The notes under the pieces were generated by a model. That model was not told where the DNA came from, searched no databases, and worked only from the letters and a program-made list of their open reading frames with translations. From Roseburia hominis (GTDB taxonomy: Bacteria; Bacillota; Clostridia; Lachnospirales; Lachnospiraceae): 64,000 nucleotides of DNA. Position numbers and translations under genes: made by a program. The stretch lies in NCBI GenBank assembly GCA_021771815.1, contig JAETOE010000002.1, positions 1-64,000 on the forward strand, given 5' to 3'. Below are positions 1 to 64,000 of this stretch, one piece after another (position 1 is the stretch's first letter; every line of letters begins with the position of its first letter).

Positions 1-135
1 TAAGTTAGTAAAACGCAACGATAATTAACATTTTTAACTTTGTCTATACTTGCAAAATGGGTTTTATGAACCCTTATACAAGTGCGTCCAAAAATCCACT
101 TTATTTTTCACTCTTATTGCTCCTTTTCATATTTT
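1..135. other. Non-coding, AT-rich stretch with a short hairpin
   Basis: I see no gene here. A GGGTT/AACCC hairpin at about 59-73, followed on the minus strand by a short T-rich stretch, may terminate the gene that ends at 136. Confidence 0.4.
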
Positions 136-744
136 TTAGTTTAACGGCAACGCTCTCGGCAGTTTAATCGTGTATCCGTCATGAACCCTTACCACCGATG
201 CATTCCGAATATCTGTCCAGCCGTACTTATTGTCTGTATAGCTGCCCGTGATTCCTACCAGATCGTAGAAGTCTGCCACACTGACAAGGCCATATGTAGC
301 AATCAGTTCATCCATTCGAGACAGGACTTCTTCTGCTTCCCCGCGATTGTCTAGGATAACATCATCATAGTCGTACCCTGTCCGCGTTCTGGAAGAACCA
401 TAATCCCTGCGGTCATCCCTCTTGTCGTAATAGCTCCTGTAAGATACCTTGGAAGCCGTTCCGTTCTTTTTTGTTCGCCCAGTCTCTCCGTACAGGATCA
501 TGTCAATCCCGTTTGTCACAATATCCGATATGGCTTTCTTTACCGCCGGTACCAATACATCCATCAGAATATAAGACTTTACTTTCTGCGCATCCTCCTG
601 GATAAACACATCCGCAAATTTCTGAATCTCACTTTTCTTTCTGGATTTTACAGACCCGCTGACCACTTTTTCCACTTTCTTTTCAGGGGGCGCCGTCTGC
701 TGTTCTTCCTTAGATTTATGGGAGTTTGGCTTGTATTCTTCCAT
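136..744 (-). CDS. Conserved element protein with C-terminal FY...GW module
   Basis: A 202-residue protein of unknown function. The start at 744 has GAAAGGAG eleven bases upstream, and a TTATATTTT motif fills the spacer. The N-terminal third is Lys/Glu/Ser-rich and probably disordered; the middle (VPAVKKAISDIVTNGIDMILYG) is helical; a Tyr/Arg/Asp-rich stretch follows (about residues 105-140). The C-terminus reads ADFYDLVGITGSYT...YGW...VRV, which resembles the C-terminal module of the DUF6353-like proteins at 1933, 3939 and 7019. It ends the transcription run that starts near 1864. The name reflects only these visible features. Confidence 0.75.
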   Translation of the reverse strand: MEEYKPNSHKSKEEQQTAPPEKKVEKVVSGSVKSRKKSEIQKFADVFIQEDAQKVKSYILMDVLVPAVKKAISDIVTNGIDMILYGETGRTKKNGTASKVSYRSYYDKRDDRRDYGSSRTRTGYDYDDVILDNRGEAEEVLSRMDELIATYGLVSVADFYDLVGITGSYTDNKYGWTDIRNASVVRVHDGYTIKLPRALPLN

Positions 745-763
745 AAAATATAATTCTCCTTTC

Positions 764-1312
764 TTATGCAATCCTGAACGTCATTTCTTTGCTGTCATCA
801 CGACTGGAGATTGACTTAGCAATGGAATTGTAGATTTTGGAGACATTATTGAGATCACTATTGTACTTCTCTAAAATATCTTCCAAATCACTCTCAAACT
901 TTTCGGCGGCTTTTTCTCCAGCCTTTTTAATTACATCCCGCTTTATTGAACTTATGTCAATATTACCGATTTGGTCCGAGATTTCTCTCTCAACTTTTCC
1001 ACGCAAATCGGCATAAGCGCTATCCACAGCCGTCTTGACTTCTTTCTGTATGTCATGACGAACCTGGTTCACAGCTGTTACGGTGGCAGACTGTACAGCC
1101 TTATATGCCGCTCTATCAGCCGCCCGATCAACAGCTTCCTTAACGATTGCATCTGGCATAGATATGTCAATGGATTCTGATAATTCATCCACGGATAAGT
1201 CCAGTTTTGCGCAGAGTTTATTCATTTTACTGGTTACATGCATGGCGTATCCAAGTGCCGCCACCCCTAGAATAAACAGTACCGAACCCACCAAATTTTC
1301 TTCATTTCTCAT
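764..1312 (-). CDS. Membrane-anchored coiled-coil protein, unknown function
   Basis: A 182-residue protein. The start at 1312 follows GAAAGGAGAAACT; the longer upstream frame is only read-through of that ribosome site. Residues 6-24 (LVGSVLFILGVAALGYAMH) form one transmembrane helix. The rest is a long charged, mostly helical region (KEAVDRAADRAAYKAV, EREISDQIGNIDISSIKRD, EKAAEKFESDLEDILEK) that looks like a coiled coil. Its TAA stop lies at the ribosome binding site of the next gene (744), so the two are probably co-translated. Such a protein could tether something to the membrane, but no family is recognised. Confidence 0.75.
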   Translation of the reverse strand: MRNEENLVGSVLFILGVAALGYAMHVTSKMNKLCAKLDLSVDELSESIDISMPDAIVKEAVDRAADRAAYKAVQSATVTAVNQVRHDIQKEVKTAVDSAYADLRGKVEREISDQIGNIDISSIKRDVIKKAGEKAAEKFESDLEDILEKYNSDLNNVSKIYNSIAKSISSRDDSKEMTFRIA

Positions 1313-1323
1313 AGTTTCTCCTT

Positions 1324-1515
1324 TCAGCTTATCTCCCGCAGTTTGCCGGGCAACGTAATCTTCACGCTGGCAATGCGGTTGTTCCTTTTCTTCCACTGGT
1401 AGGAAAGATTACTCCGGGCTTTTGTCTCAGATGCGGCCATTGTCTCTCCTTTCCAGTTACTCTGGACGCAACGGTCAAACTCCATGACCGGTCCATCATA
1501 CAAATACCTATTCAT
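1324..1515 (-). CDS. Small conserved element protein
   Basis: A 63-residue basic protein. The start at 1515 has AAGGAGG at a good distance. A second ATG at 1440, also with a GGAG upstream, lies in frame, but that GGAG is simply the codons for Lys-Gly-Glu. The sequence MEFDRCV, NWKGETMA and KARSNLSYQWKK reads as a compact conserved motif; I recall similar short proteins in Firmicutes mobile elements but cannot name a family. A hairpin terminator (1537-1575) lies just upstream, so its promoter must lie inside about 40 bases, or transcription must read through. Confidence 0.65.
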   Translation of the reverse strand: MNRYLYDGPVMEFDRCVQSNWKGETMAASETKARSNLSYQWKKRNNRIASVKITLPGKLREIS

Positions 1516-1536
1516 TGCAATCCTCCTTCCAGGAAA

Positions 1537-1578
1537 CGAAAAAAGGGAAAGCACCCTGTTACAGGTACTCTCCCCTCG
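1537..1578 (-). terminator. Terminator downstream of the 1595-1864 gene
   Basis: On the minus strand the arms AGTACC and GGGTGCT form a hairpin, followed by TTTCCCTTTTTT. Confidence 0.6.
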
Positions 1579-1594
1579 TCTGATCCACCGAATA

Positions 1595-1864
1595 TCATTC
1601 CTCGGATTCTTCTTCGGACTCCTCTTCGTCGTCAAAGTGGTCGTCATCAAAATCGTCCGCCGCCGTAGTGATCATGGGCTTTGCTTTCCGCGCTTTGATC
1701 TTGGCGATTACCGGCTTTGCCAGCTTACAGATAGCCATACCTGCAAGAATGCCCAAGCCGAAACCCGCTGCCATCTTAAACCCGCATCCAGAACTCGCTT
1801 TCACGATCTCCTCCGTAGCCGTCTCGATAACTTCCTCGTTTTCCATTACTTCATTAGGTTCCAT
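1595..1864 (-). CDS. Single-pass membrane protein with acidic tail
   Basis: An 89-residue protein with an acidic N-terminus, a hydrophobic segment (about residues 30-50, GCGFKMAAGFGLGILAGMAICKLA), a basic stretch (KIKARKAKP) and a very acidic C-terminus (DDFDDDHFDDEEESEEESEE). The basic stretch after the helix predicts cytoplasmic placement of one flank. The start is preceded by GAAAGGAGAACAATT. The 25-bp box at 1905-1929 lies upstream and a terminator follows, so it looks like an independent transcription unit. Function unknown. Confidence 0.75.
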   Translation of the reverse strand: MEPNEVMENEEVIETATEEIVKASSGCGFKMAAGFGLGILAGMAICKLAKPVIAKIKARKAKPMITTAADDFDDDHFDDEEESEEESEE

Positions 1865-1904
1865 AATTGTTCTCCTTTCGTTTATGAAATAGTGTGGATT
1901 CTTC

Positions 1905-1929
1905 CATTAAAGGCATTGTAATTTTTGCG
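1905..1929 (-). promoter_or_regulatory. 25-bp upstream box, copy 1
   Basis: Copy 1 of the repeated box. It reads CGCA at positions 1-4, CAA at 12-14 and TTAATG at the end. It precedes the 1595-1864 gene by about 40 bases. See the finding on the box family. Confidence 0.65.
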
Positions 1930-1932
1930 CAG

Positions 1933-2757
1933 TTACATCAAGGTGCGAAAATCATACCTTGGCGCTACCCGGTATCCAATCACAAGACAAGGCGTTTCGT
2001 CCTCTGCAAGCTGTGAACTGAACTCCAGGTTGATAAAACCGTCTGCCAGATTCCATCCGAGGTCATCACCAATATCAGTAGAACGCAATCCGATCTCGTA
2101 ATAGAACTCGTTCAGCGAAATATACATCTCGCTGATAAGCCTTTTATTCAGCTCGTTTTCCACCCTCCGGAGCTTTTCAATATCACACTTAAAATATCGG
2201 GATGTAATCGTATCGTAGCAGAGAGTCTCCCCGCGTCCTGTGATGATGACCTCTTTATTCACGACCGGATCACGCTGAATCTTGTCCTTTGCTACCGCAT
2301 CCCGGATTTCCTGCTCTTTCTTCTCCCCGATGGTCTCAATTACCTTCTCCTGGTACTCTTTTAAAGCGGACTCCGACAGAGAATAGGCCGCGGCCAGCGC
2401 TGCATTACGCCGAATGTTCACGGAGCTGGCTCCAATCAGGCAGGCAATAGAAAGTGCGCCAGTGATAGTAGCTGGAATATAACAGGTCCAAGTAGTCCGA
2501 ACAAGCTCTATCGGCTTTAGCTGGTCAACTTTCGGATGGCTGTCTAATCTTTTCCTTTCGGCATCTTCATACAGTTCTTTATTCTGCCGGCGCTTCTCCT
2601 CCTCGATAAGAATCAGCGCTTTGGGCGTTGCCCGCACTGCCAATACAGTGGTGGTAATCATCCCGGCGATGCCAACCCCGGTAAGGATTTCAGGGCTATG
2701 TTTATGCAACCCTACCTTTACACTTTTGGCAATCCGGGAGAAATCAGGTTTCTTCAT
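1933..2757 (-). CDS. DUF6353-like membrane protein A
   Basis: A 274-residue protein starting at 2757 after GGAGAAGCGATGAA. Residues around 16-40 (HSPEILTGVGIAGMITTTVLAVRATPKAL) give a first transmembrane helix, and about 90-115 (IPATITGALSIACLIGASSVNIRRNAAL) a second. A charged helical region follows, then a C-terminal module with LNEFYYEIGLRSTDIGDDLGW and a beta-rich end. It is a clear paralog of the 3939-4709 protein: both share ATPKA/VTPKA after helix 1, IPA...GA around helix 2, AYSL/AYAL and the FY...GW end. The DUF6353 name is from memory of similar phage and mobile-element proteins. Function unknown. Confidence 0.8.
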   Translation of the reverse strand: MKKPDFSRIAKSVKVGLHKHSPEILTGVGIAGMITTTVLAVRATPKALILIEEEKRRQNKELYEDAERKRLDSHPKVDQLKPIELVRTTWTCYIPATITGALSIACLIGASSVNIRRNAALAAAYSLSESALKEYQEKVIETIGEKKEQEIRDAVAKDKIQRDPVVNKEVIITGRGETLCYDTITSRYFKCDIEKLRRVENELNKRLISEMYISLNEFYYEIGLRSTDIGDDLGWNLADGFINLEFSSQLAEDETPCLVIGYRVAPRYDFRTLM

Positions 2758-2774
2758 TTCATCGCTTCTCCTTT

Positions 2775-2801
2775 CAAAATATAAACCGCCCACAAGGGGC
2801 G
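2775..2801 (-). terminator. Terminator downstream of the DUF6273-like gene
   Basis: Minus-strand CCGCCC, loop CTTGT, GGGCGG, then TTTATATTTT. The T tract contains one copy of the TTATATTT motif. Confidence 0.8.
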
Positions 2802-2805
2802 GAGA

Positions 2806-3363
2806 TTAGCCTAACCGCAAGCGGAGAACCGGACGAACCCCAAGAGAGCCCGACGCGCAGGCGTAGTTCGTATAGCCACTGCTGTTCACAAAAGCGAAAT
2901 ACGTCCCAGAAGACTTCAGCTTGTTCTGCAGCCAGCCCCACTCATAAGCTTCTCCTTCTCGGATGGCGATTCGATTCTTGCGGTCTTCCATAAGCGGCCA
3001 CTGTTTCTTTCCGCTCGGTTCATAAGAATCGACATCACCGAAGAATTCCTCCGCATACGGAATACGGAGCAAATCGCCATTCTTGAACGGAACCATCATT
3101 TCCCGGACAGAATCGAAGATTTCCAGAACACTGTTCTCCTGCAGCTCTTTACGCAGGTCGCTCGCCTCATAGCCGCCCTCGTTCGTATTCTCGCGATTCA
3201 TCTTAAAGGCCTCATCCAGATACTGGTCCAAAAGGAAGAGTGCCCCTTTCCTGGTGACTTTCTGGCAGGTAGCGGTATACTTTCCGATCTGAATCTGATC
3301 TCCGACCTTGAACTCGCCTGTTGTCTGAATAGATACTTCCTGTTTTCTTAATACTTTCATCAT
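2806..3363 (-). CDS. DUF6273-like domain protein
   Basis: A 185-residue protein. The C-terminal SSGYTNYACASGSLGVRPVLRL pattern is the hallmark of DUF6273-type domains (related to formylglycine-enzyme-like or C-type-lectin-like folds found in mobile elements and surface proteins); assignment is from memory. The N-terminal part (FKVGDQIQIGKYTATCQKVTRKGALFLLDQYLDEAF) also fits, as these proteins often describe a quantity or site being altered. No signal peptide or membrane helix is visible. Start: GAAAGGAGAAAA precedes two adjacent ATGs. A private terminator follows. Role unknown. Confidence 0.8.
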   Translation of the reverse strand: MMKVLRKQEVSIQTTGEFKVGDQIQIGKYTATCQKVTRKGALFLLDQYLDEAFKMNRENTNEGGYEASDLRKELQENSVLEIFDSVREMMVPFKNGDLLRIPYAEEFFGDVDSYEPSGKKQWPLMEDRKNRIAIREGEAYEWGWLQNKLKSSGTYFAFVNSSGYTNYACASGSLGVRPVLRLRLG

Positions 3364-3381
3364 TTTTCTCCTTTCGATATG

Positions 3382-3678
3382 TCATTTCATGGCAATCAGA
3401 ACGTCCAAAATATTCTCTGCCATGTCATGTGCGACTGAAAATATAAAACTGGTCTTTTTGTTCCGGCATGAGAAGTCATCCATTTTACGGATGAAATCCT
3501 CAACAACCATGATGGGCGGCGTGAATCGGGATTCTTCAATGCTTTTCAATATTTCACCCACCGCCCACCGGCTATACGAAACCTGCTTGAACCATTCTTT
3601 TGACATACGCCATCCCGGTTCTTTCAGGTATTCATCCGCATATTCCCGAATCACGGACAAAATATAATCGTTGCTCAT
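3382..3678 (-). CDS. Conserved hypothetical element protein
   Basis: A 98-residue soluble protein. The start at 3678 follows GAGGAGGCAGCGCA. It is rich in Trp and Tyr in the first half (EPGWRMSKEWFKQVSYSRWAVGEIL) and has a helical second half (VVEDFIRKMDDFS, AHDMAENILDVLI). It carries two copies of the TTATATTT motif, one at codons for Tyr-Ile-Leu near the N-terminus (3659-3667) and one at Ile-Phe (3438-3446). I do not recognise a family. Confidence 0.7.
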   Translation of the reverse strand: MSNDYILSVIREYADEYLKEPGWRMSKEWFKQVSYSRWAVGEILKSIEESRFTPPIMVVEDFIRKMDDFSCRNKKTSFIFSVAHDMAENILDVLIAMK

Positions 3679-3705
3679 TGCGCTGCCTCCTCTGCGCATT
3701 GTGTG

Positions 3706-3737
3706 CAAGAAGAAAGAGCCCTTGTTCAGGACTCCTC
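3706..3737 (-). terminator. Terminator overlapping the stop of the 3726-3890 gene
   Basis: Minus-strand GAGTCCT and AGGGCTC arms enclose the TGA stop, followed by TTTCTTCTT. Same module as at 5812, 6397, 7000 and 9617. Confidence 0.8.
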
Positions 3738-3890
3738 TTCTTCGTGTTCTTTCCTGGCCAATGCCTCATTCACTTTTTCTTCGATCTTTTCATCCATCTT
3801 CTTTTCGTTGACCCAATCGGTGATGAGTGATGTCCCCATCCCAATTACAGTCGCCGCCAATCCGATTCCTTTAATTACCGCTCCAGTCAT
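3726..3890 (-). CDS. Small membrane protein ending in EEEES
   Basis: A 54-residue protein. It starts MTGAVIKGIGLAATVIGMG and has one hydrophobic helix (about residues 3-22), then a charged helix (EKKMDEKIEEKVNEALARKEHEEEES). The start at 3890 has AAAGGAGG about ten bases upstream; an earlier ATG directly behind the ribosome site gives only a nine-codon frame. The last codons and the stop lie inside a terminator hairpin. The 25-bp box at 3908-3932 is directly upstream. Function unknown. Confidence 0.7.
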   Translation of the reverse strand: MTGAVIKGIGLAATVIGMGTSLITDWVNEKKMDEKIEEKVNEALARKEHEEEES

Positions 3891-3907
3891 AAAGCATCTC
3901 CTCCTTT

Positions 3908-3932
3908 CATAATAGTGGTTGCAAATTTTGCG
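3908..3932 (-). promoter_or_regulatory. 25-bp upstream box, copy 2
   Basis: CGCAAAA, then GCAA, ending TATTATG; the ribosome binding site AAAGGAGG follows at once. Confidence 0.65.
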
Positions 3933-3938
3933 GAGTTG

Positions 3939-4709
3939 TCAGCATTCCCATTCTTCCAGGACTTCCGGTGGAAATACCATGTCAATGGAATAACAGGCAG
4001 TTCCCCCATCGTCATTATCAATCAGCCGATGTTCAAAATCTACCCACATGATTCCAGAAGACATGGACCACCCAACGGTTCCTCCGTATTCGGTCATAGG
4101 CAATCCCAGAAATTCGTAGAACTCGTTAAGGAATGCATAACCTCTCATTGTAAAATTGCGGTTGAAATGATACTCAGCATCTATCACTTCCCGCTCATAC
4201 CGCATAATGGATTCCCCGGATATTTCATCGTAAAATATAACCTTACCATCCGGAACATCCGAATCAAGCGGATGGAAATTGCAATGTTCCCGTATCATGG
4301 CATTTCTGATTTCGGCATCTGCTTCTTCGCCATGCAGTTCGATCAACTTATCACGATATTCCTTATGATAGTTTCTAAGCAAAGCGTAAGCGCTCATCAA
4401 TCTTGCCTGATGCTGTTTGTTAAGAGCGTTTGCTCCGAAAATACAGAAGATGGTGCCAGCTCCAATAGCAGCCGCCGGAATATACAAATGAGCAACAGTG
4501 AGGACAATCTCCGTCCTGCTTAAATCTGTTCCTTTTTCGTCCGTAGCGTCTTCCAACAACTTCATAGCTTTAGGAGTCACCTTGACGGCGGCTACAGCTG
4601 TCCCGACTACGCCAACGGCAGCCACACAGCACAAAATGGTGGGAGAGGAACGTTTTAAATATAACCTCGACTTACCACACATTCTATAGATTTTTTGCTT
4701 CAAATTCAT
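3939..4709 (-). CDS. DUF6353-like membrane protein B
   Basis: A 256-residue paralog of the 1933-2757 protein. Helix 1 is at about residues 24-48 (PTILCCVAAVGVVGTAVAAVKVTPKAM) and helix 2 at about 70-92 (LYIPAAAIGAGTIFCIFGANAL). Then follow a helical region with AYALLRNYHKEYRDKLIELHGEE and the C-terminal LNEFYEFLGLPMTEYG..VGW module. It overlaps the end of the methylase-like gene by ATGA (4706-4709), a sign of translational coupling. The pair may act together at the membrane; that is inference. Confidence 0.8.
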   Translation of the reverse strand: MNLKQKIYRMCGKSRLYLKRSSPTILCCVAAVGVVGTAVAAVKVTPKAMKLLEDATDEKGTDLSRTEIVLTVAHLYIPAAAIGAGTIFCIFGANALNKQHQARLMSAYALLRNYHKEYRDKLIELHGEEADAEIRNAMIREHCNFHPLDSDVPDGKVIFYDEISGESIMRYEREVIDAEYHFNRNFTMRGYAFLNEFYEFLGLPMTEYGGTVGWSMSSGIMWVDFEHRLIDNDDGGTACYSIDMVFPPEVLEEWEC

Positions 4710-5656
4710 TTTTTACCCTTTCCTTTCACTGTAAAAAACTCTTTCCATGAAAACGGCTTCTTCTTGCCCTCTGATTTCTTCATGATCGGCATTTGCGGCG
4801 GTTTATGTACTGTTGGAACAGACCGCACAATCTCCGGTGTTATGCTTTTAGAGGGCTCCTCGGATTTAGGAGATTCTCTTTCTTCTTTCACCGTCTCTTC
4901 CAGCTTTCGTACTTCTGCGTTCCAGGATTTTATCCTGCGTAAGGTCCACACATCGGTAAAATATAATGGCGTAAACCAGATGTTTTCAGGCTTCTTATAG
5001 TTTGGTTCTATTGTGGTGCCACATACAGGTTCCGAAAGGGAATTCCCTACAACTACATATCCAGGGCATCCCAAAAGGCTGATTTGGATGTAACACATCT
5101 TTGCAACGACTTCATCAATATCCTGCCCGACAAAAAGTACCGACCGCTGATAGTTGATATCTATATCATCTTTACGGACCTTTGCAAACGCCATAAGCAT
5201 ACATCCCGCTCCACAGCAGGAGTCACAAACCGAAATATAATCTTCGGACGCAATCTGGTCTTTTGCCTCATCTCCTAACTGTAGCTTTGCCATAAGCTCA
5301 GCAACATGCCACGGCGTAAAGAACTGGCCATGCCATCCGCTTCCAAAGTCGAGCTGCATGTAGAACTTTCCAAGAAAGTCCTGAGCCGGATTCTCGTCTA
5401 AAGCTAACGTGGTAATGCTGAGCAGCTCAGAGATAAGATTGAGTTCATCCTTGGAATAGCTTTTAATCGTCTCCATGTATGAATCCTCCCTCAGCTTCCA
5501 GACCGCCGGTCTCTTATCCACAGCATTAGCGATGGCACATGCAGACATATTCACAAAGTCCTGCCACACTTTCCACGAATGGTGCCTCCTGCACAACTGC
5601 TCGAACACGTCAATAAACTGCTTCTCAAATTCTGTACTGCCTCTGATTCCTTTCAT
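4706..5656 (-). CDS. N-6 DNA methylase-like protein, probably catalytically degenerate
   Basis: A 316-residue protein resembling the core of type I (HsdM-like) adenine methylases. FGSGWHGQFFTPWHVAELMAKL (about residues 103-124) matches the GQ(F/Y)FTP entry motif, and CDSCCGAGCMLMAFA (about 145-160) is the SAM-binding motif I. FVGQDIDEVVAKMCYIQ is motif II/III-like, and GNSL follows. The catalytic (D/N)PP(Y/F) motif expected shortly after is absent: the protein reads EPNYKKPENIWFTPLYF instead. The C-terminal 60 residues are Lys/Pro/Glu-rich. It may bind SAM or DNA without methylating. It follows a tRNA-like gene and terminator, and overlaps DUF6353-like B by ATGA. Confidence 0.75.
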   Translation of the reverse strand: MKGIRGSTEFEKQFIDVFEQLCRRHHSWKVWQDFVNMSACAIANAVDKRPAVWKLREDSYMETIKSYSKDELNLISELLSITTLALDENPAQDFLGKFYMQLDFGSGWHGQFFTPWHVAELMAKLQLGDEAKDQIASEDYISVCDSCCGAGCMLMAFAKVRKDDIDINYQRSVLFVGQDIDEVVAKMCYIQISLLGCPGYVVVGNSLSEPVCGTTIEPNYKKPENIWFTPLYFTDVWTLRRIKSWNAEVRKLEETVKEERESPKSEEPSKSITPEIVRSVPTVHKPPQMPIMKKSEGKKKPFSWKEFFTVKGKGKK

Positions 5657-5675
5657 TCTTTTTCTCCTTTCGATA

Positions 5676-5703
5676 AAAAACTAGGAGCCCCTGTCAAGAC
5701 TCC
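5676..5703 (-). terminator. Terminator of the tRNA-like gene
   Basis: Minus-strand GGAGTCT, loop TGAC, AGGGGCTCC, then TAGTTTTTT. It lies between the tRNA-like gene and the ribosome site of the methylase-like gene, leaving very little room for a methylase promoter. Confidence 0.75.
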
Positions 5704-5714
5704 AAAACTTAAGA

Positions 5715-5783
5715 GAAGCAGTGAGGGACTCGAACCCTCGACCTCCGCATTTCAGCGGCGCTCCACCACTGAGCTAACTGTTT
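5715..5783 (-). tRNA. tRNA-like gene with short anticodon arm
   Basis: The D arm (GCTC AGTGGTG GAGC), five-base variable loop, T arm (GAGGG TTCGAGT CCCTC) and acceptor (AAACAGT with ACTGCTT, one A:C mismatch) follow tRNA rules. The anticodon arm is only 14 nt (CCGC TGAAAT GCGG) instead of 17. If the T is position 33, the anticodon would be GAA. The acceptor helix can extend by three further pairs (GAG/CTC). CCA is not encoded. It has its own upstream 25-bp box and terminator. It could be a functional odd tRNA, a decayed one, or a tRNA mimic. Confidence 0.55.
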
Positions 5784-5786
5784 CTC

Positions 5787-5811
5787 CATAATAGTCCTTG
5801 TAAATTTTGCG
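5787..5811 (-). promoter_or_regulatory. 25-bp upstream box, copy 3 (before the tRNA-like gene)
   Basis: CGCAAAA, ACAA, ending TATTATG, four bases before the tRNA-like acceptor. Because the product downstream is an RNA, this copy argues that the box acts in transcription and not in translation. Confidence 0.65.
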
Positions 5812-5843
5812 CAAGAAGAAAGAGCCCTTGTTCAGGACTCCTC
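5812..5843 (-). terminator. Terminator overlapping the stop of the 5832-6020 gene
   Basis: Same GAGTCCT/AGGGCTC hairpin and TTTCTTCTT tail as at 3706, again enclosing the TGA stop. Confidence 0.8.
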
Positions 5844-6020
5844 TTCGTGGTTCTTAAACTTGCTCTTGATGTACTCCGTGATGTCGCTCCAGTAGAACCA
5901 AAGGTACGGAACAATCATCGAAATTACCAGCAACACCGAATATCCTTTCCAGTGCTTCTTCAGCCATTTCCATGACGGTCTCATAACCATTTCGTTGTAT
6001 TCCTTTAATGCTTTCATCAT
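5832..6020 (-). CDS. Small single-pass membrane protein ending in EEES
   Basis: A 62-residue protein. A basic, Trp-rich N-terminus (MRPSWKWLKKHWKGYS) is followed by one transmembrane helix (about residues 28-46, VLLVISMIVPYLWFYWSDI) and a charged tail (EYIKSKFKNHEEES). The positive-inside rule puts the N-terminus in the cytoplasm. The start is preceded by CAGGAGGGTACAATT. Box copy 4 (6053-6077) lies upstream and a terminator module covers the stop. Function unknown. Confidence 0.75.
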   Translation of the reverse strand: MMKALKEYNEMVMRPSWKWLKKHWKGYSVLLVISMIVPYLWFYWSDITEYIKSKFKNHEEES

Positions 6021-6052
6021 AATTGTACCCTCCTGAAATTAGTTTATTTTTC

Positions 6053-6077
6053 CATAAAAGCCCTTGCGATTTTTGCG
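6053..6077 (-). promoter_or_regulatory. 25-bp upstream box, copy 4
   Basis: CGCAAAAAT, GCAA, ending CTTTTATG. Confidence 0.65.
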
Positions 6078-6108
6078 TATGTAAAAGCGAAGAGACCGTG
6101 TCTCCACG
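6077..6108 (-). terminator. Weak terminator after the 6122-6337 gene
   Basis: Minus-strand GAGAC/GTCTC hairpin followed by TTCGCTTTT. The stem is short. Confidence 0.45.
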
Positions 6109-6121
6109 ATCCCTCAACTCT

Positions 6122-6337
6122 TTACAAACCAATCGCTGCCAGAAGCTTTGTAAGTTCGTCTTTACCCAATTCCGCATCTACATTCAAGTGAACATGAGCC
6201 GTTCCGTCCGTAACCGTTGCCGTAAATTCATTCAGCTGAATATCCACTTCGCATCCTGCCTTTTTCTTTACCTCTCTTTTTACAAACTTAGCAATCAAGT
6301 TCCTCAAGAATTTTGAGTTGATTTTCATTTCGTCCAT
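6122..6337 (-). CDS. Small conserved element protein
   Basis: A 71-residue soluble protein. The start at 6337 has AAAGGAGAAAAGGAGT upstream; the longer frame reads through the intergenic region. The first half is basic and helical (KFLRNLIAKFVKREVKKKAGC); the second half alternates like beta strands (VDIQLNEFTATVTDGTAHVHLNVDAEL) and ends in a helix. The sequence reads like a lipid- or nucleic-acid-interacting small domain, but no family is recognised. Box copy 5 is upstream. Confidence 0.65.
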   Translation of the reverse strand: MDEMKINSKFLRNLIAKFVKREVKKKAGCEVDIQLNEFTATVTDGTAHVHLNVDAELGKDELTKLLAAIGL

Positions 6338-6369
6338 ACTCCTTTTCTCCTTTCCAAATCGTTGGTTTT

Positions 6370-6394
6370 CATAAAGGCAGTTGTATTTCAAGCG
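6370..6394 (-). promoter_or_regulatory. 25-bp upstream box, copy 5
   Basis: CGC, then ACAA, ending CCTTTATG. The first third is the most diverged of the set. Confidence 0.6.
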
Positions 6395-6396
6395 TA

Positions 6397-6427
6397 AAGA
6401 GAAAGAGCCCTTGTTAGGACTCTCTCG
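6397..6427 (-). terminator. Terminator overlapping the stop of the 6414-6569 gene
   Basis: GAGTCCT/AGGGCTC hairpin with the TAA stop in the loop, followed by TTTCTCTTT. Confidence 0.75.
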
Positions 6428-6569
6428 CATACTGTAATTTCTGTAACGACATACGCATTTTTGTCAGTTCATTTCTGAGCGTTTCAATTTCGTACCCATT
6501 TTTACTCCGTAATAACATATCTTCAAATATGCGTATTTTGTTGCTTAAATGCCTCTCCGTTTTGCTCAT
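6414..6569 (-). CDS. Very small charged helical protein
   Basis: A 51-residue protein, MSKTERHLSNKIRIFEDMLL at the start and LQKLQYARES at the end. It is predicted to be almost wholly helical, with heptad-like Leu/Ile spacing, so a short coiled coil is likely. The start is supported by GAAAGGAGAAAAGA. The stop lies in the recurring terminator module and box copy 6 lies upstream. I do not recognise it. The compact cassette layout, shared with its neighbours, is the main reason to believe it is a gene. Confidence 0.65.
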   Translation of the reverse strand: MSKTERHLSNKIRIFEDMLLRSKNGYEIETLRNELTKMRMSLQKLQYARES

Positions 6570-6600
6570 TCTTTTCTCCTTTCGTAAATACGTAGCTTTC

Positions 6601-6625
6601 CATAAAAGGAGTTGTAATTTCCGCT
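6601..6625 (-). promoter_or_regulatory. 25-bp upstream box, copy 6
   Basis: AGCGGAAATT, ACAA, ending CTTTTATG; position 1 is A instead of C. Confidence 0.6.
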
Positions 6626-6983
6626 AAATATCACGCCGGTCGAATACCGTTTCCCAACGTTCTCTTGGTATCGGCTTCATCTTCAAAGCCCACATGATTT
6701 GTCTTACTGTAACCGTTGGATAAAGTTCATCCACACAATCGCCTGCTCTGTTTTCAAAGTATTCCTTGAACTTCGGATGCAAATATAAGTCATCTGTAAT
6801 CCACGAATCCACCTCGCTCCACCAGGTACTCTTAGTCTCGGCGTCAAAACGCTGCTGAATAACAGCCAGTCCTTTTTCGCCAATCTTGAACAAAGTGCAG
6901 CTATTATAGACCGGATGCTCACAAATATAACGTTCTCCATACATGGAGAGATAAATCGTCGGTTTTTCATAGTGGTATCGCAT
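6624..6983 (-). CDS. Conserved hypothetical element protein
   Basis: A 119-residue soluble protein. The N-terminal half is beta-rich (PTIYLSMYGERYICEHPVYNSCTLFKIGEKGLAVIQQRFD) and followed by WWSEVDSWITDDLYLHPKFKEYFENRAGD and a C-terminal TVRQIMWALKMKPIPRERWE. The Trp content is high. Two TTATATTT motifs fall within it, at Tyr-Ile (6923-6930) and Leu-Tyr-Leu codons (6781-6788). The ribosome site AGGGAGCGAG precedes ATG 6983. There is no 25-bp box directly upstream. No family is recognised. Confidence 0.75.
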   Translation of the reverse strand: MRYHYEKPTIYLSMYGERYICEHPVYNSCTLFKIGEKGLAVIQQRFDAETKSTWWSEVDSWITDDLYLHPKFKEYFENRAGDCVDELYPTVTVRQIMWALKMKPIPRERWETVFDRRDI

Positions 6984-6999
6984 ATCTCGCTCCCTACTG

Positions 7000-7031
7000 C
7001 AAGAAGAAAGAGCCCTTGTTAGGACTCCTCT
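7000..7031 (-). terminator. Terminator overlapping the stop of the 7019-7351 gene
   Basis: GAGTCCT/AGGGCTC hairpin with the TAA stop in the loop and TTTCTTCTT tail. Confidence 0.8.
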
Positions 7032-7351
7032 TTAAATCGGTTTGTAATAATTCCATCAACATTAAAATCCAGCTCAATGTTCGGTTCTTCGCCCTTTGTA
7101 GTTATCCCAAAATCAATAAAGTTGTCTCCAATAGGGTTCTCCAAATCATAAACCCATCCTACAAATAACGTCTTTAATGTTATAGGGAAACCGAGATCCT
7201 CATAAATATCTCTGAGGAATACATAGCCCCGCATCTTTAATAAATCGTTAAAATAGGTCTGTTTTGATTGTAGAAGTAATAAATTAAACTTCTGATTTTT
7301 ATCCCATAATGGACATTTAGAATCAAACACTTGCGAATACATGCTTTTCAT
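7019..7351 (-). CDS. Soluble protein with the DUF6353-type C-terminal module
   Basis: A 110-residue protein. From about residue 35, KMRGYVFLRDIYEDLGFPITLKTLFVGWVYDL aligns by eye with TMRGYAFLNEFYEFLGLPMTEY..TVGW of DUF6353-like protein B, followed by a beta-rich end. The transmembrane N-terminal half of that family is missing, so this is a stand-alone or truncated version. The start at 7351 uses the leader GAAAGGAGCGTGATATTT, which recurs before the genes at 8393 and 9931. The C-terminus FKEES comes from the terminator module. Box copy 7 is upstream. Confidence 0.7.
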   Translation of the reverse strand: MKSMYSQVFDSKCPLWDKNQKFNLLLLQSKQTYFNDLLKMRGYVFLRDIYEDLGFPITLKTLFVGWVYDLENPIGDNFIDFGITTKGEEPNIELDFNVDGIITNRFKEES

Positions 7352-7368
7352 AAATATCACGCTCCTTT

Positions 7369-7393
7369 CATAAGAGCAGTTGTTATCTATGCG
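7369..7393 (-). promoter_or_regulatory. 25-bp upstream box, copy 7
   Basis: CGCAT, ACAACTG, ending CTTATG; the ribosome site follows immediately. Confidence 0.65.
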
Positions 7394-7438
7394 AAGAAAA
7401 ACGAAGAGTCCATGCGTTTCGCACGAACTCTCCGCTTA
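7393..7438 (-). terminator. Strong terminator after the 7452-7886 gene
   Basis: Eleven-pair minus-strand stem GAGTTCGTGCG/CGCATGGACTC (with G:T pairs), loop AAA, then TTCGTTTTTC. Confidence 0.8.
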
Positions 7439-7451
7439 TTTGTTTCCAAAT

Positions 7452-7886
7452 TCACTTCTTTGTCGGTCTGAATCGATTGAACAATCCTCTGAATGTCGTT
7501 GAAGTATAAGTTCCCGTCTCCTCGAATTTGAATCCTCTCTTCATCCAGGTCGCATAGAAAATCAGCGGTAATACGATTCCTGCCACCTCTACTCCAAGTT
7601 TGAAATATCGGTCTTTAGTCTGTTCCGCCAACTGATCTTTCTTGAACTGTTCCTCGCGGGCCTGCCGATCCAGCTCATCCTGTTCGTGCTGTGCATCTAC
7701 ATCCCTACGATATAACTTTTCATCGTAATCAGTGTCGGCTTTTACATCCTCCAATCCCAATCTATAGAGTTTGGTGACATTTTCCACTGCCGTCTGCTGC
7801 TCTTTGCTTCCCGGTTCAAGATTACTCAAACCATTAAGTTGACTTAAAATCTCATTTGCCAACGCCTGTCTAATTTGTTCATCCAT
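7452..7886 (-). CDS. Coiled-coil membrane protein
   Basis: A 144-residue protein. Residues 1-45 are helical. About 46-92 is a highly charged Asp/Glu/Gln/Arg helix (RRDVDAQHEQDELDRQAREEQF), probably a coiled coil. One transmembrane helix follows at about 97-115 (LGVEVAGIVLPLIFYATWM), then a basic tail (KRGFKFEE...TTFRGLFNRFRPTKK). The layout resembles small membrane-anchored phage proteins, but no family is identified. Box copy 8 lies 38 bases upstream of the start. Confidence 0.75.
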   Translation of the reverse strand: MDEQIRQALANEILSQLNGLSNLEPGSKEQQTAVENVTKLYRLGLEDVKADTDYDEKLYRRDVDAQHEQDELDRQAREEQFKKDQLAEQTKDRYFKLGVEVAGIVLPLIFYATWMKRGFKFEETGTYTSTTFRGLFNRFRPTKK

Positions 7887-7923
7887 CGTTTTCTTCTCCT
7901 TTCAATGATGAATTTTTATGTTC

Positions 7924-7948
7924 CATAACAGAGAGTGTTATTTATGCG
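7924..7948 (-). promoter_or_regulatory. 25-bp upstream box, copy 8
   Basis: CGCATAAAT, ACA, ending TGTTATG. It overlaps the last codons of the 7938-8156 gene. Confidence 0.6.
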
Positions 7949-8156
7949 TTCTGCCTTTATTAACAACATTGAGTTTTACCATCGGTTGCGCCCTCAGTCT
8001 TTCGATGTCCAATCTTGAAATTTCAAGGAACATATAGGAACCGTCCTCCGGATCATCCGCAATCACCAAATTCCCGATGGTGTCCTTTCTCAAAACATGC
8101 AGAGTCGCAGCAACACCAAGCAAAAACCCCACAATTACTCCAACCACTATCAGCAC
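7938..8156 (-). CDS. Small single-pass membrane protein, GTG start
   Basis: A 72-residue protein. Residues 2-20 (LIVVGVIVGFLLGVAATLHVL) are a transmembrane helix. The soluble part has DDPEDGSYMFLEIS, which I recall as a recurrent pattern (DP.DG.Y.FLEL) in small Clostridia phage and mobile-element proteins. The start is GTG at 8156 with GGAGAAAGAA before it; no ATG fits. Its end overlaps box copy 8 for the next gene. No terminator is seen, so it may be co-transcribed with 7452-7886. Confidence 0.7.
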   Translation of the reverse strand: MLIVVGVIVGFLLGVAATLHVLRKDTIGNLVIADDPEDGSYMFLEISRLDIERLRAQPMVKLNVVNKGRTHK

Positions 8157-8248
8157 TTCTTTCTCCTTTCCGAAAAGTTCTCCCGAATTTCTTACCCGGG
8201 GAATTTTCCAAATACCAAAATAGCATGTTTTTCCGTTACCTTCGTTCT

Positions 8249-8288
8249 GAAAATATAAAAGAAAAGAGCCATTGCTGGCTCAATCTTT
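8249..8288 (-). terminator. Terminator after the 8280-8393 gene
   Basis: GAGCCA, loop GCAA, TGGCTC, then TTTTCTTTTATATTTTC. The tail holds one TTATATTT motif. Confidence 0.8.
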
Positions 8289-8393
8289 CAGGTATCCGAC
8301 TTTATAAAGAATCTTTCCGATAACCGCCCAAAACTTCTGTTTGACCGTCAATGTCCTCCAGATAACCGGGTCAATCGTTATTTTTCTTTTCAT
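8280..8393 (-). CDS. Very small basic protein
   Basis: A 37-residue protein, beginning MKRKITIDPVIWRTL and ending ILYKVGYLKD, with an amphipathic, weakly hydrophobic middle (KQKFWAVIGKILYKVG). The start at 8393 uses the same leader, GAAAGGAGCGTGATATTT, as the 7351 gene, with box copy 9 immediately upstream and a private terminator. Gene reality rests on that cassette structure. Function unknown. Confidence 0.6.
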   Translation of the reverse strand: MKRKITIDPVIWRTLTVKQKFWAVIGKILYKVGYLKD

Positions 8394-8410
8394 AAATATC
8401 ACGCTCCTTT

Positions 8411-8435
8411 CATAAAGAGCCATGCAAATTTTGCG
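8411..8435 (-). promoter_or_regulatory. 25-bp upstream box, copy 9
   Basis: CGCAAAATTTGCA, ending CTTTATG; the first half is a near-palindrome GCAAA/TTTGC. Confidence 0.65.
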
Positions 8436-8436
8436 T

Positions 8437-8467
8437 AAAGAGAAAGAGCCTCTGTTAGGCTCCTCTC
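8437..8467 (-). terminator. Terminator overlapping the stop of the 8455-8634 gene
   Basis: GAGCCT, loop AACAG with the TAA stop at its start, AGGCTC, then TTTCTCTTT. Confidence 0.8.
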
Positions 8468-8634
8468 CTTTCGTTGTAATAATTTGAATAGCTGACACGA
8501 CTGCTACGTTTCCTTGACTCTGTCTTTTCATCAGCCAATGCTGCCATAACACATACAAAGATTGCGATTAATCCGCTTTCAAATGCGAGTGCTACTGACA
8601 AAATATAAATGATTATAGACTTTATCTTTGACAT
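8455..8634 (-). CDS. Small membrane protein
   Basis: A 59-residue protein. MSKIK is followed by a long hydrophobic stretch (about residues 5-32, IIIYILSVALAFESGLIAIFVCVMAALA) with one Glu, then a charged tail with Ser/Arg/Tyr (KTESRKRSSRVSYSNYYNERRGA). The tail resembles the SYRSYYDKRDDR stretch of the 136-744 protein. The start at 8634 follows AAAGGAGGCATGGTTAT. Box copy 10 is upstream; the stop lies in a terminator loop. Function unknown. Confidence 0.7.
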   Translation of the reverse strand: MSKIKSIIIYILSVALAFESGLIAIFVCVMAALADEKTESRKRSSRVSYSNYYNERRGA

Positions 8635-8651
8635 ATAACCATGCCTCCTTT

Positions 8652-8676
8652 CATAAAGGAGATTATAATTATTGCG
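8652..8676 (-). promoter_or_regulatory. 25-bp upstream box, copy 10
   Basis: CGCAATAATT, ATAA, ending CCTTTATG. It overlaps the last codons of the 8669-8878 gene. Confidence 0.6.
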
Positions 8677-8878
8677 TACCCTTTGATTTTTCGTATGTAA
8701 TATTCTTTCTGAGACTGGACCAGGGAATATAACGATCCTCTCTGCAAACTGGGCAAAAGAACTTGTTGACCTTTCCGCCGATATCAACGAATTCCTGACT
8801 CTCACCCTCCAACCGGCTACCGCACACCGGACAGCTAAAGCGATAGGTCTGCTTAATGGCTTTCTCTACAATCTTCAT
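8669..8878 (-). CDS. Zinc-ribbon protein
   Basis: A 69-residue protein with two CPVC-type knuckles: SCPVCGSRLEG at about residues 15-25 and FFCPVCREDR at about 40-50. This is a CxxC...CxxC zinc ribbon likely to bind one zinc ion. The tail is basic. The start is supported by GAGGACTGAGGT. It lies just downstream of the 8889-9302 gene with a 10-base gap and is probably in the same transcript. A DNA- or protein-binding adaptor is plausible; no family is assigned. Confidence 0.75.
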   Translation of the reverse strand: MKIVEKAIKQTYRFSCPVCGSRLEGESQEFVDIGGKVNKFFCPVCREDRYIPWSSLRKNITYEKSKGTQ

Positions 8879-8888
8879 ACCTCAGTCC

Positions 8889-9302
8889 TCACTTTCTTAT
8901 CCGATTCAGAATCCAGAAGAAGCGCCTGTATAATTCGTAGTAGACATCCTTACAGCAAGGCACGTTTACTCTCGCCCTCAGATGGTCATAAGAGATTCCC
9001 TGGGTAACGGCTTTCAAAATATAATCCCCCAATTCTGCATCCGTTTCCGCAGCAGCTTTTTCAATCAGCCCCATCCGTTCGGAATAGAACTCTCTCGCCT
9101 CCACACACTTGACGGTTGGATCGCCAATGCTTCCGGTAAGCTTAACCGCATCAATCGGGCGTTGGCTCAAACTGCTTAGTGCCGCCCTTGCTTTCTTCCA
9201 GATTGGATACTGAAGACAGAAGTGCTTCAACTCATAGTACCGATGCTTTTCAATCCAGTACGGATTTTTTTCCGACAACTCTGGCCGTATTGTTGTGCTC
9301 AT
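8889..9302 (-). CDS. Conserved element protein, possible regulator
   Basis: A 137-residue protein, mainly helical. It contains YYELKHFCLQYPIWKKA, a middle with YSERMGLIEKAAAETD and a C-terminal PCCKDVYYELYRRFFWILNRIR. I recall similar proteins in Clostridia mobile elements near RinA/ArpU-like positions, but this is not a firm assignment. The start at 9302 overlaps the stop of the HTH-like gene by ATGA, so translation is coupled. A TTATATTT motif lies at 9016-9024 in the codons for DYIL. Confidence 0.7.
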   Translation of the reverse strand: MSTTIRPELSEKNPYWIEKHRYYELKHFCLQYPIWKKARAALSSLSQRPIDAVKLTGSIGDPTVKCVEAREFYSERMGLIEKAAAETDAELGDYILKAVTQGISYDHLRARVNVPCCKDVYYELYRRFFWILNRIRK

Positions 9303-9544
9303 TTTCGTTCTCCTTTCCACACATAGCCCGTTTCCTCGAACAGCAATTTGGGAGAGATATAGAAGTTGATGCGTCCGTACTTGCTATTCATCTCCTCAAT
9401 GTCTGTAATCAGCTTTCCGTTCCTTGTGGCTTTTCCGATCGGCAGCCACCCGGATATGATGCCAGCTCGGACCCAGGAAGCATCTTTTCCATATACTTTA
9501 GCCGCCACGGAGACAGGAACAGAACCGCTCGCAAATTCTTCCAT
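9299..9544 (-). CDS. Helix-turn-helix-like DNA-binding protein
   Basis: An 81-residue protein. VPVSVAAKVYGKDASWVRAGIISGWLPIGKATRNG reads as a winged-helix or excisionase-type helix-turn-helix (AA.VYG...WVR..I..GWLP). It is followed by ITDIEEMNSKYGRINFYISPKLLFEETGY. The placement near the integrase fits an excisionase or regulator role; this is inference. The start is preceded by AAAGGAGGTAGACGCAG. The upstream region has a TTAACCTAGA element also found upstream of the 10253 gene. Confidence 0.7.
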   Translation of the reverse strand: MEEFASGSVPVSVAAKVYGKDASWVRAGIISGWLPIGKATRNGKLITDIEEMNSKYGRINFYISPKLLFEETGYVWKGERK

Positions 9545-9616
9545 CTGCGTCTACCTCCTTTCTACGGCTATTCTAGGTTAAGGACGGCTGTTAGTAAAAA
9601 CAACCTCGGTGGAAAC

Positions 9617-9655
9617 GGAGCAAGAAGAAAGAGCCCTTGTTTAGGACTCCTCTTT
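9617..9655 (-). terminator. Terminator overlapping the stop of the 9641-9931 gene
   Basis: GAGTCCT/AGGGCTC hairpin with the TAA stop in the loop and TTTCTTCTT tail. Confidence 0.8.
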
Positions 9656-9931
9656 AAAATTCTTTAAGTAATTATCCAGATAGTCAAATTCATCAACGCA
9701 AACTTTCAGAGTATTTAAAGCCAATTTGGTTCCTTCTTTACAAAAATGTTGATTTTTCTTCTTTGCCCATCCATGTATAAGCCGATATATGCCGCCTCTA
9801 TTTTTTGTATATGCATATATCTTTTTACATCGCTCAGCTTGTCGAGTAAAATAATCAACTTTTCTGTGATTCCGACTTATTTCAGCTATAACTCTGTCGT
9901 GGTATGCTTTCGTTTTCCTTTCGTCTATCAT
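9641..9931 (-). CDS. Basic helical protein ending in KEES
   Basis: A 96-residue protein, Lys/Arg/Tyr-rich. It contains YHDRVIAEISRNHRKVDYFTRQAERCKKIYAYTKN and a second helical part (LALNTLKVCVDEFDYLDNYLKN). The start at 9931 uses the leader GAAAGGAGTGTGATATTT, almost identical to those at 7351 and 8393. The last codons are in the terminator module. Box copy 11 is upstream. A nucleic-acid-binding role would fit the charge, but no family is recognised. Confidence 0.7.
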   Translation of the reverse strand: MIDERKTKAYHDRVIAEISRNHRKVDYFTRQAERCKKIYAYTKNRGGIYRLIHGWAKKKNQHFCKEGTKLALNTLKVCVDEFDYLDNYLKNFKEES

Positions 9932-9947
9932 AAATATCACACTCCTT

Positions 9948-10253
9948 TCATAAGAGCAGTTGCGATTTCTGCGCTTTCCAACGAATCATGGTCATCTCGC
10001 ACGGGTAATCTTCGTATCCCATCGTTTCCGGAGTAATGAATCCCTCCAGGACTCCTCGAATAATTTCTGCTTCATACTGCTTGTATGGAAAAATATCCTC
10101 TGGCAATTCTCTATGTAGCCTACCGCACTTTGGACATCTCAATCTCCGGATTATCGTTCTATTTGTAACACGTCCTTTTGTCCGTACAATCCGTTTTACC
10201 TTATCGTAAAGTTTCAGTCGTCCGCCACACTTCGGGCAGACTGTTTCATTCAC
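9948..10253 (-). CDS. DUF6431-like zinc-ribbon protein, GTG start
   Basis: A 101-residue protein. CPKCGGRL (residues 5-12) and CPKCGRLHRELP (about 39-50) form a zinc ribbon. It is followed by FPYKQYEAEIIRGVLEG and YEDYPCEMTMIRWK, which I recall as the conserved core of DUF6431, a family with transposase-like zinc-finger and helix-turn-helix parts. The start is GTG at 10253; no ATG is near and the ribosome site GAGGTGAT lies upstream. It is divergent from the integrase across about 140 bases that hold a GGTTATATTTTAACC palindrome, so it may regulate the integrase (inference). Confidence 0.75.
   Translation of the reverse strand: MNETVCPKCGGRLKLYDKVKRIVRTKGRVTNRTIIRRLRCPKCGRLHRELPEDIFPYKQYEAEIIRGVLEGFITPETMGYEDYPCEMTMIRWKAQKSQLLL
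9949..9973 (-). promoter_or_regulatory. 25-bp upstream box, copy 11
   Basis: CGCAGAAAT, GCAACTG, ending CTTATG. It is also the last codons and stop of the 9948-10253 gene. Confidence 0.65.
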
Positions 10254-10320
10254 GCTAACCGTATATCATCACCTCGATTCTTAATCTAGGTTAAAATATA
10301 ACCCGCAAGAAAGTTTAAAT

Positions 10321-10356
10321 GTAGGAGTTGACAATTCCTACACTATGATATATGAT
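10321..10356 (+). promoter_or_regulatory. Integrase promoter with overlapping inverted repeat
   Basis: TTGACA at 10328-10333 and TATGAT at 10351-10356 are separated by exactly 17 bases. The inverted repeat GTAGGA (10321-10326) / TCCTAC (10336-10341) brackets the -35 and could be an operator. GTAGGA also occurs twice just after the integrase (11642 and 11656). Confidence 0.8.
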
Positions 10357-10390
10357 TGCTATGGATGTTGCAACAGAAAGGAGAGATGAG

Positions 10391-11629
10391 ATGTTAATTA
10401 AATGTCCTGAGTGCGAACTGCAGATAAGTGACAAGGCTTTGATTTGCCCGCATTGTGGCTATCCAATTCAGCCGGATGCAAAGCCACGAGTTCCGCGAAA
10501 ATCAAACAAGCGCAGACGCCTGCCAAACGGATTCGGACAGATCAGTGAGATTAAGGGACGAAATCTTCGTAATCCGTTCCGAGCAATGGTGACAGTTGGA
10601 AAGACCAAAACAGGCAGACCCATTTGCAAACCTTTGAAACCGGAATCGTATTTTCCAACTTATAACGACGCTTATGCCGCCCTGGTGGAATATAACAAGA
10701 ATCCTTATGATCTTGGTCCCGCCATCACAGCAAAGGAACTATACGAGAAATGGACAGAGAGCTATTTTAAAACCTTGAAGTCAGACGCGAGTGCAAGAGC
10801 AGTAGACGCCGCCTGGGCGTATTGTACTTCCGTATACGACATGAGAGTGATGGATATCCGTGCCAGGCATGTGAAAGGCTGTATGGAAGAGGGGACAGCG
10901 ATTGTAAAAGGGAAAGAGCAACATCCCAGCGCTGCCATGAAGAACAAAATCAAATCCCTGTTCAATCAAATGCTGGACTATGCTTTGGAATATGAGCTTG
11001 TAGATCGGAATTACTCCAGAACTTTCAACCTGTCGGATGAAGTCATCAAGGAAGTTACAAGTGTCAAGAAAGGTCATATCGCTTTTACGGATGAAGAGAT
11101 AGCATTGCTTTGGGAACATGTGGATGACAAACGGTATGTTGACGCAATCCTGATTCAATGCTATTCTGGATGGAGACCGCAGGAGCTTGGATTGCTGGAA
11201 CTGGAAAACGTTGATCTTGAAAACTGGACTTTCAAAGGTGGTATGAAAACTGAAGCGGGTACCGACAGAGTTGTTCCTATCCATTCAAGAATCCGACCTT
11301 TGGTTCTTCGGAAGTATAAAGAGGCTAAAGCTCTTGGAAGTAAGTATCTGTTCAACTGCACTGACCCAGACAGTAACCGCAAAAACATAATGTTCACCTA
11401 TAACCGGTACCAGAAAGGTTTTACCCGAATCCGGACAGAACTGAATCTTAATCCGGAACACCGTCCACATGACGGACGTACACACTTTGTCACCGCTGCC
11501 AAAAAAGCAGGTGTTGACGAATATGCAATCAAATATATGGTGGGTCATAAAATCTCGGACATCACCGAAAAGGTATACACGAAAAGAGAGTTTGAATGGC
11601 TCAAAGAAGAAATAGAAAAAATAAAATAG
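10391..11629 (+). CDS. int: Tyrosine recombinase with N-terminal zinc ribbon
   Basis: A 412-residue site-specific integrase. Residues 4-23 (CPECELQISDKALICPHCGY) are a zinc ribbon. An arm-binding AP2-like region (about 45-105, FRAMVTVGKTKTGRPICKP) and a helical core-binding domain follow. Catalytic residues visible are Arg in GWRPQEL, His-x-x-Arg in PHDGRTHF, His in MVGHK and Tyr in KVYTK. The start at 10391 has AAAGGAG eight bases upstream; the earlier in-frame ATG at 10352 lies on the -10 box and cannot be used. It catalyses insertion and excision of the element. It is the only plus-strand gene of the element. Confidence 0.95.
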   Translation: MLIKCPECELQISDKALICPHCGYPIQPDAKPRVPRKSNKRRRLPNGFGQISEIKGRNLRNPFRAMVTVGKTKTGRPICKPLKPESYFPTYNDAYAALVEYNKNPYDLGPAITAKELYEKWTESYFKTLKSDASARAVDAAWAYCTSVYDMRVMDIRARHVKGCMEEGTAIVKGKEQHPSAAMKNKIKSLFNQMLDYALEYELVDRNYSRTFNLSDEVIKEVTSVKKGHIAFTDEEIALLWEHVDDKRYVDAILIQCYSGWRPQELGLLELENVDLENWTFKGGMKTEAGTDRVVPIHSRIRPLVLRKYKEAKALGSKYLFNCTDPDSNRKNIMFTYNRYQKGFTRIRTELNLNPEHRPHDGRTHFVTAAKKAGVDEYAIKYMVGHKISDITEKVYTKREFEWLKEEIEKIK

Positions 11630-11640
11630 AATGTAATTGG

Positions 11641-11720
11641 TGTAGGAATATGGATGTAGGAGTGGTGCATGAATAATATACGAGTTACGTACATTTTACC
11701 GCTTTTTACCACTCCCAACC
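11641..11720. other. Candidate right attachment region
   Basis: Downstream of the integrase are two GTAGGA copies and an inverted repeat GGAGTGGT (11659-11666) / ACCACTCC (11708-11715). Such repeats often lie near the crossover site of tyrosine-recombinase elements. The core cannot be fixed without the left end. Confidence 0.35.
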
Positions 11721-11820
11721 ACTTCTAAAACCCTTGAAAATACAGGATTTTTGTTCATTAGCCGACATAGGCAGTTTCTATAATAGATTTCGTTTTAAAA
11801 TCATCTTCACCTTATTTTTT

Positions 11821-11964
11821 TCAGCAATCGCAGCAGAACAGGTAATATCCCGCAAGCAGACACAGAATCAACAAAATAAATCCGATAAAGCGATTATGGA
11901 TCACCAGCATGACCAGCATTCCCATCGCGAAACAAAACAGTGCAAAACCCAGCATCCGCTTCAT
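11821..11964 (-). CDS. Small two-helix membrane protein
   Basis: A 47-residue protein, MKRMLGFALFCFAMGMLVML followed by a short polar turn (IHNRF) and a second hydrophobic segment ending in YYLFCCDC. It looks like a conserved small Lachnospiraceae membrane protein of a type I have seen before; no function is known. Ribosome site GGTGG is weak. It lies just downstream of a strong terminator for the 12032 gene, so it needs its own promoter. It is the first chromosomal-looking gene next to the element. Confidence 0.6.
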   Translation of the reverse strand: MKRMLGFALFCFAMGMLVMLVIHNRFIGFILLILCLLAGYYLFCCDC

Positions 11965-11974
11965 AGAACCACCA

Positions 11975-12010
11975 AAAAAAGCATATATCATTATAATATA
12001 TGCTTTTGGC
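11975..12010. terminator. Terminator after the coiled-coil gene
   Basis: AAGCATATAT and ATATATGCTT arms with T runs on the minus strand (TTTTTTT) and a weaker run on the plus strand. Confidence 0.8.
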
Positions 12011-12031
12011 TGTCCCGCTTATACTGTTTTG

Positions 12032-12853
12032 TCATGAAATGCTGACTTTCCCCTTCACAATAAAGTTCTCTCCTCCCCGCGTTGATCCTGCAGATACTGT
12101 CTTCCCGCCAGACACCGTTTGTATACTGTCCGGCAGAACGACATTCCGTCTTGCCTTACGCTCTGCTTCCTCTTCCTGCCGGAGCTTTTCGATCTTCTCC
12201 TTGCGCTCTTCCTCACTGATCTGGTTCTTCTCAACCGCCTCTGCAATCTTCTTGATCTTTTGTCCCATCGTCAACGAGACGTTGTTGATCCGTTCCTGCA
12301 ATGCCCGCTTCTCTTCCTCGGTCTGCGCGGTCAGCATTCTTCCCTCAAGGTTTGTCTTGATCTTATGCATGTAGTTAATCTGGTCTTTGGTATTGGAAAT
12401 CGAGATAATCACTCCCGCTTCAGCATCATCAAGCCCCATCCTGCCGTCGTCTGCGGAAGCGCTCTGATTCTGCGCCGTGTTCGTGCCGGAGGATGCCTGC
12501 TGTACCACGGCGTTTTCTGTTCCCGCCGCCATCCTTTGCTCCCTTGCCGCTGATACTTCGCCGTCGTCCGACTTCTCGGTGTCCTTGACGTTTTCCTTCT
12601 GTTGCTTCTGTACCTGGTAACGTTTTAACTGACTGTCAAGGTTCTGAATCTGCTCCTTAATTTTCTTTTTTTCGCTGACTTTCTCCCGCTCGGAAAGCTT
12701 GCTGTCCGAGGTGACACTGTTCATCCGCTCCTTGAGATTCGTAATTTCCTTCTCGATGTTCTTTTCATAACTATCTCTGCCGTAACTATCCTTGTCACGA
12801 TACCTGTTCGCCGACATATCGTCGGAAACTTCTTTTACACGCATCATACTCAT
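12032..12853 (-). CDS. Coiled-coil protein, FlxA-like
   Basis: A 273-residue, highly charged protein. Residues about 28-88 (EKEITNLKERMNSVTSDSKLSEREKVSEKKKIKEQIQNL) form a coiled coil resembling FlxA-like proteins; a low-complexity Ser/Ala/Asp/Gln linker follows. A second helical part (EEEKRALQERINNV, EERKEKIEKLRQEEEAERKARRN) comes next and the end is glycine-rich (SGGKTVSAGSTRGGENF). No signal peptide or membrane helix. The start at 12853 is chosen because GGGAGGG lies about seven bases before it, while the first ATG touches the ribosome site. Function unknown. Confidence 0.75.
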   Translation of the reverse strand: MSMMRVKEVSDDMSANRYRDKDSYGRDSYEKNIEKEITNLKERMNSVTSDSKLSEREKVSEKKKIKEQIQNLDSQLKRYQVQKQQKENVKDTEKSDDGEVSAAREQRMAAGTENAVVQQASSGTNTAQNQSASADDGRMGLDDAEAGVIISISNTKDQINYMHKIKTNLEGRMLTAQTEEEKRALQERINNVSLTMGQKIKKIAEAVEKNQISEEERKEKIEKLRQEEEAERKARRNVVLPDSIQTVSGGKTVSAGSTRGGENFIVKGKVSIS

Positions 12854-12979
12854 GCTCATCCCTCCCTGGCTGTTTGCACTTCTGACCTATCTGCGGCTTA
12901 AGAACTCCCCTTGCTGCTACTTTGGTGCCTGAATGATCTTCACGGACTGCGCCGTCCATGCAACGTCCATTTTGTACCG

Positions 12980-13444
12980 TTATGCTTCCTTATTTACGGA
13001 ATCCTCCAGAATCTTCTCCATCTCTTTGCCGGCAGTCTCTCTCGCCTTCGCATCCTCCTCGCTCTCCGGCGAATGTGCCGCATTCGCTGACTGCGCTGTA
13101 TTCGCCGCACCATTCCTTGAGGTAAACTTATTCACGAAATCCGGTACCATATCGAGAATCTTTGTCACGCCGTCCTGATTTTTAATATTAACAAGCTTCG
13201 TCGTACCGTTCTGAATCACGAGCACGGCACTCGGCGTAATCTTACCGCCCATACCGCCTCCCGCATTATTCTTCTTATCCTGCAAAAACGCGCCTGCCCC
13301 CACGCCAAAAGATACATCCACGAGCGGAAGGATGATCGTGTCTCCAATATGGATCGCGTCCCCCACTACGGTCTTGGTCGTGATAAAGCTGTCCATTCCC
13401 TTAAATAAAGATTCTACTGTTGAATTAAAATTGTTTTCTGCCAT
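12980..13444 (-). CDS. gerW: GerW family sporulation protein (YtfJ-like)
   Basis: A 154-residue protein. NSTVESLFKGMDSFITTKTVVGDAIHIGDTIILPLVDVSFGVGAG matches the GerW/YtfJ family, and the glycine-rich GGGMGGKITPSAVLVI follows. In Bacillus the family is needed for spore germination or coat-related functions and is made in the forespore. The C-terminal 35 residues are a variable, charged extension. The start at 13444 is chosen because GGATGGAG precedes it; the earlier ATG touches AAAGG. The DUF2953 neighbour at 13477 is the usual partner (YtfI in Bacillus). Confidence 0.9.
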   Translation of the reverse strand: MAENNFNSTVESLFKGMDSFITTKTVVGDAIHIGDTIILPLVDVSFGVGAGAFLQDKKNNAGGGMGGKITPSAVLVIQNGTTKLVNIKNQDGVTKILDMVPDFVNKFTSRNGAANTAQSANAAHSPESEEDAKARETAGKEMEKILEDSVNKEA

Positions 13445-13476
13445 TGTTTTCTCCATCCTTTCTTATTGTGCATTTC

Positions 13477-14424
13477 TTATCTGTCTAACAACTGTTTCAG
13501 CCAATTTCTGAATTCCTTTTTGCGAATCAGCCGGATCACCGACCTTGCGAGATGTATTCCTCTCGCATAACCCTTGATTTCAAAATCACCCTTGACATAA
13601 GTCTTCTCCGACGCAAAATCAGGGGCTATCTGTATCTCATACCGATACAGAAACGGCAGCACACTCAAGGCTCCAAGTGCCTGTCCCGTCAGCGCGGGAT
13701 CGCCAAGTGAAAATGCAAGATCCGTCTTTATCTTTCGAAATTTAAAATGTAAAAGCAGGTATTTTACTTCCTCCCAGATGAGCGGAAGTACGATTTTATG
13801 ACTCTCATCCGAAAGAACCCCTTTGATGTCACTAAGCTTTTCTTTCATCCGGCGAATTGTTTGCTTTAATGCTTTAAACCTGGCGCGGATACCTTCAAAA
13901 AACCGTCCTATACGGGAAAATATACGGCTCATCCACGATTCCTGCGGTGGCTCTGCCGCTTTTGGCTTCCCTGCCGTCTGCACCGCTTCGGCGTTTTTTA
14001 GCTCCGTGCGCTGCGGCTCTTCTGTCTCCTGCGCCTTAGCGCTTTCCGACTCCGTGCGCTGCGGCGTTTCTTTCTCCTTCGCCTCGGTGCTCCCCGGCTC
14101 TGATTTCCCGTCCGAAACTACCTCCCCGTCCGGCTCGTCCCATCCTTCGTCCTCCGGGACCGGGGATGCCTTCCTGCCTTTCTTTCGGATTCCCAGGATT
14201 CGGAGAACGTTATTCGTCTCCCCCTCCTCGTACACACACTGAAAGCTCACCAGATGAAGCAGCCATGTGACGGCAATGCGGACCGTTATTTCCTCGTCCA
14301 CCTTACCGCCGATCCGATAACGCACCGGAACGAACAGTACCAGTGCAAGTACAAGCAAAAGCAATCCCAGCAAAAGAAGCAGGATGATTCCAATTATTTT
14401 TAATATCAGCAATATGACTGCCAT
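13477..14424 (-). CDS. DUF2953 membrane protein (YtfI-like) with repeat-rich linker
   Basis: A 315-residue protein. The N-terminus (residues 2-32) is one Leu-rich transmembrane helix; VRYRIGGKVDEEITVRIAVTWLLHLVSF follows as in DUF2953. Residues about 85-165 are a low-complexity Glu/Lys/Thr/Ala linker with a repeated PQRTE...AxxxE unit. The C-terminal LLHFKFRKIKTDLAFSLGDPALTGQALGALSVL is the conserved DUF2953 end. It precedes gerW with a 32-base gap, the usual sporulation pairing. It overlaps the 14406 gene by 19 bases. Confidence 0.85.
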   Translation of the reverse strand: MAVILLILKIIGIILLLLLGLLLLVLALVLFVPVRYRIGGKVDEEITVRIAVTWLLHLVSFQCVYEEGETNNVLRILGIRKKGRKASPVPEDEGWDEPDGEVVSDGKSEPGSTEAKEKETPQRTESESAKAQETEEPQRTELKNAEAVQTAGKPKAAEPPQESWMSRIFSRIGRFFEGIRARFKALKQTIRRMKEKLSDIKGVLSDESHKIVLPLIWEEVKYLLLHFKFRKIKTDLAFSLGDPALTGQALGALSVLPFLYRYEIQIAPDFASEKTYVKGDFEIKGYARGIHLARSVIRLIRKKEFRNWLKQLLDR

Positions 14425-14753
14425 GCATCCTCCCTGCGCTTCTTCCTCTCTGCCAGATAGCCCCGAATATCAAAGGTCCCTGTCGCGCGGTATACCTCAT
14501 CCACAATCGATGCGGCTACCTCCACCGCCTCGTCATAGCCTTTTGCAAGTCCGACAACATAAAGCTGCCGTTTGGGATAGCCGGAAAGCAGCAGTTCCTG
14601 CGCAGGAATGATATCCAAAAGATTGTTCTCATTCGACGCAAACGCAATCACGTAGATTCCGATTTGCCCTGCATTATGGCAGATTTTCCATTTTATTTTC
14701 TTTGTCTTATGTATGATACTTTCTCCTACATACAACTCGTCATACCATGTCAT
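14406..14753 (-). CDS. Conserved hypothetical protein
   Basis: A 115-residue soluble protein: YVGESIIHKTKKIKWKICHNAGQIGIYVIAFASNENNLLDIIPAQELLLSGYPKRQLYVVGLAKGYDEAVEVAASIVDEVYRATGTFDIRGYLAERKK. The pattern is alpha/beta. It is translationally overlapping with the DUF2953 gene and probably co-transcribed with gerW, so a sporulation-linked role is possible. I cannot name a family with certainty. Confidence 0.8.
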   Translation of the reverse strand: MTWYDELYVGESIIHKTKKIKWKICHNAGQIGIYVIAFASNENNLLDIIPAQELLLSGYPKRQLYVVGLAKGYDEAVEVAASIVDEVYRATGTFDIRGYLAERKKRREDAWQSYC

Positions 14754-14775
14754 GTGACTTCTCCGTGCTATCCTG

Positions 14776-15228
14776 CTAAAAGTATTTGTGATTTCCCCAC
14801 AAATTACTCTTCTTTAGCTCCAGATATTCATTATAAGCTTTCTCAAGGATCTGTCTCTCATTCGGAAACTTGAGCAGATGATACGCCTCGTGGTACTTAT
14901 AATATCCGGAATCCACAAAATACTCTTCCCGCTGTGGTTTACTGTAATAACTGTCTGCCATCATAAGATACCAGTGAACTTCCTTTTCCACCTTATCCTC
15001 CGGAATCGTGAAGGAATACTCACTCTTACCGACATATTTGATAATCGCAGCTCTTACGCCTGTCTCTTCCATGACCTCCCGCGCTGCCGTATCAGGGTAT
15101 TCCTCTCCCGCCTCGACTGTTCCCTTTGGCAGAACCCAGCCCTCATACTTATTCCTGTAATTCTTGTACAAAAGCAATATCTTACCGCGGAATATTACCA
15201 CACCACCACAGCTCGTTGCCTCTATCAT
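14776..15228 (-). CDS. Nudix hydrolase
   Basis: A 150-residue protein with a complete Nudix box, GTVEAGEEYPDTAAREVMEETGV (about residues 36-58), which fits Gx5Ex7REUxEExGU. The family hydrolyses nucleoside diphosphates linked to other groups, with magnesium bound by the box glutamates. The N-terminal SCGGVVIFRGKILLLYKN and the middle KEVHWYLM resemble Ap4A/diphosphoinositol-type Nudix enzymes, but substrate cannot be read from sequence. Start supported by AGGAGGTATTGCA. Confidence 0.9.
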   Translation of the reverse strand: MIEATSCGGVVIFRGKILLLYKNYRNKYEGWVLPKGTVEAGEEYPDTAAREVMEETGVRAAIIKYVGKSEYSFTIPEDKVEKEVHWYLMMADSYYSKPQREEYFVDSGYYKYHEAYHLLKFPNERQILEKAYNEYLELKKSNLWGNHKYF

Positions 15229-15335
15229 TGCAATACCTCCTGATGTGGTCGAATCGACGAAAACTCTCTTTTCCGTCTACTTAATCAATTTTAGTATAAT
15301 ACTTTTCGAGGCGGCGCGCAACCGCTGTGTGAGTT

Positions 15336-16883
15336 TTACTCTTCTTCTCTGTAATATTCGTCAAAAATTTCCCGCGCAATCGGTACCGCATAATCGCTTC
15401 CAATCCCGGAATCCTCCACGATGATTGCGACCGCAATGTCCGGTTTCCCCTCCTTGTGCGCATATCCGACGAACCAGGAATGCGTCGAATCCGAACTGGA
15501 GGAAAATTCTGCCGACCCGGTCTTCCCCGCCACCTCGTAGCTGTCATTTTTCAGCTTTGTCGCCGTACCTTCCTCCACAACGGCTCTCATATATTCCTGA
15601 AGGATTGCAGCGTCATTCTCTGACAGAAGCATACCGTATTCCTTAGGCTGGTACAGCCTTACAAGATTTCCTTCATTGTCGTTGACATGATCGATGACAT
15701 ACGGCGTCATCAGCACACCGTCATTGGCGATCGCCGATGTGACAAGCGCCATATGAAACGGCGTCACGAGCGTCTTTCCCTGTCCAATTGCCGTCTCCAT
15801 TACCGCGGAATCACTGTCGCCGGGCGCAAGCACATAGCTGCTCTTCGAATATTCAAAAGAAGTCGGAAGCTCCGTATTAAAAAGCATATCGTCACAGAGC
15901 GCCAAAAAACGTTCCAGATCCAACGTCAATCCGAGCGAAGCATACGAGGAATTGCAGGACTCCGCAAAGGAATCCTTAAGATTCTCCGCACCGTGCTTCT
16001 TATTTCCATGACAGTGTATCGTCTTTTTGCCGACCGTATATTCTCCCACACATTGAAAACTATAGTCCTCATAGCCCGGATTCTCATGAATATATTCCAG
16101 CGTCGTAAAGATTTTAAAGGTAGATCCCGGCGGATACAACCCCTGTGTCGCACGATTGACAAGGACCGAACTATTGTTATCGTCAGATATGAGTTCATCC
16201 CAATCCTGCGCAATCGTATTCGGGTCAAAATCCGGCTTGGAAACCATCGCCAGAATCTTCCCCGTCTCCGGCTCTATCACAACGACCGCACCGTCATAAC
16301 TGCCGAGCGCGTCAAACGCCCGAAGCTGCAGTTCATAATTTAACGTCGTCGTCACATTATCTCCCGGACTCTTCTCCCCCTGCAGGTCGCTCACAGCTTT
16401 CTCCATATAAAAGATATTTGACCGAAGCAGCGAGAAATTCGCAAGCGCCTCAATTCCCGTCCTCCCGTGTGTGGAATAACCTACCACGTGGGCGAAAATC
16501 CTTCCCGCCGGATATTTGCGCGTCTCATTTCCCGCCTCGTCCGTAAGCGTCTGGGCGAGCGTCACGCCGTCAGCCGAATAGATTTCTCCCCGGATAACAT
16601 TCTGCTCGAAAAGCTCCTGCCGCTTATTGTAAGGATTGTTGATGAACTGCTCGCTTTTCACCTGTTCAAAATAAGCAAAATACCCCATCAGGCATAAAAA
16701 CAATCCCAGAAAAGAATACGTGATGACCGCAAATTCCCGATTCTTTGATGTTTTCTTTTGTCCTGTCTGCCTTTTATGAAAAATCTTCAATTTCTTCATC
16801 AAACCCTGTTTTTCTCCGCTTTGCTGCTGCATGCTGCCGCCTTGTTCCTGCCTGCCGCTGTTTTGTTCCATCTCTTTTTTCAT
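15336..16883 (-). CDS. Penicillin-binding protein 2 / FtsI-like transpeptidase
   Basis: A 515-residue class B-like penicillin-binding protein. A basic cytoplasmic tail is followed by a transmembrane helix at about residues 47-67 (FAVITYSFLGLFLCLMGYFAYF) and a dimerisation domain. The transpeptidase domain has SxxK as STFK, SxN as SCN and KTG in AGKTGSAEF. It cross-links peptidoglycan with the SEDS protein encoded immediately upstream; the two overlap by 110 bases at the start of this gene. The cytoplasmic tail is Gln/Lys-rich and unusually long. Whether it acts in division, elongation or sporulation (SpoVD-like) is undecided. Confidence 0.93.
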   Translation of the reverse strand: MKKEMEQNSGRQEQGGSMQQQSGEKQGLMKKLKIFHKRQTGQKKTSKNREFAVITYSFLGLFLCLMGYFAYFEQVKSEQFINNPYNKRQELFEQNVIRGEIYSADGVTLAQTLTDEAGNETRKYPAGRIFAHVVGYSTHGRTGIEALANFSLLRSNIFYMEKAVSDLQGEKSPGDNVTTTLNYELQLRAFDALGSYDGAVVVIEPETGKILAMVSKPDFDPNTIAQDWDELISDDNNSSVLVNRATQGLYPPGSTFKIFTTLEYIHENPGYEDYSFQCVGEYTVGKKTIHCHGNKKHGAENLKDSFAESCNSSYASLGLTLDLERFLALCDDMLFNTELPTSFEYSKSSYVLAPGDSDSAVMETAIGQGKTLVTPFHMALVTSAIANDGVLMTPYVIDHVNDNEGNLVRLYQPKEYGMLLSENDAAILQEYMRAVVEEGTATKLKNDSYEVAGKTGSAEFSSSSDSTHSWFVGYAHKEGKPDIAVAIIVEDSGIGSDYAVPIAREIFDEYYREEE

Positions 16884-18195
16884 TCACATTCCCTTCATCC
16901 TGCCTTAATATGTATAATCCCTGCACGATGGCAAAGACGATCATCGTCGCAAGCAACGAACTGCCTCCATAGCTGACAAGCGGCAGCGTCACACCCGTAG
17001 ATGGTATGAACTTGACCGCGCCGCCCACTGTCAAAAACACCTGAAATCCGTACACAGTTCCAAGTCCCAGCGCAATCAGCTTATAGAACTGTTCCTTCAT
17101 CTGCATCGCCACGTTAAAGAACATCAGAAAACAGCTTACACAGACCATCAAAAGGCAGAGTGCAAAGATTCCGCCAAGTTCTTCCGCAATCGCCGAAAAT
17201 ATAAAATCCTGCTCAACGACCGGAATCTTTTCCGGCATTCCCTGATACAGTCCCATTCCGAACCAGCCGCCCGTACCGATGGCAAACAGGGACTGACTGA
17301 TCTGATAACCCTGATCCTCAATTACGGAAAGCGGGTCCTTCCAGGCAAGCACACGCACCCTCACGTGCGCAAAGAGATTGTACGCCACGACTGCGGCAAT
17401 ACAGCCCGCAAGGATTCCCCCCGCGAAGTAGAACAGCTTTCTTGTCGCCACATAAAGCATAACAAGATACGCGATAAAGAAAATCAACGCGCCGCCCAAA
17501 TCTCTTGAGCACACAAGAATCAATACATGTGCCGCCGCGAGTAAAGTCGTGATGCATACACGCTTAAAATCGGTCTTCTCGTAGAGCATACATGCTATAA
17601 AGAACACGAACAAAATCTTGATGAACTCACTCGGCTGGATGCCGATTCCAAACACCGCAATCGAAATCTTCGCCCCGCTGCTCGTTGCTCCGAGAACAAG
17701 CACCACCGCAAGCCCAAGAATGCCGATGACAGCGTAGAGCCATGGTACCCTGCGCAAAAACTTTACCTTCTGTATGAGAACCGGTATCACAAGCGTAAGC
17801 ACCATCGAACCGACCGCGATTGCAAACTGCTTATACGCCTTGTCGACAGAGAGTCTCGTGAGCATAATGAACCCCAGCATAAGCAGCATGCACATATTAT
17901 TGACTAAAAGACCTGACGACCTCGGATAAATCAGACGGTAACAGGAAATCGTAATCGCGGCGAACGCCACCTGAACGACATAGAACAGAATCATTTCGAT
18001 ATCATCCGTCACTGCGTAAATCGCAAGATAAGCGTCCAGATGAATCAGATACATCAGAAACATCTGCCGCTTGAAAATCCTCTGCCGCTTCTCATCACTC
18101 AGCTTTCCGCGGAACGACGAAAAGCACTCATACGCATAGAGTGCAAATAAAAATGTTATGAGATATTTCGATATTTCAACAATCAAGTCTGTCAT
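16774..18195 (-). CDS. FtsW/RodA/SpoVE SEDS-family peptidoglycan polymerase
   Basis: A 473-residue polytopic membrane protein with about ten helices. SEDS motifs are visible, including DLGGALIFFIAYLVMLY, IAEELGGIFAL and the end STGVTLPLVSYGGSSLLATMI. SEDS proteins polymerise glycan strands from lipid II together with a class B penicillin-binding protein, here its overlapping downstream partner. The last 50 residues are a charged cytoplasmic tail. It starts 4 bases after the U32 peptidase stop, so translation may be coupled. Confidence 0.93.
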   Translation of the reverse strand: MTDLIVEISKYLITFLFALYAYECFSSFRGKLSDEKRQRIFKRQMFLMYLIHLDAYLAIYAVTDDIEMILFYVVQVAFAAITISCYRLIYPRSSGLLVNNMCMLLMLGFIMLTRLSVDKAYKQFAIAVGSMVLTLVIPVLIQKVKFLRRVPWLYAVIGILGLAVVLVLGATSSGAKISIAVFGIGIQPSEFIKILFVFFIACMLYEKTDFKRVCITTLLAAAHVLILVCSRDLGGALIFFIAYLVMLYVATRKLFYFAGGILAGCIAAVVAYNLFAHVRVRVLAWKDPLSVIEDQGYQISQSLFAIGTGGWFGMGLYQGMPEKIPVVEQDFIFSAIAEELGGIFALCLLMVCVSCFLMFFNVAMQMKEQFYKLIALGLGTVYGFQVFLTVGGAVKFIPSTGVTLPLVSYGGSSLLATMIVFAIVQGLYILRQDEGNVNEKRDGTKQRQAGTRRQHAAAKRRKTGFDEEIEDFS

Positions 18196-18199
18196 ACGA

Positions 18200-20524
18200 T
18201 TACTCTACTCCTCGCTTGTAATGTCCGTTCGTATATTCCCGGGCAAATACCTCTTTTGCCTTTCTCCTGCCCAAAAGAAATGATTCCTCACAGGAAAAAA
18301 GCACCTCTTCCGCGGTCTTTTCATCCTCTATCGTAAATGCAACCCGCCATCCCGCCATCCCCATACGCCCAAAATCCGCACGACTGTCAAAGAGCATCAG
18401 CGGCGTTGTGTTATATATCGTATTATAACATGATGCGCAGTTATTTTTGACCGGAAAATATTTTCCATAACGGTCTTTTAAGTAAGTCACCGTCCGTTTT
18501 TTGTCACACGTCCCCGTGTTGGCGTGCACACACTGCGCTGAGGTCATAAGCGGCAGATATCCATAGATCACAATCTCGCTCCCGCGGTTGTCCCGTCCGA
18601 AAAGTTCCCCTCGATTCAGCTCTAGCGGCGCGGTATCACGCAGCGGCGCAAGCTCCCACAGAAGCTTCTTCGCCTCTTTATTCCATATGTAGAGACTGTG
18701 ATCCAAAATCATCGGAACGTCCTGCCCGAGTTGCTCTCTTGTAAATGCCGCCGCATCAAAGCTTTTTGCGACAACACCGTCTATCCCCGCCGCAAGCAGT
18801 TCACTCCCGTGCTCCCGGTAAAAATCCGCCGTCTGTCCGCGGAATACCGCCGGAAGAATATAATACGCCTTCTTTCCCGCTTTGTGCGCCGCCGTAACAT
18901 CCTCTGTCAGTTCCGCAAAAAACTGCTTTCCGTAACAGGAACTGTCATAATAGATATCGTCCACGAACGGCTTCCCAAGAATACAGTCCCGAAGCGCTCT
19001 GTTCTCCGTGGAGACTGCAAGATTGTTCCGTGGGCTGTCTTCTGCCGCTGTTCCCGCTTCCAAAACAACACGCTCTTTGGCACGAACCACAGTCTTCCCA
19101 CACACATCCGCTCTTGTAACATCCTCCGACACTACCTGCGCCGTTCTCCGATACCCCGCCAGCAAGGCTACTTCCAGTGCGTCAAGCGCCTCCCTGCGCA
19201 GCGCGTTGAGCGACTGCACCGGAAGGAATATCCCTTCGTCCATCTCTATCTCAAGCCTTTCAAAGGCAAACGGTGTATTTCCCGTCTTTTTCATGCAGGC
19301 TTCCACCTTCTCCCTTGACAGGGGCTGCTTTTGTGCTTCCTGCACTGTATCGCCCGCTTTTACGATCTGCGCTCCTCCATGGGACAATTCTATTGTAGCA
19401 GAAGAATCTTTCCTTAATCTTAAGATTCCATTGATTTTTTCTTTGATTTCATCCTCGGGTCTGACGCGGACATACCGCTCTTTTACTGCATCCCACAACA
19501 CGTCGTTTGATTTCGCAAGCCCGGGTTTTACAAATGTAATCATTTCTCTGCCGTTCCTGCGCAGATAATACCCGTCCGTAAAACCGCTGCGGTTTCCAAA
19601 ATCAAGCAGCTTCGCCCGATCCTCCTTCGACACGCGGTAGTCCGCCGCGGCAATGGCTCTCGCCTCGCTCTCGCTGCATGTGGCGCTTCTCGCTCCGCTT
19701 AACTTCTTAAGATAGCGGTCAATATAGCTGCGGTAGACGGACACTACGCCCGCCGCGTACTCCGCCTGCTTCATCCTCCCCTCGATTTTGAAGGAATATA
19801 CACCGTTCTCGGAGAGCTGTGGTATCATGTCGATCGTGCACAGATCCTTCGGGCTTAAGACAAACTCTCCCTGCACACCGCATTTCTTCCCTGCCGCGTC
19901 ATATACTTCGTAGGGCAGCCTGCAAGGCTGTGCGCACCTTCCGCGGTTCCCGCTCCTGCCGCCTAACATACTGCTTAGGAGGCACTGCCCGGAATAGCAG
20001 TAACACAACGCGCCGTGCACAAAGCTTTCCAACTCTACGCCCGTCTCCTCATGAATCCGCCGGATCTCGGAAAGCGACAGTTCCCGCGCCGTCACCACTC
20101 TGGATGCGCCGAGTGATTTCATATAAGCCGCACCCTCCGCACCCGTCACCGTCATCTGGGTGCTCGTGTGGATCTCCATATCGGGAAATTCCCGACGGAT
20201 CAATGACAGCGCTCCCATATCCTGAACGATGACCGCGTCCAGCCCATGCTCATAGTAGGGGCGCAGATAGTCGTACAGCCGTTTTTCCAGCTCTTCTTCC
20301 TTAAAGAGCGTATTCACGGTCAGATAGACCGATCTTCCATGGATATGCGCGTAATCGATTGCCGCGAGCAGTTCATTCTCCGTAAAATTGTCGGCATATG
20401 CCCGCGCGCCGAACTGGCTGCCGCCCAGATAGACCGCATCCGCTCCCGCACGCAGCACTGCGCAGAATGTCTCATAGGAACCGGCAGGCGCCAGCAATTC
20501 GATTTCCTTTCCCCGCTGTATCAT
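18200..20524 (-). CDS. U32 family peptidase, long form with DUF3656
   Basis: A 774-residue protein. ELLAPAGSYETFCAVLRAGADAVYLGGSQFGARAYADNFTE is the U32 N-terminus, and SFVHGALCYCYSGQCLLSSMLGGRSGNRGRCAQPCR carries the conserved cysteines. The middle holds a DUF3656-type region and the C-terminal third a second cysteine cluster (CVHANTGTCDKK, NNCASCYNTIYN). The family includes RlhA, which hydroxylates 23S rRNA, and collagenase-like proteins. The start at 20524 is chosen because GGAGG lies 11 bases upstream; the longer frame starts within the ribosome site. A terminator separates it from zapA. Confidence 0.9.
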   Translation of the reverse strand: MIQRGKEIELLAPAGSYETFCAVLRAGADAVYLGGSQFGARAYADNFTENELLAAIDYAHIHGRSVYLTVNTLFKEEELEKRLYDYLRPYYEHGLDAVIVQDMGALSLIRREFPDMEIHTSTQMTVTGAEGAAYMKSLGASRVVTARELSLSEIRRIHEETGVELESFVHGALCYCYSGQCLLSSMLGGRSGNRGRCAQPCRLPYEVYDAAGKKCGVQGEFVLSPKDLCTIDMIPQLSENGVYSFKIEGRMKQAEYAAGVVSVYRSYIDRYLKKLSGARSATCSESEARAIAAADYRVSKEDRAKLLDFGNRSGFTDGYYLRRNGREMITFVKPGLAKSNDVLWDAVKERYVRVRPEDEIKEKINGILRLRKDSSATIELSHGGAQIVKAGDTVQEAQKQPLSREKVEACMKKTGNTPFAFERLEIEMDEGIFLPVQSLNALRREALDALEVALLAGYRRTAQVVSEDVTRADVCGKTVVRAKERVVLEAGTAAEDSPRNNLAVSTENRALRDCILGKPFVDDIYYDSSCYGKQFFAELTEDVTAAHKAGKKAYYILPAVFRGQTADFYREHGSELLAAGIDGVVAKSFDAAAFTREQLGQDVPMILDHSLYIWNKEAKKLLWELAPLRDTAPLELNRGELFGRDNRGSEIVIYGYLPLMTSAQCVHANTGTCDKKRTVTYLKDRYGKYFPVKNNCASCYNTIYNTTPLMLFDSRADFGRMGMAGWRVAFTIEDEKTAEEVLFSCEESFLLGRRKAKEVFAREYTNGHYKRGVE

Positions 20525-20554
20525 ATTATACTTAACCTCCACACACCCTTACGC

Positions 20555-20590
20555 TAAAATAAGGGACGAAAGCAAACCTCTCCGTCCCCC
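20555..20590 (-). terminator. Terminator after zapA
   Basis: GGGACGGAG and TTCGTCCC arms followed by TTATTTTA on the minus strand. Confidence 0.65.
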
Positions 20591-20598
20591 AAAACTTC

Positions 20599-21054
20599 TT
20601 ACTCTTCCGTTTTCTTACTTTCCGTTTTCTTACCTTTCGTCACCTTTCCAAGCAACGCATCCTCAAGCGATGCCTCAAGCTTCGCTTTATTCAAAAGCAG
20701 CTCCTGATTCTTTGCTTCCAGCTCCTTAAGTTCCTTCTCGTCGCTCTCCGCTTTAATCTGGTTGGAAATCAGATCATGCTTTAAGTCGTAGATCTCCTTG
20801 TCCTTCTGCTCGATCTCCTGTTCCAGCTTCTCCACCTGCGTCCTTGCCTTGAAATAATCATCTGCAATATTAAGCTGTATCAAAGTCGCCTTCATATCGC
20901 CGGAAAGCCTGCGCAGTTCTTCCATATTGTTGAACTCGTTGATCTTGTTATTGATATAAGTGGCAACTCTCTGCAGATACTCTTCGCCCTCGTAACCGCT
21001 CAGTGTATATACCTTTCCACCGATAATCACTTCGGCGCTCGTCTTCTCTGCCAT
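20599..21054 (-). CDS. zapA: Cell division protein ZapA
   Basis: A 151-residue protein. The N-terminal VIIGGKVYTLSGYEGEEYLQRVATYINNKINEF is the ZapA domain, followed by a long coiled coil (VEKLEQEIEQKDKEIYDLKHDL) and a Lys/Glu-rich tail. ZapA binds FtsZ and stabilises the division ring. The coiled coil is extended compared with short ZapA proteins, as is usual in Clostridia. The start is supported by GGAGGAAGAAGCT. Confidence 0.92.
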   Translation of the reverse strand: MAEKTSAEVIIGGKVYTLSGYEGEEYLQRVATYINNKINEFNNMEELRRLSGDMKATLIQLNIADDYFKARTQVEKLEQEIEQKDKEIYDLKHDLISNQIKAESDEKELKELEAKNQELLLNKAKLEASLEDALLGKVTKGKKTESKKTEE

Positions 21055-21151
21055 AGCTTCTTCCTCCTGCTCTGGTACATCCCGTTCACAATATATAGTA
21101 TATTATAATGTCATATTTCCACAAAAGCAACTACTTCTTGAAATAGTTGCA

Positions 21152-22144
21152 TCAGCGTGTCAGTCCGAAATGCCGATACGCCAGATCGGTCGCGACGCGT
21201 CCCTTCGGCGTACGGTTGATAAATCCGTTCTTCACCAGATACGGCTCGTAGACGTCCTCGATCGTTCCTGCATCCTCACCGATCGCCGCCGCTAAGGTAT
21301 CAAGCCCCACCGGACCCCCGGCGAACTTGTCAATGATGAGCATGAGGATATTCCGGTCATTCTGATCGAGCCCCATCTTATCGACCTCGAGCAGATCGAG
21401 TGCAAAGGACGCCACTTCCTTTGAGATCTTTCCGTCATATTTTACCTCTGCAAAGTCTCTCACACGCTTTAACAGACGGTTCGCCAGACGCGGCGTGCCG
21501 CGTGAACGGCGTGCCAGCTCATAGGCGCCCTCCCCGTCAATCTCAACGTCCAGCGTTCTCGCAGAGTGAAGGATGATCGTCTTTAACTCATCTACCGTGT
21601 AGAATTCCAGATGATGCACGACGCCGAAACGGTCGCGCAACGGCGCGGACAAAAGTCCCGCCCGTGTTGTTGCACCTACAAGTGTGAACTTCGGCAGATC
21701 TAACCGGATGGAACGCGCCGTCGCGCCTTTACCGATCATAATGTCGATGGCATAATCCTCCATCGCCGGATAGAGCACTTCCTCCACCTGGCGGTTCAGA
21801 CGGTGAATCTCATCCACAAAAAGGACGTCCCCCTCCTGCAGATTGCTCAGAATCGCCGCCATCTCCCCCGGCTTTCCGATCGCAGGCCCCGAGGTGATCT
21901 TCATATGCGTTCCCATCTCATTCGCAATGATACCCGAGAGCGTCGTCTTCCCAAGTCCCGGCGGTCCGTAAAAGAGCACGTGGTCGAGTGCTTCCCCGCG
22001 CGCCTTCGCTGCCTCGATGTAGACCTTTAAATTTTCTTTTGCTTTCTGCTGACCGATATAGTCATCCAACGTCTGCGGGCGGAGGCTTTTCTCGATCTTT
22101 AAGTCCTCCTCCTGCACCTGCGTGGATATCACACGTTTCTCCAT
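21152..22144 (-). CDS. ruvB: Holliday junction branch migration helicase RuvB
   Basis: A 330-residue AAA+ ATPase. [19 protein letters not shown] begins the domain. Walker A is GPPGLGKTT, Walker B is LFVDEIH, sensor I is GATTRAG and the arginine finger region is APLRDRFG. The C-terminal winged helix ([27 protein letters not shown]) completes it. With RuvA it drives branch migration. An ATG at 22156 is in frame but directly touches AAAGG; the start at 22144 is preferred, with some uncertainty. Confidence 0.97.
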
Positions 22145-22224
22145 CCTGTCAACCATGCCTTTCTATTGTCAAATAGAAAACAGTCTGCCGCGCCCTCCGG
22201 CAGTCTGCCGCCATCCGTAAGATT

Positions 22225-22836
22225 TTACAAAAATGCCATGTTCTTAAGCGCCGATTTTAGAATATCCTCCACATCGGTTTCTTCCGTGATCTCGATACCG
22301 TTTAACGCCTTTAACGCCTCTGACGAGGAATAGCCGAGCGCCACCAGCGCCTGCACCGCCTCGTTCTTCGTTCCACTGACTGTATTCTTCGTCTGTTCTT
22401 CTGCGTGCGCAAGCTTCTGCTCAAACGCATCCTCTAAGGAAAGCTTATCTTTGAGTTCCAAAATCAGGCGCTGCGCTGTCTTTGCGCCGATTCCAGGCGC
22501 CCTCGTGATCGCCTTTGCGTCGTCTCCGAGCACCGCAAAGCGCAAATCGTCCGTCGTCATCACCGACAGGATTCCAAGCGCTCCTTTCGGGCCAATGCCG
22601 CTCACTCCGATTAACAGCTTGAACACACGCAAGTCATCCTTTGTCAGAAATCCATAGAGCACCATGGCGTCCTCGCGCACACTCAAATATGTATAAAGCT
22701 TTACCTCCCCGCCGACGGACGGAAGGTAATCAAATGTCTGTCCTGCCGTATAGATATTATAACCGACTCCTCCTGCTTCCACGACGACGCAGTCCGCCTC
22801 CATGTCCGTCAGGATTCCCCTGATATATGCATACAC
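22225..22836 (-). CDS. ruvA: Holliday junction DNA helicase subunit RuvA
   Basis: A 203-residue protein with OB fold (MYAYIRGILTDMEADCVVVEAGGVGYNIYT), helix-hairpin-helix motifs (LIGVSGIGPKGALGIL and APGIGAKTAQRLILELKDK) and a C-terminal RuvB-binding domain (AVQALVALGYSSSEALKAL). The start is GTG at 22836, preceded by GGAGGAAACGGAC. It lies upstream of ruvB in the usual ruvAB order. It tetramerises on Holliday junctions. Confidence 0.97.
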   Translation of the reverse strand: MYAYIRGILTDMEADCVVVEAGGVGYNIYTAGQTFDYLPSVGGEVKLYTYLSVREDAMVLYGFLTKDDLRVFKLLIGVSGIGPKGALGILSVMTTDDLRFAVLGDDAKAITRAPGIGAKTAQRLILELKDKLSLEDAFEQKLAHAEEQTKNTVSGTKNEAVQALVALGYSSSEALKALNGIEITEETDVEDILKSALKNMAFL

Positions 22837-22848
22837 GTCCGTTTCCTC

Positions 22849-23364
22849 CTATTTCAGCCGGTCGCCGATCCGAAGAATCATCTCCTGCGCCGCGATCCCG
22901 ATCAAAAATCCCGTGATGATTCCGGCGATAAGCAACACCGGCATATAGTAAAAAATATTATAATTCTCGACCACCGCCGCCGCAACAATAAGCTGTCCCA
23001 CATTGTGAAACACACCGCCGCTGACGCTTATAGGGAGCACACCGAACTTCCTTGTACTCTTTAGCAGGTACATCACCAGAAAGCTCAAAATCCCTCCCGC
23101 GAGACTGTAGAGAATACTGAACATATTTCCAAACAGAAAACCTGAGAGCACGATGCGCAGCATCGAGATCAGAAAGGCTTCCTTTGTCCCGACGCAGTAC
23201 AGCATCAGGACAACTACAATATTTGTCAATCCGAGCTTTACCCCCGGAATTCCAAAGTAAAATGGAATCAACGATTCCACATAACTGCAGATCAACGCCA
23301 GCGCCAGAAAGACGCCCAAATAAGCTACTTTATTTCGCAATGGAATCAAACCCGCTTTCTTCAC
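22849..23364 (-). CDS. Gx transporter / heptaprenyl diphosphate synthase component I family
   Basis: A 171-residue polytopic membrane protein with five to six helices (VAYLGVFLALALICSYVESL, NIVVVLMLYCVGTKEAF, LSGFLFGNMFSILYSLAGGILSF). It matches the Gx (HepS1-like) family, which resembles ECF transporter substrate subunits and may help make quinone or isoprenoid precursors. The start is GTG at 23364. It overlaps the end of the NusG-II gene by 35 bases, a pairing conserved in many Clostridia. Confidence 0.88.
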   Translation of the reverse strand: MKKAGLIPLRNKVAYLGVFLALALICSYVESLIPFYFGIPGVKLGLTNIVVVLMLYCVGTKEAFLISMLRIVLSGFLFGNMFSILYSLAGGILSFLVMYLLKSTRKFGVLPISVSGGVFHNVGQLIVAAAVVENYNIFYYMPVLLIAGIITGFLIGIAAQEMILRIGDRLK

Positions 23365-23707
23365 TTCCCATCACCTGCACGACGACTCTGTTCGGCAGGC
23401 AGACGATCGTTTCATTATTTTTCGATATGGCTCTCTGGTGCACGCAGAGCTTGTCCGGACAGTCCGCCTCCGTCATGTCCGCAAAGCCGTCCCTGATGAC
23501 AAGTACGTTGGTCGTGACACCGTCCTGCGTAATCGGTATCTCCTGCTCCGTCTTTAAGCTGTAAGTGCCGTACGTTTCCCCGTCGATCGTAACAAGCACA
23601 TATGCCCCGCTCTCCTTTCCCGTTGCAGAGAAAAACACGAATACAGCCGCGGCGATTACAACCAGAACCGCCATAAATATCATATCATTTCTGCTTACCC
23701 GCCTCAT
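23330..23707 (-). CDS. NusG domain II-containing protein
   Basis: A 125-residue protein. One N-terminal transmembrane helix (about residues 9-28, MIFMAVLVVIAAAVFVFF) is followed by a beta-rich NusG domain II (YVLVTIDGETYGTYSLKTEQEIPI, IRDGFADMTEADCPDKLCVHQRAI, ETIVCLPNRVVVQVMG). The paired cysteines in DCPDKLC and the later IVCLP are family-typical. It is often encoded beside Gx transporters and FMN- or lipid-related genes; its role is unclear. Confidence 0.88.
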   Translation of the reverse strand: MRRVSRNDMIFMAVLVVIAAAVFVFFSATGKESGAYVLVTIDGETYGTYSLKTEQEIPITQDGVTTNVLVIRDGFADMTEADCPDKLCVHQRAISKNNETIVCLPNRVVVQVMGSEESGFDSIAK

Positions 23708-23762
23708 ATGCTAGCCCTCTAATTCTCCGAGGTAGTAGAAGCCGGAGGCTTCGTCCCTCCTT

Positions 23763-25208
23763 CTATTTCTCTAATTCTCCAAGATAATAGAAGCCTCTGC
23801 ATTCCTTCAACCTGACATCAACGATCTTCCCGATCAGCTCCGCTGTTCCCGGCAGATGCACAACGGAATTATTGCTAAGGCGTCCTGTCACAAGCCCATC
23901 ATCCTGCGCATTGATTTCCTCGATCAGCACCGGCTGTACCTGTCCTGTCAGCTTTCCCGCCTTCTCTGCGGCGATCTGCTGTACCTCGGCAAGCAGACGG
24001 TCGAACCGCTCCTTTATGATTTCCTCAGGCACCTGATCCTCGCGGCTTGCCGCCGGCGTTCCGGTACGCTTGGAATAGATAAAGGTGAACGCACTGTCGT
24101 AGCGGACTTTCCGCACGACGTCAAGCGTCTCCTCAAAGTCCTCCTCCGTCTCCCCCGGAAAACCAACGATAATATCCGTCGTCAGTGCGATATCCGGCAC
24201 TGACGCGCGAAGCTTCTCTACCAGGGCGAGATAATGCTCCTTATCGTATCTGCGGTTCATCGCCGCAAGGATACGGCTGCTTCCCGACTGGAGCGGCAAA
24301 TGCAGATGTCTGCAGATCTTCCTGGAATGCTTCATCACTTCAATCAATTCATCCGAGAGATCCTTCGGATGGGAAGTCATAAAACGGATGCGCTCTAAGC
24401 CCTCGATTTTCTCAATCTCCGCAAGAAGTTCTGCAAATGTCATCGGCTCCTCTAAATTCTTTCCGTAGGAATTGACATTCTGTCCGAGCAGCATCACTTC
24501 CACCACGCCGTCCGCAACCAGATTCTCAATCTCCCGGATAATTTCCTTCGGCTCTCTGCTGCGCTCGCGCCCGCGCACATACGGAACAATGCAGTAACTA
24601 CAGAAATTGTTACAGCCGAACATAATATTGACTCCGGACTTAAACGCATATTTCCGCTCCACCGGAAGATCCTCCACGATCTGCTCCGTGTCTTTCCAGA
24701 TATCGATCGTCATAGAATCACTTTCCAACGCCGTCACGATCAGTTCCGCGAATTTATAGATATTATGCGTACCGAAAATCAAATCGACGAAGCGGTAGCT
24801 CTCCTTTAGCTTCTCCACCACCGCAGGCTCCTGCATCATACAGCCGCAGAGCCCGATCAGCATATACTGATTTTTCTTCTTGTAATTGCAGAGCGCCCCC
24901 AGCCGTCCATAGACCTTGTTGTTGGCATTCTCCCGCACCGTACAGGTATTGTAGATGACAAAATCCGCCTCCTCCGTCTCCGTCTCCACGTACCCGATGC
25001 GTTCTAAGATACCGACAAGCTTCTCGGAATCGCGCGCATTCATCTGACAGCCAAACGTCGTTACATGGAAGGTAAGCGCGCTCCCCTTCTGCGCCGCAAG
25101 CTGGCTCACGTATTCCTTTGCGATATCCATAAAATAGTACTGACGCTCCGACTCGCTCTGTGGTATCTGTTTTTTATCAATGATGTTAAGATTCATTTTC
25201 TTTTTCAT
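23763..25208 (-). CDS. miaB: tRNA methylthiotransferase MiaB
   Basis: A 481-residue radical SAM enzyme. The N-terminal UPF0004 domain (FHVTTFGCQMNARDSEKL) has the first cysteine cluster, and GCNNFCSYCIVPYVRGRERSR is the radical SAM CxxxCxxC motif at about residues 198-206. The C-terminal TRAM domain ends GFYYLGELEK. It adds the 2-methylthio group to i6A37 of tRNAs reading UNN codons. It is followed by a 27-base near-copy of its own 3' end (see findings). Confidence 0.96.
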   Translation of the reverse strand: MKKKMNLNIIDKKQIPQSESERQYYFMDIAKEYVSQLAAQKGSALTFHVTTFGCQMNARDSEKLVGILERIGYVETETEEADFVIYNTCTVRENANNKVYGRLGALCNYKKKNQYMLIGLCGCMMQEPAVVEKLKESYRFVDLIFGTHNIYKFAELIVTALESDSMTIDIWKDTEQIVEDLPVERKYAFKSGVNIMFGCNNFCSYCIVPYVRGRERSREPKEIIREIENLVADGVVEVMLLGQNVNSYGKNLEEPMTFAELLAEIEKIEGLERIRFMTSHPKDLSDELIEVMKHSRKICRHLHLPLQSGSSRILAAMNRRYDKEHYLALVEKLRASVPDIALTTDIIVGFPGETEEDFEETLDVVRKVRYDSAFTFIYSKRTGTPAASREDQVPEEIIKERFDRLLAEVQQIAAEKAGKLTGQVQPVLIEEINAQDDGLVTGRLSNNSVVHLPGTAELIGKIVDVRLKECRGFYYLGELEK

Positions 25209-25242
25209 AATCTCGTCTGTCTCTTCTTTTCAATAAAATAGC

Positions 25243-26586
25243 TTATGGGCGCACCTGTCCGTTTCCGTAGATAATGTACTTGGTGCTTGTGAGCGCCTCT
25301 AGCCCCATCGGTCCTCTCGCGTGAAGCTTCTGCGTGCTGATGCCGATTTCCGCGCCGAAACCGAACTCGAAGCCGTCCGAAAAACGCGTAGACGCATTGA
25401 CGTAGACACATGCCGCATCGACCTCATCCAGAAAGCGCTGCGCATTGGTATAGTTCTCCGTAATGATCGCCTCTGAATGTCCGGTGTTGTAGCGATTGAT
25501 GTGTGCGATTGCCTCATCGACCGAGGACACCGTCTTGACGGAAATCATGTAGTCGAGATATTCTGTTCCCCAGTCCTCCTCTGTGGCAGGAAGAAGCAGT
25601 TCCCTGTTTGCTATGCCCTCTGTCTTAAGCACCGCCTGATTGCCTTCTCCCACCGTCTCTTTAAGCACCGCCTGATTGCCTTCTCCTGCCGTCTTTCCGA
25701 GCGCCGCCCTAAGGCTCTTCTCATCGGCGTGCATCTCTACATTCTTCTGCGCAAGCGCCGCAGCAAGCTTCGGCATAAATGCGTCCGCAATCTTCTCATG
25801 GATTACAAGCGACTCACAGGCATTGCACACACCGATGCGCTGTGTCTTTGCATTTAAAATAATCTGCACCGCCATATCGAAATCTGCCGTCTCGTCCACA
25901 AAAATATGGCAGTTTCCGGTTCCCGTCTCAATGACCGGAATCGTCGCCTGATTCACGACCGCTTTGATTAACCCCGCGCCGCCTCTTGGAATCAGTACGT
26001 CCACATAATCATTCATCCTCATGAAGGCTGCCGCCGTCTCTCTTTCCGTATTCTCGATCAGAAGCACGGCGTCCTTTGGGATTCCCTGCTCCGTCAGCGC
26101 CTCCTGTATCACGCCGACAATCGCCGCGTTCGAGGAGATCGCATCGCTTCCGCCCTTTAGGATAACGGCATTTCCCGTCTTAAAGCACAGCCCGAATGCA
26201 TCCACTGTAACGTTCGGGCGCGCCTCGTAAATCATACCGACTACACCGATCGGAACACGCTTTTGACCGATGATCAGCCCGTTCGGACGCTTTTTCATGG
26301 AAAGCACCTCCCCGATCGGGTCGTCTAAGTCCGCCACCTTGCGAAGCCCTTCCGCGATCTGCTCCATCCGCGCCTGTGTCAGAAGAAGGCGGTCAATCAG
26401 ACCTTCCGGCATATGATTCTCTTTTCCACGCGCGATATCCTTCTCATTTTCGGAAATAATCACATCCGCGTGTGCAACCAATGCGTCTGCAACAGCACAC
26501 AGCGCACGGTTCTTCGTGTCCGTATCAAGCTTCGCGACCTGTGCGCTCACTTCCTTTGCCCTCCTGCAGATTTCCAATAATTCCAT
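25243..26586 (-). CDS. proA: Glutamate-5-semialdehyde dehydrogenase (gamma-glutamyl phosphate reductase)
   Basis: A 447-residue enzyme of proline biosynthesis that reduces gamma-glutamyl phosphate with NADPH. Motifs include [30 protein letters not shown] and the catalytic cysteine region [13 protein letters not shown]. Near residues 290-325 there is an unusual insertion with a 12-residue tandem repeat (GEGNQAVLK twice). The start at 26586 is chosen over 26598, which touches AAAGG. proB lies nearby at 27488, separated by two unrelated genes. Confidence 0.95.
25625..25686. repeat. 36-base tandem duplication inside proA
   Basis: Two identical 26-base blocks at 25625-25650 and 25661-25686 give a 36-base period, which adds 12 residues in frame. 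Confidence 0.85.
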
Positions 26587-26680
26587 ATGCCCATCCATCC
26601 TTTCTTCGCCATACGGCTCCGCCCTGACGTCTCCGTTTCCATAATATTATGTCTAGAACTTCACGATTAAGCTTTCATTC

Positions 26681-27280
26681 TCAATATATTGTCTTCTCCG
26701 TATAGATGTGTTCCATTCTTACATCCGTCTCAAGCACAGCGAGCCGCGCTTCCATCTGGTTCTCGTAGGCGGGCGCCATGCGCCGTAACCCCGGAAATCG
26801 GGCAAAATAACGATCATAATATCCCCCACCGTAACCATAGCGGTTTCCTGTGCCGTCAAATACTACGCCCGGAACAATCACAACGGCATCCTCCGTCTGT
26901 ATCAACGGACACGCCGCCTCGGGCTCCATTACATGAAAGCTCCCTTCTGCGACCTGCGAAAAAGAAGTGATCTGCCGAAACTCCATCCGGCGATCCGCTT
27001 TATCCGTGACCGGAAGCGCGACCGTCTTGCCGTCATGGAGCGCCTGCGCCAGAAACGGCAGGCAGTCCGCTTCCTTCCCGAGCGGATAATAACCGTAGAT
27101 GATCTGACTGTTACGATACCAGTCAGATGAAAGCAGTCGTTCACAAATGATACGGCTCTTTTCCTGCACTTCCTCTGCCGTCATGGCATTCCGAAGCACC
27201 TTATGGCGTTCTCTGACCGCTTCCCGCTTCCTGCGTTCCGCCGCAGCTTCCTGTTCAGGAAAGCCCCGACTTGTTTCCAT
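26681..27280 (-). CDS. 5-formyltetrahydrofolate cyclo-ligase family protein
   Basis: A 199-residue enzyme. Family motifs are LRNAMTAEEVQEKSRIICERL, YGYYPLGKEADC, and the ATP- and folate-binding PGVVFDGTGNRYGYGGGYYDRYF. It converts 5-formyl-THF to 5,10-methenyl-THF using ATP. The start at 27280 is supported by GGGAGAGAAAT. It overlaps the DUF896 gene by 26 bases, so the two form an operon. Confidence 0.92.
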   Translation of the reverse strand: METSRGFPEQEAAAERRKREAVRERHKVLRNAMTAEEVQEKSRIICERLLSSDWYRNSQIIYGYYPLGKEADCLPFLAQALHDGKTVALPVTDKADRRMEFRQITSFSQVAEGSFHVMEPEAACPLIQTEDAVVIVPGVVFDGTGNRYGYGGGYYDRYFARFPGLRRMAPAYENQMEARLAVLETDVRMEHIYTEKTIY

Positions 27281-27479
27281 ATTTCTCTCCCAGATTCTCC
27301 ACGGTACCGTCAGCGTTTACCATATCAATATTATTAAGCTGCGCCGTAAGGTTCTTCTTCACATCCGCTACGAACTGCTTCCGCAGCAGATCCTGTTCCT
27401 TCTTCTCCTTCTCGGTCAGCCCTTCCGCCTTTGATTTGCGGTATAATTCATTAATTCGGTCAATCTGTTCCTGTTTCAT
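27255..27479 (-). CDS. DUF896 family protein (YnzC/YnfC-like)
   Basis: A 74-residue helical protein: QIDRINELYRKSKAEGLTEKEKKEQDLLRKQFVADVKKNL is the DUF896 domain, a helical hairpin of about 60 residues. In Bacillus one member belongs to the SOS regulon, but its action is unknown. It is flanked by proB upstream and the folate cyclo-ligase downstream. Confidence 0.92.
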   Translation of the reverse strand: MKQEQIDRINELYRKSKAEGLTEKEKKEQDLLRKQFVADVKKNLTAQLNNIDMVNADGTVENLGEKYGNKSGLS

Positions 27480-27487
27480 AGCCTCTA

Positions 27488-28339
27488 TTATCCAATCGTT
27501 TCCAAAATAAAATCTTCAATGCGGAAGGATTCCTTCTTCTCCGCCGAAAAAATCGTTCCCGTAAAGGAATCGTCAAAAATGTGGTGCAGAATGCAGACGT
27601 CCTTGCCGTTCGCAATAACCATGTCCGCACCGGAGCGCGTCGCGATCTTCGCAGCCGTCAGCTTTGTCGCCATACCTCCGGTCCCCACATCGCTTCCGGT
27701 CGAACTTTTCGCCATACCGTAGATCTCGGAATCCATCTTCTCCACGACCTCAATCAGCTTCGCGTCCGGGTTCTTGTGCGGATCGTCGGTAAACAGACCG
27801 TCGATATCGGAAAGCAGGATCAGAAGATCCGCTCCTACAAGTGACGCTACGATCGCAGAGAGCGTATCGTTGTCACCGAACTGCATCTCATATGTAGATA
27901 CCGTGTCATTCTCATTGACAATCGGGATCACGCCGAGCCGGAACAGCTCATCGAACGTATTCTTCGCATTCTCTCGCGAAACCGGATTCACCATCGTGTT
28001 CTTTGTCATAAGAACCTGCCCGGCGACCTGATTATACTCCGCGAACATGCGCTGATAGATCATCATCAGCCTCGCCTGTCCGACTGCCGCGCACGCCTGC
28101 TTCGTCGAAATGTCCCGCGGTCGAGCGTCCATGCCGAGCGTCTGTCTGCCGACAGCTATCGCACCGGAACTTACCAGACAGACATCCATTCCACGATTGC
28201 GCAGATTGCAAAGTTCCCGCACCAGATGTTCCAGCTTCGTAAAATTCAGATTCCCAGTCTCACTGTAATTTAATGAAGAAGAGCCGATCTTAACAACGAC
28301 CCGCTTTTTCTCATTAAAATGAAAATTCTTCTGTTCCAT
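27488..28339 (-). CDS. proB: Glutamate 5-kinase, short form
   Basis: A 283-residue kinase. VVVKIGSSSLNYSETGNLNFTKLEHLVREL starts the amino acid kinase fold; MTKNTMVNP, FGDNDTLSAIVASLVGADLLILLSDIDGLFTDDPHKNPDA and GTGGMATKLTAAKIATRSG follow. It lacks the C-terminal PUA domain of many ProB proteins. It phosphorylates L-glutamate for proline synthesis; short forms occur widely in Clostridia. Confidence 0.95.
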   Translation of the reverse strand: MEQKNFHFNEKKRVVVKIGSSSLNYSETGNLNFTKLEHLVRELCNLRNRGMDVCLVSSGAIAVGRQTLGMDARPRDISTKQACAAVGQARLMMIYQRMFAEYNQVAGQVLMTKNTMVNPVSRENAKNTFDELFRLGVIPIVNENDTVSTYEMQFGDNDTLSAIVASLVGADLLILLSDIDGLFTDDPHKNPDAKLIEVVEKMDSEIYGMAKSSTGSDVGTGGMATKLTAAKIATRSGADMVIANGKDVCILHHIFDDSFTGTIFSAEKKESFRIEDFILETIG

Positions 28340-28523
28340 TTCCGCTTTGTCCCCTTTTTGATACCTGATACTGTATTACTCTACCATATATCTATGAAAA
28401 TGGCAAAATGATTTGTATATAAATTTCATTGTATGAAGCCCCATTTTATGGTACATTTTTATAGGATTTTGCGATTTGCATGTATTATGACACAGACATT
28501 GTATTGATTTATTGAGGTATTCT

Positions 28524-29555
28524 ATGAGAAAAAGACTTTTTTCATTATTTACAGCGATCTTGGTCGGAATAACTTCCCTTTTTTCCGGATGCGGCAACAC
28601 AAGCACGGAAACTCTGACCAAATCCGGCTTTTACTTTAATACAATTATCTCCGTGACCATCTACGCCGGCGGCAGCGAGCAGCTTTTAGACGAATGCTTC
28701 GCACTCGCTGAAAAATACGAAAGCTATTTTTCCAACACGATTGCGGACAGCGACATTTCCAGAATCAACGACGCGGCGGGCGCGCCCGTTTCGGTTCACG
28801 ACGAGACGGTGGAGCTGCTGCAGAAGGGCATTTCCTACGGGGAACTAAGCGGCGGGAAGTTCGACATCACCATCGGAAAGCTTTCCGACCTGTGGGATAT
28901 CTCCACCAAAGCGCTTCTCGACAAGACCGACGCTTCCATGATTCCATCCGATGACGACATAAAAGCTGCGCTCTCCACCGTAGATTACCGCAATATAGAA
29001 ATTGACGGCAACGAAGTGACGCTTTTAAACCACGACGCAAAAATCGATCTCGGCGGCATTGCCAAAGGCTATATTGCAGACGAAATGAGAGCATTCCTGA
29101 ACGATAACGGCGTTACCTCCGGCTTTATCAACCTCGGCGGAAACGTGCTTGCCCTCGGACCAAAGGAGGACGGCAGTTCCTATACCATCGGCATCCAGCG
29201 GCCTTTCGGTCTGGAAAATGAAGCAATCGCCTCCGTCTCTGTGACGGATGAGACTGTCGTATCCTCCGGCGTATACGAGCGCTATTTTACCGTGGATGAC
29301 AAGCGCTATCACCATATCCTTGACACTGCGACCGGATATCCCTACGACAACCACCTGCTCGGCGTCACCGTCATCACAAAATACTCCGTGGATGGAGACG
29401 GGCTCTCGACGACCTGCTTCTCCCTCGGATTAGAGGATGGAATGACACTGATTGAAAGCCTCGACGATACGGAAGCTATTTTTATCACAGACGATTATGA
29501 GATACATGTAAGCTCCGGGATGGGAAGTTCGGTTCCGTACACCATCCTTGAATAA
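28524..29555 (+). CDS. apbE: FAD:protein FMN transferase (ApbE), lipoprotein
   Basis: A 343-residue protein. The signal peptide MRKRLFSLFTAILVGITSLF is followed by the lipobox SGC (Cys about residue 23), so the mature protein is a lipoprotein on the outer face. FYFNTIISVTIY, ISRINDAAG, DLGGIAKGYIADEM, NLGGNVLALG and HHILDTATGYPYDN are ApbE motifs. It attaches FMN to Ser/Thr of target proteins. It converges on the Rnf operon, whose RnfG (SGSTIT) and RnfD (SSVTPL) carry the target threonines. The start at 28524 has GAGG six bases upstream. Confidence 0.94.
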   Translation: MRKRLFSLFTAILVGITSLFSGCGNTSTETLTKSGFYFNTIISVTIYAGGSEQLLDECFALAEKYESYFSNTIADSDISRINDAAGAPVSVHDETVELLQKGISYGELSGGKFDITIGKLSDLWDISTKALLDKTDASMIPSDDDIKAALSTVDYRNIEIDGNEVTLLNHDAKIDLGGIAKGYIADEMRAFLNDNGVTSGFINLGGNVLALGPKEDGSSYTIGIQRPFGLENEAIASVSVTDETVVSSGVYERYFTVDDKRYHHILDTATGYPYDNHLLGVTVITKYSVDGDGLSTTCFSLGLEDGMTLIESLDDTEAIFITDDYEIHVSSGMGSSVPYTILE

Positions 29556-29610
29556 CGATCCATCCTGCAAGCAGCTTTTGTTCCGCGCCATGTATGGCGC
29601 TGCACGACAG

Positions 29611-29667
29611 CTGCGCATCTGTGCACGCAGTGCCTTTATGCAATAGGACGCAATTTCCTATTGCATA
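29611..29667. repeat. Dispersed inverted repeat, copy 1
   Basis: The inverted repeat ATGCAATAGGA/TCCTATTGCAT (29638-29666) is preceded by GCGCATCTGTGCACGCAGTGC. It is 3' to apbE. See copies at 36338 and 43044. Confidence 0.8.
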
Positions 29668-29668
29668 A

Positions 29669-29716
29669 CAAAAAAAGCGGCGTCCTGCCACATGACAGGA
29701 ACACCGCCTTTTTTTA
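29669..29716. terminator. Bidirectional terminator between apbE and rnfB
   Basis: GCGGCGTCCTG and CAGGAACACCGC arms flanked by AAAAAAA and TTTTTTT, so it ends both converging transcripts. Confidence 0.9.
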
Positions 29717-30505
29717 TAAGATGATTTTCTTTGGACACTTCTGCGCACAGATTCCGCATCCCGTACACTTCGTCTGATCAATGTACGCGATATTGTCCTC
29801 GACATGAATTGCGTCCGACGGACAATTCTTCTCGCACAGATGACAGGCAATACATCCAACCGAGCAGGCCTTCATAACGTCCTTGCCCTTATCCTTGGAA
29901 CTGCACTGTACCAGATGCTTCGCATCGTAAGGCACAAGTTCAATTAAGTGCTTCGGGCATGCAGCCACACATTTGCCGCACGCCTTACATGCTTCCTTAT
30001 CGACAAGCGCGATACCGTCTACGATATGAATCGCATCAAACGGGCAGGCCTTCACACAGGAGCCATAGCCAAGACATCCGTAATTGCAGGACTTCGGTCC
30101 GCCGTTCGGAACGAACGCCATAGCGCTGCAGTCTTCATTTCCCGTGTACTCGTAGTCTCTGTTTGCCTTCTCACAGGTTCCGGCACATTTCACGAAAGCG
30201 ACCTTGCGCGCGCCCTCTTCCGCCGCAACGCCCATGATCTCGCCGACCTTCGCCGCTACCGGAGCGCCGCCGACCGGACACTGTCCTACCGGAGCCTCGC
30301 CCTTTACGATGGCAGCCGCAAGACCGGAACATCCCGCATAACCACAGCCTCCGCAGTTATTTCCCGGAAGCACCTCTAAAATTGCTTCCTCTCTCTCGTC
30401 TACTTCTACCTTGAATTTCTCTCCGGAAATACCGAGGAAAAATCCAATTAAGATACCTACACCGCCGACGACAACGGCTGCAACTAAAATTGCTGTAATG
30501 TTCAT
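29714..30505 (-). CDS. rnfB: Rnf complex subunit RnfB
   Basis: A 263-residue ferredoxin-type subunit. One N-terminal transmembrane helix (about residues 3-25) is followed by the NNCGGCGYAGCSG cluster site and several 4Fe-4S motifs (CGKCVAACP, CHLCEKNCP, CGICAQKCP). It feeds electrons from reduced ferredoxin into Rnf. It is the last gene of the rnfCDGEAB operon. Confidence 0.96.
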   Translation of the reverse strand: MNITAILVAAVVVGGVGILIGFFLGISGEKFKVEVDEREEAILEVLPGNNCGGCGYAGCSGLAAAIVKGEAPVGQCPVGGAPVAAKVGEIMGVAAEEGARKVAFVKCAGTCEKANRDYEYTGNEDCSAMAFVPNGGPKSCNYGCLGYGSCVKACPFDAIHIVDGIALVDKEACKACGKCVAACPKHLIELVPYDAKHLVQCSSKDKGKDVMKACSVGCIACHLCEKNCPSDAIHVEDNIAYIDQTKCTGCGICAQKCPKKIIL

Positions 30506-30518
30506 CTTCTTTTTCCTC

Positions 30519-31115
30519 CTAAATCATTCCTGAGAATCCCATAAATGCAATGGACATCAGACACGCGGTAATGAGCACGATCGCCGTACCCTGGAACGGC
30601 TTCGGAATATCATTGTACTCGATCTTCTCGCGGATGCCCGCCATAATGACAATCGCGATCAAAAATCCGACCGCAGTTGCGAATCCATTGACAACACTCT
30701 CTAAAATGCCGTACTCCTTGGTCACGTTGGTAAGCGCTACACCAAGAACCGCACAGTTGGTCGTAATCAGCGGAAGATATACGCCAAGACTCTCATACAG
30801 AGGCGGCATATTCTTCTTTAAGAACATTTCAACGAACTGAACCAGGGCTGCAATGACAAGGATGAATACGATCGTCTGCAGATACGTCAGGTCAATGCCC
30901 TTTTTCATCAACGCTTCATTTGCAAGAATGAACTTATAGATCAGCGCCGTCACAAAGGATGAAATCGTGATAACGAACACAACTGCCCCACCCATGCCGG
31001 CAGCGGTCTCTGTCTTCTTGGAAACTCCTAAGAACGGACAGATACCGAGGAACTGACTCAATACAACGTTGTTTACAATCGCGGAACCGATTGCAATTAA
31101 AAGTAATTCTTTCAT
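30519..31115 (-). CDS. rnfA: Rnf complex subunit RnfA
   Basis: A 198-residue integral membrane subunit with about six helices. NNVVLSQFLGICPFLGVSKKTETA is the conserved N-terminus with its iron-binding cysteine; LITTNCAVLGVAL carries the second. RnfA and RnfE coordinate the intramembrane iron-sulfur cluster. Order and spacing (13 bases to rnfB, 14 to rnfE) are standard. Confidence 0.96.
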   Translation of the reverse strand: MKELLLIAIGSAIVNNVVLSQFLGICPFLGVSKKTETAAGMGGAVVFVITISSFVTALIYKFILANEALMKKGIDLTYLQTIVFILVIAALVQFVEMFLKKNMPPLYESLGVYLPLITTNCAVLGVALTNVTKEYGILESVVNGFATAVGFLIAIVIMAGIREKIEYNDIPKPFQGTAIVLITACLMSIAFMGFSGMI

Positions 31116-31129
31116 CTGTACCTATCCTC

Positions 31130-31879
31130 CTATTCTGTCTTTGGCGCGTCGGCTGCGTTCTTCGCCGCTGTTGCCGCACCCTCTTTGGAAAGGCTGCGTC
31201 CGGTACACATCGCAGACTGACCGCAGCTTGCGCAGTCACCGCTTAAGCATCCGGAAGGAGCCGCGAGCGGCTTGCCCTTCGCTTCCATCTTCGCACGCAC
31301 AATATTCATGATAGCGACCAGACATGCCAGAACCAGGAATGCACCCGGAGCCATAACGAAAATGGTAATCGGCGTAAACCACTCCAGAGAAAGGAGCTGG
31401 AAACCGAAAATCTGTCCTGCGCCTAAGAGTTCACGGATCAGACCGATACAGGTCAGACCGAAAGTGAATCCAAGTCCCATACCGATACCGTCGAAGATAG
31501 ACGGAACGACCGGATTCTTGGAAGCGTAGCTCTCGGCACGTCCTAAGATGATACAGTTTACAACGATAAGCGGAATGTACACGCCCAGAGACTCAGAGAG
31601 ACTCGGGGTATACGCATTCATGATGAACTGCACCATCGTAACCAGCGACGCAACGATAACGATAAACGCCGGCATACGCACGCCGTTCGGAATCACTTTA
31701 CGGAATGCGGAAATCAGCAGATTGGAACATACAAGTACCACAGTAGTAGAAAGTCCCATACCCAGTCCGTTGATGGCGGAAGATGTAACCGCAAGCGTCG
31801 GACACATACCGAGCATCAACACGAAGGTCGGGTTCTCTTTGATCAAACCGTTATACAAACGCTCTACATTTTTATTCAT
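31130..31879 (-). CDS. rnfE: Rnf complex subunit RnfE
   Basis: A 249-residue subunit homologous to RnfA. FVLMLGMCPTLAVTSSAINGLGMG and LIVVNCIILGRAESYA hold the conserved cysteines, with about six helices. The C-terminal 40 residues form a cytoplasmic extension with the pattern CLSGDCASCGQSAMC, an extra Cys-rich tail not needed for the core fold. Its start overlaps the rnfG stop (ATAATG). Confidence 0.95.
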   Translation of the reverse strand: MNKNVERLYNGLIKENPTFVLMLGMCPTLAVTSSAINGLGMGLSTTVVLVCSNLLISAFRKVIPNGVRMPAFIVIVASLVTMVQFIMNAYTPSLSESLGVYIPLIVVNCIILGRAESYASKNPVVPSIFDGIGMGLGFTFGLTCIGLIRELLGAGQIFGFQLLSLEWFTPITIFVMAPGAFLVLACLVAIMNIVRAKMEAKGKPLAAPSGCLSGDCASCGQSAMCTGRSLSKEGAATAAKNAADAPKTE

Positions 31880-32490
31880 TATTCTGCACCTCCTGCCAAT
31901 ACATTCTGGAAGTAAACGATGCAGGCATTCACACCGTTTGCCATTGCCCTGGATGTGATGGTGGAACCGGAGATCGACTCAATCTCGTTGTCCGCCGTCG
32001 GAGCAGCCTTCACAACAGTAAAGGAATCCACATTCTTGCCCTCGAACTGGCTGTAGAATGCTTCCTCCTGCGCCTTCATACCAAGTCCCGGCGTCTCAGC
32101 TATCGAGGTGATGGAATATCCGTTCACCGTACCGTCACTGCGGATTCCCACAGAAAACGTAATCGTGGACTGGCTGGCGTCCTTCGCCGTCACGGTAATC
32201 ACATAGCCGAGCACATTGCCGCCGGCATCCTTTGCCACCTGTGCATCCTCAATCTCATCCGCATAACCCTGCTCTGTGACGAGCGCATTGGCCGCGTCCG
32301 CATCAAAGCCCTCATAAGCCTCGAATGAAGCCGCATCTTCAAACACCTGCTTATAAGCAGCCTGTGTCTTCTCATAATTTACTTTCTCGATCGGCTCCTT
32401 GGTAATACCATATACCACACCGAGCAAAAGTCCTAATACCACGGTAAAAGCAAATAAAATCAAAGCGTCATGTACGATTCTCTTATTCAT
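31879..32490 (-). CDS. rnfG: Rnf complex subunit RnfG
   Basis: A 203-residue protein with one N-terminal helix (about residues 8-29) and an FMN-binding domain. SISGSTITSRAM near residue 170 matches the S(T)GxTxT flavinylation motif, with the threonine as covalent FMN site made by ApbE. PGLGMKAQEEAFYSQFEG is also conserved. It passes electrons across the membrane. Confidence 0.95.
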   Translation of the reverse strand: MNKRIVHDALILFAFTVVLGLLLGVVYGITKEPIEKVNYEKTQAAYKQVFEDAASFEAYEGFDADAANALVTEQGYADEIEDAQVAKDAGGNVLGYVITVTAKDASQSTITFSVGIRSDGTVNGYSITSIAETPGLGMKAQEEAFYSQFEGKNVDSFTVVKAAPTADNEIESISGSTITSRAMANGVNACIVYFQNVLAGGAE

Positions 32491-32491
32491 C

Positions 32492-33457
32492 CTATTTGCC
32501 CCCTTCCTTTGCCTTTGCTTCCTTCACCTGACCGAACGCTCTCGGAATCGTGAACTTCTCGATCATCGGTACAAGCAGGTTGCTTAAGATAATTGCGAAG
32601 GAAACACCCTCTGCATTCGCGCCGAAAGTACGGAACAATCCCGTAAGGATACCGCAGCAGATACCGAATACGATCTGCCCTCTCGGAGTAATCGGCGAAG
32701 TCACATAATCGGTCGCCATGAAAAATGCACCGAGCATCAATCCACCGCCGCAGAGCTGTGCGGTAATGTAATTTGCATCCAGTCCATGTCCGCTAAAAAG
32801 CACCATGAACAGAGCGAAGGTGATGATGTAGGACGCCGGAATCCGAAGATCGATCACACCCATCAGAATCAGAAAAATCGCACCGATCAAAATTGCGATC
32901 GCAGATGTCTCACCGATAGTTCCTGCCGTGCGTCCGATCAGCATATCCATCGTATTGACTACCTCTCCGTTGCGCATCGCTGCAAGCGGAGTTACACTTG
33001 AATACACCTCGACACCGCCCTTTGTCACGCCGAATTTCGTCATATCCGCGGCGAATGCAATCAGAAGGAAACATCTTGCACCGAGCGCCGGGTTCATAAA
33101 ATTCTGTCCCAGACCGCCGAAAAGACATTTCACAACGATAATTGCGAACACGCCGCCGATGACCGCCTCCCACCACGGAAGGTTCACCGGAAGATTCAAC
33201 GCCAAAAGAAGACCTGTGACAACAGCGCTTAAGTCTGTGACGGTATCCTTTTTATGTACGATCTTATTGAAGATCCACTCGGAAGCCACACAGCTTGCGA
33301 TGGTCACCAAAATCAAAATCAATGCTTTGATTCCAAAGTTGTAAATACCGAACAAGCTCGTCGGCAGCAATGCGATAATCACATACAGCATGATGCGGCT
33401 TGTGGTGTCCTTGGAACGAACGTGTGGTGATGATGAAACATGATATAAATCACTCAC
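32492..33457 (-). CDS. rnfD: Rnf complex subunit RnfD
   Basis: A 321-residue polytopic subunit related to NqrB. VYSSVTPLAAM holds the threonine expected to carry covalent FMN. Glycine-rich NFMNPALGARCFLLIAFA and ATDYVTSPITPRGQIVFGICCGILTG are conserved. The start is GTG at 33457 with GAGGTGGATTATC before it. It carries ion-translocating helices. Confidence 0.95.
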   Translation of the reverse strand: MSDLYHVSSSPHVRSKDTTSRIMLYVIIALLPTSLFGIYNFGIKALILILVTIASCVASEWIFNKIVHKKDTVTDLSAVVTGLLLALNLPVNLPWWEAVIGGVFAIIVVKCLFGGLGQNFMNPALGARCFLLIAFAADMTKFGVTKGGVEVYSSVTPLAAMRNGEVVNTMDMLIGRTAGTIGETSAIAILIGAIFLILMGVIDLRIPASYIITFALFMVLFSGHGLDANYITAQLCGGGLMLGAFFMATDYVTSPITPRGQIVFGICCGILTGLFRTFGANAEGVSFAIILSNLLVPMIEKFTIPRAFGQVKEAKAKEGGK

Positions 33458-33489
33458 GATAATCCACCTCTCTCTTTTTGTTTTTTGAA

Positions 33490-34809
33490 TTATTTCTTAC
33501 GCTTTGCAGCAAGTACCTGTTTCTTCATAGTCTTGATAGACTGTGCCAGCTGCCGTCTCGCAGGACAGACAAAGCTGCAGCTTCCGCACTCTACACACTC
33601 AAGACCGTTCCACTTCTCAAATTCCGCGGTAAGACCGTTGTTGCCGAACTTCGCTAGTCTTGACGGAATGAGCTGCTCCGGGCATGCCTCAACGCAGCGT
33701 CCGCAGTTGATGCATGCAGACGGCTCCATCTGCGATACCTCATCCTTTGTCAGACATAACAGGGAGGAGGAGGTCTTCGTCGTAGGAATATCCAGTCCAA
33801 ACATTGCAAAACCCATCATCGGTCCGCCGGAAATAATCTTCTCCGGCTGCGTCTTAAAACCGCCCGCCGCGTCGACCAGTTCCGCGTAATTCGTACCGAT
33901 ACTATATAAAAAGTTCCCTGGGTTAGCAATCGCATCACCCGTGATGGTAGATATACGGTTCGTCACAGGTCTGCCAAGCTTTACCGCGTTGTATACCGCA
34001 ATGATCGTCTCTACATTGTCCACGATGCAGCCAGCATCCGCCGGAAGCATCTTGGAGTTGATCGCCCGTCCTGTCACCGCATAAATAAGCTGGCGCTCAC
34101 CGCCCTGCGGATACTTCGTCTGCAGCGCGCAGACCTCGATGCGCGGCTCATCCTTGACAAGCTCTGTAAGCTTTTCGATGCAGTCCGGCTTATTGTCCTC
34201 GATTCCAAGAACTCCCTTCGCATGATCGAAAAGCTGAAGGATGATCTTCATACCGCCGATCAGTTCCTCTGGATTTTCCAGCATTCTGCGGTAATCCGCC
34301 GTAAGATACGGCTCACACTCCGCGCAATTTGCAATGACATACTCAATCTTTTCCGGTTCCTTAGGAGACAGCTTCACATGCGTCGGGAAGCCTGCGCCGC
34401 CCATACCTACAACGCCCGCTTCTTTGACTTTGTTTACAATCTCCTCTTTGGAAAGTGCAGTTACATCATCACATGGCGTATACTCCACTTCCTCGAACGC
34501 CCCGTCATTCTCGATGACGATGGAATTCACCATATCACCCACTGCTCCCCGGCGCGGCTCGATTGCCTTTACCGTACCGGAAGCTGATGCGTAAATCGGT
34601 GATGATACAAAACCGCCCGCTTCAGCGATCTTCTGCCCCTTCAACACCTTATCGCCTACCGCTACAACCGGACTGGCTGGCGCACCGATATGCTGTGACA
34701 GCGGATATACCAGATCACCCTTGGGTAAAACTTCAACGATTGGCTGATCTTTCGCTAATTCCTTCCCTTCATAAGGATGGACGCCGCCTTTAAATGTTTT
34801 TGAACCCAT
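33490..34809 (-). CDS. rnfC: Rnf complex subunit RnfC
   Basis: A 439-residue cytoplasmic subunit, NADH-binding. FKGGVHPYEGKELAKDQPI, the glycine-rich VGMGGAGFPTHVKLSP, and two 4Fe-4S motifs CINCGRCVEACP and CVECGSCSFVCP are present. It takes the NAD(H) end of the ferredoxin:NAD+ oxidoreductase. First gene of the operon; the upstream 34816-35230 stretch holds its promoter, probably the extended -10 at about 34880-34885 (TGATATAAT on the minus strand). Confidence 0.95.
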   Translation of the reverse strand: MGSKTFKGGVHPYEGKELAKDQPIVEVLPKGDLVYPLSQHIGAPASPVVAVGDKVLKGQKIAEAGGFVSSPIYASASGTVKAIEPRRGAVGDMVNSIVIENDGAFEEVEYTPCDDVTALSKEEIVNKVKEAGVVGMGGAGFPTHVKLSPKEPEKIEYVIANCAECEPYLTADYRRMLENPEELIGGMKIILQLFDHAKGVLGIEDNKPDCIEKLTELVKDEPRIEVCALQTKYPQGGERQLIYAVTGRAINSKMLPADAGCIVDNVETIIAVYNAVKLGRPVTNRISTITGDAIANPGNFLYSIGTNYAELVDAAGGFKTQPEKIISGGPMMGFAMFGLDIPTTKTSSSLLCLTKDEVSQMEPSACINCGRCVEACPEQLIPSRLAKFGNNGLTAEFEKWNGLECVECGSCSFVCPARRQLAQSIKTMKKQVLAAKRKK

Positions 34810-34815
34810 TTTTCG

Positions 34816-35230
34816 TGCCCCACTTTCTCTTATTTGTATTATATTCCATGTCGAAAGTCATAGAATACCTATCTTGTAAATTATATCACAACAATAGACA
34901 AATTGTTCGAATTTTTTGTATTTTTTTGCATACTTCCCCATAAAAATTCCCCCACTCTCAATTTCGTTTATATGGTATAATGTCGTCAGACATTATACGC
35001 GCCGCTGTGCGCATCGGTCGCCCACGGCGAATGCCATGGACGCTGTGCGTCTATGGTATAATGTACGCGCAGGCAATGAGCAGTGCCAGTCCATGAAGGA
35101 ACAAATTTTCGTGCTTGCACGGAAAAATTTGTTCCTTTATGGACTGATAGGGCGAAGCCCGTGAACGAGGGAGCTCAGCTCCCGAGTTCGCACTGCATAC
35201 CAAATAAACACACCACAAGGAGACAGCACA
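34816..35230. other. Intergenic region between rnfC and the YprB-like gene
   Basis: About 400 bases without a gene. It holds two TATGGTATAATGT copies (34971 and 35053; extended -10-like on the plus strand), a 26-base inverted repeat at 35089-35144, a GGGAG/CTCCC pair near 35170-35185, and the minus-strand TGATATAAT candidate promoter for rnf. Confidence 0.7.
35089..35144. repeat. Long inverted repeat
   Basis: GTCCATGAAGGAACAAATTT and its complement (one or two mismatches) flank a short CGTGC...GCACG loop. No T run follows. Confidence 0.8.
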
Positions 35231-36337
35231 ATGATCACATGGCATGAGGAAATCATCTTCGACTTTTCCGACCCGGTCGCGAACCGCGTATTTGATGAAA
35301 ATTCCATTTTTTTCGACATCGAGACGACCGGCTTTTCTCCGGCACGCACTCAGCTCTATCTGATTGGCTGCGCCACCAGAAAAGGCGATATGCTCTTTCT
35401 GGATCAGTTTTTTGCCGAAGACGCTGCCGACGAGCCTGCACTCCTTACCGCCTTCTCCAAGCTGCTTTCAGACTTTGCCATCATTCTCTCCTTCAACGGG
35501 ATCGGGTTCGATATCCCGTATCTTAAAGCCAAATATGCCGCACATCAGATAGATGATCCGTTCGGTTCACACGATTTTCTCGATCTGTACAAGGAGACGG
35601 CACGCTTTAAATTTCTCTTCGGGCTTCCCAGTCTGAAGCAGAAATCCGTCGAGCTTTTTCTTGGAATCGACCGCGTGGACGCCTATTCGGGCGGCGAGCT
35701 GATCGAAGTCTACAAGGAATACAGGAAATCTCCCTCCAAGGATACTTTAGCGCTTTTGCGCGGTCACAATTATGAGGACGTGCTCTATATGCCAAAACTG
35801 CTTTCGATACTCTCCTACCGTGAATTGTGGGAGGGCGCATTTACGCTTTGTTCCATTGAAGCCAGCGAATACACCTCCATGGACGGTGTTTCGGGCAACA
35901 AGGAGCTGTTCTTTGCCCTCACGCTCTCCTATCCGGTGCCAAAACCCGTCTCCGTCTCCTACGACGACTGCTATCTGTCCATGAACGGCAGCACGGCGCG
36001 CCTTCGAATACGACTCTTCGAGGGAGAACTGCGTTTCTTCTATGAGAATCCCAAAAATTATTACTATCTTCCCGGAGAAGATCTTGCCATCCACAAGGAT
36101 ATCGCTTCCGGCGTTGACAAGGCGAACCGCATACAGGCGACCGCAGCCAACTGCTACAACCGGAAATATGCCATTTTCCTTCCCCAATACGAGGAATTGT
36201 TCACGCCCGCCTTCCGTGAACAGACACGCTCCAAAAAGTGTTATTTTGAATTGTCCGAAACATTCATCGGTTCTGCGGACATGCAGCGGCAATATGTCCG
36301 CCATATTCTGGCAGCGCTGCAATCAAATCGAAAATAA
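35231..36337 (+). CDS. Ribonuclease H-like exonuclease, YprB family
   Basis: A 368-residue protein. IFFDIETTGFSPARTQLYLIGCA (about residues 25-47) is a DEDD-type exonuclease motif, and LSFNGIGFDIPYLKAKY the second. GHNYEDVLYMPKLLSIL fits the third part of YprB-like proteins. It probably trims nucleic acids; the natural substrate is not known. The C-terminal 150 residues are a beta-rich extension. Ribosome site AAGGAGACAGCACA decides the start. It is the first of a plus-strand gene followed by the dispersed repeat. Confidence 0.85.
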   Translation: MITWHEEIIFDFSDPVANRVFDENSIFFDIETTGFSPARTQLYLIGCATRKGDMLFLDQFFAEDAADEPALLTAFSKLLSDFAIILSFNGIGFDIPYLKAKYAAHQIDDPFGSHDFLDLYKETARFKFLFGLPSLKQKSVELFLGIDRVDAYSGGELIEVYKEYRKSPSKDTLALLRGHNYEDVLYMPKLLSILSYRELWEGAFTLCSIEASEYTSMDGVSGNKELFFALTLSYPVPKPVSVSYDDCYLSMNGSTARLRIRLFEGELRFFYENPKNYYYLPGEDLAIHKDIASGVDKANRIQATAANCYNRKYAIFLPQYEELFTPAFREQTRSKKCYFELSETFIGSADMQRQYVRHILAALQSNRK

Positions 36338-36364
36338 GCAATCGGACGCAATTTCCTATTGCAT
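36338..36364. repeat. Dispersed inverted repeat, copy 2
   Basis: GCAATCGGACGCAATTTCC pairs with TATTGC; it starts at the base after the YprB-like stop and lacks the leading GCGCATCTGTGC part of the other copies. Confidence 0.75.
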
Positions 36365-36365
36365 A

Positions 36366-36414
36366 AAAAGTGCCGCATCAAGAAATACATTTTATGTATT
36401 CTTAATGCGGCAGC
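36366..36414 (-). terminator. Terminator after cheR
   Basis: A 20-base stem (TGCCGCATTAAGAATACATA with complement) followed by TTTTT on the minus strand. Confidence 0.85.
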
Positions 36415-36456
36415 CCTTTCATTTTCATACAGACACCAACTGTTTATGTATCTGCT

Positions 36457-37242
36457 TTACTTTGCCTTCTCAAAGAAAAACGACTTGCTTCGTTCAAATC
36501 CGATCTCACGATAATTCATAATCTGCTCCGTGCTTCCGATAAAAAGCTGTCCACCCGGCACCAAAGACTGATAGAACTTCTTGTAGATCTCATCCTTCGC
36601 TTCCTCGGTAAAATAGATCACGACATTCCTGCACACGATCAGATGACAACCCGTCGGATAGCTGTCTTTCAACAAATCATGCTCCTTGAACTCCACACGC
36701 TTTTTTATCTCGTCCGAAATCTGGTAGGAACTCCCGACCTTACTGAAATACTTACTCTTCAAGTCATCCGGCACACCCGCGATACTCTTCTCGTTGTAAA
36801 GTCCCATGCGCGCCGTATCAATGACCTGCTTATCGATATCCGTTGCAATAATCTTGATATTGGTGAGCGGTAAGTGTCTCGACAATGCCATGACAAGTGA
36901 ATATGGTTCGTCACCTGTCGAGCACGCCGCGCTCCAGATCTTAAGATTCTTGCCGAACTTCTGAATCAGATTCGGGAACACCTGGCTCTCCAACAGCTTC
37001 CATTGTTCGGGATTCCGATAGAACTCCGACACATTGATTGTAAGAAAATTGATGAACTGATCGAACTTCTCCCTGTCCTTGCGAATCAACTCTACATATT
37101 CATTATAGGTCTTAATATTGTTCTTGGTGATCAGCGTATTGATCCTGCGCCGCATCTGCTTTTCTTTGTAGGAATTAAGGTCAATCTTCGCAAGCGCTAA
37201 AATATCTTTTTTGAATTTCTCATAATTATCATTCTCAAGCAT
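36457..37242 (-). CDS. cheR: CheR-type protein-glutamate methyltransferase
   Basis: A 261-residue protein. The N-terminal helical domain contains MRRRINTLITKNNIKTYNEYV, and the SAM-binding domain has NVSEFYRNPEQW, IWSAACSTGDEPYSL (motif I) and IIATDIDKQVIDTA. LIVCRNVVIYF is conserved in CheR. It methylates glutamates of chemoreceptors to adapt signalling. It stands alone here, with a private terminator, which is common in Clostridia. Confidence 0.95.
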   Translation of the reverse strand: MLENDNYEKFKKDILALAKIDLNSYKEKQMRRRINTLITKNNIKTYNEYVELIRKDREKFDQFINFLTINVSEFYRNPEQWKLLESQVFPNLIQKFGKNLKIWSAACSTGDEPYSLVMALSRHLPLTNIKIIATDIDKQVIDTARMGLYNEKSIAGVPDDLKSKYFSKVGSSYQISDEIKKRVEFKEHDLLKDSYPTGCHLIVCRNVVIYFTEEAKDEIYKKFYQSLVPGGQLFIGSTEQIMNYREIGFERSKSFFFEKAK

Positions 37243-37388
37243 ATCTCTTCTCCCGGTTCTCTTCCTTTCCTATTTCTCCATAAAAAAGTAAATCTCAGTG
37301 CTCTCAAACAATGTCTCTTATAGTGTAGAAATAGGCTTCCACATATGTGCAAGCCTATTTATCTTCTTTACAACTTCCTTTGGAACGA

Positions 37389-38501
37389 TTATTCCTCGTT
37401 TGCAACTGCCTCGATGTCGACATCAGCAACGTCTGCATCCGTCTCTTCCGGATCAAGCAGCGCTTTCATGGACAAGCTGATTTTCTTCTCGTCCTCGTTA
37501 AAATCAACGATCTTCGCCGTAATCTCCTGACCTACCTTCAATACGTCAGACGGCTTCTCAACATGCTCCTTGGAAATCTGCGATACATGCAGCAACGCAT
37601 CCACACCCGGCGCCAACTCAACAAACGCGCCGAAATCTGTCATTCTTGCCACCTTGCCGTCCACAACGTTGCCTACTGCGAACTTCTCAGCCGCACCGTT
37701 CCACGGATTCTCTGCCGGGAACTTCATACTGAGTGCGATCTTATTCTCATTGATGTCCTTGATGAACACTCTTACACTGTCGCCTACGGAAAATACCTTC
37801 TTCGGGCTCTCTACTCTGCCCCAGGACATTTCGGAAATATGAAGCAGACCGTCAGCGCCGCCAAGATCGATAAATGCGCCGAAATCTGTTACATTCTTAA
37901 CGGTTCCTTCCAAAACATCGCCGATCTTGATTCTGGCGAACAGTTCTTTCTGCTGCTCCATCTTCTTAGCAACCAGAAGCTGCTTTCTGTCGCCGATGAT
38001 CCTTCTGCGCTTCGGATTGAACTCGCTGATTACGAACTCAATCTCCTGATCCTTGTACTTAGAAAGATCCTTCTCATAGGAATCAGATACAAGGCTTGCC
38101 GGAATGAACACTCTCGTCTCATCCACATTGACGCATAATCCACCGTCTAATACCTGTGCGACCTTTGCAGTCAGCACTTCCCTGTTCTCAAATGCTTCCT
38201 CTAATCTCTTGCTTCCCTTCTCGGCTGCAAGACGCTTGTACGTCAGGAGTACCTGACCTTCGCCGTCGTTTACCTTTAAAACCTTTGCTTCCATGGTGTC
38301 GCCGACAGATACCATAGTGGTCAGATCTACGTTCGCTTCGTTCGTGTATTCGCTGCGTGTAATGATTCCGTCGGACTTGTAGCCGATATTCAAAACGATC
38401 TCATCAGGTTTCACATCGATAACGGTACCCTCAACTACCTCTCCATTTCTTATTGTTTTAAATGATTCTTCCAGCATTTGTTCAAAGCTCATTTCTGACA
38501 T
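37389..38501 (-). CDS. rpsA: 30S ribosomal protein S1 (four S1 domains)
   Basis: A 370-residue protein with four S1 RNA-binding repeats, e.g. [54 protein letters not shown] and [31 protein letters not shown]. The start at 38501 is preceded by GAGGAGG nine bases upstream; the longer frame enters ispH. It overlaps the end of ispH by 20 bases, and in some Clostridia the two are fused, so coupled expression is expected. Confidence 0.93.
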
Positions 38502-39333
38502 TCTTTTGAACCTCCTCAATAATATTGTTTGGGGTAGAAGCCCCTGCGGTAATACCTACGTTATCGACGGACCCCAGCTTTGCGAGATCCAAATCCTTTA
38601 CAGTTTGTATATAGTAAGTATTGTTGCATTCGTTTTTACATATTTCAAATAACTTCTGCGTGTTGGAACTATTCCTGTCACCGATGACGATCATGGCGTC
38701 CACCTGCTTCGCAACCGCCAAGGCTTCCGTCTGTCGCTCCTCCGTAGCATTGCAGATTGTATTTAAAACAATTATATCATAACCTTTTTCTTTTATAATT
38801 TCAACTAATTCTTGAAATTTCTTGTAATTAAAAGTCGTTTGTGATACAATACATACCTTTTTCCCGCGGTCAGCGGTAAATGCGAGCGCGTCCTCCCTGC
38901 TTGCGATCACCTGCGTGCGCGCCGCATCCGACCAGCTCCTGATGCCCTTTACCTCGGGATGATCCTCGTTTCCGACGATGACGATCTGACATCCCTCCCC
39001 GCTGTAGCGCTCCACCAACCGATGTATTTTCAGCACAAAGGGACAGGTTGCGTCAATAATGGAAAAACCGCGCCGCTTAATTTCCTCGCACACACCCTTC
39101 TCCACACCGTGGGCGCGTATGACGACCGTTCCGGGCGGCTTTTGTTCCAGTTCTTCGATGTCGTTTATCACCGTAACTCCCCGCTCCTTAAGATCACGCA
39201 CGACCTCCTCGTTGTGAATGATAGGACCAAACGTATAAATCGGCTGATCGGCGCCCAACTGCTCATACACCGTGTCCACCGCCCGTTTTACTCCAAAGCA
39301 GAACCCTGCGTTCTTTGCTAAAATCACATTCAT
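38482..39333 (-). CDS. ispH: 4-hydroxy-3-methylbut-2-enyl diphosphate reductase IspH
   Basis: A 283-residue 4Fe-4S enzyme of the MEP isoprenoid pathway. The three cluster cysteines lie in NAGFCFGVKRAV, DATCPFVLKIH and NTICNATEERQ, with the catalytic-region GTVVIRAHGV and SNTQKL. The start at 39333 (MNVILAKNAGF) is chosen from the ortholog-like N-terminus. It sits between cmk and rpsA, the classic Clostridia order. Confidence 0.95.
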   Translation of the reverse strand: MNVILAKNAGFCFGVKRAVDTVYEQLGADQPIYTFGPIIHNEEVVRDLKERGVTVINDIEELEQKPPGTVVIRAHGVEKGVCEEIKRRGFSIIDATCPFVLKIHRLVERYSGEGCQIVIVGNEDHPEVKGIRSWSDAARTQVIASREDALAFTADRGKKVCIVSQTTFNYKKFQELVEIIKEKGYDIIVLNTICNATEERQTEALAVAKQVDAMIVIGDRNSSNTQKLFEICKNECNNTYYIQTVKDLDLAKLGSVDNVGITAGASTPNNIIEEVQKNVRNEL

Positions 39334-39350
39334 AGCTTCACATCTTCCCC

Positions 39351-40043
39351 TTATTTCTGCTTTCTGCAAACATCCGATTCCGTCTTACTCCGATATACTT
39401 CCGTAATCGCCGCGACGACCTCGTCGATATCCATATCCGAGCTGTCCACCAACACCGCGTCATCCGCCTGCTTTAACGGAGACATCTCACGGTGCATATC
39501 GCGGTAATCCCTGTCAATGATATCCCGCTCGATCTCTGCCAGATCGCAGGACACTCCCTTTGCCGAAAGCTCGTCGAATCTGCGCTTTGCTCTTGTGGCA
39601 GAGCTTGCGGTCAGATAAATCTTAACCTGCGCATCCGGCAGCACGCAGGTTCCGATATCCCTGCCGTCCATAATCACATCCGAACGGGCGGCAAGTTGTC
39701 TTTGCAGTTCCACCAGTTTCTCCCGCACGACGGGGTAAACGCTTGTGGCGGACGCCATGTTGCCGACTTCCTCCGTGCGGATTGCGCCGTTGACATTTCT
39801 GCCGTTTAAGATCACCTGCTGTTCGCCGTCCTCGTAAGCGATCGTCACATCCACATTGGGACACGCCGCCGCGATCGCCGCCTCATCCTCCGCCGCGATG
39901 CCGTTCTGTAAAAAATAATACGCCATCGCGCGGTACATCGCCCCGGTGTCCACGTAGATAAACCCGAGATTCTTTGCAAGACGCTTCGCGATCGTGCTTT
40001 TTCCCGCGCCAGCAGGCCCGTCTACCGCTATATTCATACTCAT
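39351..40043 (-). CDS. cmk: Cytidylate kinase
   Basis: A 230-residue NMP kinase. IAVDGPAGAGKSTIAKRLA is the P-loop, and YVDTGAMYRA, DGRDIGTCVLPDAQVKIYLTAS and MHREMSPLKQADDAVLVDSS are diagnostic. It phosphorylates CMP and dCMP. The start at 40043 follows GGAGAGTAATAAT; the longer version starts upstream of that site. Confidence 0.95.
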   Translation of the reverse strand: MSMNIAVDGPAGAGKSTIAKRLAKNLGFIYVDTGAMYRAMAYYFLQNGIAAEDEAAIAAACPNVDVTIAYEDGEQQVILNGRNVNGAIRTEEVGNMASATSVYPVVREKLVELQRQLAARSDVIMDGRDIGTCVLPDAQVKIYLTASSATRAKRRFDELSAKGVSCDLAEIERDIIDRDYRDMHREMSPLKQADDAVLVDSSDMDIDEVVAAITEVYRSKTESDVCRKQK

Positions 40044-40088
40044 ATTATTACTCTCCTTTTTTTTCATTTCATGTATTTTTTCCTTAAC

Positions 40089-41426
40089 TCATCTCACACT
40101 GCTTCCCGCCAGATGTCCGGTCGACCATGCGATCTGTAGGTTAAATCCTCCCGTCATCGCATCGAGATCGAGCAGTTCCCCGCAGAAATAAAGCCCCTGG
40201 ACATACTTTGATTCCATCGTCGACGGATTCACCTCCTTAACACTCACGCCGCCGCGGGTGATGATTGCCTCTTTAAAATCGCGCAGACCGCAGAGCGTCA
40301 GCGGAAACGCTTTCATCCGACGGACGAATGCAAGCCGTTCCTCCCTTGTGATCTCATTGACCTTTTTCTCGGGATCAATTCCGCCAAGCTGCAGCATGAC
40401 CGGAATCATTTTCGCCGGGAACAGATGCCCGATGGAATTCTTAAACTGCTTATTCTTCGCCGTCTCGAACTCGCGCAGAAGGCGTGCGTCAAGCTGTTCC
40501 TCCGTCAGCGCAGGCTTTAAGTCGATTTCCATCGCAAGTTCCTTTTCCACACGCCCCGGCTTAATCGCCGCGCTCGCACTCAACATCAGAGGTCCGCTGA
40601 CCCCGAAATGTGTAAAAAGCATCTCCCCGAACTCTTCATAGAGCAGCTTCTTTCCGTCACGTATGCGCACGCTGACATTTTTAAGCGCAAGCCCCTGCAT
40701 CTGCGTCACATAGTCTTCCTTTGCATAGAACGGCACGAGCGACGGATGAATCTCCGTCACATGATGTCCCGTTTCCCTCGCAAAGCGGTATCCGTCTCCG
40801 GTCGATCCTGTCGTCTGGTAAGAAAATCCTCCGGTCGCAAGAATCACCGCATCCGCCGACAGAAGCGTACCGTCGGCAAGCCGCACGCCCGTCACGCGAC
40901 TTTGCGCGTGCCCTTCCTGTCCGCCGTCTGCATTCTCCGCCCTGCACGCGCCACTGTTTTTTGCTCCGGCTCTGCTTTTCTCCTGTCCCGCGCCTGCTTT
41001 CTCTACATTTGTCTTTGCCAGCAGTTCCTTCACCTCCGTATAGAGCCTGACGGCAACACGGCGCTCCTTTAGGACGCGCTGCAGCGTCGCGATTACATCC
41101 GACGAATGGTCTGATACCGGAAATACCCTTCCGCCGCGCTCCACCTTGACTGCAAGATTGTTTTGTTCAAAAAAATCTATCACGCGCTGATTGTCATAAT
41201 CATAAAATGCGCTGTACAAAAACTTGGGATTCGTCATAACGTTGGAAAACAGCGTGTCCATATCTCCCGCATTTGTGATATTGCAGCGTCCTTTTCCCGT
41301 TATGTACAGCTTCTTGCCAAGCTTCTCATTCTTTTCAAGCAGCGTGACCTCATGCCCGCTCTCCGCCGCCGCAATCGCCGCGAACATTCCTGCCGGTCCT
41401 CCGCCCACCACAATTACTTTACTCAT
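40089..41426 (-). CDS. HI0933 family flavoprotein (NAD(P)/FAD-dependent oxidoreductase)
   Basis: A 445-residue protein. VIVVGGGPAGMFAAIAAAESGHEVTLLEKNEKLGKKLYITGKGRCNITNAG is the FAD-binding N-terminus of the HI0933/BaiN-like family. CGELLDLDAMTGGFNLQIAWSTGHLAG is the C-terminal part. A low-complexity insertion (AGAGQEKSRAGAKNSGACRAENADGG) sits near residues 145-175. The family reduces varied substrates and its role here is unknown. It overlaps the RpiR regulator start by 8 bases. Confidence 0.9.
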   Translation of the reverse strand: MSKVIVVGGGPAGMFAAIAAAESGHEVTLLEKNEKLGKKLYITGKGRCNITNAGDMDTLFSNVMTNPKFLYSAFYDYDNQRVIDFFEQNNLAVKVERGGRVFPVSDHSSDVIATLQRVLKERRVAVRLYTEVKELLAKTNVEKAGAGQEKSRAGAKNSGACRAENADGGQEGHAQSRVTGVRLADGTLLSADAVILATGGFSYQTTGSTGDGYRFARETGHHVTEIHPSLVPFYAKEDYVTQMQGLALKNVSVRIRDGKKLLYEEFGEMLFTHFGVSGPLMLSASAAIKPGRVEKELAMEIDLKPALTEEQLDARLLREFETAKNKQFKNSIGHLFPAKMIPVMLQLGGIDPEKKVNEITREERLAFVRRMKAFPLTLCGLRDFKEAIITRGGVSVKEVNPSTMESKYVQGLYFCGELLDLDAMTGGFNLQIAWSTGHLAGSSVR

Positions 41427-42351
41427 GGAAATCGGTATCTCCTACTTTGCCGTAACGCATTTTTATGGAATCATCAATATAATTGATCTCATCATTTTCA
41501 TACACCTGATACTCATCCCAGATATCTTCCAGCATCTCCAAAGTCTGCGCCACCTCTCCCTGCTTTTTCATGCAGAGCGCAACGATCAGCGCATTGATGA
41601 CCGAAAGCGGCGCCACAAGCGAGTCCACGATTGACGCCATATCGCTGTCCGCGATCAAGTTACACGAAGAATATAGATTCATCGGTGAATGCACACTGTC
41701 CGTGAGCGTGATTACCTTGGCGCTGCGGTTATTTGCAAACTCCATCGCCTTTAAGGTACGCATGGAATAGCGCGGAAAACTGATTCCTATGATGACGTCA
41801 TCCTTGCTGATGCGCACCATCTGTTCAAAGATTTCACTCGAATTGCTTGTCTGAATCAAATGGACATTCTGGAACATCAGCGTAAAATAAAACGCCATAA
41901 AACTCGCGAGCGGCGCGCAGCTTCGGATACCGATGATATAGATGTGCCTTGCGTGCAGTATCGTGTCCACCGCCAGTTCAAATGCATTTTGGTCGATTTT
42001 CTCCAACGTGGAATGAATCTTGTCCGCATCCGACTTCAAAACGGACTCCAGAATCTTAGACTGGCTGATTCTGCCGTATGTGACTTCCATCCGCTGAATG
42101 GAGTTGAGCTTATTGCGCACAAGCTCCTCCAGGGCATTCTGAAATTCCGGATAACCTTTATAACCAAGATGCGTTGCAAAGCGCACGACCGTGGACTCGC
42201 TGACGCCGACTACCTCCCCCAGCTTTGCCGCCGTAAGAAACACCGCCTTGTCATAATTGTCCGTAATATAAGTCGCCAACCGCTTCTGCCCTTTGCTCAA
42301 TTTGCTGTAAGCATCATTAATGCGGTTACTCAGGTCATTCGTGTTGCTCAT
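41419..42351 (-). CDS. MurR/RpiR family transcriptional regulator
   Basis: A 310-residue protein. The N-terminal helix-turn-helix (KLGEVVGVSESTVVRFATHLGYKGYPEFQNALEEL) is the RpiR type; the SIS phosphosugar-binding domain (IYIIGIRSCAPLASFMAFYFTLM, VIIGISFPRYSMRTLKAMEFANNRSAKVITLTDS) follows. It probably senses a phosphosugar. Divergently placed upstream of the SOD-like gene, which it might or might not control. Confidence 0.93.
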   Translation of the reverse strand: MSNTNDLSNRINDAYSKLSKGQKRLATYITDNYDKAVFLTAAKLGEVVGVSESTVVRFATHLGYKGYPEFQNALEELVRNKLNSIQRMEVTYGRISQSKILESVLKSDADKIHSTLEKIDQNAFELAVDTILHARHIYIIGIRSCAPLASFMAFYFTLMFQNVHLIQTSNSSEIFEQMVRISKDDVIIGISFPRYSMRTLKAMEFANNRSAKVITLTDSVHSPMNLYSSCNLIADSDMASIVDSLVAPLSVINALIVALCMKKQGEVAQTLEMLEDIWDEYQVYENDEINYIDDSIKMRYGKVGDTDFHE

Positions 42352-42526
42352 ACTTCTCCTCGCTTCTGCGGAATGATTTCCGCCTCAATATTTTTATTAT
42401 ATCAAATACGGTCTTTTTTGCAAGAAAATCCAGTGAGCCATTTCCCGCTTATCTGCATATTATATAGAAAGAAATTTTTCAAACGAAAAATATGTCTACC
42501 GCTTATTTTTCACAATGGAGACTTCT

Positions 42527-43024
42527 ATGAGAGAGATTACCCCAGGACTTACATTTATCAGGACTATGTTAAACAATCCGCCCGACGCCACCGCGTGGGT
42601 AACCGGAAACCGCAATTATCCCGGTCTTTCAGGTCTTGTAAAGTTCTATTTTACCGACTATGAAGGAACGCTGATCGAAGCGGAATTCTTCGGGCTTCCC
42701 AATGTAACGACGCCCGGCTCCACCGATTTCTATGCCATGCATATCCACGAATTCGGCGACTGCACGCCGCCCTTCGACAAAACGGGCGGGCACTATAACC
42801 GGGAAGACCGCGTTCCCAACCTGCACCCGGAACACTCCGGCGATCTGATCCCGCTGTTCGGAAACCAGGGGTATGCCTGGACCGCTTTTTACGACAAACG
42901 TATTGTTGTTCCCGAAATTACCGGAAAATCCGTTGTCGTACACCGGATGCGCGATGATTTTACCTCGCAGCCTGCCGGAGATTCCGGCGAGAAGATTGCC
43001 TGCGGCGTGATTCGGATTGTATAA
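42527..43024 (+). CDS. Cu/Zn superoxide dismutase-like protein
   Basis: A 165-residue protein. The metal ligands are all visible: HIHEFGDC (Cu His pair), GGHYN (bridging His), LHPEHSGDL (Zn His and Asp) and VVVHRMRDDF (Cu His). CGVIRI closes the domain. It removes superoxide if metallated. No signal peptide is visible, so it would be cytoplasmic, which is unusual for this family in bacteria. Start at 42527 has GGAG six bases upstream. Confidence 0.87.
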   Translation: MREITPGLTFIRTMLNNPPDATAWVTGNRNYPGLSGLVKFYFTDYEGTLIEAEFFGLPNVTTPGSTDFYAMHIHEFGDCTPPFDKTGGHYNREDRVPNLHPEHSGDLIPLFGNQGYAWTAFYDKRIVVPEITGKSVVVHRMRDDFTSQPAGDSGEKIACGVIRIV

Positions 43025-43043
43025 ACCTATCGGCAGAACAAAA

Positions 43044-43100
43044 TCTGCGCATCTGTGCACACAGTGCTTTTATGCAATAAGACGCAATTTGCTATTGCAC
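43044..43100. repeat. Dispersed inverted repeat, copy 3
   Basis: TGCAATAAGACGCAATTTGC with TATTGCA; the GCGCATCTGTGCACACAGTGC left part matches copy 1. It is 3' to the SOD-like gene. Confidence 0.8.
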
Positions 43101-43101
43101 A

Positions 43102-43134
43102 AAAACAGGGCGTCCATATAGGAACGCCCTGTCT
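43102..43134 (-). terminator. Terminator of the decarboxylase operon
   Basis: ACAGGGCGT and ACGCCCTGT arms followed by TTTTTG on the minus strand. Confidence 0.9.
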
Positions 43135-43145
43135 AACACTATCAT

Positions 43146-44564
43146 TTATACCGGATAAGCCCCGTTCTTCGTATCGGCAACGGATGCGTCAACCTTCTTC
43201 TGCTGTGCCTCACGGTACTTGAAGAACTCGGTTGCAACCTGTGGGAACAGTGCGTAGGACAATACATCCTCGTCCTGCTGTTTCCACTGCTTCATCTCAG
43301 CCTCGATCTTATCAAGCTCCGGCTCAAGAAGGTCTGCATATCTGCAGGTAATCGCATTCTTCTTGTCCTCGCCGAGTACCTTGTCAACGATTTCCGGATT
43401 GAACGGCTTAACTGTCTGTCCGTACTTGCCGAGCAGCACATCCTTCGTCTCCTTGGTAGCGACCTTGTAGCGCTCACCCATCAGAACGTTGAACACTGCC
43501 TGTGTACCGACGATCTGGGAGGACGGGGTAACAAGAGGCGGCTCACCGAGATCCTTACGGACACGCGGAATCTCCTCGAGAACTTCCATATACTTGTCCT
43601 CTGCATTCTGCTCCTTCAACTGGGATACCATGTTGGAGAGCATACCGCCCGGAACCTGGTACAGAAGTGTCTGGATATCCACACCTAAAACCTTCGGGTT
43701 CATCAGACCGCTCTTTAACGCTTCCTCGCGAAGCGGACGGAAATAGTCTGCGATCTCCTTTAACAGCATCTGATCGAAGCCCGGATCATACTCTGTTCCG
43801 CGGAATGCCTCAGCCATAACCTCTGTTGCCGGCTGGCTTGTTCCAAGTGCGAACGGGGACATTGCGGTATCGATGATGTCTACGCCCGCCTCGATCGCCT
43901 TCATATAAGTCATGGAAGCAACGCCGGAGGTGTAGTGCGTATGGAGCTCGATCGGAAGACTCGTAGAAGACTTCAGCGCTTTCACAAGCTCCTCTGCCTT
44001 GTACGGAGTCAAAAGACCCGCCATATCCTTGATACACAGGGAATTTGCGCCCATATCTTCCACTCGCTTCGCCATATCCATCCAGTAGTCAAGGGTATAG
44101 GCATCGCCGAGCGTATAGGATAATGCAACCTGCGCATGTCCCTTCTCCTTGTTACAAGCGGTAACTGCCGTCTGCAAGTTGCGGATATCATTCAGACAGT
44201 CAAAGATACGGATAATATCAATACCGTTTGCGATAGACTTCTGTACAAAGTATTCTACCACATCATCGGCATACGGACGATATCCCAGGATGTTCTGTCC
44301 ACGGAATAACATCTGTAATTTTGTATTCTTAAAGCCGTCTCTCAACTTGCGCAGACGATCCCACGGGTCTTCCTTTAAGAAACGAAGAGACGCATCGAAT
44401 GTAGCGCCGCCCCAGCACTCTACCGCATTGTAGCCGACCTTGTCCATCTTATCAATGATCGGAAGCATCTGCTCGGTCGTCATTCTGGTTGCAATCAGGG
44501 ACTGATGCGCATCACGCAGTACAGTCTCTGTTATTTTAATTGGTTTTGTTCCAACTTCTGACAT
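43146..44564 (-). CDS. oadA: Oxaloacetate decarboxylase/transcarboxylase alpha subunit (5S type)
   Basis: A 472-residue protein. ITETVLRDAHQSLIATRMTTEQM is the HMGL-like catalytic start, and HTHYTSGVASMTYMKAIEAGVDIIDTA has the metal-binding HxH. It ends without the C-terminal biotinyl domain of longer OadA proteins, so it must use the separate biotin carrier at 45774. It moves a carboxyl group between oxaloacetate/pyruvate and biotin. Last gene of the operon. Confidence 0.92.
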   Translation of the reverse strand: MSEVGTKPIKITETVLRDAHQSLIATRMTTEQMLPIIDKMDKVGYNAVECWGGATFDASLRFLKEDPWDRLRKLRDGFKNTKLQMLFRGQNILGYRPYADDVVEYFVQKSIANGIDIIRIFDCLNDIRNLQTAVTACNKEKGHAQVALSYTLGDAYTLDYWMDMAKRVEDMGANSLCIKDMAGLLTPYKAEELVKALKSSTSLPIELHTHYTSGVASMTYMKAIEAGVDIIDTAMSPFALGTSQPATEVMAEAFRGTEYDPGFDQMLLKEIADYFRPLREEALKSGLMNPKVLGVDIQTLLYQVPGGMLSNMVSQLKEQNAEDKYMEVLEEIPRVRKDLGEPPLVTPSSQIVGTQAVFNVLMGERYKVATKETKDVLLGKYGQTVKPFNPEIVDKVLGEDKKNAITCRYADLLEPELDKIEAEMKQWKQQDEDVLSYALFPQVATEFFKYREAQQKKVDASVADTKNGAYPV

Positions 44565-44609
44565 GTATCTATCCTCCTAAAATCAGCGGGGATTCTCCCC
44601 TGCCTATTC

Positions 44610-45758
44610 TTAAATTCCGAAAATCGCCATAAATACTCCGGCTGCTACTGCAGTACCGATAACGCCGGCAACGTTCGGTCCCATTGCATGCATAAGTAAA
44701 AAATTCGTCGGGTCTTCCTCTGCTCCAACCTTCTGTGATACACGGGCAGCCATCGGAACGGCAGACACGCCTGCGGAACCGATCAGAGGATTGATCTTGC
44801 CTTTTGTGATAAAACATAACAGCTTACCGAACAGCACACCTGCAGCCGTACCAAAAATAAATGCAACCAGTCCCAAGATGACGATCTTAATTGTTGTCCA
44901 ATTTAAGAATGCCTCAGCACTCGTAGAAGCACCTACGGAAGTTCCAAGCAGGATAACTACGATATACATAAGCGCGTTGGACGCAGTATCTGTAAGCTGG
45001 CGAACCACGCCTGACTCACGGAACAGGTTACCAAGCATCAGCATGCCGACAAGCGGAGCTGTGGTCGGAAGAATCGTACATACCACAATCGTAACGACAA
45101 TCGGGAACAGGATGCGCTCCAGCTTGGAAACCGGACGCAGGTTCTGCATCTTTATTGCACGCTCCTTCTTCGTCGTAAACAGTTTCATGATTGGCGGCTG
45201 GATGATCGGCACAAGCGCCATATACGAGTACGCCGCCACAGCAATCGGTCCCATCAATCCCGACTGTCCAAGCTTTCCTGCAAGAAAAATCGAGGTAGGT
45301 CCGTCTGCTCCACCGATGATGGAAACAGCAGCCGCTGCCTTGTCATTAAAGCCAAGCAGAATTGCAAGGAAATATGCTCCGAAAATACCGAACTGCGCCG
45401 CAGCTCCCAAAAGGAAACTGATCGGGTTTGCGATCAAAGGACCAAAGTCGGTCATCGCTCCTACTCCAAGGAAAATCAGAGAAGGTAAGATCGACCATTC
45501 ATCCAGAATGTAAAAATAGTGGAATAATCCGCCCACACCATTGCTCATCTGTTCCGGGCTTGCAAAAATATCGGGATAAATATTTACAAGCAGCATACCA
45601 AATGCGATCGGGACAAGCAGCAGCGGCTCAAAACCGAACTTAATCGCCAGAAGCAGGAAGACGCACGCAACAACGATCATTACGACATTTCCCACGCTCA
45701 GGTTAAAAAACGCGGTCTGATGCAGGAGGTTATCCATTGTCTCCATAAAATAGCTCAT
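44610..45758 (-). CDS. oadB: Sodium-translocating decarboxylase beta subunit
   Basis: A 382-residue polytopic protein (about nine to eleven helices). [32 protein letters not shown] and [47 protein letters not shown] match OadB/GcdB/MmdB. It decarboxylates carboxybiotin and pumps sodium out. Ribosome site and start agree with the family. It is shared by any carboxyltransferase in the operon. Confidence 0.94.
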
Positions 45759-45773
45759 TGTCTTCCTCCTAAA

Positions 45774-46145
45774 TTAGTTTAATGTTGCAAGTAATGCGCC
45801 CGCTTCTACCATATCTCCAACACTTACATTGATACTTGCCACAGTACCGTCCTGGGTAGCGACAACCGGAGTCTCCATCTTCATGATCTCTAAAATCAGG
45901 ATCGTATCGCCCTTCTTTACGGAAGCGCCGACGGAAGCCTCGATCTTGAATACCTTTCCGGCTGCTCCTGCCTCAATCTTAACACTTCCTGCTCCAGCCG
46001 CCGGTGCTGCAGGCTTTGCTGCAGGCGCTGCCGCCGGTGCTGCCGCCGCACGTCTAGGCGCTGCCGCCGGTGCGCTGACCGCGCCGTTCTCTTCTACCGT
46101 TACATCATAAACAGTTCCATTCACTGTGATTGTATAGCTTTTCAT
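45774..46145 (-). CDS. Biotin carrier protein of the sodium pump
   Basis: A 123-residue protein. A short N-terminal part (KSYTITVNGTVYDVTVEENG), an Ala/Pro-rich linker (about residues 25-50) and a biotinyl domain with EIMKMET as the biotinylation site (the Lys) follow. The EIMKM is a variant of the common EAMKM. It corresponds to GcdC/MmdC or the 1.3S subunit of transcarboxylase. Confidence 0.93.
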   Translation of the reverse strand: MKSYTITVNGTVYDVTVEENGAVSAPAAAPRRAAAAPAAAPAAKPAAPAAGAGSVKIEAGAAGKVFKIEASVGASVKKGDTILILEIMKMETPVVATQDGTVASINVSVGDMVEAGALLATLN

Positions 46146-46186
46146 TAAATTTTCCTCCTAAATATTTTCTTATTAGAACTTTCGAT

Positions 46187-46340
46187 CGTATGAACCAATG
46201 GTTCATACGAAGAACGCCGTTTTTGCGTTCTTCAGCGTGAAATTTAGAACTTCTTTGCGAAATGTCCTCCGACATGCGCTTTGACAACGCGAAAGTTCGC
46301 TCTGCGAACTTTCAATCGTATGAACCCACTGGTTCATACG
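46187..46340. repeat. Two copies of a palindrome between oadG-like and biotin carrier genes
   Basis: CGTATGAACC..GGTTCATACG occurs at 46187-46209 and 46317-46340, each preceded by TTTC(G/A)AT. Between them at 46208-46233 is a GAAGAACGC/GCGTTCTTC hairpin. Confidence 0.85.
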
Positions 46341-46342
46341 AT

Positions 46343-47089
46343 TTAGCGTCTGCGAATCGATCTCACAACAAAGCCGTCTGCGGATGTTCCGCTCGCCGCC
46401 GCAACTGCCGCGGAAATGACCGCAACGAGTTCAAGGTCGTCCATAGGCGCCGTCTGCCGCCCCTCTGCCGCAAGTTCCGCCGCAACTGCCGCTGCCGACG
46501 CTTCCTCTGCCTTCGCCTCAGCCTTACTGCCCTTGCCGGAAAGCTTGTCCTGCAGTACGGAAATGAAACGGAAACAATAAATAATCAGGCTGATCAGGAT
46601 CAGAACCGTAAATACCGTTCCCATTCCCATCAATGTATTTAAGCCCGCTTTCTGCATCTTCTCGCCAAATGTATACACCAGATCGACCGATGCGTCGGTA
46701 AGTTCTGCCTGCTCGGTTTCGTAATTATATGTATACACATGGGAAACAATCGCTTCCCTGCCAGGGAATTCGATTATCTGTTCTACCGTCATGGTATCCT
46801 GTGTCTTTGTAATGGAAAACTCACCAAGTCCCTGATAAGCGCCCAAATCACTTGTTGTCTCATCCCATGTCTCAACCAGTTTGATCGCCGTCTCGGAACC
46901 GTAGGACTGAATATAGGCTCTGTTGTCGTCTGTAAATGACACCAGCGTAGCCACTTCCTGCTCCATAACACCCTGTATTTCATCGTAGGTCAGTCCAAAG
47001 TAATCAACGGACTTTGGGTCCTCTCCACATGCTGCCAGTCCCAGAACCATAAAACAAAGACAAAGAATAAGAGATAATTTTTTCTTCAT
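46343..47089 (-). CDS. OadG-like gamma subunit fused to a lipoprotein domain
   Basis: A 248-residue protein. The N-terminus MKKKLSLILCLCFMVLGLAACG is a lipoprotein signal with the lipobox LAAC (Cys at about 21). The region to about 145 is an extracytoplasmic alpha/beta domain. GLNTLMGMGTVFTVLILISLIIYCFRF (about 155-182) is the OadG-type helix, followed by Ala/Glu-rich, low-complexity sequence as in OadG/GcdD. The start at 47089 is set by the signal peptide. It anchors the pump and may sense outside conditions (inference). Confidence 0.85.
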   Translation of the reverse strand: MKKKLSLILCLCFMVLGLAACGEDPKSVDYFGLTYDEIQGVMEQEVATLVSFTDDNRAYIQSYGSETAIKLVETWDETTSDLGAYQGLGEFSITKTQDTMTVEQIIEFPGREAIVSHVYTYNYETEQAELTDASVDLVYTFGEKMQKAGLNTLMGMGTVFTVLILISLIIYCFRFISVLQDKLSGKGSKAEAKAEEASAAAVAAELAAEGRQTAPMDDLELVAVISAAVAAASGTSADGFVVRSIRRR

Positions 47090-47102
47090 AAACTTCACCT
47101 TT

Positions 47103-48539
47103 CTATTTTGTTCCGTGCTTCTTGTCCGGTGTGCCTGCACACTTTGTATATAACAACTCAAATGCATTTACGAGATACTTTCTTGTGTCTGCTGGATCGA
47201 TGACAAGGTCTACATAGCCTCTTCTCGCCGCTGTCATAACGCTGCCCTGCAGTTTTTCGTACTCTTTTGCTTTCTCATCGAGTACGTCCGCAGATGCATC
47301 CGCATACATGATCTTCGCTGCAAGCCCTGCATCCATCATACCTACCCTGGCATCTTTCCATGCATATACGAAGTCCGCACCGATCGACTTGGAGTTCATT
47401 GTTACATATGCGCTTCCGTACGCCTCCCCGGTAATGAGGTTCACCTTCGGACATGTAGCGCCTGCAAATGCGCTCGTCAGATGCGCCAGTTCTCTTGCAA
47501 GACGCTTCTCGGAGCACATGCTCGCCTTAAAGCCCTTCACATTGGTAAGGGTCAGAACAGGAATCTCGAACGCATCACAGAAGGTAACGAAATCAGCCGC
47601 CTTACTGCAGCCCTTTGCAGACAATACATTGTCAAATTCCTCCGCCTTCTTTCCCTCTTCATCATACACCTCGGTGCAATTCGCAACCGCACCGACGGTC
47701 ATACCGTTCATTTTGATGAATCCGGTTACCATATCCTTCGCGTAGCCTGCTTTTGTCTCAAAGAAGACATGTCCGTCTGAAAGCTCTGTCAAAAGATATC
47801 TCGGATCGCCCTTCATGGTATCCATGCTCTCGCACGCACGGTTCAGATCGTCTCCGCACTCCTCCGTGTACACATCCCCCTCGTTGTTGAGCGGCAAAAT
47901 GCTTACAAGTTCACGGATCTGCGCAAGGATCTCATCCTCTGTTCCAACTGCATCGATGCAGCCGTTCTCCTCGCCCTGGAACTTCGCTGCGGACGTATCG
48001 CATTTGTCGATACGGTTGCCGTCAATAGCGTTTGGAGAATTGACGAACATCCTGCCCTTGCTCTCCTCGATAAACGCAAAATCACAAAGCGCAGGAACGA
48101 CCGTCAGTCCGCCGCCGCAGCTTCCAAATACGGCGGAAATCTGCGGAACCACGCCGGATGCAGCAACCTGCTTCGCATAAATCTGTCCAAATCCGTCCAG
48201 CGCGTCAACAGACTCCTGAAGACGCATACCGGCACAGTCGATAAAACCGATGACCGGCGCTCCCATCTTCATCGCCATGTCATAGATTCCCGCAATCTTT
48301 TTCGCGTGCATCTCCCCAATCGTTCCGTTCAATACGGATGCATCCTGGCTGTAGATAAACACCAGATTGCCATCGATCAGTCCATGTCCGGTGATGACGC
48401 CGTCGGATGGGGTGTCCGTTGCTGCAAGATTAAAATCTGTGCTTCTTGCGGTTACGAGAGAACCGATTTCCATGAAACTGTTCTCATCGACTAACCTGGT
48501 GATGCGCTGCATAGCCAGGCTACCATTACTACTATTCAT
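47103..48539 (-). CDS. Carboxyl transferase (MmdA / 12S type)
   Basis: A 478-residue member of the acyl-CoA carboxyltransferase family. VITGHGLIDGNLVFIYSQDASVLNGTIGEMHAKKI, IGFIDCAGMRLQESVDALDGFGQIY, SAVFGSCGGGLTVVPALCDF and VNLITGEAYGSAYVTMNSKSIGADFVYAWKDARVGMM are family motifs. It would move carboxyl from an acyl-CoA such as methylmalonyl-CoA to biotin; the substrate is not certain. First gene of the operon; the start at 48539 follows GGAGGGCAAAAGA. Confidence 0.9.
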   Translation of the reverse strand: MNSSNGSLAMQRITRLVDENSFMEIGSLVTARSTDFNLAATDTPSDGVITGHGLIDGNLVFIYSQDASVLNGTIGEMHAKKIAGIYDMAMKMGAPVIGFIDCAGMRLQESVDALDGFGQIYAKQVAASGVVPQISAVFGSCGGGLTVVPALCDFAFIEESKGRMFVNSPNAIDGNRIDKCDTSAAKFQGEENGCIDAVGTEDEILAQIRELVSILPLNNEGDVYTEECGDDLNRACESMDTMKGDPRYLLTELSDGHVFFETKAGYAKDMVTGFIKMNGMTVGAVANCTEVYDEEGKKAEEFDNVLSAKGCSKAADFVTFCDAFEIPVLTLTNVKGFKASMCSEKRLARELAHLTSAFAGATCPKVNLITGEAYGSAYVTMNSKSIGADFVYAWKDARVGMMDAGLAAKIMYADASADVLDEKAKEYEKLQGSVMTAARRGYVDLVIDPADTRKYLVNAFELLYTKCAGTPDKKHGTK

Positions 48540-48654
48540 TCTTTTGCCCTCCATCTATAAATTGTTGACCGCATCAAATTAAGCTGCGGCTTCATAGTGA
48601 ATGATGTAAATCTCTGCGCTTTGTATAAAAATTCAACAAATTGCGCTATGATAA

Positions 48655-48683
48655 ATTATAGTTGCTTTCTTACAGGATTTCAA
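48655..48683 (-). promoter_or_regulatory. Promoter of the decarboxylase operon
   Basis: On the minus strand TTGAAA (48683-48678) and TATAAT (48660-48655) are 17 bases apart, about 115 bases before the first start codon. Confidence 0.8.
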
Positions 48684-48721
48684 GTAAATTGTTATTTTTT
48701 TGACACTTTTTGGATACTTTC

Positions 48722-49930
48722 TTACGACAGCCACAAAAGCGCAAGCACACGCTCCATACACCATCCAAAATCAATCTTTTCCACATCGTCTCCCGCCACG
48801 ACGCAGCACTCCCCGATTACCTCGTCGCCCAGCATATACGAAACCTTTCCAATGAAATCACCTTTTTTCACAGGTGCGTACAGGCGGTCGGAAATCTCAT
48901 ACTTTATGTCAATCTCTTCCCCTTCCTTTAACAGCAGACCGGTACACCCGCAGTATTTCTCAATGACCGGAGAGACGCTCGCAGTTTTACCGATCGCCCC
49001 GCTCTGTCCGCCCTCTACCTCAATCGGCACAAAGATTGACGCATCCGGCGCTTTCTGTGTAGGGTCTTCCTTTCTGTAATTTTCAAGGCCATACGTCATC
49101 AGCTTTTTCGTGTCCGACCACTTGTAGGTCTTATTGTTCGGCCAGCCGCAGGCGAGCAGCGCGACAATATACGTTCTTCCGTCTCTCTCCAGCGCGCCGA
49201 TATAGCAGTAGCCCGCTGTTCCGGTAAATCCGGTCTTGCCCGTCAGCGCCCCATCCATCATCTGTAAAAAAGCGTTATGGTTGTAGCAGCTATAGGAAGC
49301 TGTCCCCTCCACATCGGAAAAGCCGTACTGCCCCGTCCGCGTAATTTCCAGAAATTCGGCAGTCTTAGCGGAATCTTTGATACAGTAGCGCATGATCTTA
49401 GCAAGGTCGGCTGCTGTCGTATGATGGAAACTCACATCGTCTTTCTTATCCAGTCCGTTCGGCGTAATAAAGTAACTGTCCCCGCAGCCGATCTCCTTCG
49501 CCTTCTCATTCATCATATCGGCAAAGTTCTCTGTGCTCCCGGCAATATGCTCGGCGATCGCCACGGCACAGTCGTTGTAGGACTCCAACATCAGCCCGTA
49601 AAGCAGATCTTTTAGGTAAAACGTCTGCCCTTCATGCATCCCAAGATGCACCTTCGGCTGGGACGCCGCATTCTGCGAGACAGTTACCTTGCTGTCAGGG
49701 TCACAGTTTTCCAATGCAAGAATACAGGTCAGAATCTTGGTCGTGCTCGCATTCGCCATCGCTTCATGACCGTTCTTCTCATAGAGGATCCTGCCGGAAT
49801 CCGCATCCATAAGCACCGCCGACTTCGCATAGAGCTCCGTCTCCTTCGGCGGCTCTTCGGCTGATACTTTGATAGTTGTAGAAATAAGGGTGATAACACA
49901 CAGAAACAAAGATAAGATTCGACGATACAT
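48722..49930 (-). CDS. D-alanyl-D-alanine carboxypeptidase A
   Basis: A 402-residue low-molecular-weight penicillin-binding protein. Signal peptide MYRRILSLFLCVITLISTTI; mature region SAVLMDADSGRILYEKNGHEAMANASTTKI with the SxxK of STTK, SxN as SYNDCA and KTG in LTGKTGFTG. It trims the pentapeptide. The start at 49930 follows GGAG. It is 98 bases from scpB. Confidence 0.9.
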   Translation of the reverse strand: MYRRILSLFLCVITLISTTIKVSAEEPPKETELYAKSAVLMDADSGRILYEKNGHEAMANASTTKILTCILALENCDPDSKVTVSQNAASQPKVHLGMHEGQTFYLKDLLYGLMLESYNDCAVAIAEHIAGSTENFADMMNEKAKEIGCGDSYFITPNGLDKKDDVSFHHTTAADLAKIMRYCIKDSAKTAEFLEITRTGQYGFSDVEGTASYSCYNHNAFLQMMDGALTGKTGFTGTAGYCYIGALERDGRTYIVALLACGWPNNKTYKWSDTKKLMTYGLENYRKEDPTQKAPDASIFVPIEVEGGQSGAIGKTASVSPVIEKYCGCTGLLLKEGEEIDIKYEISDRLYAPVKKGDFIGKVSYMLGDEVIGECCVVAGDDVEKIDFGWCMERVLALLWLS

Positions 49931-50028
49931 ATTGCTCCAGAAAAGTTGTTTCAAAGATTTATATGCGGCGATGCCGGATTTGTATGACAGAACAGAGCAT
50001 GATTCCAGAACAAAAGAAAAGCCGGACA

Positions 50029-50598
50029 TTAAATGTCCAGCTTCATATGCATCTCGGCTTCCGCCTCCTGTTTGAATTCCTCGACCTGTACCGGATTTAA
50101 GACCGGAAGCTCGTCAATCGACTGTACGCCAAAGCTCCGCAGAAATTCCTCGGTCGTTCCGAAAAGCAGCGGTCTGCCCGGCGCATCCAGCCTTCCAAGC
50201 TCACAGACCAGATTGTACTCGACAAGCTTATTGACCGCGTGATCGCAGGAGACGCCGCGGATCTTCTCGATTTCGGCTCTCGTGATCGGCTGCTTGTACG
50301 CGATAATAGAAAGCGTCTCGAGCAGGACATCCGTTAAGACATGGCGCTTCGGCTGTTTTGCGATCTTGATCAGATACTCGTACATCTCGCTCTTGGTGCA
50401 CATCTGATATGCACCGTCCAGTTCGATGATCCGCACACCGATGGAATCATCCTCATAATGTTCCATCATGCGGTCAATGATCTGCTTTGTCTCTTTCTTG
50501 TCCAACTCCAAAACGCCCGCAATCTTCTCAAGCTCCACGGACTCTCCCATGGTAAAAAGAATTGCCTCTATAATCGCCTCATACTTCTTATCATCCAT
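50029..50598 (-). CDS. scpB: Segregation and condensation protein B
   Basis: A 189-residue protein with two winged helices. YEAIIEAILFTMGESVELEKIAGVLELDKKE, VLTDVLLETLSIIAYKQPITRAEIEKIRGVSCDHAVNKLVEYNLV and LFGTTEEFLRSFGVQSIDELPV are ScpB motifs. It works with ScpA and SMC in chromosome condensation. It is 17 bases downstream of scpA. Confidence 0.95.
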   Translation of the reverse strand: MDDKKYEAIIEAILFTMGESVELEKIAGVLELDKKETKQIIDRMMEHYEDDSIGVRIIELDGAYQMCTKSEMYEYLIKIAKQPKRHVLTDVLLETLSIIAYKQPITRAEIEKIRGVSCDHAVNKLVEYNLVCELGRLDAPGRPLLFGTTEEFLRSFGVQSIDELPVLNPVQVEEFKQEAEAEMHMKLDI

Positions 50599-50615
50599 CT
50601 GCTAAAACTCCAACT

Positions 50616-51365
50616 CTATGCGACAATCTTTGACTCGATTTTAATGTCGTCAAAGGTATGCTCCTGTGAAATAAATATCTTTCCCGTCTTCATCAATTCG
50701 AGAATGGCAAGAAACGTAACGATGATCTCCATCTTGCTCGCCTGCGCCTCAAGCAGACTGCGGAAAGAAAACCTGCTGTGCGTCAGGCAGAAATTCTCCA
50801 AATACGCCATCTTATCCGAAAGCGATACCTCTTCCTTCTCGATCTTACCGAATTTGGATCGGATCGGGTCGATCTTGTCCACCTGTTTTTTCATGATCGA
50901 CTTGAAAATTTCATTAAGCTTCGCCAACGTCACGTCGGACACCAGTTCCCTGACATCGACCGGCTCCTCGTACTCTGCCACCTCCGGCGGAATCGTCGGC
51001 TCTTTAAAGAGTACGCGCTCCGCATCGATCTGACGGTCACGCAGTTCGTATGCCATGCACTTGTACATCTTGTACTCAAGAAGCTGCTGTACCAGCTCCG
51101 CTCTCGGGTCCTCTTCCTCCTCTTCGTCCTTCTCCGGCGCCGGAAGAAGCATCCGCGACTTGATGTCGATTAAGGTCGCAGCCATCACAAGGAACTCGCT
51201 TACAACGTTCAAGTCCTGCCGCTTCATCTCCGCGATATACTCCATGTACTGATTCGTGATCTCTACGATCGGTATATCATAAATATTGACTTTATTCTTT
51301 TCCAATAAATGCAGCAAAAGATCGAGCGGTCCCTCGAACACCTGCAGCTTGATCGTCATATCCAT
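50616..51365 (-). CDS. scpA: Segregation and condensation protein A
   Basis: A 249-residue kleisin. IKLQVFEGPLDLLLHLLEKNKVNIYDIPIVEITNQYMEYI is the N-terminal domain that contacts SMC, and ILELMKTGKIFISQEHTFDDIKIE the C-terminal. It links SMC and ScpB. The start at 51365 is preceded by AGGAAGATCAA. Confidence 0.95.
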   Translation of the reverse strand: MDMTIKLQVFEGPLDLLLHLLEKNKVNIYDIPIVEITNQYMEYIAEMKRQDLNVVSEFLVMAATLIDIKSRMLLPAPEKDEEEEEDPRAELVQQLLEYKMYKCMAYELRDRQIDAERVLFKEPTIPPEVAEYEEPVDVRELVSDVTLAKLNEIFKSIMKKQVDKIDPIRSKFGKIEKEEVSLSDKMAYLENFCLTHSRFSFRSLLEAQASKMEIIVTFLAILELMKTGKIFISQEHTFDDIKIESKIVA

Positions 51366-51652
51366 TTGATCTTCCTCTCAGACAACAACTTTCCCGACCA
51401 GACAATTTTACATTGCTTTGTACAAAAATTCAAGAGGGAATTACCATATTTAGTATTTCCATCAAAATTTCTCACTATAATTTGTATTCTTATGTTAATC
51501 ATTCGACGCGATATCCGGCTGCTGTTCCCCATCCCTGCGCCGCTTCCGCCACTCTTTTGTTCTTTTTTGCATAATGTACAGGCACCGCAGCTACAATATA
51601 TACAAAAGTACTATCGTTCGATCGGTATTTACGTTCCAACAGGAGGTTTTTC

Positions 51653-52918
51653 TTGAAACTCTTTGTCTCTTTGCTCTTATCTATGAACCTTGCCCTGTCG
51701 GCCCCCGCCGCAGGCTATTTTACACCCATACCGGCGCCTGGCGATGCGTCCGTCACAGAAACGACCGCCCAGCCGGACGCTTCCTCTGACACGTCCGTCA
51801 CGGAGACTACCGCCCAGCCGGACGCTTCCTCTGACGTCGATCTTGCGGTATCCGCGCCGAGCGTCATCCTTATGGAAGCGTCCACCGGAACCGTCATCTA
51901 CGAAAAAAATTCCCATGACATCCTGCACCCGGCGAGTATCACTAAGATCATGACTCTGATTCTCATCTTCGACGCCTTAGAACGCGGTCAGATTTCCCTT
52001 GACGACACCGTGACCGTATCGGACTACGCGGCAAGCATGGGCGGCTCCCAGGTCTTTTTAGAGCCGGGCGAGACGCAGACTGTCGATACCATGATCAAAT
52101 GCATCAGCGTTGCGAGCGCGAACGATGCCTGCGTCGCCATGGCAGAATTTCTCTGCGGCTCGGAATCCGAATTCGTCCGGCAGATGAATGAGCGCGCCAT
52201 GGGACTTGGCATGAAGGACACTTCGTTCGTAAACTGCTGCGGTCTTGACACGGACGGTCATATGACAAGCGCCTATGACGTCGCCCTAATGTCCAGAGAG
52301 CTGATTATAAAGCATCCCGAAATCCACAATTACTGTACCATCTGGATGGAAAATATCACGCACAACACGGCGAAAGGAAGCAGCGAATTCGGTCTGACCA
52401 ATACGAATAAGCTCATCCGGCAGTATGAATACGCGACCGGGTTAAAGACCGGATCGACAGGTCTGGCAAAATACTGCGTTTCTGCCACTGCAAAAAAAGA
52501 TGACATGGAACTGATCGCCGTCGTCATGGCTGCGCCCGATTACAAAGTGCGCTTTGCCGACGCGACAACACTGCTCAATTACGGCTTCGGAAAATGCCAC
52601 ATCTATTCCGACACCAACGAAGATAAGCTTCCGGCGCTTGAAATCAAGAAAGGTACAAAAGAATATGTAAATTTGAAATATGAAAGCCCGTTCTCCTATA
52701 TCTCCACGGACGGAAGTGATCTCTCCGGCGTAAAGAAATCGCTCAAGCTGCCGAAAAGCGCCGCGGCGCCGATGAAAAAAGGCGATGTCGCCGGAAAAGC
52801 CGTCTACACCTTAAACGGAAAAGAAATCGGCAGTGTGAATATCCTCTGCACAGCGGACGTAGACGCCGCGACCTACCGCGACTACTTTTTGAAAACGCTT
52901 CAGTATTTTCTGAACTGA
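51653..52918 (+). CDS. D-alanyl-D-alanine carboxypeptidase with N-terminal tandem repeat
   Basis: A 421-residue protein. Signal peptide MKLFVSLLLSMNLALSAPAAG; the start is TTG at 51653 with AGGAGG eight bases upstream. A 15-residue unit (SVTETTAQPDASSD) is present twice in the linker after the signal (51745-51835). The catalytic domain has SITK as SxxK, SAND as SxN and KTG in LKTGSTG. It trims peptidoglycan stem peptides. It is divergent from scpA. Confidence 0.9.
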   Translation: MKLFVSLLLSMNLALSAPAAGYFTPIPAPGDASVTETTAQPDASSDTSVTETTAQPDASSDVDLAVSAPSVILMEASTGTVIYEKNSHDILHPASITKIMTLILIFDALERGQISLDDTVTVSDYAASMGGSQVFLEPGETQTVDTMIKCISVASANDACVAMAEFLCGSESEFVRQMNERAMGLGMKDTSFVNCCGLDTDGHMTSAYDVALMSRELIIKHPEIHNYCTIWMENITHNTAKGSSEFGLTNTNKLIRQYEYATGLKTGSTGLAKYCVSATAKKDDMELIAVVMAAPDYKVRFADATTLLNYGFGKCHIYSDTNEDKLPALEIKKGTKEYVNLKYESPFSYISTDGSDLSGVKKSLKLPKSAAAPMKKGDVAGKAVYTLNGKEIGSVNILCTADVDAATYRDYFLKTLQYFLN

Positions 52919-52929
52919 TACTTCACTCT

Positions 52930-54465
52930 CTACAACAGCGGCGCAAACAGCCGCAGCAGGCTCTGTAAAAGCCGCACCGGGAGCGGGCGGTTTTTACAGA
53001 ATTCCCTCGTCACTTCCGTGGAGCAGGCAAACGTCTCCATGCAGTCCTCCTTCACCTCAAGCACCGCCCTGGAGCGGTACATCCAGACGCCGCATTCAAA
53101 ATGCAGGTAGAGGCTGCGGAAATCCAGGTTAATGGTTCCTACCGTCGCGATCTCATCGTCACAGACAAAACATTTCGCATGGATGAACCCGGGCGTATAT
53201 TGATAGATCTTCACGCCGCAGCGAATGAGCGGCTCATAATAAGACTGCGTCAGCAGATATACCATCTTCTTATCGGGAATTCCCGGCGTTACGATACGCA
53301 CATCGATCCCGCTCTTTGCCGCGTTGCAGAGCGCAACCATCATCTCGTGATCCACAATGAGATACGGTGTAAAAATATATACGTATTCCGTGGCTCTTGC
53401 AATAATATTTAAGTAGATATCCTCTCCCACGTTCTCGTGGTCCAGCGGACTGTCCCCATACGGCTGTACATATCCGTCATTTTCAAACGGCGTCTTCTGG
53501 TACACTGACGGCATATAAGCACGGCAATCCTCATGCGAACCTACAATATAGTTCCACATGCTAAGGAACATCGTTGTAAGACTCCACACGCCCTCACCCT
53601 CAATGCGGATTCCCGTATCCTTCCAATACCCGAAACGCTCCACCTTATTGATATATTCGTCCGCCAGATTGATGCCTCCGGTAAAGCCTACCGTTCCGTC
53701 TGCCACAAGGATCTTCCTGTGGTCGCGGTTGTTCATAACGACCGATATAATCGGACGGAACGGATTAAATGCAGCGCATTTGATTCCTTTCTTCTGAAGC
53801 TTCTTATAATATCCCGCCGGAAGCGTACCGACGCACCCGACGTCATCGTAAATCAGGCGCACCTCCACGCCCTCTTTCACCTTCCGTTCCAAAATATCTA
53901 CCACCGTATTGAACATATAGCCCTCTTCGATGATAAAATACTCAAGAAAGATAAAGTGCTCTGCACCCTCTAACGCCGCAAGCATATCGGGGAACATTTC
54001 TTCCCCACATTTATAGTAATGGGTGGCCGTCCTCTGACAGAGCGGAAAATGCCCCCACTCCCTGATATACTCCGATTGCCGAAACGCCCCTATACTCTCC
54101 GCCCGCAGAGCCTTCTCCGCCGCTTCATCCCGCTTTAGGTGCACCGCCACCTCCGACTCCGCGTCGTCCATTTTCTTTCTGGTATGCCTCGTCAGACCGG
54201 AACGCCCGAACAGAAAATAGAGAAGCAGGCCAAGAATCGGCGAAAGCAGAATTAAAAATGTCCATGACAGCTTATTTGCAGGATTCACCCATTTATTCAC
54301 AATGACGAGCACCACGACAACCGCGATCACACGAAACGCCAGATTTGCATATGTGAACTGATAGTTGAACCGCCACAGAACCATAAACATCCAGATCACC
54401 TGCAATAGAATGGAAAGACCCACAATAAATAATCTTCCAAAAAGCAAATGCGCGATTTTCTTCAT
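52930..54465 (-). CDS. cls: Cardiolipin synthase
   Basis: A 511-residue membrane enzyme. Two transmembrane helices lie at about residues 7-25 and 33-53, followed by a third near 65-85. HKD motif 1 is DHRKILVADG, motif 2 is HAKCFVCDDEIATVGTINLDFRS. It joins phosphatidylglycerols into cardiolipin. The start at 54465 is preceded by AGGGAGAACTGCTT. Confidence 0.93.
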   Translation of the reverse strand: MKKIAHLLFGRLFIVGLSILLQVIWMFMVLWRFNYQFTYANLAFRVIAVVVVLVIVNKWVNPANKLSWTFLILLSPILGLLLYFLFGRSGLTRHTRKKMDDAESEVAVHLKRDEAAEKALRAESIGAFRQSEYIREWGHFPLCQRTATHYYKCGEEMFPDMLAALEGAEHFIFLEYFIIEEGYMFNTVVDILERKVKEGVEVRLIYDDVGCVGTLPAGYYKKLQKKGIKCAAFNPFRPIISVVMNNRDHRKILVADGTVGFTGGINLADEYINKVERFGYWKDTGIRIEGEGVWSLTTMFLSMWNYIVGSHEDCRAYMPSVYQKTPFENDGYVQPYGDSPLDHENVGEDIYLNIIARATEYVYIFTPYLIVDHEMMVALCNAAKSGIDVRIVTPGIPDKKMVYLLTQSYYEPLIRCGVKIYQYTPGFIHAKCFVCDDEIATVGTINLDFRSLYLHFECGVWMYRSRAVLEVKEDCMETFACSTEVTREFCKNRPLPVRLLQSLLRLFAPLL

Positions 54466-54583
54466 AAGCAGTTCTCCCTTCACTCACATCAATGCAGCCA
54501 TACCGGTATCATATACTAAAACCGGTAATCTTCATTGTATGATTTTTCCTGCAAAAAGTCAATCACGCTGCTGTCTAATCCTC

Positions 54584-55501
54584 CTAAAAACCGCCATTGC
54601 CGCGCACCAGGTTATCCACATGTATTACGCCCCAGCATTTCTTTCCGAGCTGCTCTCCTCTGGGATATGCCCGCTCATAAAGCCTCAGTTTCATCTCGGC
54701 GGGTTTCATATGCGGATATTTCTGAAACGCGAGCGCAAGCGCCCCTGTAACGACGGGAGCCGCCATCGATGTACCGCTCTTTACTGCATAACCCCTGCCG
54801 TCTTTCGCACAGCTTGTAATCTTCGTTCCGGGCGCAAGGATTTCAGGCTTCACAATACAGCACTCCGTCGGTCCGTTGCTGCTGTAGCCGCTTTTTAACC
54901 CCCTGCCGCCTCCTTCCTTTCTGTCGTCGCTGCTTCCGACCGTGAGGATTTTGCGCGAGATCCCGGGAATCGTGACCGAATTTTCCTGCGGTCCGTTATT
55001 GCCTGCCGCCGCCACGACCATAACGCCCCGGTCCCACAGATCGTCCACCGCCGCCAGCAGTTCCTGCTGTTCCTTCTGCCCTGCGCCAGGCAGCATTCCC
55101 ACCGAAATATTTAAGATTCTGATCTGATATTTCTCCCGGTTCTGTGCGATCCAATCGATTCCCTTCAAGACCTTCGCCGTATTTCCGTTGCCTTTTTCGT
55201 CTAACACTTTTAACATAATGAGATTCGCGCGGGGTGCGACGCCGCTGTAAAGACGAACCCCTTGCTTATTTTTTGACATCTCGCCGCTTCCCGCTATGAT
55301 TCCCGACACATGCGTACCGTGTCCGTTGTCGTCGTACAAACCGCTCCTGCCGTTGCAGAAATCCCGAAATTCAATAATTCTTTTATCAAAATCAACATGC
55401 CCTGCGATCCCGGTATCCATAACTACAACAGTCACATTCTTCCCGCTCAGTCCCATTCTATATGCATAATCCGTATGGATCATTTTTTTTACATGATTCA
55501 T
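54584..55501 (-). CDS. Intracellular subtilisin-like serine protease (S8)
   Basis: A 305-residue peptidase. The catalytic triad is Asp in VVMDTGIAG, His in GHGTHVSG and Ser in SGTSMAAP; the oxyanion Asn is in AAAGNNG. No signal peptide is visible, so the protein is probably cytoplasmic or has a short propeptide (MNHVKKMIHTDYAYRMGLSGKN) as in intracellular subtilisins. It ends with a short conserved helical tail. Confidence 0.92.
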   Translation of the reverse strand: MNHVKKMIHTDYAYRMGLSGKNVTVVVMDTGIAGHVDFDKRIIEFRDFCNGRSGLYDDNGHGTHVSGIIAGSGEMSKNKQGVRLYSGVAPRANLIMLKVLDEKGNGNTAKVLKGIDWIAQNREKYQIRILNISVGMLPGAGQKEQQELLAAVDDLWDRGVMVVAAAGNNGPQENSVTIPGISRKILTVGSSDDRKEGGGRGLKSGYSSNGPTECCIVKPEILAPGTKITSCAKDGRGYAVKSGTSMAAPVVTGALALAFQKYPHMKPAEMKLRLYERAYPRGEQLGKKCWGVIHVDNLVRGNGGF

Positions 55502-55544
55502 AAAAATACCTTTTTTTTTAACGTATGCAAAAAATAACGCTGTG

Positions 55545-56753
55545 CTATCTCCCCACCTGATGCTTCTGAAATGTCCGGTAGGTGAGGGCGATAAGGATCG
55601 CGCACACCGCCAGATACACGGGATAGGCGAACTGCCATTCCGCCAGAAAAGAATCTTCTATCTGCAGCACCAGCAATCCGTCGAAAGCGTATTGAATCCT
55701 CGGAAGCAATGACGGGAGCAGATGATAAACGGCGGCAGGAATCCGGTACTGCCCCGGAATATTAAAAAACAGCGGTATCAATAAAAACAGGAATCCAATA
55801 ATCAAAACGCTGCTGCTGCTCTTCGCCCGCGATGACAGCGCCATCGTGACCGCAGCCGTAAGCACGGCAGCCAGCACTCCGCAGCCAGTCATGATAATGC
55901 AGAGCTGTCCCATCGTCAGATCCCACGCTATGAACGGATGCATCATCTGCGCCGCAAGGTCTGTACCGCCAAATCCATAGACCATTCCGTTCGCAACATA
56001 ACTGATCAGACTTGTGACCACGGAAACTGCCAGTGCAAAGCTCATTCCGACCAAAAGCTTTGCCGCAAGCAGCTTATTTTTCCCATAGCGGGTCGAGAGT
56101 ACCACCGCCTCCATCCGCGACGATACCTCCCCGGCGAACATGCCCGACAGACAGACTACAAGGGCAAAGCAGGTATAAAGTGACATCCCGTTACGGGTTT
56201 CGGCATAAATGTTACAGCCTTCCTGCCAGCCGTACACAAACGGCTGGTTTTTCCTGCTCATGGCGATCAGTTTCGAAACCGCCTCATCTGACAGGCTGCT
56301 CCCGTAATAATCTCTGATGTATGCGTCATACTGCGCATAATATTCCGTGAAATCCATCTCATACCGCCTGATTCCAAGTCCGCTGATCGATTCCAGCAAT
56401 ATATTGTAAGGCATCTCCATTTCCATGTAACCGGACACATAGCGCTCCGTCGCCCCCTCCGTTCCCCGGATTTCTTCTGCCTCATCCCAGAATGCGCGCA
56501 CCGACTGCTCTGCTTTCTTTAAAAATACTTCGTCGATTGCCATGCCTTCCATCGCATCTACAGCTTCTCTTTCCCACATGCGCCACTGCGCAGAGCTGCC
56601 AATCGGCGTTCCGTCATAGTACCTCGTTCCAAACAGGCTCATTGTCGGCTGGGCGATCACCAGGAGCAGAATACCCAAAATCGCAAGCCATGTCAGTTTC
56701 CGCTTCATAAGCTTTCCATATTCCAACCGGATCAAAAACGCAAGTTCCTTCAT
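55545..56753 (-). CDS. ABC-2 type transporter permease
   Basis: A 402-residue permease. A first transmembrane helix is at about residues 18-37 (KLTWLAILGILLLVIAQPTM), then a 120-residue extracytoplasmic domain and five to six further helices in the second half. It overlaps the ATPase stop by TGATG, and the ATG at 56753 is preferred. It is likely controlled by the ECF sigma factor upstream. Confidence 0.85.
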   Translation of the reverse strand: MKELAFLIRLEYGKLMKRKLTWLAILGILLLVIAQPTMSLFGTRYYDGTPIGSSAQWRMWEREAVDAMEGMAIDEVFLKKAEQSVRAFWDEAEEIRGTEGATERYVSGYMEMEMPYNILLESISGLGIRRYEMDFTEYYAQYDAYIRDYYGSSLSDEAVSKLIAMSRKNQPFVYGWQEGCNIYAETRNGMSLYTCFALVVCLSGMFAGEVSSRMEAVVLSTRYGKNKLLAAKLLVGMSFALAVSVVTSLISYVANGMVYGFGGTDLAAQMMHPFIAWDLTMGQLCIIMTGCGVLAAVLTAAVTMALSSRAKSSSSVLIIGFLFLLIPLFFNIPGQYRIPAAVYHLLPSLLPRIQYAFDGLLVLQIEDSFLAEWQFAYPVYLAVCAILIALTYRTFQKHQVGR

Positions 56754-57622
56754 CACATTCCCTCCGTTTCCTCACTGAAATAATACAGATACAAATCTTC
56801 AAGTGTCGGTTCTTTTGCCTGCGCCGTCTCGTGCGGCTTTTCCTCCGCGATAAGCCGCAGACAGCATTTCCCATGCTCCTCATGCACATTTGCCACATTG
56901 TACTTCTCCGTCAGACGTGCCGCTTCTTCCTGATTTAGTTCACATTCCCATACCTTCCCCGAGACTGCTTCTATTATTTCCTCCCTGCGCCCGGAATGAA
57001 TCATTTTCCCGTCCTTCATGACAAGAATTGTATCTGCTATATATTCCACATCGGACACAATATGTGTCGAGAGCAGCACAATTGCCTCGCTGCCAAGTTT
57101 TGCGATCATATTGCGGAACCGCACACGCTCCTTCGGGTCAAGCCCCGCCGTCGGTTCATCTAAAATAATCACCGACGGCTCATTTAACAGCACCTGAGCG
57201 ATTCCAAGCCGCTGTCTCATTCCCCCTGAAAAGGTACGGACCTTTTTCTTCTCCTGTCCTTCCAGTCCGACATAGGAAAGCAGCTTTCGCGCTTTTCTCT
57301 TTGCCTGGGCTTTCGGAATTCCCTTTAGTGCCGCAATATATACCAGAAAATCAAGCGCCGTAAATTCCGGATAACAGCCGAATTCCTGCGGCAGATAGCC
57401 AAGCTTATCCCGGTATTCCTCCTCTTTTACGCTGATTCCGTCGAGCGTGATTTCTCCTGCATCCGGGTCTAAGATACCGCACAGCATACGCATCAGCGTC
57501 GTTTTCCCTGCGCCGTTTGCGCCGAGCAGCCCGTACACCCCCGGCGATAACTCCATCGAAATCCGGTCCACCGCAATTTTGTTCTTATACTGTTTGCTCA
57601 CCCTGTCCATTTTTAATTGCAT
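56753..57622 (-). CDS. ABC transporter ATP-binding protein
   Basis: A 289-residue ATPase. Walker A is GANGAGKTT, signature TFSGGMRQRLGIAQVLL, Walker B VIILDEPTAGLDP, and the H-loop STHIVSD. The C-terminal extension (about residues 220-289) is of the type seen in drug or peptide exporters. It overlaps both neighbours in a translationally coupled run. The start at 57622 has GGAGGAAATCAT upstream. Confidence 0.93.
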   Translation of the reverse strand: MQLKMDRVSKQYKNKIAVDRISMELSPGVYGLLGANGAGKTTLMRMLCGILDPDAGEITLDGISVKEEEYRDKLGYLPQEFGCYPEFTALDFLVYIAALKGIPKAQAKRKARKLLSYVGLEGQEKKKVRTFSGGMRQRLGIAQVLLNEPSVIILDEPTAGLDPKERVRFRNMIAKLGSEAIVLLSTHIVSDVEYIADTILVMKDGKMIHSGRREEIIEAVSGKVWECELNQEEAARLTEKYNVANVHEEHGKCCLRLIAEEKPHETAQAKEPTLEDLYLYYFSEETEGM

Positions 57623-58371
57623 ATGATTTCCTCCCATGTTTTTTTCTCACCCGAAAACTGTTTTGCGGCAAGGTAGCAGAGTGCCGCAAAGACGAGCAGC
57701 CACACATCCTCATATCCGGCATCATAAATCTTCGCATTCGCCCCCCATAGCAGAACATATGCCGCTGCAACCGTACAGGCGGATACCATAACGCCAGGCA
57801 TCGCATAACTGCCCTCCAGTCTCCCCGCCACCCACAGGGAAAGGCTGATCGTGAGCAGATACGGCACAAGTAAATAGATGAATGTCATAAATACCGATTC
57901 CTGCCCCGCATTTCTTAAAAGAATGACAGCGATCAAAAATTCTATGGCATTTCCGCATCCTAAAAAAAACATGCGCGCCAGATAGATTTCCGGCAAATGA
58001 TAGCGCGTGCTCATCTCAAGCTCCCGCATGCCACAGCTCGCCGATCTGCCTGCTTCCGCTACAGAAAGAAGCACCAGAAACGGCGTCACCGCCGAGATGC
58101 ACCACAAAAGCACCTGATCCATATCTCCCGCCGCACTCTTTTGAAACGTGTACGCCGCCGCGACTGCCGCCCCGAACAACAGCGCAGAGGCTGTCCAAAT
58201 CCGCTTTCTGATGTAGGAAAGCTGTATCAGAAAGAACTGCGTGCGGCCGATTACGCATCGCTCTCTTTTGTCAAGCTTTTTCATAAATGCCTGCCTGCCC
58301 TCCGGCTCCGGCACAGCGAACGCCTGCCTGACGCTCCTTTTTAATTCCCGGTCAATAGCTGCTTTTTTCAT
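57613..58371 (-). CDS. Membrane protein, possible anti-sigma factor or ABC partner
   Basis: A 252-residue protein. An N-terminal cytoplasmic domain of about 60 residues (KKAAIDRELKRSVRQAFAVPEPEGRQAFMKKL) precedes six helices (ASALLFGAAVAAAYTF, VLLWCISAVTPFLVLLSVAEA, AIEFLIAVILLRNA). The order sigma - membrane protein - ABC fits an anti-sigma or immunity-type partner, but no ZAS motif is seen. Confidence 0.75.
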   Translation of the reverse strand: MKKAAIDRELKRSVRQAFAVPEPEGRQAFMKKLDKRERCVIGRTQFFLIQLSYIRKRIWTASALLFGAAVAAAYTFQKSAAGDMDQVLLWCISAVTPFLVLLSVAEAGRSASCGMRELEMSTRYHLPEIYLARMFFLGCGNAIEFLIAVILLRNAGQESVFMTFIYLLVPYLLTISLSLWVAGRLEGSYAMPGVMVSACTVAAAYVLLWGANAKIYDAGYEDVWLLVFAALCYLAAKQFSGEKKTWEEIICN

Positions 58372-58375
58372 GTCT

Positions 58376-58834
58376 TCATCCTCCCTCCTTTAGCTTTTCC
58401 CGAAGTTCCTTTAAGATCATTTTTTCTCTGCGGTAGACTGCAAATCTGGATATACCGAGGATTTCCGCGACAACCGACACAGATTCCTCCAATACAAATC
58501 GGAGATACACGAATTCCCTCGCTTCCCTAGGCATGGACAGCACCGCTTCCCTTATGAGAAGCATTTCCGGAATGTTGTCCTGCTCTCCCGGGATTCCCTG
58601 CTCCTTCCACTTTGTTTCCTCCAGATAGGGGGCTTCCCTTTCCCGCTTTCTGTAGTAATCTGTGCAGAGATTTCCGGCAACGGTATAAAGATACGGCAGT
58701 TCTCCTTCCATTCCGCGCGGCAGCGCGCGCAGGAAGGTTTCCTGCGTGAGATCCTCCGCCAAAATACGGTCGTGCACATGGAAAAAGCAGTACTTGTAAA
58801 TTTTATTGTAATTTTCCTCAACGTCCGTCCGCAC
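58376..58834 (-). CDS. ECF-type RNA polymerase sigma factor
   Basis: A 152-residue sigma-70 family regulator. Region 2 is YKYCFFHVHDRILAEDLTQETFLRAL and region 4 FVYLRFVLEESVSVVAEILGISRFAVYRREKMILKELREKL. The start is GTG at 58834, with GGGAGGTTTCGG before it. It begins an operon with the membrane protein and ABC genes and likely controls it. Confidence 0.88.
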   Translation of the reverse strand: MRTDVEENYNKIYKYCFFHVHDRILAEDLTQETFLRALPRGMEGELPYLYTVAGNLCTDYYRKREREAPYLEETKWKEQGIPGEQDNIPEMLLIREAVLSMPREAREFVYLRFVLEESVSVVAEILGISRFAVYRREKMILKELREKLKEGG

Positions 58835-59202
58835 CCGAAACCTCCCTTTCCTCTCATATTGCTTTCATTTTGTATAACGAATCCGCACCCGGTTTGTGCG
58901 GGAGTTTGAAAAATTTTCTGAATCCAATTACATTTCTGCGTCTTATTGCGCAAAAAAGCCGCTCTTATCGGAACATTCCAAAATGCTCCGATGAAAGCGG
59001 CTTATTCCTATACAGTTTTATATCTGTTCAGTACCTTCACAGATACAAGCCGCAAGCCAAAGAAAATCAGCTTCGCTGATGAGGCTTGCTCCTGCATTCT
59101 GTACATTTTCATACGATTTATGCGGTTCCGCATAAATCTGTCCTAAACAGTTATACAGTTTCATATCATACAGCCCATACGCTGTATCCTGCGTTCCTTA
59201 CA
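58835..59202. other. Intergenic region between sigma factor and pnp
   Basis: It holds the sigma operon promoter area, the pnp terminator (58951-59004) and a perfect 11-base inverted repeat GATTTATGCGG/CCGCATAAATC at 59115-59138 with a two-base loop. No gene is seen. Confidence 0.7.
58951..59004 (-). terminator. Terminator after pnp
   Basis: AAGCCGCT..ATCGGA and TCCGAT..AGCGGCTT arms followed by TTTTTTG on the minus strand. Confidence 0.8.
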
Positions 59203-61296
59203 TTACGCGTTCTGCGGTACATCCTTGATAGAGAAACTGATTCTTCCCATCTTGTCTTTTCCAAGACAAACGACTTTGACTTTATCGCCAAGTGTAAGAA
59301 CATCCTCCACACGGTTAATGCGCTCTTTCGCAATCTTTGAGATGTGAACCATGCCCTCTTTGCCCGGAGCAAACTCTAAGAACGCGCCGAACTCTTTGAT
59401 GCTGACTACGGTTCCGGTGAGCATCTGACCCTCGGTAAAATCCGTCGTGATGATGCGAATCATCTCGATTGCCTTGTCCATCATGGCAGCATCCGTACCG
59501 CATACCGATACGGCGCCGTCGTCCGTGATATCAATTTTCACGCCCGTGCGTGCAATAATCTCGTTGATCGTCTTGCCTCTCTGTCCGACTACATCGCCGA
59601 TCTTCTCCGGATCGATCTGAATCTGAATAATCTTCGGCGCGTACTGGCTCACCTGCTTGCGCGGCTCTGCGATCGCTTTAGACATCACTTCGTCCATGAT
59701 ATAGATTCTCGCCTCTCTGGTGCGCGCAATTGCTTCCTCAACGATCGGTCTTGTCAGACCGTGGATCTTGATATCCATCTGAATTGCCGTGATACCCTTG
59801 TGCGTACCCGTTACCTTGAAATCCATATCGCCAAAGAAATCCTCTAAGCCCTGGATATCAGTCAGAACAATGTACTCATCGTCCGTCTCACCCGTCACAA
59901 GACCACAGGAAATACCTGCAACCATGGACTTGATTGGAACGCCCGCCGCCATTAAGGACATGCAGGATGCACAGGTAGACGCCATGGAGGTAGAGCCGTT
60001 GGACTCGAATGTCTCGGATACGGCACGGATTGCATACGGGAACTCTTCCTCTGACGGAAGCACTGCCGTAAGCGCTTTCTCCGCGAGCGCGCCATGACCG
60101 ATCTCACGGCGTCCCGGTCCGCGGGATACCTTCGTCTCGCCTACCGAGTAGGACGGGAAATTGTACTGATGCATATATCTCTTGGTCGTGATGTTCTCAT
60201 CCAGACCGTCAATCTTCTGTACCTCAGAAAGCGGCGCTAAGGTAACAACATCGCAGATCTGTGTCTGTCCGCGTGTAAACATTGCAGAACCGTGCACTCT
60301 CGGAATCAGATCGACCTCTGCAGCCAGCGGGCGGATCTGGTTGATCGCACGTCCGTCCGGGCGCTTGTGATCCTTTAAGATCATCTTGCGGACAGTCTTC
60401 TTCTGGTACTGATATACCGCTTCGCCAAGGACTGCAAGCCATTCCTCGTTGTCTGCGAACGCCTCCTCGAGCTTCTCCGTGATCTGACGGATATTCTCCT
60501 CGCGCTTCTGCTTCTCGTCGGTAAATACCGCCTCTTCCATCTGCTCCGGCGGAACAATCTCCTTGATTGCAGCAAACATCTCATCCGGGATAGCGCAGCT
60601 TGTGTAAGTGTGCTTCGGCTTTCCTACCTCTGCAACGATCTGATTGACGAACGCGATGATTGTCTGGTTGATTTCATGACACTTGTAAATCGCCTCGATC
60701 ATCTTATTCTCAGGAATCTCATTCGCTCCCGCCTCGATCATGATGACCTTCTCCGCGGTGGATGCAACCGTGAGCTGCAGGTCGCCGGTATCCCATACCT
60801 TCTGGGACGGGTTCACGATAAACTCACCGTTTACCATACCCATCTGTGTCGTCGCACACGGACCTGCAAACGGGATATCGGAAATCGTCGTTACCAACGC
60901 AGAACCGATCATTGCCACGATCTCAGGACGGCACTCTGTGTCTACGGACATCACCATATTGTTGATCGTCACGTCGTTGCGGTAATCCTTCGGGAATAAC
61001 GGACGCATCGGACGGTCGATAACGCGGGAAGTAAGAATCGCGTTCTCTGACGCCTTTCCCTCTCTCTTATTGAAGCCTCCCGGAATCTTTCCGACTGAGT
61101 ACATCTTCTCCTCGTACTCTACCGAGAGCGGGAAGAAGTCAATGCCGTCTCTCGGCTTGTCCGACGCAGTAACGGTGGATAAGACCGTCGTCTCACCATA
61201 TTTTAATAAAGCTGCTCCATTTGCCTGCGCGCAGACCCTTCCGATATCTACCGTAAGAGTTCTTCCGGCAAGCTCCATTGTAAAACTTTTGTACAT
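59203..61296 (-). CDS. pnp: Polyribonucleotide nucleotidyltransferase (PNPase)
   Basis: A 697-residue phosphorolytic 3'-5' exoribonuclease. Two RNase PH domains (VIDRPMRPLFPKDY; FPYAIRAVSETFESNGSTSMASTC), a KH domain (IGDVVGQRGKTINEIIARTG) and a C-terminal S1 domain (LTGTVVSIKEFGAFLEFAPGKEGMVHIS) are in order. It degrades mRNA, often within a degradosome. The start is supported by AAAGGAGAATTGGC. It has a long structured leader. Confidence 0.97.
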   Translation of the reverse strand: MYKSFTMELAGRTLTVDIGRVCAQANGAALLKYGETTVLSTVTASDKPRDGIDFFPLSVEYEEKMYSVGKIPGGFNKREGKASENAILTSRVIDRPMRPLFPKDYRNDVTINNMVMSVDTECRPEIVAMIGSALVTTISDIPFAGPCATTQMGMVNGEFIVNPSQKVWDTGDLQLTVASTAEKVIMIEAGANEIPENKMIEAIYKCHEINQTIIAFVNQIVAEVGKPKHTYTSCAIPDEMFAAIKEIVPPEQMEEAVFTDEKQKREENIRQITEKLEEAFADNEEWLAVLGEAVYQYQKKTVRKMILKDHKRPDGRAINQIRPLAAEVDLIPRVHGSAMFTRGQTQICDVVTLAPLSEVQKIDGLDENITTKRYMHQYNFPSYSVGETKVSRGPGRREIGHGALAEKALTAVLPSEEEFPYAIRAVSETFESNGSTSMASTCASCMSLMAAGVPIKSMVAGISCGLVTGETDDEYIVLTDIQGLEDFFGDMDFKVTGTHKGITAIQMDIKIHGLTRPIVEEAIARTREARIYIMDEVMSKAIAEPRKQVSQYAPKIIQIQIDPEKIGDVVGQRGKTINEIIARTGVKIDITDDGAVSVCGTDAAMMDKAIEMIRIITTDFTEGQMLTGTVVSIKEFGAFLEFAPGKEGMVHISKIAKERINRVEDVLTLGDKVKVVCLGKDKMGRISFSIKDVPQNA

Positions 61297-61684
61297 GCCA
61301 ATTCTCCTTTTCTACTTTCAAAATGTAACAGTTTGGTCTTTGGCTTCCTGTTACAAACATCAAGCCATGCAAGAACCTCTTCGCGGTTGGCTTGATGCAT
61401 CTCAACCACTATGTTTCCTCACGGACTTCGCAGTAAATGCTAAGACCTGATCGAACTGTTACTTCAAAATCTTACAATCCGCATCATGCGGATCGCTGCG
61501 TGACAATGCCTCCTGGCCTGTCCCTATGCAGAAGCACCGAAACTACTGAAATACACACACACACGCCGTCTGACATGAACAGTATGTATATTTCAGTGGT
61601 CTCGGAAATACGCTTCTGCCGTAAATTCACAGAAAATCCATTGTTTCATATGTGAATGCAACAAATTCTTTCCTATGAAATGAA
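61297..61684 (-). ncRNA. Structured 5' leader of pnp
   Basis: About 390 bases upstream of pnp contain strong hairpins: GCAGAAGC...GCTTCTGC (61528-61619) with an inner ACTGAAATA/TATTTCAGT pair; CATCAAGCCA/TGGCTTGATG (61358-61397); TGTAACAG/CTGTTACA (61324-61355). A second copy AACTGTTAC at 61454-61462 can pair with GTAACAGTT (61325-61333) instead. No ORF longer than a few dozen codons is credible here. Confidence 0.6.
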
Positions 61685-61725
61685 GTAAAAATAGAGCGGG
61701 GGAACTCTCCGCTCTATTTGTAAGC
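61685..61725 (-). terminator. Terminator after rpsO
   Basis: AAATAGAGCGG and CCGCTCTATTT arms followed by TTACTT on the minus strand. Confidence 0.9.
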
Positions 61726-61751
61726 GGGCAGGTATGCCCGCTCTGACATCC

Positions 61752-62018
61752 TTATTTTCTAAGACCTAAACGCTCGATTAAGGAACGATATCTCTCGATG
61801 TCAATCTTCTTCAAGTAAGCAAGTAAACCACGTCTCTGACCTACCATCTTAAGAAGTCCTCTTCTGGAATGATGGTCGTTCGGGTTCTCCTTTAAATGAG
61901 CTGTCAGCTCTTCGATACGCGCTGTTAAAATCGCGATCTGTACCTCAGGTGAACCTGTGTCATTCGGGGTTCTTCCATACTCTGCAATAATGCTCTGCTT
62001 CTTGTCCTTTGCGATCAT
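61752..62018 (-). CDS. rpsO: 30S ribosomal protein S15
   Basis: An 88-residue protein: [64 protein letters not shown] is the full S15 sequence. It binds 16S rRNA and often represses its own mRNA. The start follows AAGGAGGATCAGAAC. A terminator follows and pnp is next, the conserved rpsO-pnp order. Confidence 0.97.
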
Positions 62019-62160
62019 GTTCTGATCCTCCTTCTTGATTTCTTTTGGATGACACAGGGAATGTGCCTCCGGGTCTGCGTTATGCGCCCAACGCCCAAAA
62101 ACTTCGGATACTCAGTAAAAGGTCGGAGTGTCCATCTACCGAATATGGGCTAAACTCATA
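62019..62160 (-). promoter_or_regulatory. rpsO leader, possible S15 regulatory RNA
   Basis: About 140 bases between the promoter and rpsO contain GC-rich segments (GGGCGTTGGGCGC, GACCCGGAGG) that can fold. S15 leader autoregulation is known in several bacteria, with different structures in each group. Assignment is inference. Confidence 0.4.
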
Positions 62161-62167
62161 CTCTCGC

Positions 62168-62196
62168 ATTATATCACAGCAATGTATGCTTGTAAA
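62168..62196 (-). promoter_or_regulatory. rpsO promoter
   Basis: Minus strand TTTACA (62196-62191), 17-base spacer, TATAAT (62173-62168). It drives rpsO, about 150 bases upstream of the start. Confidence 0.9.
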
Positions 62197-62203
62197 TGCC
62201 TTT

Positions 62204-63625
62204 TTAATTATTGATAATTCTTACTACCTTTGCCGGTGTTCTGTAGTACGCATTGGAAATCTTGATGCCCGACTTCGGTGAACTTGCATGTACAACCTGT
62301 CCGTTGCCGATATAGATTGCCACATGGTTGATGCCGCCGCCGTTGCTGTAGAAGAACAGATCACCCGGCTGTGCTTCCGAAGCGGAAATCGATGCACCGC
62401 AGTTCGCCTGTGCACGGGAGGAATGCGGCAGGGAAATACCGTAGTTCGCAAATACGCTCAAAACAAATCCCGAGCAGTCCGCTCCTCTTGTCAGACTCGT
62501 ACCTCCCCATACATATGGATTTCCGACAAACTGCGTCGCGTACTGTACCAGGGATACGCGTACATCCGAAACGCCCTGTCCGTAACGAATCTCCGTCATG
62601 GTCATCGCCTTCAACAGCTCTGTGGAAATCTCCACATAATCGGTAGATACATAACCCTCGTCGCTGTCGACATTGATCTTCGCCCATCCGTCCAACACTT
62701 CAAGAACTTCCAGTTCCTCGCCTTCCGGCATCATCGTGATGATCGTGCAGTCGGTGTTCGGCTGCTCTCTCACGTAAAGCGTCGTCGTCGTTACTTTCGC
62801 AATCGTCTGCTTTACTTCCTCTGCACGCGCGAGCGCCACGTCGCCGCTTAAGAGATATTCTGACTTTACATAGCCCTCGACCTTGCCGGAGGAAATCTTC
62901 GTCCACTCTCCCTCAACGCCTAAAATCTCGCAGCCTGCATTGTTCGGCATCTTGCCGACAACCGACGCCTCTGTACTCGGCGCCTCTCTGACATTTAAGT
63001 TGCCGTCTACATTTGCCACGCCAAGATTCGTATATCCAAACGCCTGCGCCGCACTCGCCGCCGCTGCGTCTGCTTCTGCCTGACCCGCTGTCACACTTTC
63101 GTCCGCCGCTGCAGTTCCATCCGCTGTCACGCTTCCGTCTGCCGCCGTACCATCTGTCACTGCCGTACCGTCCGCCGCTACAGTTCCATCTGTCACTGCC
63201 GTACCGTCCGCCGCTACAGTTCCGTCCGTCACGCTTCCGTCAACCGCTGCGCCGTCTGTCACGCTTCCGTCAACTGCTACGCCGTCTGTCATTGTCCCGT
63301 CCGTCACGCTTCCGTCCGCTGCCAAAGTTCCGTCCAAAGCGATATCCTGCCCTGTCGCCGTCTTCACTGCATCCAATCCGGTGACTCCGGCAACGCCCGT
63401 CGTCGCATTGCTCAGATAACCGGAAACCTCGCCCGTTACACCGGACGCCACTTTCGTGTTACCGTAGGAACCAAATTCTCCGTCAAACTCGGTGGAAACG
63501 CCTGCGCGCACATCCGCATTCGAAAGCGTCGCTTCCTTCTCCTTTGCCTGACCTGTATATGCCACTGTAAATACCAATGTACCGGTAAGTAATAATCCTG
63601 CTACTTTCATCAATCTTGTCTTCAT
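62204..63625 (-). CDS. NlpC/P60 cell-wall hydrolase with SH3 domains and repeat-rich linker
   Basis: A 473-residue secreted protein. Signal peptide MKTRLMKVAGLLLTGTLVF; then a low-complexity Asp/Gly/Thr/Val/Ala linker (about residues 80-185) made of repeated DGS/T-VTDG units; two SH3b domains (NLNVREAPSTEASVVGKMPNN and TLYVREQPNTDCTIITMMPEG); and the NlpC/P60 domain with Cys in GADCSGFV, His in NHVAIYIG and His in VVHASS. It hydrolyses stem peptides. The start at 63625 has AGGAGG four bases upstream. Confidence 0.93.
   Translation of the reverse strand: MKTRLMKVAGLLLTGTLVFTVAYTGQAKEKEATLSNADVRAGVSTEFDGEFGSYGNTKVASGVTGEVSGYLSNATTGVAGVTGLDAVKTATGQDIALDGTLAADGSVTDGTMTDGVAVDGSVTDGAAVDGSVTDGTVAADGTAVTDGTVAADGTAVTDGTAADGSVTADGTAAADESVTAGQAEADAAAASAAQAFGYTNLGVANVDGNLNVREAPSTEASVVGKMPNNAGCEILGVEGEWTKISSGKVEGYVKSEYLLSGDVALARAEEVKQTIAKVTTTTLYVREQPNTDCTIITMMPEGEELEVLEVLDGWAKINVDSDEGYVSTDYVEISTELLKAMTMTEIRYGQGVSDVRVSLVQYATQFVGNPYVWGGTSLTRGADCSGFVLSVFANYGISLPHSSRAQANCGASISASEAQPGDLFFYSNGGGINHVAIYIGNGQVVHASSPKSGIKISNAYYRTPAKVVRIINN
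63110..63330. repeat. Short tandem repeats in the NlpC/P60 linker
   Basis: Repeated GTCACGCTTCCGTC and CCGTCCGCCGCTACAGTTCC-type units of 21-45 bases encode the DGS/VTDG linker. Confidence 0.8.
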
Positions 63626-63785
63626 AAGACCTCCTGATCTTTTCATCCTGAAATTACTGCCAAGTATCTGTTCCATACTTCGCAGATACAACGTACTGTG
63701 CGGATTTCATTTCCGCGATTCCAGATTCCAGTATAGCAAGCATATTTTACGCTGTCAACACAATTCTGTAATATTTATGTAATAA

Positions 63786-64000
63786 TTATTCCGCATTTTT
63801 CTCAAAATATGCTCTCCGGTAGGCAATATCATTCTGCATCTGTTCTTTCAGTGCCTCAATGGACGCAAAATGCCTCTCCTCACGCACCCGGCTTATGAAC
63901 TCCACCGTCACGACCTTATCATATACATCCCCCGCGAAATCCAGCAGATGCGTCTCCACTCCGACCGGATTCTTCCCCTCGATCGTAGGCTTGTGCCCCA
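63786..64000 (-). CDS. ribF: Riboflavin kinase / FAD synthetase RibF, C-terminal part
   Basis: The minus strand reads KPTIEGKNPVGVETHLLDFAGDVYDKVVTV, then EFISRVREERHFASIEALKEQM and ends EKNAE. This is the riboflavin kinase domain of RibF with its conserved E.H..DF motif. The N-terminal part is outside the window. The enzyme makes FMN and FAD, and FMN is used by the Rnf complex. It follows the NlpC/P60 gene by about 160 bases. Confidence 0.85.
   Translation of the reverse strand, partial: GHKPTIEGKNPVGVETHLLDFAGDVYDKVVTVEFISRVREERHFASIEALKEQMQNDIAYRRAYFEKNAE

Follow-up and report, generated by a model that had tools for sequence, protein, structure and literature searches.

A conserved 25-bp box in a Roseburia prophage remnant, a candidate promoter for a phage-encoded two-barrel RNA polymerase

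Eleven 25-bp boxes lie on the minus strand of a prophage remnant in the window, which is the whole 64-kb stretch of Roseburia hominis DNA analysed here. They are real, far above chance, and are very probably transcription start signals. The preferred reading, with a probability of about 0.8, is that the box serves as promoter for an RNA polymerase of the phrog_4291 family, a single-chain two-barrel enzyme encoded by a large family of phages from gut and soil. The polymerase would read CGC (positions 1-3), RCA (11-13) and T-x-T-W-A-T-G (19-25) at fixed spacing, RNA synthesis would begin at or beside the final G of the box, and the transcript from each box would cover a short gene or small operon, or consist of a small structured RNA. 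What the sequences show is the box itself, that it is conserved between phyla and goes with polymerase-encoding phages, and a start geometry unlike that of a sigma-A -10 at positions 19-24.

The boxes of the window and of other phages

The features of the window were as follows.
114..10253 (-), right part of a prophage (DUF6353, DUF6273, N6-MTase-like and DUF6431 genes)
1905..1929 (-), box 1, CGCAAAAATTACAATGCCTTTAATG, upstream of gene 1595-1864
3908..3932 (-), box 2, upstream of gene 3726-3890; ribosome site abuts the box
5713..5784 (-), tRNA-like gene (ARAGORN; Rfam RF00005)
5787..5811 (-), box 3, upstream of the tRNA-like gene
6053..6077 (-), box 4, upstream of gene 5832-6020
6370..6394 (-), box 5, upstream of gene 6122-6337
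6601..6625 (-), box 6, upstream of gene 6414-6569
7369..7393 (-), box 7, upstream of the DUF6353 C-terminal-like gene 7019-7351; ribosome site abuts the box
7924..7948 (-), box 8, upstream of gene 7452-7886
8411..8435 (-), box 9, upstream of small ORF 8280-8393; ribosome site abuts the box
8652..8676 (-), box 10, upstream of gene 8455-8634; ribosome site abuts the box
9949..9973 (-), box 11, upstream of gene 9641-9931; ribosome site abuts the box
10352..11629 (+), tyrosine-type integrase at the element's end (Phage_integrase PF00589, E 2e-13)

The original prediction of these boxes was reproduced in coordinates, strand and invariant positions (GC at 2-3, A at 13, T at 21 and ATG at 23-25). Each box was scored with a matrix built from the others, and the scores were 19.2-30.7. 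With the full matrix, the runner-up site on either strand of the 64-kb window reached 12.2, and Markov random sequence of 1 Mb contained 8 sites scoring at least 12. A pattern fitting 6 of the 11 boxes exactly was found at 6 places in the 3.74-Mb genome, all inside the prophage element, and the reversed pattern gave no match on the whole genome. The concern that the matrix might be just as frequent in host sequence did not hold. The letters of box 1 were identical in L016 and G012.

Ten protein genes and one tRNA-like gene have their own box. With some 25 genes counted from the ORF list, this is about half and not most of them, as had been claimed. The tRNA-like gene that had been suspected behind box 3 was called by ARAGORN, with its 5' end 3 nt past the last base of the box, and matched the Rfam tRNA family with 48.4 bits. 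The proposed mobile element is real, but its nature is that of a prophage remnant, broken off at position 114 and carrying an integrase at its end in a layout that matches FP_oengus. No mention of DUF6353 turned up in the literature search. The part of the phage from DNA polymerase to RNA polymerase was not found anywhere in the window's genome; because the polymerase gene was not found there, the boxes of this genome would probably be transcribed only upon infection by a related phage.

The same box was present upstream of genes in Lachnospiraceae, Faecalibacterium, Arthrobacter, Gordonia and Streptomyces phages, among them Secretariat (Deejayvirinae; cluster presumed). The box sets used for the consensus, stem and ribosome-site counts had been chosen by scoring with the matrix of the window boxes and an extended form of it. 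In a set chosen in this way the box holds about 27 bits, and its information spans positions 1-31 plus a weak T immediately 5'. The aligned sets contained no conserved -35. The distance from box to start codon varies, while the box itself is constant.

Co-occurrence with the putative phrog_4291 polymerase

Among 299 same-family genomes, in which the polymerase search scored at most two candidates per genome, at least 5 boxes occurred in 5 of the 6 with phrog_4291 and in 1 of the 293 without it, the latter being the window's own genome (G000, 6 boxes). The six genomes with full-length phrog_4291 had 6, 6, 7, 5, 12 and 0 strict boxes, and in the last (G269) the 19.5 kb retrieved contained one variant box, directly behind the gene for the polymerase. 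More than one box without polymerase was seen only in G000 and in the 68%-complete G224 (3 boxes), and 23 polymerase-less genomes had one. Overall, the 299 genomes gave 68 box matches against 11 with the reversed pattern.

A similar association was obtained from contigs. Two of the 32 polymerase contigs of at least 20 kb had matched the box earlier; 28 of the other 30 also match, with 178 box matches against 1 control match in the 30. Of the two that did not match, G341 contains two boxes of variant sequence, and in G315 the contig extends 568 bp upstream from the polymerase gene. When the box was searched first, the polymerase was found in 28 of 37 new contigs and in all 17 of those of at least 50 kb; the remaining nine comprised five with genes typical of this group of phages (three by confirmed DUF6353 or DUF6431, two judged by eye) and four other elements. 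Fetched pieces of 80 polymerase loci contained a box in 66, each on the polymerase's strand. Record MT835485 has boxes without polymerase and seems to start inside the phage. Arrays of the motif are thus concentrated where the putative cognate polymerase occurs, and single boxes elsewhere are exceptions. The expectation that hits would be confined to such elements and lie upstream of starts was mostly borne out, except for the single boxes outside such phages.

The phrog_4291 protein is a polymerase-like protein of about 900 aa with a DFDGD motif and predicted helix-turn-helix (HTH) segments. GADFDGD is invariant across 50 aligned rows, HTH matches lie near both ends, and the protein has the DxDxD catalytic motif that, in a double-psi barrel, marks two-barrel polymerases of the RDR, YonO and cellular types. 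The best fold match of its structure model (pLDDT 81.7) was plant RDR2 with E 2e-6, but a globally poor TM of 0.26, and cellular beta' subunits appeared at E 0.08 or worse. Pfam RdRP matched weakly (E 0.003-0.004) in 2 of 4 proteins, and the profile found no polymerase among PDB sequences, the best hit being a 'CAP repeat' chain (E 5e-5). Since a whole phage core, including DNA polymerase, helicase, nucleases and a 78-89 aa protein, accompanies phrog_4291, co-occurrence alone cannot single it out. It is the sole protein recognised as a transcription protein among those common to the compared phages, in a list inspected by eye. We infer that phrog_4291 has polymerase activity and recognises the box directly, perhaps via the predicted HTH segments. 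The element-encoded factor of the original prediction is probable, and would most likely be a whole phage RNA polymerase that starts at or beside the last base of the box.

As regards possible packaging of the polymerase in virions, the one feature seen was an N-terminal HYG..RSGRYPWGSG, matched by letter pattern in 3 of 12 loci, which resembles the HYGxKGMKWG of head-module proteins.

RNA start geometry and alternative readings

Nine box-adjacent tRNA-like genes (eight distinct) start at box positions 26-30, that is, 1-5 nt past the box. Helices of at least 9 pairs ending in a T-run followed 88 of 336 boxes, against 20.6 in shuffles, and their outermost base fell at box positions 22-25 in 64, against 3.4. 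Positions 26-29 were paired in 143 of the 144 cells of 36 cases by A-T, G-C and G-T pairs; pairing had been the criterion for choosing the helices in which these pair types were tallied. The box's own letters contribute to the stem boundary at base 25, which stays the same when boxes are swapped. Rfam search of five loci returned tRNA only. Because tRNA-like genes and small-RNA stems begin at the end of the box, and 49 of 202 ribosome-site-like motifs at positions 26-29, the last G of the box or a base beside it is the probable start of the RNA, which would be too close for a sigma-A -10 at positions 19-24. The adjoining tRNA-like and small-RNA starts also agree with the role in transcription that had been suggested. 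Pairing of box positions 13-25 with the ribosome site, considered as read-through insulation, was rejected (-3.44 against -3.38 when swapped, 146 boxes).

An ordinary sigma-70 promoter was rejected on the window scan and the start geometry, with -35 and -10 hexamers spaced at 16-18 nt not found at the boxes: the scan gave 22 sites (17.7 +/- 4.5 in shuffles) and none overlapped any box. The original prediction had likewise doubted a sigma-A promoter, for lack of a conserved -35. The host sigma-A polymerase could still use positions 19-24 as its -10 if a phage activator at CGC...RCA replaced the -35, just as an activator binds in place of the -35 at T4 middle promoters. The fixed spacing without -35 fits this arrangement, as do the boxes of Arthrobacter, Gordonia and Streptomyces phages, which read TATAAT (a perfect sigma-A -10) or TATAGT, and the resemblance of CGCA and YRCA to a direct repeat nine bases apart; the motif is also named a sigma-70 -10 in two Gordonia phage papers (PMC9671010; PMC10868162). 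It is nevertheless unlikely, as a start near 30-32 would strip 5' bases from 7 of the 9 tRNA-like genes and cut the ribosome-site-like motifs that begin at positions 26-29 in 49 of 202 cases, position 20 (-11 for sigma-A) is A in just 46 of 106 boxes, the window boxes are free of overlapping sigma-70 sites, and no small activator was recognised among the shared proteins, a part of which were profiled.

Cluster K mycobacteriophages have start-associated-type sequences, SAS and ESAS, and an operator or start-associated sequence of this kind, acting in repression or translation, would agree with the box often adjoining the ribosome site. SAS/ESAS are mentioned in PMC7302621. This reading is less probable still, since tRNA-like genes and small RNAs also follow the box and the start-codon distance varies while the box does not. 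Least probable of all is a site-specific cassette recombination site. Gene swaps among relatives do break between a terminator repeat and the box with its ribosome site, and rearrangement at the motif is noted in the Mossy paper (PMC11008172). But the box lies on one strand upstream of genes, and homologous recombination in the repeats would explain the breakpoints equally well, so the dedicated exchange site once proposed was not retained. The phage polymerase promoter remains the preferred reading.

Known systems and isolated boxes

To our knowledge, few phage polymerases of the single-chain two-barrel kind have a known cognate promoter. PhiKZ/AR9 non-virion polymerases and T7-type promoters also feature a short promoter ending near the start base, but their enzymes and sequences differ from phrog_4291 and the box. 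A close parallel is provided by vRNAP (gp96) and nvRNAP (gp64) of P23-45. Both are phage polymerases with one chain and two barrels, and each goes with its own conserved DNA motif upstream; start sites, ChIP and activity were measured for them in a study covering 23 families (PMC10770324). They differ in having other motifs and a Thermus phage. YonO of SPbeta is likewise a single-chain DxDGD polymerase of a Firmicute phage, but transcribes late genes as one operon, and its promoter was left undetermined in PMC5467207. The 50-row phrog_4291 profile scored -2.7 bits against YonO, below what homology to its family would give; no box was found near yonK, and 28 kb of SPbeta contained a single doubtful one (19.3).

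A Gordonia cluster DJ motif, which is repeated, intergenic, TATAAT-containing and situated in the middle region, is very probably the same element as the box, matched by description. It was described as a sigma-70 -10 (Vardy, PMC9671010; Conley, PMC10868162), a translational start (Mossy, PMC11008172) or a repeat (Fazel, PMC12750149), and in the excerpts examined it is connected neither with a phage polymerase nor with Firmicute phages.

The box is a candidate promoter for which hundreds of copies are available, the start base is predicted and a candidate reader is at hand, and box-bearing phages have named hosts (Arthrobacter, Gordonia and Streptomyces). If the proposal is true, the middle region of published actinophages would be re-annotated, small RNAs of tRNA-like and hairpin form would be accounted for as a class, a polymerase-promoter pair would be present in two phyla, and rivals may eavesdrop on a phage promoter. 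As a tentative idea, host islands and other phages might carry one or two boxes so that their own genes are switched on only in the presence of the polymerase of an invading phage of this family. Isolated boxes could then possibly, though doubtfully, serve as a transcriptional trap in defence or competition, with the polymerase made or injected by the phage. Two isolated-box genes, of 391 aa in L149 and of 377 aa in L152, were followed through their homologues (14 match loci and 20 loci), and strong upstream boxes were found only in the starting loci, loci of the phages themselves and the window; because boxes were weak or absent elsewhere, the trap idea stays a lead. L149 and L153, the one pair of isolated-box genes compared, showed no homology. 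Isolated boxes were located 16 nt behind McrBC genes in two genera with nearly identical DNA, behind an AIPR/AbiU-like gene in one genome and one viral contig and behind a RES-domain gene at a distance of 2 nt. In another phage, three contigs have two boxes in tandem that would drive a gene of 73 aa.

Box sequence and the prophage remnant

All eleven minus-strand boxes (1905-9973) were found at the predicted coordinates, and the letters claimed to be invariant hold. When ten boxes were used to build the matrix and the eleventh was scored, values of 19.2-30.7 were obtained, and with the full matrix no non-box site in the window exceeded 12.2. The original prediction had also called for a host scan; a pattern fitting 6 of the 11 boxes matched the whole assembly in this element only (6/6; reversed control 0). 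In 106 boxes chosen by means of the window's matrix, the strong positions were C1 G2 C3, C12 A13, C18 T19, T21 and A23 T24 G25. Among 291 non-redundant boxes, positions 1-31 carried the information, with a further 0.33 bits two bases upstream, and the claimed lack of a -35 element was borne out. The CGCA and YRCA halves of the box are repeat-like and nine bases apart.

Genes in the 0.1-10.3 kb region have matches to PHROG families and to the profiles DUF6353, DUF6273, DUF6431 and N6-MTase, and an integrase lies at the closing end of the element. Going by record titles, Lachnospiraceae and other Clostridia carry related prophages; further relatives are IMG/VR contigs, the gut scaffold MT835485 and siphoviruses whose hosts are Arthrobacter, Gordonia, Streptomyces and Faecalibacterium. 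Homology to the relatives ends at position 114, and window 1-127 is repeated at the ends of two other contigs (C24 and C81), the pattern expected from an insertion element; such an element probably cut away the rest of the phage. A search of this assembly did not find the polymerase family (phrog_4291), nor the 20-kb DNA polymerase-to-RNA polymerase stretch of genome G012 apart from a single 70-base match (E 8e-4). Judged by this assembly, the element is thus a prophage remnant. Gene swaps between relatives span from a terminator repeat to the box and ribosome site. The end of the DUF6273 gene (2791-2911) has second copies in host contig C56 (89% and 77%).

Repeated terminator at gene ends in the window:
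6999-7036 and similar, GAGGAGTCCTAACAAGGGCTCTTTCTTCTTGC
5804-5855, terminator
9628-9652, terminator

Co-occurrence of the box and a phage polymerase

Related phages carry the box repeatedly. Loci L012-L027 have 3-12 matrix matches each (score 12 or more), and nine of the ten loci L028-L037 have 4-13 at 14 or more, L034 having one. The box reads CGC...ACA...TATAATG, TATAGTG or TATAATA in Mudcat, Secretariat and Rima, and RavenPuff has one strong and three weak copies. On six IMG/VR contigs, a relaxed pattern gave 38 matches, on a single strand per contig (reversed control 0).

The polymerase was found in 11 of the 15 records from which the first loci came; it was not found in two contigs (42 and 19 kb), a MAG and MT835485. 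Within the window's family, 299 genomes were searched, with at most two candidates scored in each; a full-length polymerase was found in six, and 11 more had short weak segments only. Five of these six genomes have 5-12 strict boxes and the sixth has one variant box; among the 293 others, the window's genome has six, one genome three and 23 genomes one. The box pattern matched 28 of 30 polymerase contigs (178 matches vs 1 in the control). A search starting from the box, which sampled every new record of 25 kb or more among the matches listed, found the polymerase in 28 of 37 contigs, and in 17 of 17 of at least 50 kb, again among the matches listed. Of 66 sufficiently long loci, 56 have a box 0.6-1.35 kb (median 0.94) upstream of the polymerase gene, and in 44 of the 66 a helix and T-run directly follow it. 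This upstream box possibly drives a short RNA or self-attenuator.

Boxes roughly 0.9 kb upstream of the polymerase gene, with a hairpin and T-run immediately after:
G012, 70732
G013, 339704
G001, 3881
FP_oengus, 27684

The gene is annotated as RNA-dependent RNA polymerase in FP_oengus and Secretariat and as HTH protein in Rima and RavenPuff; phrog_4291 is matched by all four proteins at E = 0, and each shows HTH hits close to both ends. GADFDGD is invariant across 50 aligned rows. With a structure model (mean pLDDT 81.7, pTM 0.69), a fold search returned plant RDR2 (E 2e-6, TM 0.26), followed by cellular beta' subunits (E 0.08 and worse). No sequence homology to YonO was detectable.

The box is probably a promoter read by this polymerase, which would be made by the host polymerase or delivered by the virion and, once present, would fire every box. 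The two N-terminal HTH segments, together with the repeat-like box halves, suggest that the former may directly match CGCA and YRCA. The polymerase N-terminus HYGxxRxSGRYPWGSG resembles HYGxKGMKWG of head-module proteins (3 of 12 loci), a weak hint that would fit packaging in the virion. In FP_oengus, a few small genes separate the polymerase gene from the downstream virion genes. A conserved protein directly 3' of the polymerase gene is a candidate partner.

Conserved 78-89 aa protein with motif LTTxDNPFNPF:
L056, 18361-18627
FP_oengus, 31391-31660

Predicted position of the transcription start

The main rival reading, a sigma-A -10 at positions 19-24, would put the start near position 31. 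Papers on cluster DJ Gordonia phages report a repeated motif as a sigma-70 -10 (Vardy PMC9671010; Conley PMC10868162); two other papers report it as a translational start associated with rearrangements (Mossy PMC11008172) or as repeats (Fazel PMC12750149). Over the window and 41 loci, ARAGORN called 12 tRNAs (one duplicating another locus), three of them away from any box (L039 18558, L078 and L128). The nine remaining begin 1-5 nt after a box, with 5' ends at box position 28 (five, two identical), 30 (two), 27 and 26. Bases 26-29 were paired in 143 of 144 cells with several pair types (36 non-redundant cases, selected for pairing), and 49 of 202 ribosome-site-like motifs stood at 26-29. Taken together, these sequence features suggest an RNA start no later than about position 26, against the start near 31 of a sigma-A promoter.

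After many boxes, the first bases of a short RNA pair with the stretch just ahead of a T-run. Under a fixed helix rule, helices followed 88 of 336 boxes vs 20.6 in shuffles, and the outermost base fell at 22-25 in 64 vs 3.4. The same boundary was retained in a swapped-box control; the helix data therefore do not fix letter 25 as the start.

For the phage-polymerase promoter, the closest worked example of such a pair is P23-45 (PMC10770324), and the YonO paper leaves the promoter to be determined (PMC5467207). Literature searches among open-access articles, mostly at the level of search listings, turned up none that links this motif to a polymerase.

TRNA-like loci without an ARAGORN call were seen by eye in L016, L020 and L013. 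Other box-driven tRNA-like genes have unusual or varying anticodons (TTA, which would read a stop codon, TAT and CGA) and are possibly decoys or tRNA mimics.

Box-driven tRNA-like genes:
L160, 10426-10501
L030, 6402-6469
L029, 6380-6471

Isolated boxes in other genomes

In genomes lacking the polymerase there were twelve single boxes with scores of at least 29, where about 0.3 would be expected; the surroundings of 11 were retrieved. It is conceivable, though doubtful, that such boxes let host islands or other phages respond to this polymerase. McrBC genes flank the box in G052 and G285, AIPR/AbiU-like and ResIII-like genes in G162, and a RES-domain gene in G246; the G162 AIPR gene (98% identical) and an identical box recur in viral contig L269. 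Against the idea, no clear defence gene was seen beside the box in G116, G310, G179 or G170, and no same-strand gene lies behind it in G095. The box of G105 is at a contig end. Distant homologues of the box-adjacent genes of G052 and G162 mostly lack a box.

Strong isolated boxes next to McrBC, AIPR/AbiU-like and RES-domain genes of polymerase-free genomes:
L149, 4334
L150, 4943
L152, 4865
L153, 4884

In three contigs of a different phage (L242, L267 and L275), which carries an SNF2 helicase and a D5-like primase, a tandem double box drives a 73-aa gene; no relatives of this gene were found outside these contigs, and it runs opposite to its neighbours.
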